Assembly (NCBI GenBank): GCA_018127085.1
Contig: CM030728.1
Location: forward strand, 422,369 to 486,368
Origin: Pneumocystis sp. 'macacae'
Taxonomy: Eukaryota > Ascomycota > Pneumocystomycetes > Pneumocystales > Pneumocystaceae
Direction: 5' to 3'
Length of the DNA: 64,000 bases
Made by a program: the position numbers and the translations under genes. Positions 1 to 64,000 of this stretch are shown in pieces. The notes below the pieces were generated by a model. The model had not been told where the DNA came from and did not search any database. It worked only from the letters and a program-made list of their open reading frames with translations. Numbering within the stretch: position 1 is the stretch's first letter; each line of letters opens with the position of its first letter.

Positions 1-447
1 TGATAACTTTTTAAAACACATATCCCTTAAATATTCCATTTCTTTTTTCTCTGCTCCGCAAAGATTACAATCTGTTGGAAAATTAGGATTTTTAGGTTTC
101 AAAAGATCATTAACATAATTAAGCGATAATTGATAATTTCTTAAATAATATTGTTCTTCAGCAGCAGATTTCAATTCAATCAAAGAAAACTTATCTGCTG
201 GTCGAGGAATAGGAATAGAAATTTTTGAAAGAATCTAATAATATTACATTTGATTCAGTACTATTTTATCATAAAAATATCTTACATCCCTATCTTCGAT
301 TTTTGGTCTCCATGCATTTTTTTGTTCCATAAATTCTGCTTCTGTCATTTTTATTTTCTTTTTTTCATCATTATTAAACCATTCAAAATCATAATTATTA
401 TAATATTTTTTATTCAAAAATCTTAGAAACTCCTTGTTCTCGTCCAT
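1..447 (-). CDS. Hypothetical protein, C-terminus beyond the left edge
   Basis: Two exons are visible on the minus strand: 286-447 starts at an ATG and 1-234 runs off the window. The 51 nt intron (235-285) begins GTAAG, contains TACTGAAT as a branch-like site and ends TTAG. It joins in phase 0, and exon 2 stays open for 78 codons to the window edge. The product is charged and hydrophilic. It begins MDENKEFLRFLNKKYYNNYD and later has a CxxC pair (CNLC) followed by a third Cys about 16 residues on, so a small metal-binding site is possible. There is no signal peptide or membrane segment. I do not recognise the family and assign no function. The next gene (PPM1) ends 410 bp upstream of this start, in the same orientation. 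Confidence 0.6.
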
Positions 448-857
448 TTTTATTTATTAAGAATCACTATTAATGAAAACAAGTCCTTTATATATGTACA
501 TTAATTTTATAAGTCAGATATTATATGAATTATAATATCTTTTTCTAAATTTAAACATTAAATATACCTCATTTAATTTATAATAAATTTTTACAAAAAA
601 AAGTTAAGACAAAGTAATATTTTAAAAAACATAAATTTTAGTTTATATTCAATAATTCAGGTTTGTAAAATTATTATAAATCATATACAATAAAAGTTTC
701 ATTCAATATAATTTTAATATTAAAAACACCTAAATCTTCGAAAAGATTACACAAATTAACTGTAAAGGCAAAATATTTATTATTTCTTAATATTATGCAT
801 AAGATAATAAATATAAGTATACGAAATATAATCTAATGATTTGATATAAATACTTAA
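448..857. other. Intergenic, AT-rich
   Basis: About 410 bp between the stop of the PPM1-like gene and the start of the left-edge gene. It is very AT-rich with no convincing ORF or RNA gene. It presumably holds the promoter of the left-edge gene. Confidence 0.5.
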
Positions 858-2121
858 CTATAATCTGGCCCATTCATTAAAATATCCATTTTCATGCTCA
901 TCTATCCATCCCCATGCGACACAATAATGGCTTGCTAATAAATTCCACTCTTCTATTTCATCCAAAAACTCTACTTTTGAAATTCTTAATAGATTACTAT
1001 ATATAGTAAATATATTTAAAAAACTACCTTATTTTATCATCATGGTCAGACCATTCATCAAAAATTTGTTTTATACTAACAGCCTTTTGATAAGTAGTAA
1101 AACCAAGATCAAAAAGTCTAGTACATTGTTTTTCTATAGTTGAATACGTATCCAAAGTCTTAAAACTGATTCCCCTAGACTATGATCTTAGTATCTAATA
1201 AAAATAAAAACAAAAATTTACAGCAAGATTTTTAACCATCATTTTGCCAAATGAATCATAATTTTTGATAGGCTCATAAATAATAATTCCAGATCCCTTA
1301 AAAGAAAATGCATTTACACACCATTGTATTAACTGATCCGCTTCTTGAGGTTCAAGATACACAAGACAACATTCAGATAATACAAGTGTTGGAAGACCAT
1401 TATCAATTTTTGGAAGTGACAATATTGATGTTAAAGTTCTCAAATCAATTGGATGGAGACAATAACTCGGAGATAATATAGATCCATTAAAAAGATCTTA
1501 GGAAATTAATAATCTTTTTATTTCAATTTTTCTACCTATTTTTAAATCATCAAAATTGTTGCAAGAAGAATGTATAAGATCATAAAGTTCTGGTGTTTTA
1601 GATATAATAGATGCTTTACGTCTAGTAATTACAGGAAAATCTAATTCATGAAAAATAAAATTAACAGTTTTACCCAGGTCAGACTATCCTTTTCAATCCA
1701 AATTTTCAAATAATATAAAAATTACCATAATATTAAAATATCGTGTATCAGAACCAGCACCAAAAGATATAATTTGTTTTTTTTGCAATGGATCTATAGA
1801 TTGCAAAAAAGAATATATAAGTTTATCAATTATAACTGTTCTTATATATGTTCCTAAATAAACTAAAAAATGTCACTATTAATAATTTTCTGTACCTCTA
1901 TTAATAATTGGAGGTCTTTTTACTTTCGCCCTGTCTTTTATCATATATTTGACAAAAGGATCATTAAGGTATCCTGCTTGTACAGCAGACCTGGAACACT
2001 ATTAGATCTTTATAATACACGTATTTTTCAAAATATCCAAGCAGATATACCATTTACTGCTCAATGCATCTTCATTTGTACTCTGTATCCTTAGATCAGC
2101 ATCAAAATCTAAAAACTCCAT
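858..2121 (-). CDS. PPM1: Leucine carboxyl methyltransferase (PP2A C-subunit)
   Basis: Likely the methyltransferase that carboxymethylates the C-terminal leucine of PP2A catalytic subunits, which controls holoenzyme assembly. My model has seven exons: 2051-2121, 1896-1990, 1726-1853, 1536-1683, 1222-1496, 1028-1158 and 858-984. They total 975 nt, or 324 aa. The start region reads STNEDALSSKW then SAVQAGYLNDPFVKYM, as in the family N-terminus. The SAM-binding glycine motif is FGAGSDTR. The middle carries LVLSECCLVYLEPQEADQLI and GSGIIIYEPI, both typical of LCMT1/Ppm1. The C-terminus ends with EFLDEIEEWNLLASHYCVAW. The sixth junction (intron 985-1027) was chosen because only that acceptor keeps the frame. 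The fifth (1159-1221) is the only in-frame choice I found but is less certain. The family call is strong. Confidence 0.88.
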
Positions 2122-2433
2122 AACGTTTCAATAATCTACAATTATAACGGAAGAAACATGATCAAATACGTAAAATATTCCCCCAAAACATACAAAACTC
2201 AAAATCTAGAGAAAACAATAAAACTATATTTTGTTCTAAAAAAATAAAAAAAAATAATATAAAAAATCATGAAAATGTGAAGCCTACTAAATATATTTTT
2301 TAATCTACAAAGGCCCACCAAAATTTATTTATAAACTAAAAGCTAATCTTTAAGCATCAAATCATGCATATATACTTTCTTGAATACTCTAAATAGCAGA
2401 GATCTAAAAGAACTCCCATCTCTTCAATAGAAA
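2122..2433. other. Intergenic between PPM1 and HSP90
   Basis: About 310 bp, AT-rich. It holds the HSP90 3' end and the PPM1 upstream region. No ORF, RNA gene or clear motif was seen. Confidence 0.5.
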
Positions 2434-4623
2434 TCAATCAATTTCTTCCAAATTAGTAGTAGGTGCAGGACATTCCTCAAGAGTAGGCATTTCTACATCG
2501 TTACTCTCACATGAACTACTAATAGACAACCCAAGAGAAATCATTCGAGTAATACGATCAGCAAAACTCGAAGGGTCATCAAGAGAAAAACCAGAAGTAA
2601 GAAGAGACGTCTCATATAACAAAATCACAAGATCCTTAACTGTCTTATCACTTTTATCAGCAGCGACCCTATCCTTCAATTCCTTAATAATAGAATGTTT
2701 AGAGTTAAGTTCCAATGTTTTCTTAGATGACATATAAGAAGACATAGTCGTATCTCGAAGAGCTTGACTTTTCATGATTCGTTCCATATTTGCACTCCAG
2801 CCAAACTGCGCTGTAACCATAACACAAGGACTGTTGATAATACGACAAGAAAGCGTAACCTTCTCAACCTTATCTCCTAAGATATCCTTAACATGCTTCA
2901 AAAGATCATCGTATTCTTTAGCTTCTTCTTCACGAGCCTTCTTTTCCTCATCTGTTTCCTCAAGTTCTAAACCCTCTTTAGTAATATTAACAAGTTTTTT
3001 CCCATCAAACTCCTTAAGTTGAGTTACAGCATACTCATCAATAGGCTCAACCATAAATATCACTTCATAAGACTTCTTCTTAAAAATCTCCAAAAATGGA
3101 GATGCAGATACAGAAACCATAGATTCGCCAGTGATATAATAGATATTCTTTTGATGCTCAGGCATTCTTGTAATATAATCAGCCAATGATGTAGGCTCAT
3201 CACCTGATTTAGTGGAAGGAAATCTAAGAAAACAAGCCAATCTAGAACGATTCTGCGAATCCTCATGAATACCTAATTTAAGATTCTTCCCAAACGCTTC
3301 ATAAAATTTATTAAAATTTTCTTTATCATCACATATTTCCTGAATAAGATCTAATACACGCTTAACGATATTCTTACGAATAACTTTAAGAATCTTATTC
3401 TGCTGAAGCATCTCACGAGACAAATTGAGAGGAAGATCTTCAGAATCGACAACACCCTTAATAAAAGAAAGCCATTCCGGAATTAATTCTTCACAGTCAT
3501 CAGTAATAAAAACACGGCGAACATACAATTTAATATTATTTTTCTTCTTTTTAGATTCAAAAAGATCAAAAGGAGCCCGTCTAGGAACAAAAAGAATAGC
3601 ACGGAATTCAAGTTGACCTTCAACTGAAAAATGCTTAACAGCAAGATGGTCTTCCCAGTCATTTGATAACGATTTATAAAAAGATGCATATTCCTCCTGT
3701 GTGATATCAGAAGGATTACGAGTCCATAAAGGCTTAGTCTTATTAAGTTCTTCATATTCTTCAACCAAATCCTTAACTTTAGTTGTTTTCTTCTCTTCAT
3801 CTACTTCTTCAATCTTAGTAACTTTAGCATCAGAGCCTGCCTCGTCATCGGCATCAACCAGCTCAGTATCTTCAGGAACTTCCTTTTCAACTTCCTTCAT
3901 ATGAAAAAGAGTAATAGGATAACCAATAAACTCAGAATGTTTTTTAACAATATCCTTAATTTTCTTTTCCTCAAGATATTCTAACTGATCTTCCTTCATA
4001 AAAAGACGAATCTCCGTACCACGACCAAGAGGCGGGTTCTCAGTATCCAGCCTTATAGTAAAACTCCCACCAGCAGAAGACTCCCAAATATACTGTTCAT
4101 CATCATTATGCTTTGTAATGACCTGAACTTTATCGGCAACAAGATACGCAGAATAGAATCCAACACCAAATTGACCAATCATAGAAATATCAGCACCACC
4201 TATTACCGCCTCCATAAACGCCTTTGTTCCTGATTTAGCAATAGTCCCAAGATTATTAACAAGATCAGCTTTCGTCATCCCAATCCCTGAGTCCCGAATA
4301 CTCATTGTCTTTGCCTTTTTATCTGGAACCAAGCGAATAAAAAGCTCCTTCTCAGCATTAAGAAGATCAGGACATGAAAAAGACTGATATTTAATCTTAT
4401 CCAAAGCATCAGATGCATTTGAAATCAATTCACGCAAAAAGATCTCCTTATTTGAATATACAGTGTTGATGATCTAAGATCCATTAATATATCAACGTCC
4501 CTAAATCTATCCAAAAAAGCATATAAATATATAGCATTTGGACAGATTCTTTTATTTTAAACATACCAAGCTCATCAACTGAGAGATCTCTGCCTGAAAC
4601 TGAAACTCCTCTGCTTGTGCCAT
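2434..4623 (-). CDS. HSP90: Heat shock protein Hsp90, cytosolic
   Basis: ATP-dependent chaperone for kinases, receptors and other clients. Exon 1 (4567-4623) encodes [20 protein letters not shown] 93 nt intron (4474-4566) follows, then exon 2 (2434-4473), giving 698 aa, close to the usual ~700-710. The GHKL ATPase domain is clear: [20 protein letters not shown], then [13 protein letters not shown] and [16 protein letters not shown] charged linker rich in E/K/D follows, then the middle domain with [19 protein letters not shown], and the C-terminal dimerisation domain with [11 protein letters not shown]. The protein ends LEEID rather than the usual MEEVD. The ATG was chosen because only the spliced form restores the conserved N-terminal strand and helix. 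The 900 bp upstream is the promoter region. Confidence 0.97.
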
Positions 4624-4734
4624 TATTTGCTCTTTTATTTTTCCTTATGCTTTACGTCCTCCGTCTTGATTTTTTCTTTCCTTAACCACCCTTTTATAAC
4701 ATTTACTAAAAACCCGCAAAACTGGGTTAGGAGA

Positions 4735-4747
4735 GAAATTGCTCGAA
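4735..4747. promoter_or_regulatory. Possible imperfect heat-shock element upstream of HSP90
   Basis: GAA-at-TGC-tc-GAA lies about 110 bp upstream of the HSP90 start. It has two correctly spaced GAA units, but the central TTC unit is degenerate. Placement suits Hsf1 control, but one imperfect site in AT-rich DNA is weak evidence. Confidence 0.25.
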
Positions 4748-5521
4748 GGATCCAGCAATCACGAAGTTAAAAATAGAAGAAGGAATAAAAAAAATAATTA
4801 TACAGAATAAAGAGAAATAGCAAAAAGATAAATTTAACAATAGTTTAATAAAATATTAGCTAAAAAAGAGAATAAGAATACATTTATGTATTTTTAAAAA
4901 AACATGAAGTGTAGATAAATTTTATTAGTCTTATATAGTTATTTTAAATATTATATAATTAATATAAAGTAAAAAAATAGACAGAATGAATAATTTTAAA
5001 TATGTTAAAATAGAAACAAAACGTATTCTTTTTTATATTTATTAATAAAAATGAATAATCACACAAAATCTACGAGTACGTATATTTGAAAGAAAAATCT
5101 AGAAAGTATTTGTACTACAATACGGAAACAAAAATTATTTTAAATATGCATCATGTCACTTAAATATTTTAATCCCCATAAACACTCCCTATGTATAAAA
5201 AAGAGATAGAATAGAAAACTAGAAAAATTTTTTAAATATATTATAATATATATATATATATATATGAATAACATTGTTGTGCACTAAGCCATACTATCAT
5301 CATTTACAGATACCCTAGAATCATAAATCATCAAGAAAACTAGCATGAATTTTAAATGACTAAAAATAAAAATATTAATGCAAACAAATGAATCTTAATA
5401 ATAAATATATATACTAATATATATAAAAATAGCAAATATATCACGTCATCTTATATCTTAATTATACCTCGTATAAATTAAAATGAAACCAAAAGTTACA
5501 ATAACTTATACATAAAACTAA
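4748..5521. other. Intergenic with AT microsatellite
   Basis: About 770 bp of AT-rich DNA upstream of HSP90 and downstream of the NTF2/RRM gene. It includes a short (AT)n run near 5247-5265. No gene was seen. Confidence 0.5.
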
Positions 5522-7046
5522 TCATTTCTTATCATGAACCCTATTTTTATTTGCATATCCACGCTTATCGATGCCAGTTCTTTTCTCATCTGAATATTTT
5601 GTATATTCTCGTCCACTAATACGACGTTCGCCATTAACATTCCTATTTTTATCACGATTATTTCTTCTTTCTTCAACCAAAAGTGTATCTTGCTGAATTT
5701 TTACAAAACCTGCAGCAATTGCAGAAATAGCAGCAGAAGATGTCTCAAAATAAATAAGAGCACAGCTCTATTAATAACATTAAAAAATATAATCAGCATA
5801 AATCTTACCTTTTCTTTCTTAATGTCAACATGATGAATAGGTCCGAACTTAGAAAAAGCATGCTTCAAATCAGCCTCAGAAATCCTATCTTTAATATTCT
5901 TTACAAAAACTTGATCATAAAAATTAAATGAAAATAGTAATAAACAAAATTTACCTGAAGCAGAACTCGCAAGAGTACACTCAGAAACCAAAGGCGTCTG
6001 TACATGGATAGCTGCTGGTTTAGTTACAGAAAGAACTGTCTTGTTTGATTGAACAGAAGCTCCGTCAAAAAGATTAGCCCATGTTTTGGGCGCTGATGAT
6101 ACTGATGACTGAAACATATTGGAATAAGAACGTGAATTACCAAAGTCAGTATCCTGCACAGGATCGGATATATGTTCAGTTGAAGATATCTTTTCAAGTG
6201 AAGAAATTAAAGACGATTTTTCATAGTCAACCTCATGGTGAGTATTAACTACAGAAGTAGTAGGAATAGAAGTAGAGTTCAAAGGTGATTCAATAGTTTC
6301 ACTAATCCGAGAAGACTGAATGTTATTATTATCACATGAAAGCATAGACGTAGTAGTCGTAATATATTTTTGTTCTGATGCAAATTGCGTATTATCATTG
6401 ATTTCAACACAAGACGACACCCCATTATTCCCAAAATCAATAGAGTGAGAATGACATTCGCCATTACATAATTCACCGTCTTCCACATCTTCTTTAAGAT
6501 ATCGAAAAATGTCATTAAGAACAAAATACCCATTAGGTTGCTCAGCTAAAAAAAATGTTTGAGCAAACCGACGACTAGGTCCATCACAATTACTCATTTC
6601 TCCTAAAACCTGAATCACAATCCCACCATTAATAGATGCTTGAGAATCAACATTAGAAACAAGAACTTTACAATCAGAAAATCCAAGTTCAATAATCTTT
6701 TTATGAATTTCCTAGAAAAATATACGTCAATCATAACTAATATATAATAAAAAATACAAGAACATAGTCCAAACAATAAATCCCAATTATTAGAATATAT
6801 TCCATTTTAAGAATTTTAAAACGTTAAAATATATACCTGCTGTCCAGAACATAATTTAACATTTTCACCTTCATTACCGTGAATAAGTGTACTTTTCTTA
6901 GTATAAAAACACTATAAATAATAAAGAACTAATTTATAATTTCTTATAAGATAAATTACATGTAATCTCCCAGGCTCTTTATTCAAAAAAGTATAATATT
7001 CCTGAACAAAAAACCACCCAACTTCATCTAAAGACAATCTCTCCAT
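5522..7046 (-). CDS. NTF2-domain and RRM protein (G3BP / Nxt3 / Bre5-like)
   Basis: Five exons: 6960-7046, 6837-6911, 5955-6711, 5810-5909 and 5522-5768, giving 421 aa. Residues ~1-130 are an NTF2-like domain: VGWFFVQEYYTFLNKEPGRL, CFYTKKSTLIHGNEGE, and the end QTFFLAEQPNGYFVLNDIF. A low-complexity, Ser/Thr-rich and acidic middle follows. An RRM comes next, with VFVKNIKDRISEADLKHAF as RNP-2 and KEKSCALIYFETSSAA as RNP-1. The tail is basic and Arg-rich. This order is that of G3BP / S. pombe Nxt3 / budding-yeast Bre5: RNA-binding stress-granule proteins and cofactors of the Ubp3-type deubiquitinase. The single large ORF contains intron sequence read through (the hydrophobic stretch before the RRM), which splicing removes. 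Confidence 0.85.
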
Positions 7047-7445
7047 ATTAAGTCTTTTCTTCGTAATAATTTGAATAAATAAAAATCTTTGAAATTTTAT
7101 ATTTTTTTAAATTTCATATCAAAAAACCTTCAAAAACTATTAAAAACAGGGCTAACCCTATAATAAATAAGAAAAAATCAAAATTAATTAAAAAGGATAT
7201 AAATGTTCAATCAAAAAAATAAAAAAAATAGAATAAATGAATAAATAAATATATAATGTATCACAATATAAAAATAATTACATTATTAATATTATTAATA
7301 ATAATAGTCATCCTAAAGTTCTCAAATCTAAACAATATAAATAAAATTATAATCCTTAGTTAACAGATATAAAATATATAAATCAATCGTTTAAACAAAA
7401 GATTATAAGATATAAAGAGAAAAACCACATATATATATTATTTTT
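7047..7445. other. Intergenic, AT-rich
   Basis: About 400 bp of AT-rich DNA upstream of the NTF2/RRM gene. No supported feature. Confidence 0.4.
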
Positions 7446-7787
7446 CTATTTTTCATTATATATTTTATATTTTGATTCCATATCTTGACTTACAAAACGT
7501 CTCCTTCCTACTTGTTCTAAACGTACTCTGAAACTTAGTTCATACATTTCATTCGGTTTATTCATATAACTTAAAACGCTGATATTGTATTTGTAAAGTA
7601 TCAGGGAATAAGGGCTCTTCAATCTTCTGCAAAAACTTATCTTCTAAACGATATTGATAAAAATAAAATCTTATGTTGTACTTGAAAATTCTGATACTAT
7701 CGTTAGTATTAAGATCATTTACATAATAAAATAGTTATTACTTGAAAAAAATGCAATTCTATCGAAAATATCATAACAATTTCTCAT
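7446..7787 (-). CDS. Putative small spliced gene, unknown function
   Basis: No long ORF exists here, but the minus strand has good intron signals, including a TACTAAC branch site followed by GATAG. Two models remain open to the same stop (7446-7448). One starts at 7787 with three introns of about 45, 38 and 37 nt and ends ...KIEEPLFPDTLQIQYQRF then FRVRLEQVGRRRFVSQ. The other starts at 7774 with two introns. The shared C-terminus is basic. Codon use looks coding in the first model, which I prefer. The product would be under 80 aa. I do not recognise it. Transcript evidence would decide whether it is real and which model holds. Confidence 0.35.
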
Positions 7788-7984
7788 TTAGACTATTTAT
7801 CTTTAAAACTAGAAAAATCGCTATAAAAGCTATCAACAAAATAACGTGAAATATAAAATAAAAAGACGAAACAAAAAATACACACAAAATTCATTTATTA
7901 GACACTAGACATGTTTAGATACAACCTCATAATTCTACACTAAAGTCATTTAAACAAACAGATGATTACAAACAATAATAAAAA

Positions 7985-8788
7985 CTATAATCCTTCTTGA
8001 AGTATTGGCACAATCTCGTCCATCTGTGCTTGCATGGGCTGTATAGGTGTCTTAATAGAACGCTGTACAGCAAGATCTAATTCTTCAACTGTCTTTTTTA
8101 TAGACAATGACAAGTGAGCTATTTCATCTCGCTGTAGCGCAACCATTTTATAAGAATCTGTATTCTTTGCTTGTGTCTAAAATCATAAAATCAAAATCAT
8201 TCTAATATAAAAGTAAAAATATACATTTTTCAACTGTTCTTTCAACATGGAAAGTTCTTTCATTTTAAGAGGGTAAAGATAAGAACTCACAACATGTTCA
8301 GGTGATAGCAAGGTTGGTCTATATCGATTAATTTATCACAACTAAAAACCAAATAATTTTACAAGACAGTAGGTGATTCTCCTCTTTCTTGACGCAGCTT
8401 TGCACTCATTATAAGATTATCTAGCTCATTTAATCTCGAAACAACGTCTCTCTCTTTCAAAATAGACAAAAACTCTCTCTATTTTCTCTAAATAAAATTT
8501 TTATTACCTTTTTTATAATACCTCGCATGAACTCTGCAAAAACGAAATAACTTGCTCATGCGCATTCCTCAAAATCTCCGGAGAATTCTTTGCCAATACT
8601 GGAAAACACTTTGCAATTTGTTCATAGCTATAGACAATAAATATTTAACTACTATCAATTCAAAAGTCCTACCTACATGCTTTAATAGTTTGCGATAAAG
8701 ATTTTTCCAAAAGATCCTGCAATCTCTGAGCACGAAGACCCTTCTTCTGACATTGAGAAGACTCTTGATGATTTATTTTTGTTTCCAT
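7985..8788 (-). CDS. NNF1: Kinetochore protein Nnf1 (MIND/Mis12 complex)
   Basis: Subunit of the MIND/Mis12 complex that links inner-kinetochore proteins to Ndc80; the human counterpart is PMF1. Five exons: 8673-8788, 8522-8627, 8363-8478, 8225-8318 and 7985-8176, giving 207 aa. The N-terminal helix reads LRAQRLQDLLEKSLSQTIKA followed by CSYEQIAKCFPVLAKNSPEI. Next comes EFLSILKERDVVSRLNELDN, the most family-like segment, then LLSPEHVVSSYLYPL and a C-terminal coiled coil (MVALQRDEIAHLSLSIKKTV). All four introns are 43-49 nt and restore a single frame. It is divergent from LOS1, whose start lies about 430 bp away, so the two share an upstream region. Confidence 0.8.
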
Positions 8789-9219
8789 GTCTGTAAAATT
8801 TTCTCGTGAAATGCAATACAATTACAAATTTATATTTGATAATTCAGGATAAATCCGAAAAAAATAACCATAAAAAGGGAACGAGGAGTATAAAGCGCTA
8901 CAACTCTATAGAAGTTGTTATTATTTTTACTTCGTAATTTTTAAACATTAAACTTGTAAATTGTTTTGAACCCTGATTTTCGAAACGACTAAGAAAATCC
9001 CATCAGAACAAAACCTTTTTAGTTTTATCAAATATTTTTTGGAAAGTTTTTTTTTTAAAAAAAACAAGAGTAGAAAAAAATTTTTCAATCCCATATTTGA
9101 GAAGTTATATATATTTATTTAAAACATTGTTTTTAGCATATTTTGTTAACAATTCTAAAAAAATAAAAAAATTGAATAAATTAAAAAAAAGGAGATCAAA
9201 AAAATAGCCAAAAACATTA
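8789..9219. promoter_or_regulatory. Divergent intergenic region NNF1 / LOS1
   Basis: About 430 bp between two genes transcribed away from each other, so it must carry both promoters. It contains poly(T)/poly(A) runs near 9047-9065. No specific factor site was recognised. Confidence 0.45.
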
Positions 9220-12200
9220 ATGGAAGTGAATATTGATCAAGCAGTTAATATAGTACTTCAACCGCATATAGATCCTTCGTTAAAACAACAGGTTTTAATA
9301 TATTCCAAATAGTTATTACTATTATATTGATTGTTTATAGGCTATAACATTCTGTGACCAAGTAAAAAATTCACCTGAAGGATGGCAAGTCTGTCTTTCT
9401 ATTTTCACAAAAATCCCCAAAGCGTAAGTGTTTCTATTATTATATTATAATTAGGAATAATTTTTTTTGAATAGATCAGAACAAACAAGACTTTTTGCTT
9501 TGCAAGTTTTGGGATATGCTATTAAATCAAGGTATTTTGTCTGTTTTTTTTAACCGTATTTTAAAAATTTACATTTGATAATAGAATTAATGACTTAACA
9601 TCCGAATCTCTCAGTTTTATAAAAAACCAAATTTTTGATTGGACTGTACAGGAGTTTTCTCCAATGAGAATAGAAGATATAGATCCCCCATGTAAGTTTT
9701 CTATTCTATGTTATTATAGTTAATTATTTTAGTTCTACATAACAAACTTTCTCATTTTTTTGCTTTATTATTTACTGCATTATATACTACATCATGGTCT
9801 TCTTTTTTTACAGATATTTTTGCTCTTATACGAAACTCGTCATCACAAAGTGAAAAATCTTACACAAAAGCAGCTGAATTTTACCTTAAAATTCTTCTTT
9901 CTATCGATGAAGAAATAGCAGATCAACATATTTCTAGAGAACCTGATCAGATTTTTAGAAACAACTCGCTTAAAGATAAAATTCGCCAAAATGATATGCA
10001 TCGTTTAACAGAATCCTGGTATAGACTTATGATTGAATATCAACAAACAAATAAAAACATTATCGAACTTTGTATGAAAGTAATAAGTAAATATGTTTGT
10101 AAGTTGATTTCAAAAATGAACAAATAAAACATACTAACCAAAAAAGTGTGGATCGATATATCTTTAATTGTCAACGATTCGTATATGAGTTTTATTTTTA
10201 GATTTTTAGGCGATCAACAACTTCGTAATACTGCATCTGAGACTCTTGTTGAAATTGTTAGCAAAAAAATGAAGCATACTGATAAACTTGAGTTAATATT
10301 TCTACTTAATATTACGGACCATATAAACAAGTTGGATTTAACTAGTGATCCCGATTTTACAGAAAATATCGCAAAACTTGTTAATGCTCAAGCTATTGAG
10401 CTTATTTGTATATGCAATGATGTAAACGTTTTTATTTAACGAATATACATTGACATAGTAGTAGGATACGTTATCTAAAGAAACCTATATAAAAGCGGAA
10501 TCTCTTCTTTTTAATATAGTTCCATTCATTCTTCAATTTCTTTCAAATGAATATGACGACACTTCATCAGCAATTTTTCCAGCCCTAACTGATTTATTAG
10601 CTCTGGTTTAAAGTATTTCTATAACATCTATCTTTCTAATTAACTTAGATTCGAAAACAGAAAAAAAGAGGACAAATAGATTCATCTAGAAATGATTTAT
10701 TAAAATCTATTTTAAATGCATTAATTATAAAAACAAAATATGATGAATCCTTAGATTGGTCAAATGATGCACAAACTGATGAAAATGCTGAATTTTTAGA
10801 AATGAGAAAAAAACTTCGAACTTTCCAAGATATAATCGGGTCTATTGATTATGATCTTTATTGTAATTGCATTCTAAATTTAGTAACTAATGGGTTAAGC
10901 AAAGAACTTTCCGAAGTAAACTGGAGACATTTAGAGCTCATTTTATATGAAGTATTCTCATTTGGAGAAAATTTAAAAGGTATATAAATTTAACCTAATA
11001 TTAGTTGAACTAAATCTGAAAAGCTCTCACATATGTTAACAATAATGGTAATTCGCCTACTGTATTGGGACAATTACTTGGAATGATAATAAATTCAGAA
11101 ATATCATCATATCCACACCCGTCTATTCAACTTCATTATTTAGAGACAGCAGTTAGATATATATCATTTTTTGAGTTTCAACCTTCACTTATTCCTAAAG
11201 TCCTTGAAGTTATGGTAGATCAACGTGGATTATACCATCATAATGCTCATGTAAAAAAAAGAGCATGTTACCTATTCTCAAGATATATTCGTCTTTTATC
11301 AAATAAAATAGGGAACTATGCAGAAACTACATTAAAAGCTATCCAAAATTTACTTGTTGTAAAATTAAAGCATGTATTGAATATAGATAATAATATTAAC
11401 ACTGATATTCCAGTTATTAAAACTTCAATTGATAGCACACTATATCTTTTTGAAGCAGCAGGTCTACTTATATCTTTAGATACAATAGATAAAAACAAAA
11501 AAATGTCTTTAACTGAGGTTTAACTCTCTATTTTTCTTTAAAATCTAATTTTAGAATAGTCTATTTTCAAACCACTTTTTTCGGATCTTCAGATATGTCT
11601 TTCACAAAATAAAAATGATAATAATAGTATTTTGCATATTTATGATATTATTATGACAGTTGGAAGCTTTGCAAAAGGATTTCCTGACATATCTCGTAAA
11701 TCTTCTATTATAAATCCTGTTTCTGAAATTTTTTTACAAGCGAGTGAATTTATTCTTGTTGCATTGGAGACTTTGAAACATGAGGAAATAATAAGAGAAG
11801 CTGTTAATATTATGCAACTATTAAATTCCTAATAACAATTTAGCAGGCACGTCTATCTTTTATACGGTTAACAAACATACTCGATCTTGAAATATTATCT
11901 AAGTTTCCGCGTTTGATAAATGGGTTATTGTCAGAAACAAAAACATCTGAAATAATTGACTTTCTTCCATTTCTCGGGCTTCTTGCTCATAGGTTTAAGG
12001 TTTTCAAATATAATTTTTTTTAAAACTACCTAATTTCAAATTAGTCAAATATGTATAATATATTAAATAGTTTGTTTATACCTCTTTTAAATAGAATTTT
12101 TCAATCTCTTAATCAACCTGCAGAAGGCACTGATGATATTATTAGCCAAAATGATCTCAGAAAAAAGTACCTTGAATTTATTCTCGGACTACTTAATAAT

Positions 12201-12789
12201 GATTTAGATGCTGTTTTTATAAGTGACGGTGAGTTTTATAAGTATTTTGATATTTCTGTAATTTTTAAAGCTAATAAACCAAATTTTGAAGCATTTCTTC
12301 AAAGTATCATCCATTTTGCAGTAAATATATCAGACCCTTCAGTAGAAAAAATAGCATTCTCTATTTTAAATAAAATGATTACTCTATGGGTATCTGATCA
12401 ATCCCATGCAAATGATCTTGAAATTAGGAAAACTGTTTCTGGTTTTGATCAATTCATATTTCAATCACTTTCTTCACTTTGTTTTGAAATTCCTTCAAAA
12501 CAATCTTTTAATCCGCAAGATGCTCGAGTTATCGCTGTAAGTTTAAGTTATCATAAAAATCTATCTTATTTTATTTTAGGTTTTAAGCGAAATATCAAAC
12601 CTCCAATTTACAATATTTCAAAAAAAACAAGCAGAATTCGAAAGATATTTATGTAATATATATTTTCCTTCAATGAATATTCCTAAAGAAATAGCTAATG
12701 AATATATCGAAGCACTTAAACATTTAAATGTAAAACAATTTAAAATTTTTTTTCAGGTTAAATCAAAATATTATTTTCATAAAAAATAA
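9220..12789 (+). CDS. LOS1: Exportin-T (tRNA exportin) Los1/Xpot-like
   Basis: Karyopherin-beta family protein that exports mature tRNA with Ran-GTP. Exon 1 (9220-9291) encodes MEVNIDQAVNIVLQPHIDPS and is spliced to an exon starting at 9341 (AITFCDQVKNSPEGWQVCLS), the typical exportin-T N-terminus. The next pieces read SEQTRLFALQVLGYAIKS and the Xpo1-like segment DIFALIRNSSSQSEKSYTKA. Further exons give all-helical HEAT-repeat sequence (RFLGDQQLRNTASETLVEIV; RKKLRTFQDIIGSIDYDLYC; HPSIQLHYLETAVRYISFFE). At least ten small introns interrupt it, and I did not fix every junction. The last exon ends at TAA 12787-12789 if the final GT is read through. It is about 1,000 aa, the right size for the family. 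Confidence 0.8.
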
Positions 12790-13319
12790 TAGATATATTA
12801 GAATTTTATTAATAATCTACGACAAAATACAACTTTATAAGGACAATCTAAAACTTTATTTTCATGTTTTAAACTAGCATCAAACTTTATCATAAATACT
12901 AAAAATAATTATAGATTGAAATATATTAATTTTTAATATTATATACATCAATTATAGGTACTAATATAGCCATGAAGATGAACATAATACATTGATTATA
13001 TAAATTGGATTCTTATAAATTGAATTTATATAACCAAATCCTTTTAAATTGATAAAAAATATATATGCTTTATTTCGAAAACACCTAATTTTAAAATAAA
13101 TTTGAAATATTCAAGTATCTAAATACTAAAAATCTTTTTAAATTACATACGTTAAAAACAATAAATTAAGAAATTCCAATATTCCTAAAAATAAAAATCA
13201 AGAATCCAATCAACATATCATTAAAATATATATAAATTCTACAATTTTAAAAGAACTAAAAATATTCATAAATTAAAAAGATAATCGAATCAATAAAAAT
13301 ATTAATACTTTTTATTACT
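12790..13319. other. Convergent intergenic region LOS1 / GUT2
   Basis: About 530 bp, very AT-rich, between two convergent gene ends. No ORF, RNA gene or repeat was seen. Confidence 0.5.
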
Positions 13320-15530
13320 CTATTTTAAAAATCTATAACTTTCAACATCAGCTCTTGTCAAACATTGCATTTCTTCAGGAAGGCCCATAGAGTGCAAAAA
13401 TTTAACTGTATTTTTCCATTCCTGTTCTTTACGTGTTTTAGACCAATTCAATTCTTCAGTCATAATATCAATAACTTTAGGTAAAGTTTCTAATGCCGCA
13501 TAGACATCTAAAAACGCCAACCTATATTCATTTAATTTATCCAAATTTTCTTTTAAAACTATACCTTGTTCGTCTTGCTAAAACATCAGCGCATGTTTGA
13601 GCATATTCTGCTCGAACAGCATAACGAACTTCTCCATCAATAAAAGGATACGCATTATTTAGTCTAATACCACGAACAGGCCACCTTTTTCCTGTTAATT
13701 TTGACATTTCAAGAACAGACCATGCGCGATCCCCATAATTTTCAGACAGATATTTTGCAACGTCAGTATCAATCCCAAACTGATGAATCAAAGAAACATA
13801 TAAAGTGCTTTTCCATCCAGATGCACCTACTAACTGAATATTCGATGTTAAACATTCAAAAGAAGAAGGCTTAAGATTAAACTCTTTAATAGCTCTATCA
13901 ACAGTGTCCTGAGCCTAATAATATTAATAATTAATCAATTAACTAATAAAATCTACCATCTTCCTATATGTTGTCCATTTTCCACCAGTAATAGTTAATA
14001 ACCCACTATCACTAATATCTATTACATGACTTCTTACTAAATTTTCCGTGTTTTTTGCAGAAGAGCTGCAAATTAAAGGTCTAATACCACACCAAGCAGC
14101 AAGAACGTCTTCTCTTCTGGCAACAAAATCACTACTTAAGTGATTCTTAATTTCATTTAAAATCCAAAAAATCTCTTCTTCTTTAGGAATCGGATTATCC
14201 GAAATTTCTGTAGAGGAATCAGTAGTCCCAATAAGAGTATTTCCTTGCCTAAATAAATATTATAAAGAATAAATTATATATATATAGAATACCATGGTAA
14301 AAAAAAAATTACACGTCCATCTGATGTACTAGGATTAATAAATCCAATATTTTTAGGAGAATAATATCCTGGAAGAACTATATGCACACCGGATGATAGA
14401 GATACCATTTTGGGATTCAATGGAGAATCAAGACTTCTCAAAACATCAGTGTAAGGACCAGTAGCATTTATAACACCCTATTGCTGTCAACATAGTTTAA
14501 ATAAACAAAAATATTAATTAAACTTTAGAAAAAATTGTCCACATATCTCCATTCAAACGATCTTTAACTACTACACCACAAATTTTACCATTTTTATCCT
14601 TCTTAAACTCAGAAACTTCAACATAATTTGCAACATCTGCTCCATACAACACAGATGTTAATATTAAGCTGACATTCATCCGAGAATCATTTTGTAAACC
14701 ATCATGATATACTAGAGCACCAACCAAATTTTTAGTCTTTAACATAGGAAAAATTTCCATAACTTTTTTTTTAGTTAAAAAATATGACGACTTTATATTT
14801 TTGCTCCCAGCCAAATAATCATATACCTTTACACCTGCCCAAAAATATGGAATTTTCCACCATCTAAAACAATCAACTCCAAAAAAAAACAAAGTAACAA
14901 ATACTTATAAATAGGAATCATTATTGGGGAAGCAAATGCTAAATGTGGTGCAATTCGCAAAAAAGTCATTCGCTCACATAAAGCTTCATGTACAAGAGAA
15001 TATTGATCATAATCTAGTTTCTAATAAAGTATTAGAAAAATTTAAAAATGATTTATTTTTTTCGATATTAATTAAGTTCTAGGGCTTCATTTGACTACAA
15101 ACCCATTACTTTCTCAATCGAAAAATCATACCATAACCGCTTTTTCTAAATATCGTATACCCCCATGCACTAATTTTGTGCTTCGACTACTTGTTCCACT
15201 AGAAAAATCATATTTTTCAACCAGTGCCACTTTTAACCCTCTGCTAGCAGCATCCAAAGCACATCCCGCTCCTGTAGCACCGCCTCCAATTATTAAAAGA
15301 TCATATTCAGTACCATCATTTCTGGAATGTGCTTTAAGCTTTTCTATCTGCTTTTCTCGCAACAACACTTTTGGAGACGCACTGATGTTAGAAGAATCTT
15401 TGATAAAAGAACAATCTGCACTAATATTTTCTTTTCTAAAATAATAAATCGATGTTGTAACCAATACAGTTCCACTTAAAAGCTGTACAAATAATCGCTG
15501 AGAGTATCTTGAAAAATACGAGTTTAACAT
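13320..15530 (-). CDS. GUT2: Mitochondrial FAD-dependent glycerol-3-phosphate dehydrogenase
   Basis: Inner-membrane flavoenzyme that oxidises glycerol-3-phosphate to DHAP and passes electrons to ubiquinone. Exon 1 starts at 15530 with a basic, hydrophobic presequence ([20 protein letters not shown]) suited to mitochondrial import. The Rossmann motif [20 protein letters not shown] and the signature [15 protein letters not shown] follow. Later exons give [40 protein letters not shown], the Gly-rich [39 protein letters not shown], and [13 protein letters not shown]. The C-terminal cap (RRTR then [20 protein letters not shown]) ends at TAG 13320-13322. There is no EF-hand, as expected for fungi. 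The first intron is about 110 nt, long for this region. It is divergent from RNR1. Confidence 0.93.
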
Positions 15531-15876
15531 TATGAAAGTAAGAAAACTGTAATAAAAATAAGATAATACAACTGTAGTTTTTTATCAAATGATAAATTTT
15601 GAAACTAATTATCTTTATTTTTATATAAAAATAAGCATAGTTATGACAAAATCTACAATAAATTACCTTTATTTTTATATAGCTAGTCTAAAATTGTAAA
15701 TATTACATTCAGATAGTTTTATTTTAAACGTGTATTTTATAAAATCCATTATTCCATAGATAATTTATCGTACATTATAAACCACGTGATTTAAATATTA
15801 GATCGTGAAGACGACACGTAAATTCATAATTAAATTTAATTTAAAAATAATTGGTTTTTTTAAAAAAAAAACATAA
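15531..15876. promoter_or_regulatory. Divergent promoter region GUT2 / RNR1
   Basis: About 350 bp between divergent starts. It contains ACACGTAAA and ACGCGT-free AT-rich DNA. I looked for an MluI cell-cycle box (ACGCGT), expected in many fungal RNR1 promoters, and did not see an exact one. Confidence 0.4.
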
Positions 15877-18815
15877 ATGATGTTTGTTTATAAAAGAGGT
15901 AAGTATAATTTGTTCAACAATAAACTGTTTTTTAAAAAATAAATTTGTTTAGATGGACGAAAAGAACGGGTTGCTTTTGATAAAGTATATTTTTAAAAAT
16001 GTTTCTTATAAAATAAACAATATTATAGATAACAGCCAGAGTTTCACGTTTGTGCTATGGGTTAGATGTAGAACACGTGGATGCGGCATCAATTACTATG
16101 AAAGTTATTTCTGGAGTATATCAAGGAGTAACAACAATAGAGCTTGATAACCTAGCAGCAGAAACAGCAGCCTATATGACTACGAAAGTATTTCTTATTA
16201 AAAATATAATATGTATTCATTAATAAACACAGCATCCCGATTATGCTATTTTAGCAGCACGCATTGCAGTATCTAATCTTCACAAGCAAACAAAGAAGGT
16301 ATTTTCTCATGTTATTTCGGATTTATATCACTATGTTAACCCCAAAAACAACAAACTATCTCCAATGATTTCTCTAAAGACGTATGAGACGGTAATGAGA
16401 CATGCCAATGAACTGGACAGTGCAATTATTTACGATCGTGATTTTACATATAACTATTTTGGATTCAAAACACTGGAACGGAGTTATCTTCTTCGCATTA
16501 ATGGAAAGGTTGCAGAAAGACCTCAACACATGATAATGCGGGTTGCTGTTGGTATCCACGGCGATGATGTTGAAAAAGCTATTGAAACATACAATCTTAT
16601 GTCTGCAAAATATATGACACATGCTTCGCCTACATTATTTAATGCAGGGACTCCAAATCCTCAACTTTCCTCTTGCTTCCTAGTAACTATGAAAGAAGAT
16701 TCCATTGAAGGGATTTACGATACACTTAAAACATGTGCCATGATTAGTAAAACCGCAGGTGGGATTGGGCTAAATATTCATTGTATTCGTGCTACTGGAA
16801 GTTATATTGCAGGAACTAATGGTACATCTAATGGAATTATTCCTATGCTCAGGGTATTCAATAATACTGCACGATATGTTGATCAAGGAGGGAATAAGCG
16901 TCCTGGTGCCTTCGCTATTTATATAGAACCATGGCACGCAGATATATTTGAATTTTTAGATCTTCGTAAAAATCACGGTAAAGAAGAAGTTCGAGCAAGA
17001 GATCTTTTTTATGGTCTATGGATACCTGACTTATTTATGAAACGGGTGGAAGCAAATCAAGAATGGAGCTTATTTTGTCCAAGCGAAGCCCCTGGCCTAG
17101 ATGATGTTTATGGAGAAGAATTCGAAGTTTTTCCCTACTGTCGTATATATTTATGTTAATTTATTTAAGATTTTGTACGAAAAATATGAACAAGAGAAAC
17201 GAGCAATACGAACTATTAAAGCACAAAAACTATGGTATGCAATTCTAGAAGCACAAACAGAGACAGGTAATCCTTTTATGCTTTATAAAGATGCATGCAA
17301 TCGTAAATCAAATCAAAAAAACCTTGGAACTATTAAATGTTCTAACTTATGTACTGAAATAATCGAATATTCATCTCCCGATGAGGTAGCTGTTTGTAAC
17401 CTTGCAAGTATTGCTTTGCCGACTTTTATTGACAAAGGTTTTTATGATTTTCAAAAACTACATGATGTTACAAAAGTTGTGGCTAGAAATTTAAATAAAA
17501 TCATTGATGTTAATTATTATCCTGTGGAAGAAGCCAAAAGATCTAATAAAAGGCATCGTCCAATTGGCATTGGTGTTCAAGGTTTGAAACTAAATCACAG
17601 ATCATTCTTATATTAAAAAAAATAGGACTTGCAGATGCTTTTTTGTCCCTTAGAATGCCATTTGATTCTCCCCAGGCAAAAGAGCTTAACATTAAAATAT
17701 TTGAAACTATATATCACGCAGCTTTAGAAGCATCATGTGAGCTAGCACAAACGGAAGGTCCATATGAAACCTATCAAGGATCGCCTGCATCTCAAGGTAT
17801 TTTGCAATATGATATGTGGAATGTAGTTCCCACAGATTTATGGGATTGGGACAGTTTAAAAGCCAATATTTCACAATATGGTCTCCGTAATTCTCTTCTC
17901 GTAGCACCTATGCCTACTGCAAGTACATCTCAAATCCTTGGTTTTAATGAGTGTTTCGAACCATATACCAGTAACATATATTCTCGACGGGTTCTTGCAG
18001 GAGAATTCCAAGTAGTAAATCCATGGCTACTTAAAGATTTAGTTGATTTAGGGCTATGGAATGACAATATGAAAAATAGAATTATTGCAAATAATGGATC
18101 TATTCAAAATATACCTAATATTCCAGCGGAAATTAAAGCGTTATATAAAACTGTATGGGAATTGTCTCAAAAGGTATTTTTTATTATAAAAAACTATGTT
18201 AATATATTAATAGACTATCATCGACTATGCAGCAGATCGCGGTGCATTTATTGATCAAAGTCAAAGCTTAAATATTCATATTCGTGACCCATCATTTGGA
18301 AAAAGTATATCTTATGTTATTAAGCTTATCGTTAATCTTTGAAAGTTACTGGTATGCATTTTTGGGGCTGGAAAAAAGGTTTAAAAACAGGGATGTACTA
18401 CCTTCGAACACAAGCAGCAAGTGCACCGATTCAGGTAGTGTCTAGTTTTTTTCGAATTTTGTTTACTAAAGACAGTTTACTGTGGATCGCAAGGCTCTCG
18501 AAGAAGTTGATCAAACGGTTTTTAAAAAACGCTCATCTGCTTTAAAACATATTGGTATCAATATGAATTCTTTAACAGAATCATTAGATAATAAAAAAGC
18601 TAACTCTGAAGATGCAATATCTAATGATCAAAATATAAAACAATTAGATAATAATTTTCACAAAGAAAATAGAAAAATGATCCAAAATGAAGAACTTGAA
18701 AATAATATATATGATGAAAAAATAATTGCTTGTTCTATCAAAAACTCAGAATCTTGCGAAATGGTATAATTTAAAATCAAATCTTCTTTACTAATTTTAA
18801 AAGTGTTCTGCATAA
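15877..18815 (+). CDS. RNR1: Ribonucleotide reductase large subunit R1
   Basis: Class Ia reductase that makes dNTPs in the cytosol with the small (diferric tyrosyl) subunit. Ten exons: 15877-15898, 15953-15984, 16029-16187, 16233-17126, 17170-17581, 17626-18173, 18214-18304, 18346-18434, 18476-18763 and 18804-18815. They total 2,547 nt, or 848 aa. The N-terminal ATP-cone reads [18 protein letters not shown] then [20 protein letters not shown]. Active-site landmarks are [15 protein letters not shown], and [20 protein letters not shown] followed by [13 protein letters not shown]. The C-terminal tail is Asn/Glu-rich. A last 40 nt intron (18764-18803) must be removed to give SCEMCSA at the end, restoring the CxxC pair that re-reduces the active site. 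A second ATG directly follows the first. Confidence 0.96.
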
Positions 18816-18932
18816 TTCTTGACAAAATATTTTGTTTTCACTGAATTCCAGAATTTAATATGAATTAAAAAAGAATTATACATGCATTTAGTATATAAAT
18901 TCACTAATTTTTAACTTTTATATTTTTTATTT

Positions 18933-21110
18933 TTAATTATTTTCTAAAAAATTTGTTTCATTAGATAAATTATCTTGCCAAAAAATTCCAAATAAATTTA
19001 GTATTCCTCGTAAAACTCTACTTAAATAGGCATTGGCTCTGTTTAAAAAGATATTTCTTGCGTTGTCCAGTTGTATAGAAGCTTCAGGATTATATTCATT
19101 TTCTTGTAAATTTGTCTCAGAACTATAATTGCGATAATAAAATTTCAGATGAATTAATAGGTATATAATTTTCTTGAACAATCGGATCATCTGATGAATT
19201 AGAAGTAGAAGTATGCGTAAATAGTGTAGAATTATGTGGAGGAAAAGGATCATATTCCATAATTGGTTGAGATGTAATCGATGAAGGCAGATATTGAATA
19301 AGATTTTTGTTTTCTGAAAGTAAAACATATCTCAAAATACCTGCAGGAATTCCATAATCAAATTTTTCAAAGTTTTTGTTAACTAATGGTAGTGGAAAAA
19401 GCACTGAACCCAAGAATTCTAGACATTCGGAAGTATTCCAAATATCTTTTGCTCGAGACAAATAAATATCCATATAAAGAGCATCAAGATTCGTGGGTGG
19501 ACTAAACAATTCATATCCATTAGGGACAGATAACTTTAATAATAAGAAAAGTGACTTAATGACCCAAGGAAATGAAAAAGCAGCTTCAACTATTTTTTCT
19601 TTAGAAATAATATAAGAATTATCTTTATTTTCTTTATAAAAAAGGGCTAATGCATACGAAAATGCAAAAGAAGGAAGTTTTCTTAAGTAATTTTGATCAT
19701 ACCATTCCCTTAGTTCAATAATATAATCATATTCTTTAGCCTTCAAAGCAAAAAAGTCTATAGTCAAAAGAGCACCATAGTTATCACTATCTTCTAAAGG
19801 ACTTAAACTAAATTTACCGTTAAATAATATACAGCAATCAATGCAAAAATGCCTAAGTAAGAGTTTATTAAATTCAAAAGCAGTTCTCCAGCAGCCTTTT
19901 TTCTCTAAATTACGAATATGTTTATGCAATGCAAGATACATTACACGATTTTCAAAATATTCGAAAGGAAGACGGACACGACCTGTTGATATATTAAACA
20001 TCGGATGAAACCCACGCCCCAAAGAATACAATGCACGGTCTATAACGATTAACCCTTTATAATTGAAAAATAATAACCAACCAACCAAATCTAGAGAATT
20101 CTGATAATTTCCTTGATGTTTTAAAATTTCAGATACTTGAAGTAACGTCCCAACATGATATGCTGCAATAAGTCAGTTTTTCAGAGTATTAATGATAGAT
20201 TATAGATATAACGATTATGTTGTAATAACATTATAAGATTACTCGGGTCATAAGATTCAACAGCAATTAAAAACTGGCGTTGGGAATCTTGATAATTCTT
20301 GGAAAAGATAAATTTAAAATATCCAATGCCTATGGAATCAATATTTAATAAAAAAAATCAAAATTACCATCAACATAATCGATAATATCCATTGACAAGC
20401 CATTGTTGAAGAATGGTGGCCATGACTCTTTAAAAACCATTAAAGGAGATCTATTAGGTTTGTTCTTAAAATTAGTTTTATACTTTTTTGATTTTTTTTT
20501 AGAATAATTATCATCATCTAGGACCATTTTTCCAAAAAGTTTCCTCATTTCGGCATCAGGATCGAGAAAATTTTGATCTATAACTAATAAATTTAATTGT
20601 TCTTGTTGTTTAACTCCAAAGTCTTCTATGATTAATTTTGGAAAATCATATTTTTTAAAACTTTGATCAATTTTATTAATTTTAAGAAATTCAGAAATAT
20701 GATCTTTTTGGTTTCCAATTGAATCCTTATTGATATTTTTTCCTTTATTTTTATATTTTCTTTTAATTTTGCATTTCTTAGAATCTATATTATCTCTATT
20801 CTTTATATTACTTATTAGATTTATACAAATTTAAAAGAGAAGATAAACCTCATATTTAAAAACACTATCACCTTCTAATATACTATCCTCAATAGTTTGA
20901 ATATTATCATTAAGCTTATGTTTTATAAGAAAATGTTTGATAAATTTAATACTTTACTATAGAAAAACGATTAAAGTTATTTGAAGGAAGTATATTTACA
21001 TCAAGACTATGTTCTAAGCTTATTTCGCAATTCGAGTCTTCATTAATTATAGATGATAAAAACTTATCTTCTTGAAGCTTTTTAAGTTTTCGAAGATTTC
21101 TAATACTCAT
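18933..21110 (-). CDS. RQC1: Rqc1/TCF25-family protein (ribosome quality control), possible frameshift
   Basis: TCF25/Rqc1 proteins act with Ltn1 and Cdc48 on stalled 60S-nascent-chain complexes. The start at 21110 gives MSIRNLRKLKKLQEDKFLSS, followed by a long Lys/Asp/Asn-rich, low-complexity segment broken by introns (about 20340-21000). The conserved core is AYHVGTLLQVSEILKHQGNY, then LVGWLLFFNYKGLIVIDRAL, SLGRGFHPMFNISTGRVRLP and YFENRVMYLALHKHI, with a helical repeat region to about 19130. That frame stops at 19123, while a second frame continues with coding-like sequence (SIQLDNARNIFLNRANAYLS) to 18933. No GT-AG pair I tried joins them. This may be a 1-2 nt indel in the gene or the assembly, or the true stop may be 19123. 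The family call is good; the 3' model is not. Confidence 0.75.
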
Positions 21111-21712
21111 AACTGAAAGTAAAAAAAAATTGTACGATAAAATAGATAAAATATTATGTTAGTTTTTAATTAAAATATTCATTAAAAGAACTTCTAAAAT
21201 ATTGTTAAAAACTATAAGAAAATTCAAATAATATTTAATTTTTAATATTAAAAGTTTATAAAATTTTAACGATAAGATGTCTTACTATTTTATTTACAAA
21301 TTATAATTTTTTTAATCAAAAAAGAAATTATAGTTAATAAAATTATTTAAAATAAATTTAACATATTTAATAATAATTAATATGTATAATTTTATAAAAA
21401 TTAAAAATATCATGTAATAGAGCATCTATAATAAAAAATTTAAAAATAAAAGTCAAAAAATTTACTAAAACTTTAAAAGCTATTATTAATAAGAATATTT
21501 TTATATTAATATATTTATTTTTTTTAATAATACAAATTTTCAAGATAGTAATTTTATGCATAAATTATTAATTCAAAACAGATATATCATTATAAAAGAA
21601 TATTATTTAAGTCAAAATTTAAAATTTAAATAAATATGCAAAATTAAATTAAATTTTAAAATTAATTAATTGTAAATAAAATTTTAAAAATTAAATCAAA
21701 TTACTAACCCTA
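21111..21712. promoter_or_regulatory. Divergent intergenic region RQC1 / MPP10
   Basis: About 600 bp of extremely AT-rich DNA between two divergent starts. A 64-codon open frame inside (21367-21561) is low-complexity Ile/Lys/Phe sequence and is not supported as a gene. Confidence 0.45.
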
Positions 21713-23557
21713 ATGAAATATAAAACCTGCAGACAGCTAGATATCCTTTTACATGATCCAAAATTATTTTTAAAACCATCAAATGAACTTTATTCTGTTG
21801 TTCTTTTTCAAGTAAAAAAATTACTTGATCCTATAGTTAAACAAAACAGTGTCTTTGAGGAGTTATATATTGATAATTTAGATAATAATCAAATTTTTGA
21901 AGAGATTAAACTTATTACAAATGAATTATCTAGTAAGCTATTAGAAGAGTCAAGTTTTACTTTAAAAAGTCAGATAAATCTTCAAAAAAAAGTAAAATAC
22001 AATAAGACAAAAGGAAATATAATAAAAGAAGACACAAATGATTCTTTGAAACTTACTAAAAAGGATTACAAGAAGGACAAAATGGATTTAAATATATGTA
22101 TAAACAACGGATTATTAATTGATGATAATCTTACTTTGAAGGTAAAAATTTGATACATTTATTTGTAAATTTTCATAATAATTAGGAAAATCGAGAAATA
22201 AATAAAGAAAAGGATTCTAAATCAAATAACTTATTTTCTATTAGCAATTTCAATAATAAAACAAAATCCAAAGAAATAAACAAACTTTTATATCAAAAAA
22301 AAAATTCTCAGGAAACTCTGTCTTCTTTCAATTTAAGTGATATTGAAATAGATGAAGGATATACAAGTCAAGAAATTGAAAATACTAATGAAATCAGATA
22401 TACTGATTTTTTTTCTTCAACAAAAAATTTAAAATATAAAGAATTATCTAATATAAAAAAAATAATAGAAAACGAGAGCGAAGATAACAATGAATCTCAA
22501 GAAAATAATTACATGGAACGAGTTGAAAAAAATACTATTTTCAAAGTCCAAAAAGATCTATTTGAAAGCGATAATGATGAAATAATTGAGAAAAATGCAA
22601 TGATACATAAATCCGAATACATGAAAAATCAAGAAATATTATCTAAAAAAATAAAAGAGCTTGAAATAGAAAATATAACAAAGAAAGATTGGAAATTGAT
22701 GGGTGAAGTAAAAGCTAAAGATAGATCTATGAATTCTTTGCTTGAAGAAGATATAGAATTTGAAAGAGCGATAAAATCTGCCCCACTAATGACGAAAGAA
22801 AATATTTCAAACCTTGAAGAAATAATTAAAAAAAAAATTATAGATTCTAATTTTGATGAAATTCAAAAAAATTATTCTAAAGAAAAAAAAGCATTTAATA
22901 CTAGCAAATTACTCGAAATATATGATAAAAAAAATGAAAAAAGTTTAGCAGAAATTTATGAAGATGAATATAAAAAAAAAACAGATCCTAATTATGTAAA
23001 AGAAGAAGATCAAAAACTAAATAAAGAACATAATGAAATCAAAGAACTTTTTGAAAAAGCAATAAAGAAGCTTAACTCTTTAAGCAATTTATATTACAAG
23101 CCGAAATATGTAATTAAACTGAATTGTATTAAACATTTTTTCTTATAAAATTTAGGCAAAACCTACTCTTAATATTGTATCTAATATTTCGACAGTTATT
23201 ATGGAGGAAGCTCAGCCATCATCATTTACTGCATCTGCTACTCTAGCACCTCATGAAATATATATTACTGGTTCAGAAAAAAACAACAGAGAAGTTTTTG
23301 AAAGATCTGGTATAGTAATTGCAAAAGATGAAATGACAAGACAAGAAAAACTTAGGATTAGACGACGACTTAAGTCTAAAAAAAAACATCACAAATCATT
23401 ATTAAATAAAACCAATAAATTAACTGGTGAAATTATTAAAACATTAAAAAAAGGAAATATTAAAATAATACGACCAAAGAGGAGAATAAAAGATATCTCA
23501 ACTCAGATATTGAAAAATAATAAGAAAATTAAGAATTCATTAGTATTAAAATTATAA
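21713..23557 (+). CDS. MPP10: U3 snoRNP protein Mpp10
   Basis: Component of the U3 snoRNP (Mpp10-Imp3-Imp4) in the small-subunit processome, acting in the nucleolus on 18S rRNA maturation. Three exons: 21713-22141, 22186-23109 and 23156-23557, giving 584 aa. Early residues contain SVFEELYIDNLDNNQIFEEI, a family signature, followed by very acidic and Lys/Asn-rich low-complexity segments. The conserved C-terminal half contains KKDWKLMGEVKAKDRSMNSL, LLEEDIEFERAIKSAPLMTK, KSLAEIYEDEYKKKTDPNY, AKPTLNIVSNISTVIMEEAQ and LAPHEIYITGSEKNNREVFE, then a basic tail (RIRRRLKSKKKHHKS). Both introns (44 and 46 nt) keep phase 0. Confidence 0.9.
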
Positions 23558-24159
23558 TTAAAAATACAAAAAATAAAATACAAATTTATAACAATATATA
23601 TGATTATATTGTATTGTCAAAATATTAATTAAAATAAGTTTTGGTACATAATTACTTTAAGCATTAAAAATATTACGTATTTAATTTATATATACATATT
23701 ACATATTTTTGTATGCCATTTACAATCTGAATGTGTTATTTAAATAAAAATTATAAAAATTTAGCCTTTTAATCAAATTCGGTGTTTTCATTATATTTAT
23801 ATTATTTATTTGATAATATATTTATTACTTTATTGATATATTTCAATTAATTTTAATTTAAAATCAATTATTTAAATACTTATTAACTCAAAAATAAAAA
23901 ATATATCCAAAACTATAAAAAATAAAATAAAATTAATTAACAATTATATAATTATAACATTATATAATTTTTAATCTGAATTTCGATTTTAATGATTCAA
24001 AATTTTCCCATAATTCAATTTAGAACATATTAACATATTTTTTATACAAATACAAAAAGAAAAACTATTCAAAGTCTAAATTAATCTAGATTCTAAAACA
24101 AAATAAAAAAAATTATCATTTTTTATCTACATTTTTTACGATCATTAAAATAATTTTTA
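23558..24159. other. Intergenic, AT-rich
   Basis: About 600 bp of AT-rich DNA between two tandem genes. No ORF, RNA gene or repeat is supported. It presumably holds the helicase promoter. Confidence 0.45.
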
Positions 24160-26708
<2,549 letters not shown>

Positions 26709-27553
26709 AACAATCAAAAATTAATGTAAATTTTGATTGTTTGATATTTTATAATATAATATTTGAATCTAATTTATAGAAGTTCTATCTATTTTATAAA
26801 AAATGTAATCATTAATTTTTATTTTACAATTTAAAAAATTTACTTATCAATATAACGTTTATTATCGATGAATAATTTACATAATAATTGGGTTTAAATA
26901 AATTCAGTTTTATAATTTTAGTTTTAACAAATATTTTTTAGATCAAATTGTTCAAAAATATTTTTTAAATTTAATTGGTTAATGTAACTTTTTATATTAT
27001 TAAATATAGATATTTTTAACATATTCATGCTAATAGTTTTATAAAATTTAAGATGTTATATATTTAGAAATAAAATATCATAATAATTACTAAACATAAT
27101 ATTATTTTTAGATATTAATATATAAAAATGAATTTGAATTAAATTTTTTAAAATATAAATTTTTCAACTAAAACTAATAACTATAAAAATCTTGAAAAAT
27201 ATAGATATAATTTTTATTTATTATATTATTTAAAATTTTAATTTACGATTATTTTTATAAAATAATAAATATAAAAATTGTAGATTTTTTACATAATTTT
27301 TATCATGTATTATATTTTCGAAATATATACAAATTAAAAATATTAGCTTATAAATTTCGATTAATATAACTAAAAAGTAATATTATATAAATGTTTAAAT
27401 TGTTTTAAATAGTTTAAAATCTAAAAAACAAATCAAAACAATAATATATCAAAAATAAAGATATAAAATGAAAACTATATATATATTATTCTAAAAAGTA
27501 ATACATTCTTAACACTTTATGATTATTAAAATTAAATAATATAAGTTTATTTT
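26709..27553. other. Convergent intergenic region, extremely AT-rich
   Basis: About 845 bp between two convergent gene ends. It is low-complexity A/T DNA with no ORF or RNA gene. No repeat shared with the distal array was noticed. Confidence 0.5.
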
Positions 27554-28912
27554 TTATTCAGAACATGAAAAAACACCTTTTACTGAGCGATTTTCATAAG
27601 CAGCTTTAATATTAGAATATACGCCAAAGAACATGACAAAGGCACTACCAGCAACAATTAATGTATTAACAATAAATAAACAAATACTTTTTTTAGAAAC
27701 AAAATATTTGCCTTTTTCAAGATGAAGCCAAAATATACCACCTGTACCATATGTAAACCAAGAAATAAATAAACTTCCAATTAAACCAAGAAGATCATTA
27801 TAAATGGGAATTAATTCTGCAATTAACCAAGATATAAACCATAAAGCAGAACATATGAACACCCAAATCACTGTAGATTTAAAATTTCTTGAATGCAGTA
27901 AATTCGTATATTTATTATTAAGATAAATCATTATATACTTCGCAGCAACATGTCCATTAATAACGCCAGAAACAATAACGGTAGGAATGGAAATAAAATA
28001 TGCAATTTTTCTAATAAGTGGACTAGCAGCACTTAATGCAGTAACATAACTAAGCCTTTTAAATTCCTCATTGCCAACATAAACATATATTAGCACAACA
28101 GAAAGATAAACAAATGTATCAAAAATTTGTAGACAATATAATGCTTTTGTATATTCTTTTGGATTCTTCATTTCTGACATAATATTAAAAAAAACAATAT
28201 GACCACCGTATGCAAATATAATATTAGTGATACTATTTAAAGCCCTAAAAAGACTAGTCCCTTTTGGAAACCCAAAAGTAATGTCAGCAGGTTTTTTCCC
28301 AACAGAAACTGCAATCATAATAAGATAGACTGCAACGACAATACTAATACATGAACTAACAGAATAGTAAGAAACGAATTTAAGAGTTCGCGGCAAAGTA
28401 ATAGAAATACATATAATTGTTGTGATAAGAGTGAAAATAATAGTGCAAGTGGCATGCTCAGTTATTACATTGAATACGATCCCACCAGTAAGAACATGTG
28501 ATCCCATGCAGAAAATTAAAAAAATAATTTGAACTACACCAGTAACATTACGAGCAGTCGGTCCCCAAAGTACAAAAGCAGCATCAGACATAGTATTAAC
28601 AAAAGGATATTTCAACTTAAATTGGCCAAGAACATAACCTGTATATGTTGCTAAAATACCGAGAAATAGAACAAAAAAAATTCCAAGATTAATCCCAATA
28701 GTTGCAAACATAGACGGAAGAGATAAAACACCTAGAGAAACTGTTTCAGAAATCATTAAAGTCGTAGCATGCCACCACAACATAGTTTTGTACTTTATTT
28801 GTGCATTCTCAGTATCTTGAAGGGCATCTTCTACTTGAAATGTTTCTTTTTTTAAAGATAGTTGACCTGGACCCTCTTCATCAGTTAATTTTTCACTTAA
28901 TTCTTGTTGCAT
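27554..28912 (-). CDS. Amino acid transporter, AAAP family (Mtr/neutral amino acid permease-like)
   Basis: Single exon, 452 aa. The cytosolic N-terminus is acidic (MQQELSEKLTDEEGPGQLSL). The membrane domain then starts with TMLWWHATTLMISETVSLGV and LSLPSMFATIGINLGIFFVL, the usual first-helix pattern of AAAP permeases with the helix-breaking SLP. About ten further hydrophobic segments follow, including IIFAYGGHIVFFNIMSEMKN, the conserved mid-protein region, and LIAELIPIYNDLLGLIGSLF near the end. It is closest in character to fungal neutral/aromatic amino acid permeases (N. crassa Mtr type) and less like vacuolar AVT proteins. Substrate cannot be told from sequence. It is the last core gene before the msg cluster and points away from it. 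Confidence 0.85.
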   Translation of the reverse strand: MQQELSEKLTDEEGPGQLSLKKETFQVEDALQDTENAQIKYKTMLWWHATTLMISETVSLGVLSLPSMFATIGINLGIFFVLFLGILATYTGYVLGQFKLKYPFVNTMSDAAFVLWGPTARNVTGVVQIIFLIFCMGSHVLTGGIVFNVITEHATCTIIFTLITTIICISITLPRTLKFVSYYSVSSCISIVVAVYLIMIAVSVGKKPADITFGFPKGTSLFRALNSITNIIFAYGGHIVFFNIMSEMKNPKEYTKALYCLQIFDTFVYLSVVLIYVYVGNEEFKRLSYVTALSAASPLIRKIAYFISIPTVIVSGVINGHVAAKYIMIYLNNKYTNLLHSRNFKSTVIWVFICSALWFISWLIAELIPIYNDLLGLIGSLFISWFTYGTGGIFWLHLEKGKYFVSKKSICLFIVNTLIVAGSAFVMFFGVYSNIKAAYENRSVKGVFSCSE

Positions 28913-29456
28913 TTTTAGCGGAAAATTGATCTTAAAAACCAGGCACTACTCAGAATTGTATTGTTTAGATTTGAAAGCAATGAAAACAATAATTCTAAAT
29001 TTTAATTATTAAATTATTTAAATTGTTTAGATCTTAAATATTAGGTTTGATCATATTTTCACTGTTAACCCTAATCTTATTTATCTAAATTGTCTAAATG
29101 TAGAAAAAAAAATTAAATATAAACTGATATTAAAATAATAAAAACACAATATATGATGATAAATAAGATTATATAATTTCTTAAAAGTTTTTAAAAATTT
29201 CTTTATTTTAAAAATATCTATTTTAGATAAAATTATATATAAATTTATAAAAAACAAAAAGTCACATTAATTTATTGAAAATTATTAAGAATAAACAATA
29301 AATATTAACAAAAACAAGATTTATTTATTTGTTATTTATTATTATATACATTTTTTTTTTAAAATAGATCGTATTTACGATTTTTCGTAAGTTTTTTTCT
29401 TAAAAAAATTAAGCTTTATAAGAATATACGAATTCATTTCTTCTGTTATTTTATTG
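28913..29456. other. Core/subtelomere boundary, divergent intergenic region
   Basis: About 540 bp of AT-rich DNA between the amino acid transporter and the first msg-like gene, transcribed apart. It includes a poly(T) run near 29352-29360. No gene was seen. Confidence 0.45.
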
Positions 29457-30322
29457 ATGAAATTCTCCATATTTGCGTTTTTTGTAGGGATAGTACGTGC
29501 TATTTTGAAAGATGTAAGTGTTTTAGGTATTTATTTTTTTTTTTTGTTTTTTTTTTTTTTTTTAAATTTTTAAAATTAGCATATGAAAATTTAAATTCTA
29601 TTGCGGATAATATAGAATACTTAGAAAATAAAGCACATTTTGATGATCCTAAAGATCGCGAGGAATCAAATTTTGTTAACACTCATACCAGTATTATTGA
29701 TAAAACAAAATATGTAACAGAAATGTTCTATTATACTCATACAGAAGTGGAATTCGTAATAAGAAAATGTTGTTCAGGAAAATCATGGCGTAAAAGTTGT
29801 GTAAAAGGAAAAACATCAAAGACAACTAGTTCTCATACAGCTTTTTGTCCTACTCCAACAGCAGAATCTAATCCAGAACCAGAACCAACCAATTCAGACT
29901 CAATGGAACCACCAAGCCCAACACAAAGTCCAGAAGAACCAGAGAGTGTTGAACCTACAAGTGATCCGGAACTTGAACCACAACCCAAGCCAGAACCCGA
30001 GCCAGAACCCGAGCCAGAACCCGAGCCAGAACCCGAGCCAGAACCCGAGCCAGAACCCGAGCCAACAGATGAGCCTCAGCCTACGGATGAACCAGCTCAG
30101 ACTGATTCAACTGCAGATAGTGACTGTATCTATACTGAGACAGTAACAGTGGGAAACGAATATGATACAACGATTACCGAAACAATAACAGTATCGGAAG
30201 AGTCAGGAAGAGATAGCGGAGTAAATGATAAAGGATATGGTATTCGAATAGAAGGATTTCGAAGAGCAGGTGTGATTTGTCTAATTGTAGGAATCACAGC
30301 AGGAATGTGGATAATTATTTAA
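29457..30322 (+). CDS. Short Pro/Glu-rich GPI-type surface protein (msg-like, no Cys core)
   Basis: Two exons: 29457-29526 and 29580-30322, giving 270 aa. Exon 1 encodes a signal peptide ([15 protein letters not shown]). The donor was placed after TTA-G because the earlier GTAAGT does not keep the frame. The same phase-1 junction after a Leu codon occurs in the 40.3 kb gene. Residues ~110-195 are Pro/Glu/Ser-rich, including a perfect (PEPE)n block. The end is hydrophobic ([17 protein letters not shown]) like a GPI-attachment signal and very close to the 40.3 kb gene end (ITAIILGLWIII). Only a few Cys are present ([13 protein letters not shown]). It may be an internally deleted relative of the 40.3 kb gene or a separate short msg family. 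Role: inferred cell-wall or surface protein. Confidence 0.7.
29989..30064 (+). repeat. 12 bp tandem repeat coding (Pro-Glu)n
   Basis: About six copies of a CCAGAACCCGAG unit in the reading frame. The exact copies suggest recent expansion. Lengths that are multiples of 12 bp leave the frame intact. Confidence 0.9.
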
Positions 30323-31269
30323 AATATAGAAAATGTCTATTTATATTTTTTATAACAACTTTTGGTATTAATACTTGTAAAAATATATCATTTTTAGGAT
30401 TTCATATTTGTAAAAGTGATAAATTTTTGTAAAAATATTAAACGAAAATTAATTCAAATAATTATTAAATTTTAGAAATGCTACAATTTTAACTTTTAGG
30501 TCGTTAGACTAAATCCAGTTAATTATTATATTTTCAAAAATATATTTATTTATATTTGCTTTAATTAAAATATAAAAATGATCAAGATATATTTTTTAGT
30601 CACATTTAAAACTTAAAATTTAAATGTTATCCATATTTAAATAAAATCAAAATTTTATTGTATATTAAAAAAATTTCAATTCCATTTTTTTAAAAAATAC
30701 ATCATATTTATTAAAAAACATCTATTTTTTATATTTACAAAATTTATATAAATTCTAAACTCAAGTAAAAAAACTAAATTATACTTTTAATATATATTTA
30801 AAATTTTCAAACATTCTTTTATATATTATGAAAATTTTTACTAATCAAAAAATACTCTTAACATTTTTACAAATATAATCTATTAAAAACAAAACGTTAT
30901 TTAAAAAGCATTTTAAAAAATTTAATACTCTTTTGATAAACAACACAAAGAATTATAAAAATTTTGAAATATTAATTACTCTAAAAGATAAATAAATAAT
31001 AAATAATAAAAATATAAAATAAAAATCAATAATTTTTATTTTTAATAAGTTTTTTTAGAATATATAAAAATAATACTATCAGAAATCAACATAAATTAAT
31101 ATTATAATCATAACTTTGAAACATTATTCATAAAATTATATTTGAGATCTTGAATATTATTATATATTTAAATATACTTAAAAGCATTCTTATATAATTA
31201 AGATAAATTTATTAGAAAAGAAATAAATTTCTAAAAAGTATGAAAAATACAATAAATAACAATAGGAAT
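30323..31269. other. Intergenic, AT-rich
   Basis: About 950 bp after the short Pro/Glu gene. No open frame or RNA gene. It leads into the decayed msg copy without a visible junction. Confidence 0.4.
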
Positions 31270-34200
31270 ATATTATTTTTTATTAAATTTTTATTATCAT
31301 TTATAAAATTTTTTATATTTTTATTTCAATATTAAATATATTTTTATTGAAACATTATTTACCATTATTATCATATTTATTCTATAAAAACTTTTATGTT
31401 AATTTCACTTTTTTATATAATATATACTTTTTTAAGAAATATTGGTACTATTCTTTTTAAATTTATTCATAAAAAATTCATTTTAATATTAACAAGATAT
31501 AAAAACATTTAAATAACAATAAAACATTAAAAATTAACTACTTTTTATACAGTAAAAATAATTTTTATCTTTAATCTTAAAAGAAAATACAACAAATAAT
31601 CTATGTAAAACAAAATTAAAATATTGCAATAATTTAAAGAATACTACATTCTAAAACCAAGAAATTTGCACATAACACTAAATGAGTCTGCAAAAAAAGA
31701 GAAAACAGAAAAACTGAGATTATTTTAAAAATCTAATTAGAAAGAAATCTACTAAAGCCAAATTTGAAAAGTTTACTAGAAAGAATGTCATTAGAAAGTC
31801 AGCACTATATAACAGAAAATGAGTATATGTTTTTTAAAGAAACATATTCGACAAAATTTAGAAAAATTTGAAATGAATTAATAAAATCTAGAGAACATAA
31901 ACGAAATAAAATTAAAATAGAATTATTTTAAGAACATTGAATGGAGATTTGAGAACTTAAGTCCGTGGGAAAATTATTAATGATAAATATCCTTTATTAA
32001 TAAACAGAAGTAATGTTATTTTATTTAATAGAATCAAATAAATTTAGTAAACTTATATATGAAATAAGATACAAATGTCTTACTTTTAATATGTATATAT
32101 TTTTTATTTAAATACTTTAATACACAAAAAATGTTCTATGGTGAGCAACTTGAAAAATATTTTTATGGATCAAATTGTGACAATCTCTAAAACAACATTA
32201 AAAAACTAAAGAAAAAACGTGAGGTTAAATATTATTGCCGAACCTAACATTTAATTTAATTAGGAAGAGTTCTTAAATTGTTAAAAAAGATAGAAATATA
32301 TAAACTGTTTAGCAATAAAATCCAGAAACTAGAAATAGTAGGTATGGTTAATCTTTTAATATTAATATCAAATCACGATTTAAGTAATTGTCAAAATAAT
32401 CCTGAAAAATGCTATCAATTCTCTAATCTTATGCTTCAAGTAAAAGATTTATATAATACTAAAAAAATTAAAAGTAAAAAACATAAGTACCGATTTGAAG
32501 AACAAAGACTTAAATGCAAATCTTTTAAATTAAAAGCAACAAACTTATTACTATCACATACTAATAAGGATAATAAAAACACTAAATCATTGGCATAGAC
32601 TAAGCAATTTTCATAACTTCATAAGAAGCTTTGTGCAAATTTGGAATCAAAATGCATTTATTTATAAAAACTTTATAGTTCAAAAATTACTAAACTTAAT
32701 ACATGCAATAGTACAAAAATAGAATATTTAAAACATTGCTTTTTAGAAGAGAATATCAAATATTTCAAAATAGATTAAGAGAGAAACTAATCAATTTAAT
32801 AATAGACACATTTTTAAGACACATATATACCAGTTAATCAATTTATCTAGTAAAGGGACTAGCATTAGAGAGTTGCTATAAATGAATTTATGTTTTTGAC
32901 CAAAAAATACATACTAGATATTTGAGAAAGATATTGAAAGACAAAATCTAGAATTTAGAAAAGTTTTAAATCAGAAGAGATTTCACAAATGGAAACTGTA
33001 AAAAGTTGAAAGAATAATATGAAATATTAAAATATTATTCAAAATAAGCGAACTACCATATCTTACACTAAAAAACCTTGTGATCATATAGAAAATATAA
33101 AGGATTTAGAAGATTTTATTAAAAGAAAGAATAGAAAAATTAAATAATTACAGCTCGTATATAAAAATGGCAGAAGGCAATAATTGGTCTAAAAAATAAA
33201 GTTTATTTTTTCTTATATATAATCAAGCATTCTTTGTCGAATAATTTAGAATATTAAGTTTAAATTTAATACATTAAGAAATATAGATATAGATATTATG
33301 CGAATCTTAAAATTATATTATAAGTTTATGTTAAACTACAGAAAATTTATATAAGGCAATATAAATAACAGAAAGGTACAAAAAATTAAAAGCAAACATC
33401 AAATTGTACTGAATACTAAAAAACTAAAGGATGAGAATTATATTTAAGTTAAAAGAACATCTTTTCGACGAAAATGAGTGTAGATCAACTCTTGATAGAT
33501 AATGTTTACTCTGGAATGAAATGGAAAATGGTATGTTCAGAAGTTTCTGTAATAGCGTTATTACTATTAAAAAAATACATTTAAAAATGAACTATGCATA
33601 TGTTTTCTAAAAAAATAGAAAAAAATACTAAGATTATTTAACAAATTAAAGATTATTATATTTAGAATAGGAAAAAAACAAATTATTTAAAAATTGAACA
33701 AAGTTACAAAAAAGCGTTAAAAAATAAAAAATTTTTTTTAACTTTAAACAAACAAAAAGTAAAGAACATAAATGATATAAGATCAATTTTAACAGATAAC
33801 ATAAATAAATAATATAAAGATAAATCTAAGAATAAATCTAAGGATAAATATAACTCAAAAGGATCGATTTAAATATTTATTACAAGAAATAAAAATATTA
33901 CTGAAAGAGGAAAAGTTGAAATTTTTAATACAATAACAGATGTATTAAAGATAGATATAAAAATTAAAACAAAATGCAAAAATTTATTATTAGAGTACAA
34001 GTTTAGAAAGGGTTGTTCTAAATATAAAAGTGCCTACACGAAAATTAAAAGTGTGCAATGAATTAAAATCACCAAAAATGAATATTATATGAGAAAAAGA
34101 TAGTTAATCGAAATATTATTGCAAAAACAATGGCTATTATAAAAATAAAGTTAGATGTTAAAGAAAAGACGGAAATGAAAGAGGAAAGATGTATCTTAAC

Positions 34201-34370
34201 TTGTATAACAGATAGATGGATCATACATATATCGATATACGTAAAAACGTCAATGTTAATATCCAAAGTAATCTCAACAATAACATTAATATCTCCAAAA
34301 AAATATAATTCAATAAAATATACGATAAAAACAGAAATAATAGAAATGGTACAAAATTAAATGAATATAT
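31270..34370 (+). pseudogene. Decayed msg gene (relic of the two-intron type)
   Basis: The region is collinear with the intact gene at 35753-38948 but full of stops and shifts. The 5' part keeps a recognisable exon 1/2 boundary (AAGAAATATTGGTACTATTC then AAATTTATTCATAAAA, near 31440-31475). The middle (32278-32598) reads like the intact copy around its KCYRFCSSLPQLKDLYNT segment (here KCYQFSNLMLQVKDLYNT). The 3' part (34180-34300) keeps CxLT..TDRW..xSIYxxTS, matching the Thr-rich region of the intact genes. The start codon context is lost. Many differences from the intact copies are toward A or T. No function is expected from it as a gene, although it could still serve as a partner for recombination. 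Confidence 0.85.
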
Positions 34371-35559
34371 AAAGATAATTAGATAAAGTTTTATAAAAAG
34401 AATTATACTATCATTTTTTCGATTATAATTTAAAGGAAGAAATAAAAAAAATTTAAAAAAAGGCATATATATTTAATAAAAAAATAACCAAAATGAATAG
34501 AACCAACGTAGAACATAAAGACTGGAAACAATAATTTCTTTATTAATTTGCTATAAATTTAATTAAATAAACATATATTTTCTACATAATTATAGCATAG
34601 TTTTTAGCATAGTTTTTACTTGTTTTCATTTATACTTTTTTATAAACTATTTATTCTAAAAAACTTTAATATTAATTATTATTACACTTTGTTCTAATTT
34701 TGGATCTATTAAAATATATACATTTTAATTATAAAAAATGAGTTATCAAAATAGATATTACCTAAAGACTGCTTATGAACTCATAAAATTACAAATAACA
34801 TTCCTAACTAACATTAAGAAAATATACAAATACAGACTAAAGAATATATGAAAATTAAAATAACCAAAGATAAAAATAAATCAATTTTAAAATAACAAGT
34901 TTCTTGAATAACAATTTTAAGAATAAATGAGAATTTTATTTTTGAAGAAACCATTTCTAATATATCACAAAACGAATTATTATAAGAAAAATATGTTCTT
35001 TTAAAAATGTTTAAAACAAGTTCTGAAAGATAGAAATCTAAAACGATAATTTTTTTAAACTAATCAGAAAAATATCTTGAAATTTATTAATATAAAAAAT
35101 ATACAAAAAACTTGTACAAACAATTAAAGAAAAATTTAAAACAAAAATGAACAAAACATTCAAGAACGTTAAAAAATTTCAAAAAAATAATTATCATTAA
35201 GGATTATTTTTATAATTTGAATTGCACGATAGAAAAAATCAAGACTTTTAAAAATATAAATGTTATATATATAATTAAGTTTGAGTCAATAAAACTAAAT
35301 CTGAGAAATAAGAAAAATGAGTAAATGTATAGAATAATTTTAAATAAAAATGGATAACATAAACTCTGATCAAATTGTCTTTGGAAAAAACTTAGAAGTC
35401 TGACGAAGATAGATTTAATAAAATCAAAAAAGAATTAAAATAATGGTATTTAGATATGCGATGATCCAATAAAAAATAAAGGAATAAAATCATATTATTT
35501 AAAACTTGAAAAATAATTTTTTTATAAAAATTTAAAGACATTAGAGTATCAATTTATAT
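34371..35559. other. Intergenic with duplicated upstream block
   Basis: AT-rich DNA before the 35.75 kb msg. The part at about 35185-35350 is clearly the same sequence as 44742-44905, upstream of the 45.2 kb msg. No ORF. Confidence 0.5.
35185..35350. repeat. Upstream block shared by two msg genes (copy 1)
   Basis: It aligns with 44742-44905 with few mismatches, including the words AATAATTATCATTAAG and AATATAAATGTTATATATAT. It lies about 400-570 bp upstream of the ATG in both cases, so it travelled with the gene during duplication. Confidence 0.8.
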
Positions 35560-35752
35560 AAATTCAATGAAAAGGCAAGTTATACAGTTGTAACACAAAA
35601 CAGAACTTAAAACAGTAGTTACCTGTCCATTTATCTATTCTATATCCATTATCAATTTATTATCGTTTCCCTATTTTTTATGAGAACTTTTCGATATTTC
35701 ACTGTCAAATATGAAACATTTTTATAGAAACTATTATTTATTACCATTATAA
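35560..35752 (+). promoter_or_regulatory. Probable own promoter of the 35.75 kb msg
   Basis: It aligns with 45010-45215 in front of the 45.2 kb gene. Shared words include TTTATATAAATTCAA, ATTTTATTATCGTTTCC-like sequence, and the start context CCATTATAAATGAAAG. Conservation up to the ATG, next to an intact signal-peptide exon, suggests independent transcription. No defined factor site is claimed. Confidence 0.5.
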
Positions 35753-38700
35753 ATGAAAGTATTTGTGTTAGTCGGATTTCTTGGCATAGCACATTCTTTC
35801 TCGAAAAATATTGGTATCGTATTTTTTCTTTTTCTCCATTTTAATTCTTTTTAGAATTTATTCATAAAAGATCTGCATCATTAAAACCATCAGCAAATGC
35901 ATTGTTGATTCCAGTAACGTATAAAAACTTTCAAATATTATCAAAATACGCAAAATTAATAATTTTTTATATAGCAAAGAAAAAATTTTTGCCTTAATTT
36001 TAAAAGATGCGATAAATTATAAATGTCAAGCAGAATTACAAAGATACTGTGAAAAATTAGAAAATATGAGTCTTTTAAATAAAATTCAAAATTTTCACCC
36101 AGAAATAGAAAACTTTTGTAAAAAAGCAGAGTATAGAAAAACGTGCAATCGCTTTGAAAGAATTATTACATTACAATGTAAAGAATTTAAAGAAAAACTA
36201 AAAACTATTAACAATAGGCTATTAAATATGTCTAAGCAGTGTGCAATGCAGAATGATTGCATTTTATGGGAGGAAGCATGTTCAGAAGAACTTAAAGAGG
36301 AATGCAATAATTTAAGAAATTTATGTAGAGAAGAAACACGGATTAATCTGAGAACAATTTTTCTTTTAAGAGCATTTGCTGGGAACTTAAAAAGACAAGA
36401 AGATTGCCAAAAAGTAATTGATAAGAAATGCTTTATATTCATGGGAGAAAGCGACGAACTAATGGGATTTTGTTTGGGTTCAAATAGATGTGAAAACCTT
36501 TTAATGTTAGTAAAAACTAGATGTACAAAATTAGAAGAACACATGAGAAGCCTCCTGATTTCTATGGAGACCGTTGAAATATCAAAAGAAACTTGCATTC
36601 TATTTCTTAAAGAATGCCATTTTCACAAATCAAACTGCAATGATAGTTTTCAAGATGTTTGCAAAGAACTAGAAAAAAAATGCGGAGAGGGAAAAAAATA
36701 TATACCATCTTATTTAATGCTTGATCCATTAGAAAAAGAAATTACATTAATGGAGGAAATAGAACATAAAGAATTATTTGGAGATGAAATTGGGAAACCA
36801 GAAACAAAAGATATGATTGATTTTTTAGCATTTATTTCAAATAATGATCTGAAGGCTTGTGAATCTAACGTTGAGAAATGTTATAGATTTTGTAGTTCTT
36901 TACCTCAATTGAAAGATTTATATAACACTGAAAAAAAAATAAGTGAAAATAAAACAGAAATATGTAATAAGTTAAAGAATAAGCTGAAATTTAGATGTCA
37001 AGCTTTAAAATCAGGATTATATAGCTTATCAATATCAAGTACTGCAACTGATAAAGATTCTACGGTGTTAAAATGGTCCAAGCAATCTATTGAGCTTGAT
37101 GAAAGACTTTGTATAAATTTGGAATCCGAGTGTTTTTATTTACAAAAACTTTGTACTAATGTATATATTCAAATGGCTATTGCATGTACCAATCTAAAAT
37201 CAGCATGTTTGAAGACACGACTTTTTAAAAAAAACTATCAACTATTTCAGGGTCTCTTAAGAGGAAAATTGCATAATTTAACAGAAGCAAACTTTATTGA
37301 GAAGTGTACCAATGAACTATTGGAACTATGCAAGACAATGATTAGGACTCAGAATTCTATATTAATAAGTTTTTGTCTACGACCATGGGATGCCTGCCAT
37401 GCATTTGCAAATGATATTGAAAAGCAAGCTCAAGAACTTGAAATCGATTTACGTTTGAAAAGGGATTTTCCAAGTGACAAGGATTGCAAGAAACTGGAAG
37501 AGAAATGTAGAACACTGGAGCAAGATTCAAGAATAAACGATTTACCGTGTCTTACGTTAGAAGAACGGTGTAGTCATCTGAAAAATGCAAAGGAATTAGA
37601 AGAAATTCTGTTAAAAGAGAAAGCAGAAAATTTAGGTGATTTAGAAACATGTATAAAAAAGGTGACAGAAAGATGCAATAACTGGTCTGGAAAAAAGAGG
37701 ATGAGGTTTACTCTTTCATGTATACAATTAAATACTACCTGCCAGATGATTACTAGAGATATTGAGTTTAAATGTGCGATGTTAGAGAGAAACATGGATC
37801 TTAAAGACGCTTTAAATCAAGTAAAAAATGCTAATGCGACTATGAAAGAATTAGCCTGTGACTTCTGGGAGCCCTATTGTGACGTATTTATGTCAAATTG
37901 TAAGAAGCTTGTCCAAGATAATGGAAAAGATGGGAAATGCAAAAAACTAAAAGAGGACTGCAAATTATATCGTGAATTACAGGACAAAGAAAAGGCAATT
38001 ATGTATGAGTTGAGGGGAAGTCTTAATGAAAAAAATAAATGCCAATCGACTTTCGATAAATACTGTTTAAATTGGGATAAAACGAACAATCATACATTTA
38101 AGAATTTCTGTAGTAGCGCTGGTACTAAAGCTGGTCTACCTAAAAATGAATTATGTGAAAAATTAATAGAACGAGTAAAAGAAAGATGTACAGGATTATC
38201 TACAAAACTAAGAGATATGGCGATAGAACTAGAGAAGAGCGTAAAGACTGTTAAAGAACTGAACGAGGTCGCAAAAAAGGCATTGGGGAATGCAAAACTT
38301 ACTTTGAATAAACAAAAAACAGGTATAAATAACGCAACGTTAATTCTACTTTATAATGAAAATACTAACATGAGGACAGATCTAAAAACAAATACAAGTC
38401 AAAGGAATCCATTTGGATATGTGTACCAGAAAAAGACTGAAGTAGATGTTACTGATAAAGAGGTTGAAGCGTTTGATGCAGCAACTGAAGCGTTGAGGGT
38501 ATATGCAGAAGTAAAAGCAGAATGCAAAAATCTATTGTTAGAGTGTGGATTCAAAGAGGATTGTTCTGGATACAAAGATTCATGCGAGACAATCGAAGAT
38601 GCATGTAGCAACTTAAAACCGCTGGAAATCAAGTTGTCAAAGAAAGAAGTAATTAATCAAACTATTATAGGGACAGTTATTACGGGAACAAAGTTTGATG

Positions 38701-38948
38701 GAACGCAAAAGACACTAATAATAGGAGGACAATGCGTCTTGGTTCGTACAATAGACAGATGGGTTGCAAGCACTTCGATATATACACGCACATCTGTCGT
38801 AACATCAACAGTGACATTAAGTCAATGCAAGCCAACAAAATGTGGAAAAGGAACAGAGGATGTAAAACTAAGTGAGGGATTGAGGGTAACTGGATGGAGT
38901 TTGATGAAAGAAGTAATATTAACAATGGTTATTTCGGCTATGGTTTAG
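35753..38948 (+). CDS. msg: Major surface glycoprotein, two-intron type with own start
   Basis: Three exons: 35753-35813, 35855-35918 and 35975-38948, giving 1,032 aa. Exon 1 encodes a signal peptide (MKVFVLVGFLGIAHSFS). Exon 2 ends the pre-sequence and includes a dibasic HKRS that could be a Kex2 site. Exon 3 carries the Cys-rich body of repeated msg-type blocks with regularly spaced Cys and Leu, including KRDFPSDKDCKKLEEKC, ERCNNWSGKKRMRFTLSCIQ and LECGFKEDCSGYKDSC. A short Thr/Ser-rich stretch (TDRWVASTSIYTRTS) and a hydrophobic GPI-type tail (SLMKEVILTMVISAMV) follow. Msg proteins are the abundant, variable surface coat and adhesin of Pneumocystis. The single large ORF misses exons 1-2 because its ATG is internal. 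Confidence 0.9.
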
Positions 38949-40304
38949 AATGAATGAATGGCTAGAATCAATAAAAAGATAAAGATAAACTGTTTAAAGA
39001 AGCGACATATGTATTTAAAATGAACAGAATTTAGGATAACTGTCTATATTTAAATAAACAAGGGTTAAGAAATAAAACATATATTTAAAAAAGATGAGTA
39101 AGAAAACTAAATAAAACTAAAAAATAGAAACTAAAGGAAATATCGATATTTTCTATATCAATTTGCATTATGTTTTTACAATGTCGATTATTGCTTTTTA
39201 TTCAATTATTTCATATTTATTATTTGAAACTTTTCTTACTGATGCTTTTTTATGATTGACTTATTACTGATTTTTGTTTCGCATTGCTTCTAGAATATTT
39301 AGGCATCTATTACTGAAAATAAAGACAAAGCATATCAAGACTTCAATTTTGGACGATTATTATTAGATGTTTTACCTCTTATCTTATTTTTACTAAAATA
39401 CATACATGTTCTAAAAATACTTTATAATTATTAACAATTTAGTTTCGCATGTAGTAAATGATATTTTTAAATAAAACCTATAGAATATCTAAATAGAATT
39501 TAAATTTAAATAAATATTTCATTAAATAACCTATCAAAAAAAATTATATTAAAAATTTGAATATTTCTAATATGAATCAAGTTAGTTAAATTTTGTTTCA
39601 ATTTTATTAGTAGTAAGCTTAACTTAATTGTATTAATTCAAATAAAAATTCAAATTCTTTATTGATTATATTTATTAAACTAGATGCTAAAATTTGTATA
39701 TTTTTAAATATGGCTTATTTAATTTTAAAATATTCATTTAATAATTTATAATTTTTAAAATATACTGGAAATAGTTAAAAATCATAAAAATTATTATTAT
39801 TGTTTTTAAAATTTAAATTTATAACAAAAATATTGAAACTAAAGAACTAAATAATCTATTAATTATTTTCATTGTCAAGAAATATATTGTGGAATGTTGA
39901 CATCTCAAACGTTATATAAAGTAAATAATTTAAATTTTAAATTAATATTCACTTGTTATATGTTTAAAATAAAATAAACAATAAAAAATGACTTATTGAT
40001 TGATAATCTTAAATAAATAAAAACTAATAGATTTTTATTAAGATTAAAATATAGTTTAGATTTTAAAAAAATAAATGCTAGTGGATATAAAATATCTAAA
40101 TTTGGAAAAGTACAAAATATACAAAAAAGGAAATAAAAACTATAATTTTAACCCACGTAAACTCTAATCTGAAAGCTGTGAAACAAATGTTCGGAAAATA
40201 CGAGGATCGTAAAAAGTCGCAAATCACATTAAAATATATTTATTGCATCTTATAACTCCTCAGAATCAAATAAAGGATAAACTCGTTATCCTTGTTTTCT
40301 TTTT
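38949..40304. other. Intergenic; 3' flank of msg and upstream region of the Pro-rich msg
   Basis: About 1.36 kb. The first 100 bp resemble the 3' flank of the 45.2 kb gene (a CATATGTATTT/ATATTTAGGATAA-type pattern). The rest is AT-rich. The last 150 bp before 40305 are less AT-rich and probably hold the promoter. No gene was found. Confidence 0.4.
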
Positions 40305-43300
40305 ATGCTGCTATTCACAAAAATATGTATTTTTTTGGTTTTTATTAGCATAAAAAGAGTTTTTTCAGGAGATGAAGACTTTTTAGGTAGTATCTTTTTT
40401 TTTTTAATTTAGTTTTAATTTGTTAGATCTTATTCGAATTTATTCTCCATTCCATGATCAACACCCATTGTTTTTATTTGAATTTGAAAATCGTGAATAT
40501 AATACTAAATTAATTGAAAAAACCATTCATTTAGAGCATGGAGAGCGTGAGTTAAACATAAATAAAAATTATCTCTATTACATTATTACTCTGTTGACTC
40601 AAAACGAATTTTATACTAGTTGCGAAAGCAGTATGGAAAAAGTTTGCACTAATGTATCTTTGAAAACAATTAATGATGATATGTCTTATCTTTGTGCAAA
40701 TATTAAATCAACGTGCACTTATGCACATAAACAAATAAGCGTAGAAATACAGAAAATTGATAAAAATTTTTCTGATAAAAATGAAAATAATTATTGTGTA
40801 GATTTACAAAGGCAATGTTATTTCTTAGAACATTATGATCCATTTGCTCTTTTATTGAAGTGTGATAAATTAAGAGAATATTGCTATAATAAAGTACGTG
40901 TGGGAGCAGCGGAAGTAATTTTACGTAAATATTTGAAAGGATCGTCAAATGACATAGATACTTGTATGCGGAAATTGAAGTTGGGATGTCGTTCACTTAG
41001 TAAACAAAGTCCTGAACTACTTGATTTGTGTATTAATGGCCAGAATGCTTGTGAAAAGTTTGTTGAAGAATCTAAAAAAAAATGTCAAAATTTTGAAAAC
41101 GAACTTTCAAAACAAAAAATATCCCAAAATATTTGTTCAGAATGGTTAAAGGAATGCTATACTGTTGTTCCAAATTGCCCATCTCTTTATAATTCGTGTC
41201 GTTTATTTCAGGATAATTGTGCAGAAAATGGTTTTTTTTATGATGTTTTACATGATCTTAATCTCGATCTTTTTAAAAATCCATTTGAATTTACAGATAT
41301 CGATGTTGTTGAATATGGTCATCATAGATTAAATACTTATGGTGTCTTTTTTAGTGAAATACCAAATTTTTCAAACATAATCCTAACTAATATTCTCGTT
41401 CAAAAAGGGGATGCAGAAATTACTTACTGTAGAAGAATATTACTTGCGAAATGTCCTTTATTGGACTATTTAGATATTTTTAAACACATATGCATTAAAT
41501 CTAAAAATTATGGTTCTTGTATTAATATATATAATGCAAACTATCGGCATTTTAGCTCTTATATAAAAAAATTAACTTATAGTAGTTCTTTTTCGGAAAA
41601 AGAATGTCAAGAGTATCTGCCATTATGTTATTTTCTTAGTGATTATTTTGATTTTTGGTTTGAAGATGGTATATGCAGATATATAAAGATCAATTGTTAT
41701 CAACAAGATATCGAAAAAAATATAGATATAACTCTACTTAAAGGATTAAATGGGAATTTTACAATAAAAAATGATAAATTATCGCATTCATTAGTAGAGA
41801 ATGATTGTCAAACATATCTTTACATTTTATGTGCAAAAATTATGTATAAGAATCACTATATTCTATATAAATGTTTGCATCCAAAAGAAACGTGTAAAAA
41901 AATAGTAAACCTCCTTGAAAAAAAATGCAAGGAATTGGATAATATATTGGGAAATATACAAACTGACTTTACGCCAAGTCATTGTGAAAAACAAGAGGAA
42001 TGTAATAATTTAAAATCATGTTCTTCATATACTTTAGAGTTATGTCAAAAGCTCAAAACATACTGTGAGAATCTTGATGAACGTAAAAAGCTAAAATTAG
42101 CAATGTTAGCCAATCAAACTAATTTACAAACTGAAACTGCTTGTGTTTACCGTCTCACACAATATTGTTCACAAGATAATACAAGTTATGTGTGTACTGA
42201 TATCCAATATACATGCAAACATATGCATAGTGAAATTCAAAGTGATTGTAGGGAATTGTTGCAGTTTCTGGTTAATTATAAAAATCGCTATAATGTACTA
42301 ACGTATACTTCTTATAGTCATTGTTCTTATTTCAAAACTCAATGTGCTCTCTATAAATGGGGCTGTAGTTTTTTAATTGGTCGTTGTACTGAAGCTCAGA
42401 AAACGTGTGATGATCTAATAAAGCAAATTAAGGATTTTAATGTATTGGCCAAGGCACTTGGTGAAGGAATATCTACTATTGATAAGTGTGAAGCTAAAAG
42501 ACAACAAAAGTGCACTAGTCATACAAGTCTAGGGAAAACCGTTCTCTGTAACTATTCTCTTAAATGCAGCCTCTTGTTACAATATTTAAGAAAGGCATGT
42601 GATATGCTTGTATTAAAAGGTTTAAAGTATTATCATACTACTCATAATTCTATGACAGAGTGTAAAAAAGTAGAATCTTTATGTTCATATATAGGACCTT
42701 CTTGTGCTGGAATTAATGATAGGGTTTCTTTTATATGTAGTAGCATTATTGTTGGCTGCAAGACACCATCTTCAGAACCACTGTCGCCGTTAGAGCCTGG
42801 ATCACAACCACCAACACCACCGGAATTACCGCCAGGACCACCACCGGAGGCGCCCCCGGAACAACCTCAACCGTCAGTACCCGTGCCATCAAGACCAGAA
42901 CCAGGACAACCACCACCGCCAGGACCAGCACCAAAGCCACCGTCAGAATCAAAACCAATACCATCTCCAGCACCACTTCCAACACCAGAAACATCACCAG
43001 AAACACCACAACCTCCTGTACCTGCGCCATCAAAACCGGAACCAAAACCAAAACCAGAATCACCGGTAGAACCATCGGCAGAACCACCATCAGCACCAGA
43101 ATCATCACCAAAACCTAAACCAGAACCAGAACTACCGGAATCACCGTCAGCACCGGAACTACCAACACCGGAATCACCAACAAAACCAGAATCAACATCA
43201 CCACCGGTACCGTCGCCAATTCCAGAACCGCAAAAACCGACAAAATCACCATCAAGCTCATCAGCTACACATTTGCCAAAACCTAGACCGACATCATCTC

Positions 43301-43407
43301 ATGATACACGTATAATAGGTGCTGCAATCAGATCAAAAGAATTACAGAGAATAGAGTTAATTTTGACAATTACTGCAATAATACTAGGCCTGTGGATAAT
43401 TATTTAA
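40305..43407 (+). CDS. msg: Cys-rich surface glycoprotein with long proline-rich stalk (divergent msg)
   Basis: Two exons: 40305-40386 and 40427-43407, giving 1,020 aa. Exon 1 encodes the signal peptide (MLLFTKICIFLVFISIKRV). The joint is phase 1 after Leu, as in the 29.5 kb gene. Residues up to ~810 are Cys-rich with msg-like spacing (CRKLKLGCRSLSKQSPELLD-type blocks; CKKLEL/CKELD patterns), but without the CGFKE(D/E)C landmark of the other four msg genes, so it belongs to a different subfamily. Residues ~815-970 are Pro-, Glu- and Ser-rich (PPGPPPEAPPEQPQP; EPKPKPESP), likely an extended wall-spanning stalk. The C-terminus ends in a GPI-type signal (LILTITAIILGLWIII). It has its own ATG and promoter region. 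Confidence 0.85.
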
Positions 43408-44219
43408 AACAAAAACGATATTTCTTAATATTTTTATAAAATATTCTTTAACACTTAATCATGTTAACTATAAGTTATAGAAATGGAAGATTTTAAATAT
43501 TTTTGGAAAATAAATATAATAACAATTAATTTATAACAGCTAACTATAGTTAGAACATTAATATTTAATAATTGGTTCTAATTTAAAAAATGATTTTTTA
43601 CCCTTTAAAATCTATTTTTAGTAAAGCTATAGAAAATATTAAAGTCAACAGTATTTTTCAATTTTTTTAAGTAATCAAAAAATAGGTACAACGATTTTTA
43701 AACATTATTAAATATTTAATTATATTTGCATTAAGTATGAAAAGAATTCTTTTAAGGAAATTCAAAAAAATATTCAAAAACAATGAAATTTAAAACGAAA
43801 ATTGAAGATTTTTTTCAAACTTAATCAAAAGAATATATCAAGCGTTTAATACTAAAAATATACAAAAAACTTATAACTAGAAAAGTCAAAATCCTTAAAC
43901 TAAAACATTTAAAAATAAAAAGATCCATAAACCTTAGGAAAATCAATCATCAAGGAAATATTTTTATATATAACTAACGAATAAATAAACAAATGTCATA
44001 TGTTATATTTCCAGGAAAAAATTTTTATATAAATATTATTATCTTGACACTTCGCTATATCATATATTTAAAGCAAAAATATTAAATATTTAGAAATAAG
44101 AACTATAAAAAACACTATCAATAAAATTATATCAAATTGTAAAAAACAATATTTATTTGTCTACTACATATTCATTAATAATATGTTATCATTTATCTAT
44201 TTTTCGTTTAAAAATTATT
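43408..44219. other. Intergenic, AT-rich
   Basis: About 810 bp of A/T-rich sequence after the Pro-rich msg. No ORF or RNA gene. It leads into a decayed msg fragment. Confidence 0.4.
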
Positions 44220-44720
44220 TCTTCTTTTTGATTTCAAGCATTTTTCATAACTCTTCGTTTATCATTATGCATAAAAAAGTATTTTCTATCTTTTTTATCT
44301 TTTTTAGAGCTTATTGATAAACTTATTAATAAAAATTTTATATTAGATTTATTAAATTTATTGCCAAATTCATTATTAGATTTAATAAAGCAAAAATCTG
44401 ATTTCTAAAATGAACTAATCAGTTTAAGGAACTTTATAAAACTTTGTGTAAATTTAAAATTAGAATACTTTCATTTTTTGAGGCTTTACAATTCAGAAAC
44501 TATTAAGTTTAACCATATATATAATAGTGCAAAATCAACATATCTAAAAATCTAGTTCTTTAAAAGAAAATATCAGTTATTCTAGAATAACTCTATAAGG
44601 AGATTACATAATAATAAACAATGCCCTTAAACATTCATAAATAAGCTCTTAGATTTATGTAAAAGAAAAATCAATATTAGGAAGCCACTGTTATTGATTT
44701 ATATAAAGCATTTAAGAACA
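44220..44720 (+). pseudogene. Decayed msg fragment
   Basis: From about 44400 the sequence matches both the 31-34 kb relic (32610-32790) and the intact gene around 37090-37240. Examples are ACTTTGTGTAAATTTAAAAT against ACTTTGTATAAATTTGGAAT, and the AAATCAACATAT and GAAAATATCAGTTATT words. It has multiple stops and is only a few hundred bases long, so it is a truncated remnant. The 44220-44400 part may be its 5' end or other DNA; I could not decide. Confidence 0.6.
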
Positions 44721-44741
44721 TTAGCAAATTTGAAAACGAAT

Positions 44742-44905
44742 AATTATCATTAAGAATTATTTTTATAATTTGAATTGTATGATGGAAAAAATCAAGATTT
44801 TAAAAATATAAATGTTATATATATAGTTTTGAGTTCAAGTTAATGGAACTAAATGTAAGAAATAAAAAAAAATGAACAAATGTGTAGAATAATTTTAAAT
44901 AGAAA
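44742..44905. repeat. Upstream block shared by two msg genes (copy 2)
   Basis: Near-copy of 35185-35350, with AATAATTATCATTAAGAATT and AATATAAATGTTATATATAT. It lies upstream of the 45.2 kb msg. Confidence 0.8.
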
Positions 44906-45009
44906 ATGAATAATAAAGCTTAATTTTATTAAACCTATTTTCGTCTAACTTTTAAATTTTTCCTGAAAGAGTAATTTAATTAAAGTTGAAAAATAATTTT
45001 TTTGTAAAA

Positions 45010-45215
45010 ATTTAAAAATATTAGATATAAATTTATATAAATTCAAGGAAAAGGAAAGTCATACAACTGTAACAAAATACAGTGACTGTTTGTCTGTTTA
45101 TCTATTTTATATTCATTATTAATTTTATTATCGTTTCCTTATCTGAGAACTCGATATTTTTCAGTATCAAATATGATGCATTTTTTATAAAAGTTATTGT
45201 TTATTGCCATTATAA
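45010..45215 (+). promoter_or_regulatory. Probable own promoter of the 45.2 kb msg
   Basis: Conserved with 35560-35752 up to and including the CCATTATAAATGAAAG start context. The conservation supports a functional 5' region. No specific factor site is recognised. Confidence 0.5.
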
Positions 45216-48200
45216 ATGAAAGCATTTTTGTTAGCCGGATTTCTTGGCATAGCATATGCTTTTTCGGAAAGTATTAGTACTATGTTTTTTCTTTTTCTTT
45301 TAATTTTTTTTAGAATTTATTCATAAAAGATCTGCATCATTACAAACATCAGCAAGTATATCAACTTCAACAATGTATGAAAACTCTTAAGTAGCTCTAA
45401 AATGTATAAAATTAACAATTTTTTATCTAGCAAAAATGCTTTTATTTTAATCTTAAAAGAGAATATTTTAAGTACTCAATGTCATACAAAATTAGAAGAA
45501 TACTGCAAGAAATTACAAGATATGGGCATTTTGGATAAAGTTCGGGCTTTGGATCCAAAAATGAAAAACCTTTGTAAAAATGCAGAAAATACAGAAAATA
45601 CAAAAAATACAAAAAATACAAAATATAAAAAAATATGTGATAGCTTTAAAAAAAATAATATAACATGTGAAGAGTTTAAAGAAAAATTACAAAATGTTCT
45701 TGGTGGGGGATTTTATCCATATGATCATTATACAATGCAAAGTCAATGTATTTTATTGGAAAATGCGTGTTCGGAAAATTTTAAACTTAAAACAGAATGT
45801 AATAATTTAGCAACTTTATCCAAACGACAAGAACGAAGTGATATAATATTAGAGTTTCTTTTAAGAGCATTTTCTGGAAACTTGAAAACAGAAAAAGACT
45901 GTGGAAAAGTGGTTAATGAGAAATGTCTTATATTCATGGGAGAAAGCGACGAACTAATGGAATTTTGTTTAGGTTCAAATAGATGTAAAACTCTTCTGGG
46001 CTCTGCAAGAATTAACTGTGGATACTTAGAAATGAAAGCAGCAGGGCTTAAAAAGTTTTTAGAAACTAGTGGTGATGCTGAAATGTTAAAAGAAATGTGC
46101 ATTTTATTTCTTAAAAAATGTCACTTTCATAAATCAAACTGCAATGATAGCTTTCAAAATGTTTGCAAAGAGCTAGAAGAAAAATGCGGAAAGGAAAGAA
46201 AATACACACCACCTAATTTAATGCTTAATATACTAGAAAAAGAAATTACACTAATGGATAAAATAGAACACAAAGAATTATTTGATGATGAAATTGGAAA
46301 ACCTGGAATAAAGAATACGGTTGATCTTCTATTATTGCTAGTAAATAATAATCTGAATAATTGTGAAACTAATCTTAACAAATGTTATAAATTTTGTAGC
46401 TCTTTACCTCAATTGAAAGATCTATATGACAGTACTAACAGAAAAATGAATGAAAGTAAAAAAGAGGTCTGTACTAACCTAAAAAATAATCTGAAAAACA
46501 GATGCAAGGCGCTGAAATCAAAATTACATAGCTTGTCTATGTCAAACGCTACAGAGGACCAGGATTCTATAGTATTGGGATGGTCTGAGCAATCTACTGA
46601 GCTCGATGAAAGACTTTGTATAGATTTGGAATTTGAGTGTTTTTACTTACAAACACATTGTGATGACATGGGTATTAAAATGGATAATGCATGTGCGAAT
46701 CTAGAATCAGCATGTTTAAAGACACGACTTTTTAGAAAGGGCTATCAACTATTTCAGAACCTGTTAAAAGGGAAGTTGCATAATTTAACAGAAGTTAATT
46801 TCCTTAACATATGCATCAATGAACTATTGGAACTATGTAAAACTGAAATTGATATCCATAGTCCCATACTAATGGATTTTTGTCTACGACCATGGGATAC
46901 TTGTCATGCACTTGAAAGTGATATTGAAAGGCAAAGTCGGGAACTTAGAATCAGTTTAGGCTGGAAGAGGGATTTTCCAAGTGATGAAGACTGCAAGAAA
47001 CTGGAACAGAAATGTGAAGCACTGGAACATGATTCAAGAATGAACGATTTGCCATGTCTTACGTTGAAAGAACGATGTAATCACTTGAAGAATGCAAAGA
47101 AATTAGAGGAGATTTTGTTAAGAGAAAAAGCAAAAAATTTAAGTGATTGGGAAACATGTGTAAAAAAGGTGACAGAAAGATGCAATAACTGGTCTAGAAG
47201 AAAGAGGATGAGGTTTACTCTTTCATGTATACAATTAAACATTACTTGCCAAATGATTACTAGAGATATTGAGTTTAAATGTACTACGTTAGAAAAAAAT
47301 ATGGATTTTATGAAAGTTTTAGAAAAAACAAATAATAAAAATGCAAATAAGGGGCTAGTATGTGACTTCTGGGAACCTTATTGTGACAAATATATCTCGA
47401 ATTGTGAGAAACTTGTACAAGATAATGGAGAAGATGGAAAGTGTAAAAAATTAAAGGAAAATTGTAAATCATATCGCAAATTACAGGACAAAAAAATTGA
47501 AGTTATGTATAAATTGCAAGGAAACCTTAAAAAAGATAAGTGTAAATCAGCTCTTGATAAATACTGTTTAGATTGGGCTAAAACGGACAATGATGCATTC
47601 AATAATTTCTGCATTAATACTACTAGTGCTGAAAATAATACAGTCAGAATAGAGCTATGTCAAGAACTAGAAAGACTAATGAAAGAAAGATGTGCAGAAT
47701 TATCTATGAAACTAGAGAGTATGGCGACAGGAATAGAAAAAAGTGTAAAGGCAGTTAACGAATTGAATGAAATTGCAAGGAAAGCATTAGAAAGTGCAAA
47801 ACTTACTTTGAATAAACAAAAAACAGATGTAGATCACGCAGCATTGATTCTACTTTATAATGCAGATGCAAACATAAAAAGAGATCTAAGAGCAAACATA
47901 GTTCAGAAGGATCTTCCTAAATATGTGCAACAGAAGGATGCAAATGTAAATATTACTGATGAAAAAGCTATGGCGTTTGATGCAGCAACTGAAGCGTTGA
48001 AGGTATATACAGAAGTGAAACTAGATTGCAAAATTCTATTGTTAGAGTGTGGATTCAAAGAGGATTGTTCTGGATACAAAGATTCATGTGGAAAAATTAA
48101 AAATGCATGTAGCAAATTAAAAGCACTGGAAATCAAATCGTTAAAGAAAGAAGCAACTAATCAGACTATTATAGAGGCTACTATTACAGAAACAATTATT

Positions 48201-48500
48201 ATCGAAACAAAGTCAGATGGAACGCAAAAGACAGTAACAGTAGAAGGACAATGTCTCTTGGTTCGCACAACGGACAGATGGGTTACGAGTATCTCAACAT
48301 ACACACGCACATCTACACAGACATCTATTGTAACATCAACTATGACATTGACATCACAAAGGCAATGCAAGCCCACAAAGTGTGCGACAAAGGGTAGAGA
48401 GGAGGCAAGTGTTATAGAGCTAAGTGAAGGCCTAAAGATGACTGAGTGGAGCATGATGAAGGGAGTAATATTAACAATGATTATTTTGGCTATAGTTTAG
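45216..48500 (+). CDS. msg: Major surface glycoprotein, two-intron type with own start
   Basis: Three exons: 45216-45276, 45314-45374 and 45431-48500, giving 1,063 aa. Exon 1 is a signal peptide (MKAFLLAGFLGIAYAFS). The introns (37 and 56 nt) sit at the same places and phases as in the 35.75 kb paralogue. The body is the same Cys-rich architecture (KRDFPSDEDCKKLEQKC, RCNNWSRRKRMRFTLSC, LECGFKEDCSGYKDSC), with an extra Asn/Thr-rich tandem (NTENTKNTKNTK) near residue 85. The Thr-rich segment (STYTRTSTQTSIVTSTMTLT) precedes a tail (MMKGVILTMIILAIV) suited to GPI attachment. Similarity to the paralogue is uneven along the length, as expected if segments are exchanged. Confidence 0.9.
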
Positions 48501-49498
48501 AATGAATGACTAAGATCGGAGAAAAAACATATATATTTTGGAATGAATAAAGTCTAGAGAACATCATCTATATTTAGGATAAGCATGGTTTTAGGAGGTT
48601 GCATGTGTATTTGTAATGGGTGAGATCTAGAAAAGAATATGTATTTGTATATTTGGGCAGAAAGAATAAGACAAAAAAGAATAAAAGAGACCAAAGAAAT
48701 GACTCTTCAGCAATTCACCATACATTTTGAGTGACATTAACCTGTATTTTTAATTCAATCAACTTGTACTTTTATAACTCGCTTTCTATCTATTCACATA
48801 TATTTATCCTAATAATCTTTTCAAAAGCATGACTAAGAATTAAAGTAGAAGTCATGGAGAATGCCCCTTGAAGATACTTGATATGAAAATAACATGAGAA
48901 ATATAATTGTCAAACATTTTACCAGATTTTATGGGAAATTACTTAAATTTGCTGGATAAAATAATACAAAAATATTTTAAAATGGATTTTACTAACATTG
49001 TTTGATGATTTGATAAAGAAAATTTAATGAGTTCAAAGGAATATTTGCAAGACGAATTAACATGTATTAGAATATGGGAAATATAGTTATGTATTTAATT
49101 TAAAAAGCAGATGTTTTAAAAATATTATCTAAAATTGATATTTATTTTCTTAAAATAATTTCTATTATGTATTTTTATTTTTTTAAAATACACTAGAAAG
49201 TCAAACCTTTTAAAGAAAAGAAAAACCTGCATTTTAAAAGAACCATGTTTCTTCATAAATACAGACCGATTCGTATTTTCAGCTCGTTTTCAGGATTTAT
49301 AGCAACGTACCACGTATATTAAAAGAACTTAAGATTGCTTCAAGAACCTTTTGAGAACAAAGATTCAATGCATACTTTTATTGCAAACAGAATTCTTTTA
49401 AACCATATTTTATACTTGAGAAAAGACATACAAAAAAGTTGAGATGACTAAACAAAAGTATGCTTCATAAACTCGGCACAGAGCTGCACATGAAATAG
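48501..49498. other. Spacer between own-promoter msg and first donor-type msg
   Basis: About 1 kb. GC rises gradually toward the donor gene. No ORF, and no ATG in the frame of the following gene. I see no sign of an upstream conserved sequence (expression site). Confidence 0.5.
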
Positions 49499-49540
49499 AA
49501 GCCAAGCACGCGACGTATTCTAAAGAGTTCAGCACGGGCG

Positions 49541-49563
49541 GTGGCGCGGGCGGTCAAGAGGCG
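49541..49563 (+). other. CRJE-like recombination junction, copy 1
   Basis: The first 22 bases are identical to 52887-52908 and read VARAVKR in the msg frame. The near-identity continues through AGAATGTATATGAGGATG. In Pneumocystis this type of sequence marks where silent msg copies join the single expression site. KR is a likely Kex2 cleavage site. Confidence 0.75.
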
Positions 49564-52552
49564 GGCGCAGGTAGCACAGAATGTATATGAGGATGTGGAG
49601 TACCTTTTTGCTTTGGTTCTAAAAAAAGAAAATAATTTAGAAGAAGCGCAGTGCAAACAAGAATTAAAAGAATACTGTAAAAATTTAAGGGGCATAGATG
49701 AAAACTTTGATGTTAATCCGAAATTAAAAGACACATGTACAAGCGATACTACAGCAGAAGGAAAATGCACAGGATTGAAAAATAAGGTTAAAGCAAAATG
49801 CACTTCATTTAAAACGCAACTTGAAGATGCAATAAAAGATGCTTCAAAATTAACGGATGATGTTTGTAGAAAGCATGAACAACAATGTTTGTTTTTGGAA
49901 GCAGCATGTGAAACGGAACTTAAGGATAACTGTAATAAGTTAAGAGTCGGTTGTTACCAGAAGAAGCGTAATGAGGTGGCAGATGAAGCTCTTTTGAGGG
50001 CGCTTAACGGTGATCTTAAAGATGTGAATGAGTGTAAAAAGAAGATCAAAAATGTTTGCCTTGCGTTGGGTCAAGAAAGCAATGAGTTAATGCAAAAATG
50101 TTTTGATACAGACTCTACATGTACATCTCTCGTACAAGCAGCAAAAGATAAATGTGACCCTCTGAAGACAGAAATAGAAGATGCACTAAAACCTAATGGG
50201 GAATTGCAAAAAAAAGGGAATTTGTTACTTGAGAAATGCCACTTTTATGGGCCAAACTGTAAAAATAATAAATGTGGTGATTTAAAAAAGAAATGTCAGG
50301 AAGAAGGAATTGTTTATATACCACCAGATCCAGATTTTGATCCTACAGAGCCAGAGATTACACTTGCAGAGAAAATAGGACTGCAGAAGCTTTACGAAGA
50401 AGCTGCAACAAAAGGCGTTGTAATTGGAAGAGCATTAGAAAGAGATATTGTTGATTTGTTAGTGTTGTTATCAGATAATGACTTTGATGACACTAAATGC
50501 AAGAATGTACTTAGCGGTAAATGTGATTCTATTGAATATTTAGCAAAAGATTTACAAGAGTTATGTAAAAATAAAAGTGATCATGGCGATAAATGTACGG
50601 AATTTAAACAAAAGTTTGAGAAGAAAAAGACAACTCTGAGTACAAAGATTGAAAGCAAACGATTTGAAAAAAACAAAATCGCATTATGGAGTGAATTACC
50701 AAGATTTCTTACTGAGAATGATTGCATAGAATTAGAATCAGACTGTTTTTATTACGAAGGTCAGACATCGTTTGAAAAACTATGTAAGAATGTCAAGGCA
50801 GCGTGTTATAGAAGAGGCCTTGATGCATTAGCAAACCAAGCATTGCAAGACAAAATGAAAGGAAAACTTAATGGTAGAGATGAAAAATGGCTTGAAATTA
50901 TTCAAAAAGAACTGGTAAACGCATGTGTGGATCTAAAGGGAGAAAGTGGCGAACTATTTATGTTGTGTATACAATTAGCAGAAACAGTTTTTGTATTATT
51001 AGAGGATTTGCATATGAAGACGGACTTATTACAAGAGGATTTGAACGAAAGACGGGATTTTCCTACGAAGCAGGATTGCAGGCAATTGTTGAAGAAGTGC
51101 GAGGATCTAGAACAAGACTCAGAAGAGCTCAGATGGCCCTGTCGTACATTGAAACACCATTGCAGTCGATTGGAGACGGTGGAGCATTTGGAAAACAAAT
51201 TGTTGGAGGAAAAAATAAGGGATTTAAAGAATGAAACTGTTTGCAAGAAAAGTGTTGAGGAACAATGCAATAATTGGATAAAAAAGAGGAAAATACCGTT
51301 TATCCTTGCATGTGCAGCACAGAATGTTACTTGTAAAATCATCACACAAAGTCTTGTGCTTAAATGTGGTTTGTTGAAGAAACATATAGAAACTCTAGAC
51401 GTTGTAAAACAATCAAAGGAAGAAAACAAAAGAGAATCAGTTTGCAGCTTTTGGGAAGCATATTGTGACAAATTTATGTTTAGCTGTAATAATCTAATAA
51501 ATAATGGCAATGGAGTGTGTGAGGAACTTAAAAAGAATTGCAAACCGTACCGAGAAAAATATGACCTAGAGACACAGGTTATGTATGAGTTCAGAGGGAA
51601 GCTTGCAAACAAAGATAAATGCAGAGTAACTCTTGATCAATATTGTACACAGTGGACTAAAACAAAAAATAAGACATTGGAGAGTTTGTGTAGTGCTAGT
51701 AGTGCTAATGATAATGCAACTAGGGATGAATTATGTGAAAAATTGGTAGGGCGAGCAAAGGCAAGGTGTGGAGAATTATCTACAAAATTGGAGACAGCGA
51801 AAGGAGAGATAAAAACGAAGGTAGAACGAGTCAAAGAATTGAATGAAGAGGCGAAAAAAGCATCAGAAAGTGCAAATCTTATTTTGTCAAGATTAGAGAC
51901 TAAGGTGGATAGCGAAAATAACTCTAAAAATGTACCAGCGAGTGCTGGGAAAGATGCAAATTCAGCAGGAGGATCAAATACAGACCAAAAGACCCAGTTC
52001 AGACTTATCCGAAGAGGAAAAGTAGAAGTGCTTGTTACAGAAGCAGAGATCAAAGCCTTTGAAGCAGTGTCAAAGGCACTGGAGGCATACGTAGAAGTCA
52101 ATGAAGAATGCAGAGTCCTAAAGCTTGAATGTGGATTTAAAGAAGAATGTCCAGCGTGCAAAGATGCATGCAATGCGATTGAGAAGGAATGCAATAAATT
52201 GGAGCCATTGGAAGTGAAGAAGCATAAAGTACAGACAGAGACAAAGACAGAGACAACGACGACGACTAAGATAGTCGGACAAGGAGGAAAGACAGAAGAT
52301 CTAGAAAAATGCACCTCTATTCAGACCACAGATGTGTGGGTCACGAAGACATCCACACATACCAGTACATTCACATCCACGTCGACTACTACATCTACAG
52401 TGACACTGACATCGACAAGACGGTGCAAACCTACAAGATGTACGACAGGGGATGAGGCAGGAGATGTGACGCCGAGTGGAGGGCTGAAGATGACGGGATG
52501 GGGTGTAATGAGAGGGGTGTTGTTGGGAATGGTTATTTCGGTTATGATTTAA
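49541..52552 (+). CDS. msg: Classical msg (A1 / family I type), donor copy without start codon
   Basis: Intron-less ORF of about 1,003 codons. The first codon listed is GTG, not ATG. The frame is open back to 49499 (stop TAG at 49496) with no in-frame ATG, so it is unlikely to be translated in place. It opens with ARAVKRRAQVAQNVYEDVEY. The Cys-rich body has the landmarks ERRDFPTKQDCRQLLKKC, QCNNWIKKRKIPFILAC and LECGFKEECPACKDAC. The end has a Thr-rich stretch (TKTSTHTSTFTSTSTTTSTV) and a GPI-type tail (GVMRGVLLGMVISVMI). Family knowledge: such copies supply antigenic variants by recombination into the expression site. GC is higher than in the two-intron msg genes. Confidence 0.9.
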   Translation: MARAVKRRAQVAQNVYEDVEYLFALVLKKENNLEEAQCKQELKEYCKNLRGIDENFDVNPKLKDTCTSDTTAEGKCTGLKNKVKAKCTSFKTQLEDAIKDASKLTDDVCRKHEQQCLFLEAACETELKDNCNKLRVGCYQKKRNEVADEALLRALNGDLKDVNECKKKIKNVCLALGQESNELMQKCFDTDSTCTSLVQAAKDKCDPLKTEIEDALKPNGELQKKGNLLLEKCHFYGPNCKNNKCGDLKKKCQEEGIVYIPPDPDFDPTEPEITLAEKIGLQKLYEEAATKGVVIGRALERDIVDLLVLLSDNDFDDTKCKNVLSGKCDSIEYLAKDLQELCKNKSDHGDKCTEFKQKFEKKKTTLSTKIESKRFEKNKIALWSELPRFLTENDCIELESDCFYYEGQTSFEKLCKNVKAACYRRGLDALANQALQDKMKGKLNGRDEKWLEIIQKELVNACVDLKGESGELFMLCIQLAETVFVLLEDLHMKTDLLQEDLNERRDFPTKQDCRQLLKKCEDLEQDSEELRWPCRTLKHHCSRLETVEHLENKLLEEKIRDLKNETVCKKSVEEQCNNWIKKRKIPFILACAAQNVTCKIITQSLVLKCGLLKKHIETLDVVKQSKEENKRESVCSFWEAYCDKFMFSCNNLINNGNGVCEELKKNCKPYREKYDLETQVMYEFRGKLANKDKCRVTLDQYCTQWTKTKNKTLESLCSASSANDNATRDELCEKLVGRAKARCGELSTKLETAKGEIKTKVERVKELNEEAKKASESANLILSRLETKVDSENNSKNVPASAGKDANSAGGSNTDQKTQFRLIRRGKVEVLVTEAEIKAFEAVSKALEAYVEVNEECRVLKLECGFKEECPACKDACNAIEKECNKLEPLEVKKHKVQTETKTETTTTTKIVGQGGKTEDLEKCTSIQTTDVWVTKTSTHTSTFTSTSTTTSTVTLTSTRRCKPTRCTTGDEAGDVTPSGGLKMTGWGVMRGVLLGMVISVMI

Positions 52553-52565
52553 GAGTGAATGAACA

Positions 52566-52622
52566 TGGTTTGGGACTGCATGTATATTTATGGAATGATT
52601 AACATAAAGTGCATTTAACGAG
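52566..52622 (+). repeat. Conserved 3' flank of donor-type msg, copy 1
   Basis: Shares ATGGTTTGGGAC, GCATGTATATTTA, GGAAT and AGTGCATTT with 55908-55966 after the second donor gene. It is therefore part of the duplicated unit. Confidence 0.75.
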
Positions 52623-52722
52623 ACGTATCTTCCTGTAATCTGCCCGTACTCCAACCTATCTGTGTTCTTTATGCCCATTCACTGTGTTTTTTATCTCGAT
52701 TTATTGTAATTCAATTTTCGAG

Positions 52723-52752
52723 TTTACCCCGCGTTTACCCCACACAAATTTT
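52723..52752. repeat. TTACCCC element pair in the msg spacer
   Basis: TTTACCCCGCGTTTACCCC is followed by ACACAAATTTT. The TTACCCC pair is also at 56152-56170, and the ACACAAATTTT word is the reverse complement of AAAATTTGTGTGG near 56178. Confidence 0.65.
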
Positions 52753-52874
52753 GGGTTTGTCACGTGATAAGAACCTCAGCAAAAGATAAGGGGCACACAT
52801 TGACTATTCTTTGGTTTCAGCGTGAAAGCTCAAGATGACCCGGCAAACTCGGCTTTCAGGTCGTCGGTCAGAAT

Positions 52875-55800
52875 TTGGCGCGGGGGGTGGCGCGGGCGGT
52901 CAAGAGGCAGGCACAGCAAGTACAGAATGTATATGAGGATGAAGAGATTCTTTTAGCTTTGATTGTGAAAAAAGATTATAAAGAAAATAAATGTAAAGAA
53001 AGTTTAGAAAAGTATTGTAAAGAATTAAAAAGTGCTACACTAGAAAAGAAAGAAATACATAAAAAACTTGAAGGCTTATGCGAAAATGGAAAGCAGCAGG
53101 CAAAATGCACAGAATTGAAAGACAAAATTACTCAAAAATGCACTGAATTCAAAGGAAAGCTCGGAACAGCCGCAGGAAAAACTATTTCAACACTAACAAA
53201 TGATGATTGCAAAGAGAATGAACAAAAATGCTTGTTTTTAGAAGGAGCATGTCCAACAGATCTTAAAGATGACTGTAACAAGTTGAGAAATAAATGTTAC
53301 CAGAAGAAGCGCGATGAGATAGCAGAAAAAGTTCTTTTAAGGGCGCTTAGCGGGAGTCTTAAGCAAGAAGACTCATGTAAACAAAAGCTCAAGGATGTTT
53401 GCCTAGAATTGAGTGGAGAAAGCGATGAATTAACGGAATTCTGTTTTGATAAAGAAAAAACATGCCAGAGGCTTATAACTAAGGAGCAATATGTCTGTAG
53501 TTCCCTCAAAAACGAAATTGAAGAGCTTCTGAAAAAAAAAGACGAGTTGGAAACGAAATGCCCATCATTACTTAAGAAATGCTACTTTTACAGCACAGAT
53601 TGCACTGGAGATGGACCGAAATGCAAAGACCTAGAGAATAGTTGTCAAGGAAAGGGGGTAGTTTACGAGAGACCGGGTTCAGACTTTGAGCCCACGCGAC
53701 CGGGGCTTACGCTGGCAGAAGAAATAGAGCTGCAGGAGCTTTATGAGGAGGCAGCAAGGGAAGGGGTCTATATTGGGAGGCCGCCCACAAGAGATGCAGC
53801 TGAACTTTTGCTCTTGCTGAGTCGGAACGATGCAGGAACAGGGGTTAAAGAAAAGTGTAAAGAAGTACTTGAAAAAAAATGCGAAGATCTTAAAGAACAT
53901 GGACTTCTGAAGGGTTTATGCAATGATAATGGTAAAGCAAATGATAATGGAACGAAAGAATGCACTAATTTGGATAAAAAACAAATGGAAAGCGCCAGGG
54001 CTCTCACTACGAAATTTAAAGATAAATATTTTGCTGAAACTAAACCAGATACAATTATTGGATGGCATGATCTACCCATATTTCTTAGTGAAAAAGATTG
54101 CAGAACTCTGGAGTCAGACTGTCTTTATTTTAGAGGTCAAGGGCCTACTGAGAAACCCTGTAGTAATCTAAGAGCGGCGTGTTACAAAAGAGGACTCTAT
54201 GCTGTGGCAAATGAGGCATTGCAACGCGAATTGCGGGGATCATTGCAGGGTTCAAATCCAACGTGGTTTGATGATCTTCAAAAGAAGTTGGTAAAAGCCT
54301 GTGGAGAACTAAAAGGACTGAGCGATGAGCTGTTCGTGCTGTGCATGGACCCGAAAAGCACAGCGCTTACGCTTTCAACAGACTTGCGGATGAGGGCAAT
54401 TTATTTGAAGGAGCTCTTGGATGAAAGACGAGATTTCCCGACGAGAAATGACTGCAAGAAGTTGGGGAAGAAGTGCGAGGAACTGGGACCGGATTCAAGG
54501 GAGATTTGGTGGCCGTGTTATACACTGAATCAGAATTGCAGACGGTTGGAGAGTGCAGAACAGTTGGAGGAGGATTTACTAAAAGAAAAAATAGAAGGCT
54601 TAGATGAGTTTGATTCGTGTGTAGAAAAGTTGAGGGAGCGATGCAATATATGGGGTAGGAGGAATCGGTTTACTCTTGCATGTCTGGCGCAGAATGTTAC
54701 GTGCAGGATTATTGCGAAAAGCGTCAAGTCCAAGTGTGCAGCACTAGGCGAGAATATGAAAGAGAATAAAGTTGTACAGGAGGCAAAGAAGGATAATGGA
54801 GAAAAAGAAAAGATATGTACCAGTTGGGTGCCATATTGCAATAAGTATATGTTAAGTTGCAAGGATCTAGCGACTGATGATAATAATTGCAAAGGACTTA
54901 AAAAGGAATGCGAAACAGTCATTAAACAGCTGGAATTGGAAGAGGGATTACTTGATAAATTAAAAGGAAACTTAGAAACACAGCAAAAATGTAAAACAGA
55001 ACTCGACAAATACTGCACTGAATGGAAAAACGCAACTAATGGCCTTGAAACTTTGTGCACAGACAAAAGTACTACAAATAAAAAAAGTGATAATGATATT
55101 AGGAATGGACTCTGTGGAAAACTTGTAGAAAAGCTTAAAGAGCAATGCCCTACGTTGGAGAAAAAACTCACAGAGGCTAAAAAGGAACTGGAAGAGAAAG
55201 CAGATGAATATGAAAATATTAAAAATAAGGCAGAAGATGCATTGAAAAAAGCAAATCTTGTTTTATCTAGAACAAAGGCAACAAACGGTTCAGGAAATAA
55301 AGAAGCAGCAGCCAAACCTGATGTGGCAAAAAATGCAGCACAGTTTAGACTTGTAAGAAGAAATCTAGCAGCAAAAATAACAGAAGACGAAATAAAGGCA
55401 TTTGATTTGGTATCGCAGGCGTTGAGTTTATATGTAGAATTGAAAGAGGAGTGTCAAGATCTACTGAAGGACTGTGGGTTTAAAGAGGAGTGTGAAAAAT
55501 GCAAAGATGCATGCAACACAATAGAAAATAAATGTAAGGGATTGAAACCGTTGGAGGTGACGGAGCACAAGGTAGAGACATCAACGACGACGACGACGAC
55601 GACGACGACAACAACGATAGTTGGATCAGACGCAGGAAAAGCAGGAACTGAGCAGTGCACATCAATTAGAACGACAGACACGTGGGTCACACACACATCA
55701 ACGCACACAAGCACATCCACATCCACGTCGACGACAACATCGACGGTGACGCTGACGTCGACAAGAAAATGCAGACCTACAAAATGTACGACAGAGGGCG

Positions 55801-55898
55801 AGGAGGCAGGCGAGGTGAAGCCGAGTGGGGGGCTGAGGATGCGCGGGTGGAGCGTGAAGGGGGTGTTGTTGGGGATGATGATTTCAGTTATGATTTAG
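52875..55898 (+). CDS. msg: Classical msg (A1 / family I type), donor copy without start codon
   Basis: Intron-less ORF of about 1,007 codons. The nominal first codon is TTG. The frame is bounded upstream by TGA (52836-52838) with no ATG, and the one nearby ATG (52835) is in another frame that stops early. The protein opens ARGVARAVKRQAQQVQNVYE and has the landmarks ERRDFPTRNDCKKLGKKC, RCNIWGRRNRFTLACL and KDCGFKEECEKCKDAC. A (Thr)n run from an ACG repeat (55583-55610), a Thr/Ser-rich region and a GPI-type end (GVLLGMMISVMI) follow. It is the msg nearest the satellite array, only 330 bp after the first donor copy. Divergence from that copy is greatest in the middle of the Cys-rich body. Confidence 0.9.
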   Translation: MARGVARAVKRQAQQVQNVYEDEEILLALIVKKDYKENKCKESLEKYCKELKSATLEKKEIHKKLEGLCENGKQQAKCTELKDKITQKCTEFKGKLGTAAGKTISTLTNDDCKENEQKCLFLEGACPTDLKDDCNKLRNKCYQKKRDEIAEKVLLRALSGSLKQEDSCKQKLKDVCLELSGESDELTEFCFDKEKTCQRLITKEQYVCSSLKNEIEELLKKKDELETKCPSLLKKCYFYSTDCTGDGPKCKDLENSCQGKGVVYERPGSDFEPTRPGLTLAEEIELQELYEEAAREGVYIGRPPTRDAAELLLLLSRNDAGTGVKEKCKEVLEKKCEDLKEHGLLKGLCNDNGKANDNGTKECTNLDKKQMESARALTTKFKDKYFAETKPDTIIGWHDLPIFLSEKDCRTLESDCLYFRGQGPTEKPCSNLRAACYKRGLYAVANEALQRELRGSLQGSNPTWFDDLQKKLVKACGELKGLSDELFVLCMDPKSTALTLSTDLRMRAIYLKELLDERRDFPTRNDCKKLGKKCEELGPDSREIWWPCYTLNQNCRRLESAEQLEEDLLKEKIEGLDEFDSCVEKLRERCNIWGRRNRFTLACLAQNVTCRIIAKSVKSKCAALGENMKENKVVQEAKKDNGEKEKICTSWVPYCNKYMLSCKDLATDDNNCKGLKKECETVIKQLELEEGLLDKLKGNLETQQKCKTELDKYCTEWKNATNGLETLCTDKSTTNKKSDNDIRNGLCGKLVEKLKEQCPTLEKKLTEAKKELEEKADEYENIKNKAEDALKKANLVLSRTKATNGSGNKEAAAKPDVAKNAAQFRLVRRNLAAKITEDEIKAFDLVSQALSLYVELKEECQDLLKDCGFKEECEKCKDACNTIENKCKGLKPLEVTEHKVETSTTTTTTTTTTTIVGSDAGKAGTEQCTSIRTTDTWVTHTSTHTSTSTSTSTTTSTVTLTSTRKCRPTKCTTEGEEAGEVKPSGGLRMRGWSVKGVLLGMMISVMI
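52887..52909 (+). other. CRJE-like recombination junction, copy 2
   Basis: Identical to the first 22 bases of the 49541 copy. Encodes VARAVKRQ. A partial extra copy (GGCGCGGGG) lies just upstream at 52877. Confidence 0.75.
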
Positions 55899-55907
55899 AA
55901 ATGGGCA

Positions 55908-55966
55908 AATATGGTTTGGGACGGGCATGTATATTTAGGGAATAATGAGTGCATTTTACCGGGACG
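55908..55966 (+). repeat. Conserved 3' flank of donor-type msg, copy 2
   Basis: Matches 52566-52622 (ATGGTTTGGGAC, GCATGTATATTTAGGGAAT, AGTGCATTT). It marks the end of the msg unit and the start of the array. Confidence 0.75.
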
Positions 55967-55974
55967 CCCTCCCC

Positions 55975-56035
55975 GCACCTCGTACTGTGCACGCCAGCCT
56001 CCCCCGCACCTCGTACTGTGCACGCCAGCCTCCGC
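55975..56035. repeat. 31 bp direct repeat, two copies
   Basis: GCACCTCGTACTGTGCACGC begins at 55975 and again at 56006. The block is GC-rich in an otherwise AT-rich genome, and its centre is the palindrome GTGCAC, which is frequent in the array that follows. Confidence 0.9.
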
Positions 56036-56151
56036 ACACAGTGTATTCCTGCCTCACAGTATGCCGTGTGCGCGTTGGATGCGCTTTAGATGCGTGTTGG
56101 CGTGTTTTGGACGCGTCTGGGACGCGCGTGTTTGCCCGAAATTAGTCCGGA

Positions 56152-56310
56152 ATTACCCCGCATTTACCCCGCAAAAAAACAAAATTTGTGTGGGGAAGGG
56201 CCGATAAGAGAGGGGGAGGGCGTTACCCCGCATTTGTGGCCGAAAACGGAAACGCCCCACCGAAAAAGCAGAATTTGTGTGGGGAAATGTGGGGTAAGTG
56301 TGGGGTAAGG
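56152..56310. repeat. TTACCCC / GGGGTAA element cluster
   Basis: TTACCCCGCATTT occurs at 56154 and 56224, with AATTTGTGTGGGGAA after each (56179 and 56270). They are followed by GGGGTAAG on the same strand at 56292 and 56302, an inverted form. One copy of the same parts lies in the spacer between the two donor msg genes. Confidence 0.75.
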
Positions 56311-56319
56311 CAGAGGAGA

Positions 56320-59300
56320 GGGTGAGGGAGGTGTGCACACAAGAATTGAGAGGAGGGGAGGAGGGCAGATTGAGGAATAATGCGTAGATGTTTGCACGGG
56401 ATTTGCGTTGATTTCGACTCAATTGGAGGCGGAAAGAATGGAATAAACGGTTTTTTCCTGCATGTCAAGGGTGAACAGGAAGAAGGCGGGGAGAGGTGTG
56501 CACCAGGCGACGAGATGAGTGTGTGCACGAAGTAGAGGTGGGTGTGCACAGCAGATGGGATAGGTGGAGGTGTGCACGGTGCTGATAAAGTAGTGAGCAA
56601 GAGGTGGTGGAGCTGAGTAACAGAGTAAAAAAACAAAATAAAAGAAGTAGAAGTAGACGTTAAATTTAGCTTAGAATTAAGAATAAATAAAGAATAAAAA
56701 GTTTTTTTGTAAACCAAAAGCAAGAATTGCTAAGCAGAGTTGGAGTGGTGGGTGAAGGGTGAAAATACAAAAAGCCAAGAGTAAGAGTGAATGGTAGATT
56801 AGACTTGGATTTAAGTTAGAATTGACTCATATTTAAAAAGTAAAGAACAAAGTTTTTCGAGCAGATCAAAAGTACAAGAGAATTGACGGGATGGAGTAGA
56901 TAACGAGTAAAGGGAAAAAATACAAGATAAAAACTAGGAGTAGAGATTAGATTGAAATTAAGCGTAGAATTAGACTAGATTCAGAAAGGGGAAGAATAGG
57001 ATAAAAATGTTTTTTCAGATCAAAAGTAGAAGAATGAGGTGGAAATGAGACGATAGTGGGTAAAGATAAAATACGAGATAATTAAAAGCAAAAATCAGAT
57101 TGGATTGCGTTTAGAAGTGGGTTTAGATTGGAGTTGGAGGAGAGTAAAAAATAAAGTATTTTTTGCAAACCAAGAGTGACGAATGACTAGAAATAAGTAA
57201 AGCAGAAGATAATGGATAAAAAACAGGAAGCACAGAAGATAAGAAGTAAATTTAAGCATTAAAGTAGAATTTGGGTAGATTTAAAAGAGGAAAAAATAAA
57301 ATGTTTTTTGTAAATGAAAAATAAATGTGAGTGTACAGGAGCTACTGAGAGGTAAAGATAAGGTGGAGGTGTGCACCAAGTAGCGAGGTAGGTGTGCACC
57401 AAGCAACAAGGTATGAGGTGTGCACGAAGCAATGAGGGGGGTGGGGAGGGGGAGGTCGGGTGTGAAAAAAGTGTGTACGGTGCAGAGAGGTTGGTGTGCA
57501 CCAAGCACTTAGTAGCAGTTAGTATGAGGTAGGGGAGAGGTGGGATGGGGGTAGGAGAGAGGTATAAGTGCGTGTGCACCGTGATTATAAGGTAGGGTGT
57601 GCAGTGTGCAGAGATAAGAGAGGGTGGAGGGGAGGTAGAAGTTAGAGATGGAGACTAGGAGTAACAGGATAGAAGAAGTAGAAGCAGAATTAGACTAGTA
57701 TTAGACTAGTTTTAAAAGTAGATTAAGAATAAAAAGAGTTTTTTTGTAAACCAAAAATAAGAGAATTGGTGGAAAGTAGAGTTAGAGGTGGTGGGTGAAA
57801 GGTAAAAATACAAGAGAAGAGAAGTAGGTGTGAGTGAGAGTTAGATCAGGATTTGATGTAGATTAAATTTAAGAAGAAATGGAGAATAAAAAGAATTTTT
57901 TGTAAATCAAGACTAGGAAAATTGGAAGGTGTAAATAAGATGGATAAGAAAATGTGAATAGCAAGAGATAAGGGGTAGAAGTAAAAATTGGATTGAAATT
58001 GAGGGTAGAATTGGATTAGATTTAAAAATAAGTGGGTAAAAAGTTTTTTGTAAATCAAAGTCAAGGGTGAACAAGAAATCATATGGGGATAGATGAGGAA
58101 GTGTACAACGAGAGGGAAGGTGTGCACCAAGCAACGAGATGAGTGTGTGCACCAAGCAGAGCAAGGTATAAGGTGTGCACACGGTAGCATGAGGTAAGGA
58201 GGGGGAGGTCGGGTGTGAAAAAAATGTGTACCGAGGAGATGAAGTGGTGTGCACCAAGCAGTTAGTGAGAGGTAGGGAGGTGAGGAGGGGTAGGAGAGGG
58301 GGAGAAGTGGGGGTATAAGTGCGTGTGCGCGGTGCAGAAAGGTAGGGTGTACAATACGAAGAGAGGGTGAAGGGGGTAAGAGTAGAAGTGGAGAGTAGAA
58401 GAGTAACAAGATAGAAGAAGTAGAAGAAGAATTAGATTAGCATTAGGTTAGAATTGAATTATTTATGAGAGAAAAGAAAATAGAATTTTTTTTGTTATGG
58501 ATCAAAAGTGAGCACTTGATAAGCAAAGTTGGAGGTGGTGGGTGAAAGGTAAAAATATAAAGAGCAGGGAGTGAGAGTGAATGGTAGATTAGATTTAAAT
58601 TTGTGTCAGATTTAGGTTGTATTTAAGAAGTAAAGAATAAAAAGTTTTTTTGTAAATGAAGAATTGGGTAAGAATTAACAAAAGTAAAAATAAGGTGATG
58701 GATAAAACAAGAAACATAAAAAATAGAAAGTAGTAAAAATTAGATTAGAACGAGTTTAGAAGCAGATTTAGATTAGAGTTAGAGAGAAGTAAAAAATAAA
58801 GTATTTCTTGTAAATCAAAGCAGAACAAGAAATCAGGTAGGGGTAGATGAGGAAGTCTACGAGAGGGAAGGTGTGCACCAAGTAGCGAGGTATGAGGTGT
58901 GTGCACAAAGTAGCGAGGTAGGGTGAGGAGGGGGGGTTGGATGTGAAAAAAGTGTGTACCGAGCAGATGAGAGTGTGCACCAAGCAGTTAGTGGGAGGTA
59001 GGGAGGTGAGGAGGGGTAGGAGAGGGGGAGAAGTGGGGGTACAAGTGCGTGTGCACCGTGCTGATAAGGTGGGGTGTACAATACGAAGAGAGGGTGGAGG
59101 TAAGAGTAGAGGTGGAGAGTAGAAGAGTAACAAGATAGAAGAAGTAGAAGTAGAAGTAGAATTAGATTAGAATTAGACTAGTTTTAATAAATAAGGAGCA
59201 AAAAGTTTTTTTTTAAATCAAAAATAAGAGTTGATAAGTAGAGCAGAGGTGGTGAGTGAAGGGTAAAAATAAAAAAGATAAAAAGTAGAAGTGGGTATTA

Positions 59301-61550
59301 GACTGGAATGAGTTTAGATGTGGGTTTAGATTAGATTTAAGAAGAAATGAAAAATAAAAAGTATTTTTTGTAAATCAAGACTAGAAGAGTTGGAAGGTGT
59401 AGATAAGATGGATAAGAAAATGTGAATAGCAAGAGATAAGGGGTAGAAGTAAAAATTGGATTGAAATTGAGGATAGAATTGGATTAGATTTAAAAGAGAA
59501 AAGAATAGAATAAAAAGTTTTTTTCTTGTAAATAAAAAATGGACAAGAACAAGGTGGAGAGTAGGAGAGGGTCTACAGGAGGCAGCGAGTGAGCGTGTGC
59601 ACGGAGTAGCGAGGTGGGAGTGTGCAGAGTAGGGGATGGGGTGAGGGGGGGGTCGGGTGTGAAAAAAGTGTGTACCGAGGAGATGAGAGTGTGCACCAGA
59701 AGTGACTAGTAGTAGAGGGGGGTGGGGGTAGGGAGAAGTGGGAGGGGTAGGAGAGGGGGTACAAGTGCGTGTGCGCGGTGTATAGATAAGAGGAGGGTGT
59801 GCAGTGTGCTGATAAGGGGAGGTGAGGTGGGTGGTGGAGGTGGAGCTGAGAGTAGAAGAGGAGTAACAAGATAGAAGAAGTAGAAGTAGAATTGAATTGA
59901 AATTAGTTTTAATAAATAAAGAACAAAAATTTTTTTTTAAATCAAAAGTAAAATTTGTGGAAGGAAAGTAAAGGTAATAATGAGTGGAAAGGTAGAAGTA
60001 GAAAAAAAAGTAGGACTGAATGAGTGTTAGATTAGACTTGGATTTGAATTAGAGTTAAAGAAAAATGAAGGGTAAAAAGAATTTTTTGTAAGTCAAGAAT
60101 TGGGTAAGAGTTAACAAAAGTAAAGATAAGGTGTGGTAGATAAAGCAAGAAGCAGAGGAGATAAGAAGTAGAGGTGAAGATTAGATTGAATTCCGTTTAG
60201 AAGTGGATTGGATTTAAGGGGAAATGAAAATAAAATGTTTTCACGAGCAGATCAAAAATGAGTGGACAGGAGTTAGTGAGAGGTAAAGATAAGGTGGTGT
60301 GCACGAAGCAGCGAGTGAGTGTGTGTACCAAAAGTAACGAGGTATGAGGTGTGCAAGAGGTAGTGAGGTAGGAGGTGTACACGAGGCACCGAGGTAGGGT
60401 GGGGGAGGTCGGGTGTGAAAAAAATGTGTACCGAGTAGATGAGGTGGTGTGCACGAAGCAGCTAGTAGGGGGAGGTAGAGGAGGAGAGGTAGGAGAGGGG
60501 TAGTGTGGGTGTACATAAGCAAGAGAGGGGGTAGAAGTGGGTGTGTGCGGTGTACAGATAAGCTGAGGTGGGGGAGTGAGAGTAGAGGTGGAGAGTAGAA
60601 GAAGAGTATAAAAAGAAAAGAGTAGAAGCAGAGTTAGATTAGCATTAGGTTAGAATTGAATTATTTTTGAAAGAAAAGAAAATAGAATTTTTTTTGTAAG
60701 TCAAAAGTAAGAGCTGATAAGCAGAGTTGGAGGTGGTGGGTGAAAGGTAAAAATATAAAGAGCAGGGAGTGAGAGTGAATGGTAGATTAGATTTAAATTT
60801 GTGTCAGATTTAGGTTGTATTTAAGAAGTAAAGAATAAAAAGTTTTTTTGTAAATGAAGAATTGGGTAAGAATTAACAAAAGTAAAAATAAGGTGATGGA
60901 TAAAACAAGAAACATAAAAAATAAAAAGTAAAAGTAAAAATTAGATTAGAACGAGTTTAGAAGTGGATTTGGATTAGAGTTAGAGGGGAGTAAAAAATAA
61001 AATATTTTTTGTAAATCAAAGATGAACAAGAAATCGGGTGGGAGTAGATGAGGAAGTCTACGAGAGGGAAGGTGTGCACCAAGCAACGAGATGAGTGTGT
61101 GCACCAGGTAAGAGGAGGTAGGGTGAGGAGGGGGGGTTGGATGTGAAAAAAGTGTGTACGGTGCAAATAAGATGATGTGCACCAAGCATTAGTAGCAGTT
61201 AGTAGGAGGGAGGGGAGAGGGGGAGGGGAGGTAGGAGAGGGGTACAAGTGGGGGTACAAGTGAGTGTGCACGCAACATTAAGAGCAGAGGTGGGTGTGCG
61301 CGGTGCTGATAAGAGGAGGATGAACAAGAGGTGGTGGAGGTGAAGAACAGAGTAAGGAAACAAAAAAAGTAAAGGTAGAAATAAAGTAGAAGTTAGATTA
61401 GCATTAGATTAGAATTGAATTATTTTTTAGAGAGAGAATAAATTTTTTTGTAAGTCAAAAGTAAGAGTTGATAAAGCAGAGTAGAAGTGGTGGATGAGTG
61501 AAGGGTAAAAATGAAAGAAAAAAAAAGTGGAAGTGAATGAGTATTAGATT
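56320..61550. repeat. Satellite-like array with ~0.73 kb modules and GTGCAC blocks
   Basis: Purine-rich on the + strand. A recurring unit has (a) AAAGTTTTTTTGTAAATCAAA-type words about 150-160 bp apart, followed by GATTAGAATTAGA-type words, and (b) a block of TGTGCACCAAGCAG repeats ending in GTCGGGTGTGAAAAAA. The GTGTGAAAAA word (GTGTG or ATGTG form) lies at 57460, 58213, 58941, 59657, 60413 and 61141, spaced 753, 728, 716, 756 and 728 bp. Blocks at 58561-58740 and 60759-60938 are nearly identical (offset ~2,198). Blocks at 57911-58030 and 59379-59498 are nearly identical (offset 1,468). Long open frames on the minus strand follow from the pyrimidine-rich complement and are not genes. Confidence 0.9.
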
Positions 61551-61694
61551 AGACTTGGATTTAGGCTAGAATTAAAGAGAAATGAAAAATAAAAATAATT
61601 TTTCGTAAATCAGAACTAGAAGAGTTGGAAGGTGTAGATAAGGTGGATAAGAAAACAGGAACCATAAGAAATAAAGAGGAGATGCAAAAATTAG

Positions 61695-63540
61695 ATTAAA
61701 ACGAGTTTAGAAGTGAGTTTAGATTAGAATTGGAGGGGAGTAAAAAATAAAGTATTTTTTGTAAATGAAGAGCAAGTGACGAGTGAGCAAGAATAAGTGA
61801 GTAGAGAGGGTGGTGAAGAAAAAATAAAAACACCAAAAAATAAAAAGCAGACACGAAGAGTAGATTGAATTGCATTTAAAAGTAGATTTAGATTAGGGTT
61901 AGAGGGGAGTAAAGAATAAAGTATTTTTCGTGAATGAAGAGTAAACGATGCGTAATGAGCAAAAGTTAGTGGAAGATGATAAGGTGAAGAATAAAACAGG
62001 AGCACCAAAAAATAAGAAGCAAAGGTGAATGTTAGATTGAAATTGAAAAGACAGTGTGAGTAGAAAGGGCATTGCGTGTAAATAGGGTGGAGGCGAGGAG
62101 GAGTTGGTGGAAGTGAAGATAAGATGAAGAATAAAACAGGAAGTATAAAAAATAGAAAGTAGAAGTGAATGTTAGATTGAATTGCGTTTAGGAGTGGGTT
62201 TAAATTGGAGTTAGAGGAGAATAAAAAATAAAAAGAATTTCTTGTAAACCAAGAGTGACGCGTAGATGGGCAAGAATTGCTAAGTAGAGCAGAAGGTAAT
62301 AGATAAAAAATAAAAACACCAAAAAATAAAAAGCAAACACGAAAATTAGACTGAATTGCATTTAAAAGTAGATTTAGACTAGAGCTAGAGAAGAATAAAG
62401 AATAACGTATTTTTCGTAAATGAAGAATAAGTGACGAGTGAGCAATAAATGAGTGAAGGGGGTGGTAAATAAAAAATAAAAACACCAAAAAATAAAAAGC
62501 AAACACGAAAATTAGATTGAATTGCATTTAAAAGTAGATTTAGATTAGAGCTAGAGAGAAGTAAAAAATAAAAAGAATTTCTTGTAAACCAAGAGTAAAC
62601 GAAAAGAATTGCTAAGTAGAGAGGGCAATGGTGAATAAAAAATAAAAAACACCAAAAAATAAGAAGTAAAGGCGAATGTTAGATTGAATTGCATTTAGAA
62701 GTGAGTTTAGACTAGAGTTAGAGGGGAGTAAAAAATAAAAAGAATTTCTTGTAAACCAAGAGTGACGCGTAGGTGGGCAAGAATTGCTAAGTAGAGCAGA
62801 AGGTAATAGATAAAAAATAAAAACACCAAAAAATAAGGAGCAAAGGTGAAGATTAGATTGAATTGCGTTTAGAAGTGAGTTTAGATTAGAGTTAGAGGGG
62901 AGCAAAGAATAAAGTATTTTTCGTGAATGAAGAGCGAACGACAAGTAGGTGGGCAAGAATTGCTAAGTAGAGAGTGGTGGTGGGTAAAAAATAAAAACAC
63001 CAAAAAATAAGGAGCAAAGGTGAAGATTAGATTGAATTGCGTTTAAAAGTGGGTTTAGATTAGAGTTAAAGAAGAGTAAAGAATAACGTATTTTTCGTGA
63101 ATAAAGAATAAGTGACGAGTGAGCAAGAATGAATAGAGGATGGTGGTGAATAAAAAATAAAAACACAAAGAAAAAAGAAGCAAACACAAAGATTACATTG
63201 AATTGCGTTTAAAAGTAGATTTAGATTAGAGTTAGAGAGAAGTAAAAAATAAAAAGAATTTCTTGTAAACTAAGAGTAAACGAAAAGTAAGAATTGCTAA
63301 GTAGAGGGTGGTGGTAGACAAAAAATAAAAAACACCAAAAAATAAGAAGTAAACACGAAGATTACATTGAATTGCGTTTAGAAGTAGGTTTAAATTGGAG
63401 TTAGAGGAGAATAAAAAATAAAAAGAATTTCTTGTAAACCAAGAGTAAACGAAAAGAATTGCTAAGTAGAGAGGGCAATGGTGAATAAAAAACAAAAAAC
63501 AAAAGAGATAAGAAGTGGAAGCAAAGAATAGATTGAAACA
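61695..63540. repeat. 166-174 bp tandem array
   Basis: The word ATTGAATTGC (or a one-base variant) occurs at 61864, 62176, 62350, 62516, 62683, 62857, 63031, 63197 and 63366. From 62176 the spacings are 174, 166, 167, 174, 174, 166 and 169 bp. Each unit also has a TTTCTTGTAAACCAAGAG or ATTTTTCGTGAATGAAGAG word and ATAAAAACACCAAAAAATAA. Earlier units (61695-62176) are more divergent. One variant at 62036 shares its wording (GACAGTGTGAGTAGAAAG) with 63545-63570. Confidence 0.92.
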
Positions 63541-64000
63541 GGAGAGGCAGTGTGTGTGGAAAGCGTGTTGCATGCAAACGAGGTGTAGGTGAGGCAATTG
63601 CTTGAACGTGAAGAAGGGGAGGGAAAGAAAGGTGAGGAAGAGGCGGAGGGGGGACGGGGCAGAGGCGGCAGAAAATACAGCAGAGAGCATGCAAACCGGG
63701 ACGTTACATTGAGCCTCACGTGAAGAACAAAATGCAAGAAGCAGCGGACGCAGAGAGGACTAGGGTGAGGCAATTGCTTGAAAGGCAGGGTGGACATGCA
63801 GTAGAGGAGGATGCGGCGAAATACAGCAGAGAGCGCGCAAACCGAGACGTTAGATTGAAGCGCAGAGGCAGGGCAAAGCAGAGGGCAGGACACAGGCAAA
63901 CGAGGGGGGGTGAGGCAATTGCTTGGAAGGCGGGGTGGACATGCAGTGGAGGGGGATGCAGCGAAATACAGCAAAGAGCATGCAAAACAAGAGGTCAGAA
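63541..64000. repeat. GC-richer ~145 bp repeat, continues past the window
   Basis: GAGGCAATTGCTTG occurs at 63591, 63767 and 63912, and ATACAGCA at 63675, 63821 and 63966 (146 and 145 bp apart). GTGGACATGCAGT follows two of them. The block has more G and C than the preceding array and is still repeating at the right edge. No TTAGGG or other telomere repeat is reached. Confidence 0.8.

Follow-up and report, generated by a model that had tools for sequence, protein, structure and literature searches.

A telomere-associated satellite distal to the msg genes of Pneumocystis 'macacae'

Published models of how msg genes change chromosome ends in Pneumocystis include a crossover that takes the telomere along with the msg gene. 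The available text of the accounts consulted for the P. jirovecii models (PMC10622565) gives no description of the intervening DNA. What does this DNA consist of, and what maintains it? In this study, we analysed a window of 64,000 nucleotides that forms the end of contig CM030728.1 of Pneumocystis 'macacae', a macaque lung fungus. A first-pass annotation had described a satellite with higher-order periodicity next to the msg cluster of this window.

Anatomy and distribution of the array

The segments listed next are on the plus strand. The outermost msg gene (52875-55898; PF02349 at 2.8e-57, PF12373) points toward the telomere. It is followed by a junction (55899-56392) that has matches on contig ends and carries two tandem copies of a 31-bp element (55971-56033). 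The array then extends from about 56393 to 63540 and consists of a single monomer family. The observation made in the first-pass annotation (56320-61550) holds, but the array extends further. The monomer is about 160 bp long, arranged head-to-tail, C-poor and purine-rich, with a T-tract. A G-rich module of about 270 bp is found on each third monomer of the higher-order region, and this module together with plain monomers makes a higher-order unit of about 738 bp. There were two plain monomers in 69 of the 81 closed units.

The array opens with a diverged G-rich block (56393-56713; G-module profile score 79), which contains four GTGTGCAC words at 56496-56570, followed by diverged plain monomers with monomer profile matches at the proximal edge (56714-57314). 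A G-module profile match over 56714-57165 is a plain-monomer run; 20 of the 128 matches to this profile were such runs and 108 were genuine, a correction that left all 69 two-monomer units unchanged. Five higher-order units follow: unit 1 (57334-58061, 728 bp), with a G-rich module and two plain monomers, unit 2 (58062-58818, 757 bp), unit 3 (58819-59534, 716 bp), unit 4 (59535-60266, 732 bp), and unit 5 (60267-61016, 750 bp), which shares 98.8% identity with a unit of contig end C15R. Beyond the last G-rich module (61017-61453; profile score 236), the distal part (61456-63538) is a plain tandem repeat of about 170 bp without G-rich modules. Its monomers of about 165-174 bp match the monomer profile, and TRF gave a period of 174 over 62172-63448. 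The start of a GC-rich subterminal element (63540-64000) closes the window, where the contig stops short of the telomere.

(TTAGGG)3 was present on two contig ends only, C10L and C15L. On both, the order toward the telomere was msg, junction, higher-order units, plain monomers, GC-rich element and telomere, so that a tandem repeat separates the last gene from the telomere, as in a telomere-associated satellite. Positions 63757-63872 and 63909-63986 of the window match the C10L element adjoining TTAGGG at 84% and 81%. The subtelomeric position proposed earlier was thus borne out. The window has no TTAGGG pair; single TTAGGG words occur at 55935, near the array, and at 61893, the only one within 56393-63540.

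Junction sequence (query 55899-56640) gave one strong match per end on at least 32 contig ends, all outward-facing. These include at least 30 of the 32 ends of C1-C16, plus C17L and C18L; 40 of 63 candidates were scored, and the counts are lower bounds. Among the matches scored, 64 of 64 were no more than 12 kb from a contig end, and those listed occupied most chromosome ends and no internal sites. The array thus occurs on essentially every chromosome end, and confinement to one locus, which the first-pass annotation had named as a ground for rejection, does not apply. Pairwise identity of the junction had a median of 0.73 over 21 ends, and most contigs stop within the array. These results indicate that the array is a telomere-associated satellite, placed distal to the outermost msg gene on essentially every chromosome.

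We also considered whether the array encodes a protein or derives from msg DNA; neither was supported. Y'-like subtelomeric elements encode a protein such as a helicase. For this comparison, the Pfam scan of array ORFs covered the longest reverse-strand ORF (267 aa), which had no Pfam family; its length was reached by 2% of shuffles and is therefore nearly explained by composition. Neither the monomer nor the G-module profile matched window positions 1-56000. Rfam and tRNA scans of the window (ARAGORN, bacterial code) returned 0 hits, and the window had no match in a plasmid collection, as expected for a fungus.

Higher order and probable exchange between chromosome ends

The repeats reported earlier were largely recovered. 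The six spaced words lie at 57460, 58213, 58941, 59657, 60413 and 61141, with gaps of 753, 728, 716, 756 and 728 bp. The word is GTGTGAAAAA, without mismatch, at four of these positions and ATGTGAAAAA at the other two, and dinucleotide shuffles of the array averaged 0.4. An extra exact copy of the spaced word, at 55490, belongs to the last msg ORF and has no connection with the array. The 2,198-bp offset corresponds to 58533-58735 and 60731-60933 (203 bp, 98.5%), a block common to units 2 and 5. The 1,468-bp offset held in part: 47 identical 24-mer pairs occur at that lag, but under strict extension the match covered only 60 bp, at 90%. Exact direct repeats reached 199 bp in the array, compared to at most 18 bp in 100 shuffles.

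The nearest relative was at the same position of the unit for 138 of 138 monomers, which shows that the higher-order periodicity is real. Same-position monomers were 0.752 and 0.726 identical, compared to 0.651 for neighbours, as in a satellite with fixed monomer order, and swaps of the position labels reached 0.016 against 0.083 observed. The order was fixed on 27 ends, at an overall unit identity of about 0.72. Unit statistics leave out C3L, C12L and C19L, which lack the array, and pairwise unit tests leave out 9 three-monomer and 3 longer units. C3R, C4R, C6R, C14R, C16R and the right ends of C17-C19 lay outside the sequence covered, and ten other right ends were partial.

Local homogenisation is the usual explanation for higher order, and the first-pass annotation had proposed block duplication or unequal exchange. 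Within the array, neither was supported as the main force. Units were 0.714 identical on the same end and 0.725 on different ends; adjacent units were 0.713 identical (38 pairs, maximum 0.766) and non-adjacent units of the same end 0.716. One of 69 units (shuffled 2.2) and 4 of 141 distal monomers (shuffled 7.7) had their best match on their own end. Near-identical neighbouring units were thus not seen in the assembly, where an assembler could have collapsed them. A single within-end tract of at least 250 bp and 93% was found, on C4L (450 bp, 97.8%); this duplication is the exception to the absence of local ones. The array is a natural test of satellite theory, with higher order present and no local homogenisation detected.

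Long near-identical tracts instead joined different ends, over 1.9-5.4 kb at 99.5-99.97%. They include C10L/C16L (5,442 columns, 99.71%), C7L/C8R (3,234 columns, 99.85%), C10R/C11L (2,058 columns, 99.81%) and C10R/C5R (1,867 columns, 99.57%); because of the last two, C10R is a mosaic, C5R-like on its inner side and C11L-like on its outer side. In C12R/C13R (99.97%) and C9L/C11R (99.96%), identity runs to the limit of the available sequence. C9R and C15R shared patches only. Among the pairs examined, which were chosen by length and not at random, identity fell to 0.44-0.86 at 6 of 8 visible tract edges and was soft at the other two (0.94, 0.97). Best matches of at least 0.97 lay at equal distance from the junction in 25 of 33 cases (0.21 expected), in a test omitting 4 of 69 units that lacked an anchor. 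After removal of the long-tract pairs the in-register excess was small, with 3.2% versus 1.2% of pairs above 0.9. Near-identity began beyond the last msg stop in all five tract pairs with a visible msg-side edge, and those events therefore carried no msg genes; for C9L/C11R and C18L/C1L this edge lies outside the sequence examined. The shared tracts could be assembly joins. Since blocks are common to different chromosomes and are not local copies, these results suggest that the array is probably a site of DNA swaps between ends.

Explanations for the array

We lean toward a telomere-associated array that is maintained by exchange between chromosome ends and serves as an expendable arm before the msg genes. 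Breaks, eroded telomeres or stalled forks would arise in this distal arm. They would be repaired from another chromosome end, via gene conversion or break-induced replication, because all ends offer the same outward-facing homology. Such repair would spread unit variants genome-wide, keeping each array mosaic, and would make the arm a buffer. Terminal exchanges that start at more internal sites, such as the CRJE of msg genes, could also extend to the telomere by using this homology. The aid to msg recombination proposed earlier is possible. More tentatively, the satellite may homogenise only between chromosomes, in many cases at matching distances from the msg junction, and leave neighbouring units unlike. 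If so, pairing and repair would preferentially use the corresponding site of a different chromosome end, and the array would be a genome-wide docking arm enabling terminal exchange and hence reshuffling of the adjacent msg genes. Loss of Ku as the cause of exchange was rejected; Ku-domain matches above the cut-off were found on C9 and C2.

A passive subtelomeric repeat, with no selected role and a mosaic due to the ectopic recombination common to any such repeat, would fit the free divergence of units (identity about 0.72) and the variable array length, from 1 to 8 G-modules per end among ends with sequence analysed, some of them cut. We consider it rather doubtful: the fixed order, the purine/pyrimidine class kept at 0.918 compared to 0.81 for letters, and the conserved 20-base G-module blocks (up to 0.90) suggest constraint, although these observations do not test selection. 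It is still less likely that only the repeat family is real and that the shared tracts arose in assembly, as duplicated contig ends or false joins. Most contigs do stop in the array interior, and two pairs are identical to the limit of sequence. However, C10L/C16L and C10R/C5R are flanked by differing sequence on both sides and differ internally, and the higher-order result and the absent local similarity are independent of long tracts.

Similarly improbable is that msg read-through yields G-rich RNA, with R-loops or quadruplexes, stalled forks and a start of exchange, in a TERRA-like manner. GC skew is up to 0.77 per kilobase, C makes up 6.3% of the array, and msg genes aim into it. Four quadruplex motifs lie on the outward strand (0.24 in shuffles) and 0 on the other, which is few for this mechanism; it would supplement exchange between ends, not exclude it. 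The earlier suggestion of a heterochromatin seed, nucleating H3K9-methylated chromatin via small RNA or bound proteins and silencing neighbouring msg genes, is the least probable. The array adjoins silent antigen genes, and Clr4 is present according to the accessible part of PMC10327204. The same part reports that RNAi and Swi6 are lost and that H3K9me2/3 peaks in P. carinii, P. murina and P. macacae are pericentromeric only, although array repeats may have been unmappable in those data. A Piwi search gave no match; its sensitivity in fungi is unproven, because the only positive control genome was an archaeon.

Comparison with known systems

Human alpha satellite has monomers of about 160-170 bp in fixed order; its units are locally homogenised, and it is centromeric. 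The monomers of the present array likewise match by position across units. In contrast, its neighbours differ (0.713), it is terminal, and it covers kilobases only. Plasmodium falciparum TAREs are among the closest known systems, compared here by description and not by sequence. They have H3K9me3/HP1 chromatin and are bound by PfSIP2, whereas the Pneumocystis array is described here from its sequence; a three-monomer higher-order unit, as in Pneumocystis, is not described for TAREs in the sources available.

The TelKO arrays of Naumovozyma castellii are also a fungal subtelomeric element that spreads between ends. In the accessible text of PMC12408736, telomerase-negative cells have a 325-bp higher-order repeat, which is identical within and between arrays and includes telomeric sequence. 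The macacae units differ from one another, and with one TTAGGG in the array (61893) and no pair in the window, telomeric repeats are not part of the higher-order unit.

For P. jirovecii, no telomeric repeats were found in the assembly, as stated in the available part of PMC5676039, and the consulted portions of PMC10622565 and PMC5676039 mention no satellite between msg and telomere, unlike in macacae. The present analysis supplies an anatomy for the DNA from gene to telomere, together with a record of past exchanges, which can be checked in reads and other isolates. In both species, msg genes aim toward the telomere. A conserved stretch of about 31 bp follows msg-I stops in P. jirovecii, where exchange of a gene together with its telomere has been proposed (both in the accessible part of PMC10622565), and a 31-bp element lies in the macacae junction.

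Anatomy and periodicity of the array

The satellite array beside the msg surface-antigen genes occupies window 56393-63540. Thirty end pieces of assembly contigs were examined, comprising 19 left ends, the array-bearing right end of contig C9 in the window, and parts of 10 further right ends. The array was present in 27 of the 30, with 108 G-rich modules (G-modules) and 81 closed higher-order units. Cutting at a T-tract anchor yielded 209 monomers, 140-185 bp long, whose consensus is 162 bp. The G-module, on every third monomer, contains GTGTGCAC repeats of ~25 bp and the word noticed in the first-pass annotation. Each higher-order unit adds plain ~160-bp monomers to it: two in 69 closed units, three in 9, and five or six in 3, with a median unit length of 738 bp. 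The G-modules of the window begin at 57334, 58062, 58819, 59535, 60267, and 61017, preceded by a single diverged G-rich block (56393-56713). Distal of 61456 there are only plain monomers. From ~63540 onward lies GC-rich sequence that matches the telomere-adjoining element at the left end of C10 (C10L), and contig C9 terminates at window base 64000. The telomeric run (TTAGGG)3 was restricted to C10L and C15L, ~9.0 and ~6.6 kb past the start of the junction, the stretch between the last msg stop and the array (window 55899-56392). At the C2L tip, degenerate telomere-like TTATGG and TATGGG runs lie close to the contig end, with no TTAGGG run.

The first-pass annotation had proposed a higher-order periodicity from a word spaced 716-756 bp apart and from blocks repeated at longer offsets. 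The six copies of the word are present at that spacing (shuffles average 0.4 words), as is the block at a 2,198-bp offset. The 1,468-bp offset held in part: 47 identical 24-mer pairs occur at this lag, but strict extension gave only 60 bp at 90%. The longest exact repeat in the array is 199 bp, and shuffles reached at most 18 bp. Periodicity was then assessed on 69 two-monomer units from 25 ends. Mutual identity was 0.752 for first-position and 0.726 for second-position monomers, against 0.651 for the two monomers of one unit and 0.594 for letter-shuffled monomers. The same-minus-cross position difference was 0.083 (2000 label swaps never exceeded 0.016), and the nearest neighbour lay in the equal position for 138 of 138 monomers. 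These results demonstrate that the higher-order periodicity is real.

The array is composed of 41% A, 31% G, 22% T, and 6% C. Among aligned unit pairs in the 0.60-0.75 identity class, 0.918 of positions agreed in purine/pyrimidine class and 0.81 in letter (gaps excluded). Since one-strand deamination would raise G+T, the G+A bias may have a structural or selected cause. Four quadruplex motifs were found on the outward strand (0.24 in shuffles) and none on the opposite strand. Within the G-module, mean conservation was 0.90 in the best-conserved 20-base stretch vs 0.74 overall (62 dereplicated copies).

Location at chromosome ends

A Pfam scan of ten ORFs in the window found the MSG domain (PF02349) in all five ORFs spanning 36066-55898. 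Coding-strand G is 0.24 and 0.26 in the two outermost of these and 0.16-0.20 in the inner three, and this rise toward the end grades into the G-rich array. An HSP90 ORF (2434-4437) has its best match in PMAC_003381 of Pneumocystis sp. 'macacae' (100% identity), with P. jirovecii second at 94%. A 199-aa ORF (29723-30322) contains 7.2 copies of the 12-bp unit CCAGAACCCGAG at 97% (29978-30064).

Of the 19 contigs in the assembly, 16 are large; PMC7940399 gives 16 scaffolds for P. macacae. The genome was queried with 55899-56640; 40 of 63 candidates were scored, hence counts are lower bounds. At least 64 matches were found, every one no more than 12 kb from a contig end. Strong matches numbered at least 32, each on a separate end. 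Contigs C1-C16 account for 30 of them, out of 32 ends, and C17L and C18L for one each. The array is thus not a single-locus feature. Among the candidates scored, C3L and C12L alone of the C1-C16 ends lacked the junction. C17 (15.9 kb) and C18 (36 kb) carry junction and array at the left end only, and may be the detached ends of C3L and C12L. Among the matches listed (of 338 and 174 in all), each array match was terminal. Since junction matches were all on the minus strand at left ends and all on the plus strand at right ends, the purine-rich strand is directed outward, like the telomeric G strand. Purine content inside the array was ~0.66-0.77 in 500-bp bins (16 array-bearing left ends and C9R, one partly masked).

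Near-identical tracts between ends

Long tracts were chosen for comparison from a list of near-identical tracts. C10L/C16L matched over 5,442 columns at 99.71% (flanks 0.86 and 0.44), C7L/C8R over 3,234 at 99.85% (inner flank 0.75), C10R/C5R over 1,867 at 99.57% (flanks 0.94 and 0.62), C10R/C11L over 2,058 at 99.81% (inner flank 0.63), and C18L/C2R over 2,110 at 99.53% (inner flank 0.77 over 109 columns, outer 0.97). C12R/C13R (3,607 columns, 99.97%) and C9L/C11R (2,308 columns, 99.96%) were near-identical over the whole compared stretch, with no edge inside it. Of the 8 edges visible, 6 were sharp. Where the msg-side edge was visible (five pairs), tracts began 27, 327, 420, 1,046, and 1,555 bp past the junction start, and near-identity therefore excludes the msg gene; the msg side of C10R/C5R retains 0.91. 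Because the junction matches of C9L and C11R score equally, and C18L/C1L stands at 0.98 at the start of the compared stretch, msg sequence may have moved in these two pairs. Of 33 best matches of at least 0.97, 25 were in register, being equally far from the junction (expected, 0.21). With long-tract pairs omitted, the in-register excess was small (3.2% vs 1.2% of pairs above 0.9; unit identity 0.734 in register, 0.721 out of register).

Units on the same end were no more alike than others: mean identity was 0.714 on the same end (78 pairs), 0.713 for adjacent units (38 pairs), and 0.725 between ends (2268 pairs), values little affected by the long shared tracts. The best-matching unit lay on the same end in 1 of 69 cases (2.2 with shuffled labels), a count biased to other ends because several ends have long tracts in common. 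For distal plain monomers this was 4 of 141 vs 7.7. A within-end tract (≥250 bp, ≥93%) was found once, on C4L. Assembler collapse of near-identical neighbours may have occurred, and would give the same picture as a lack of local homogenisation.

Possible role and relation to known systems

As far as the assembly permits, exchange between ends can be regarded as shown. The array would then be a common, expendable homology arm at every end, restored from other ends. Break repair may be the cause of this exchange, and the array may protect msg genes and aid their exchange. Ku seems to be kept in the genome, since Ku-domain matches above the Pfam cut-off lie at two loci (C9 195.6-196.1 kb; C2 320.6-321.3 kb). 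The array had also been proposed as a heterochromatin seed. Silencing via RNAi is disfavoured because the genome search gave no Piwi match and because PMC10327204 describes RNAi and Swi6 as lost and H3K9me2/3 peaks at pericentromeres only.

No Pneumocystis satellite between msg and telomere appeared in the titles and abstract openings searched, which did not cover the P. carinii telomere study of Keely et al. (2005), the likeliest to be relevant; we do not claim that the satellite is unpublished. Directly past the last msg ORF, a 31-bp element is present in two tandem copies (window 55971-56033), and a core of it lies ~72-142 bp past the junction start at all 21 ends covered there. A 39-bp segment past the last msg stop (55908-55946) is 87% identical to 52562-52599, past the stop of the preceding msg ORF. 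In P. jirovecii, msg-I stops are followed by 31 conserved bp downstream, according to section 12 of PMC10622565.
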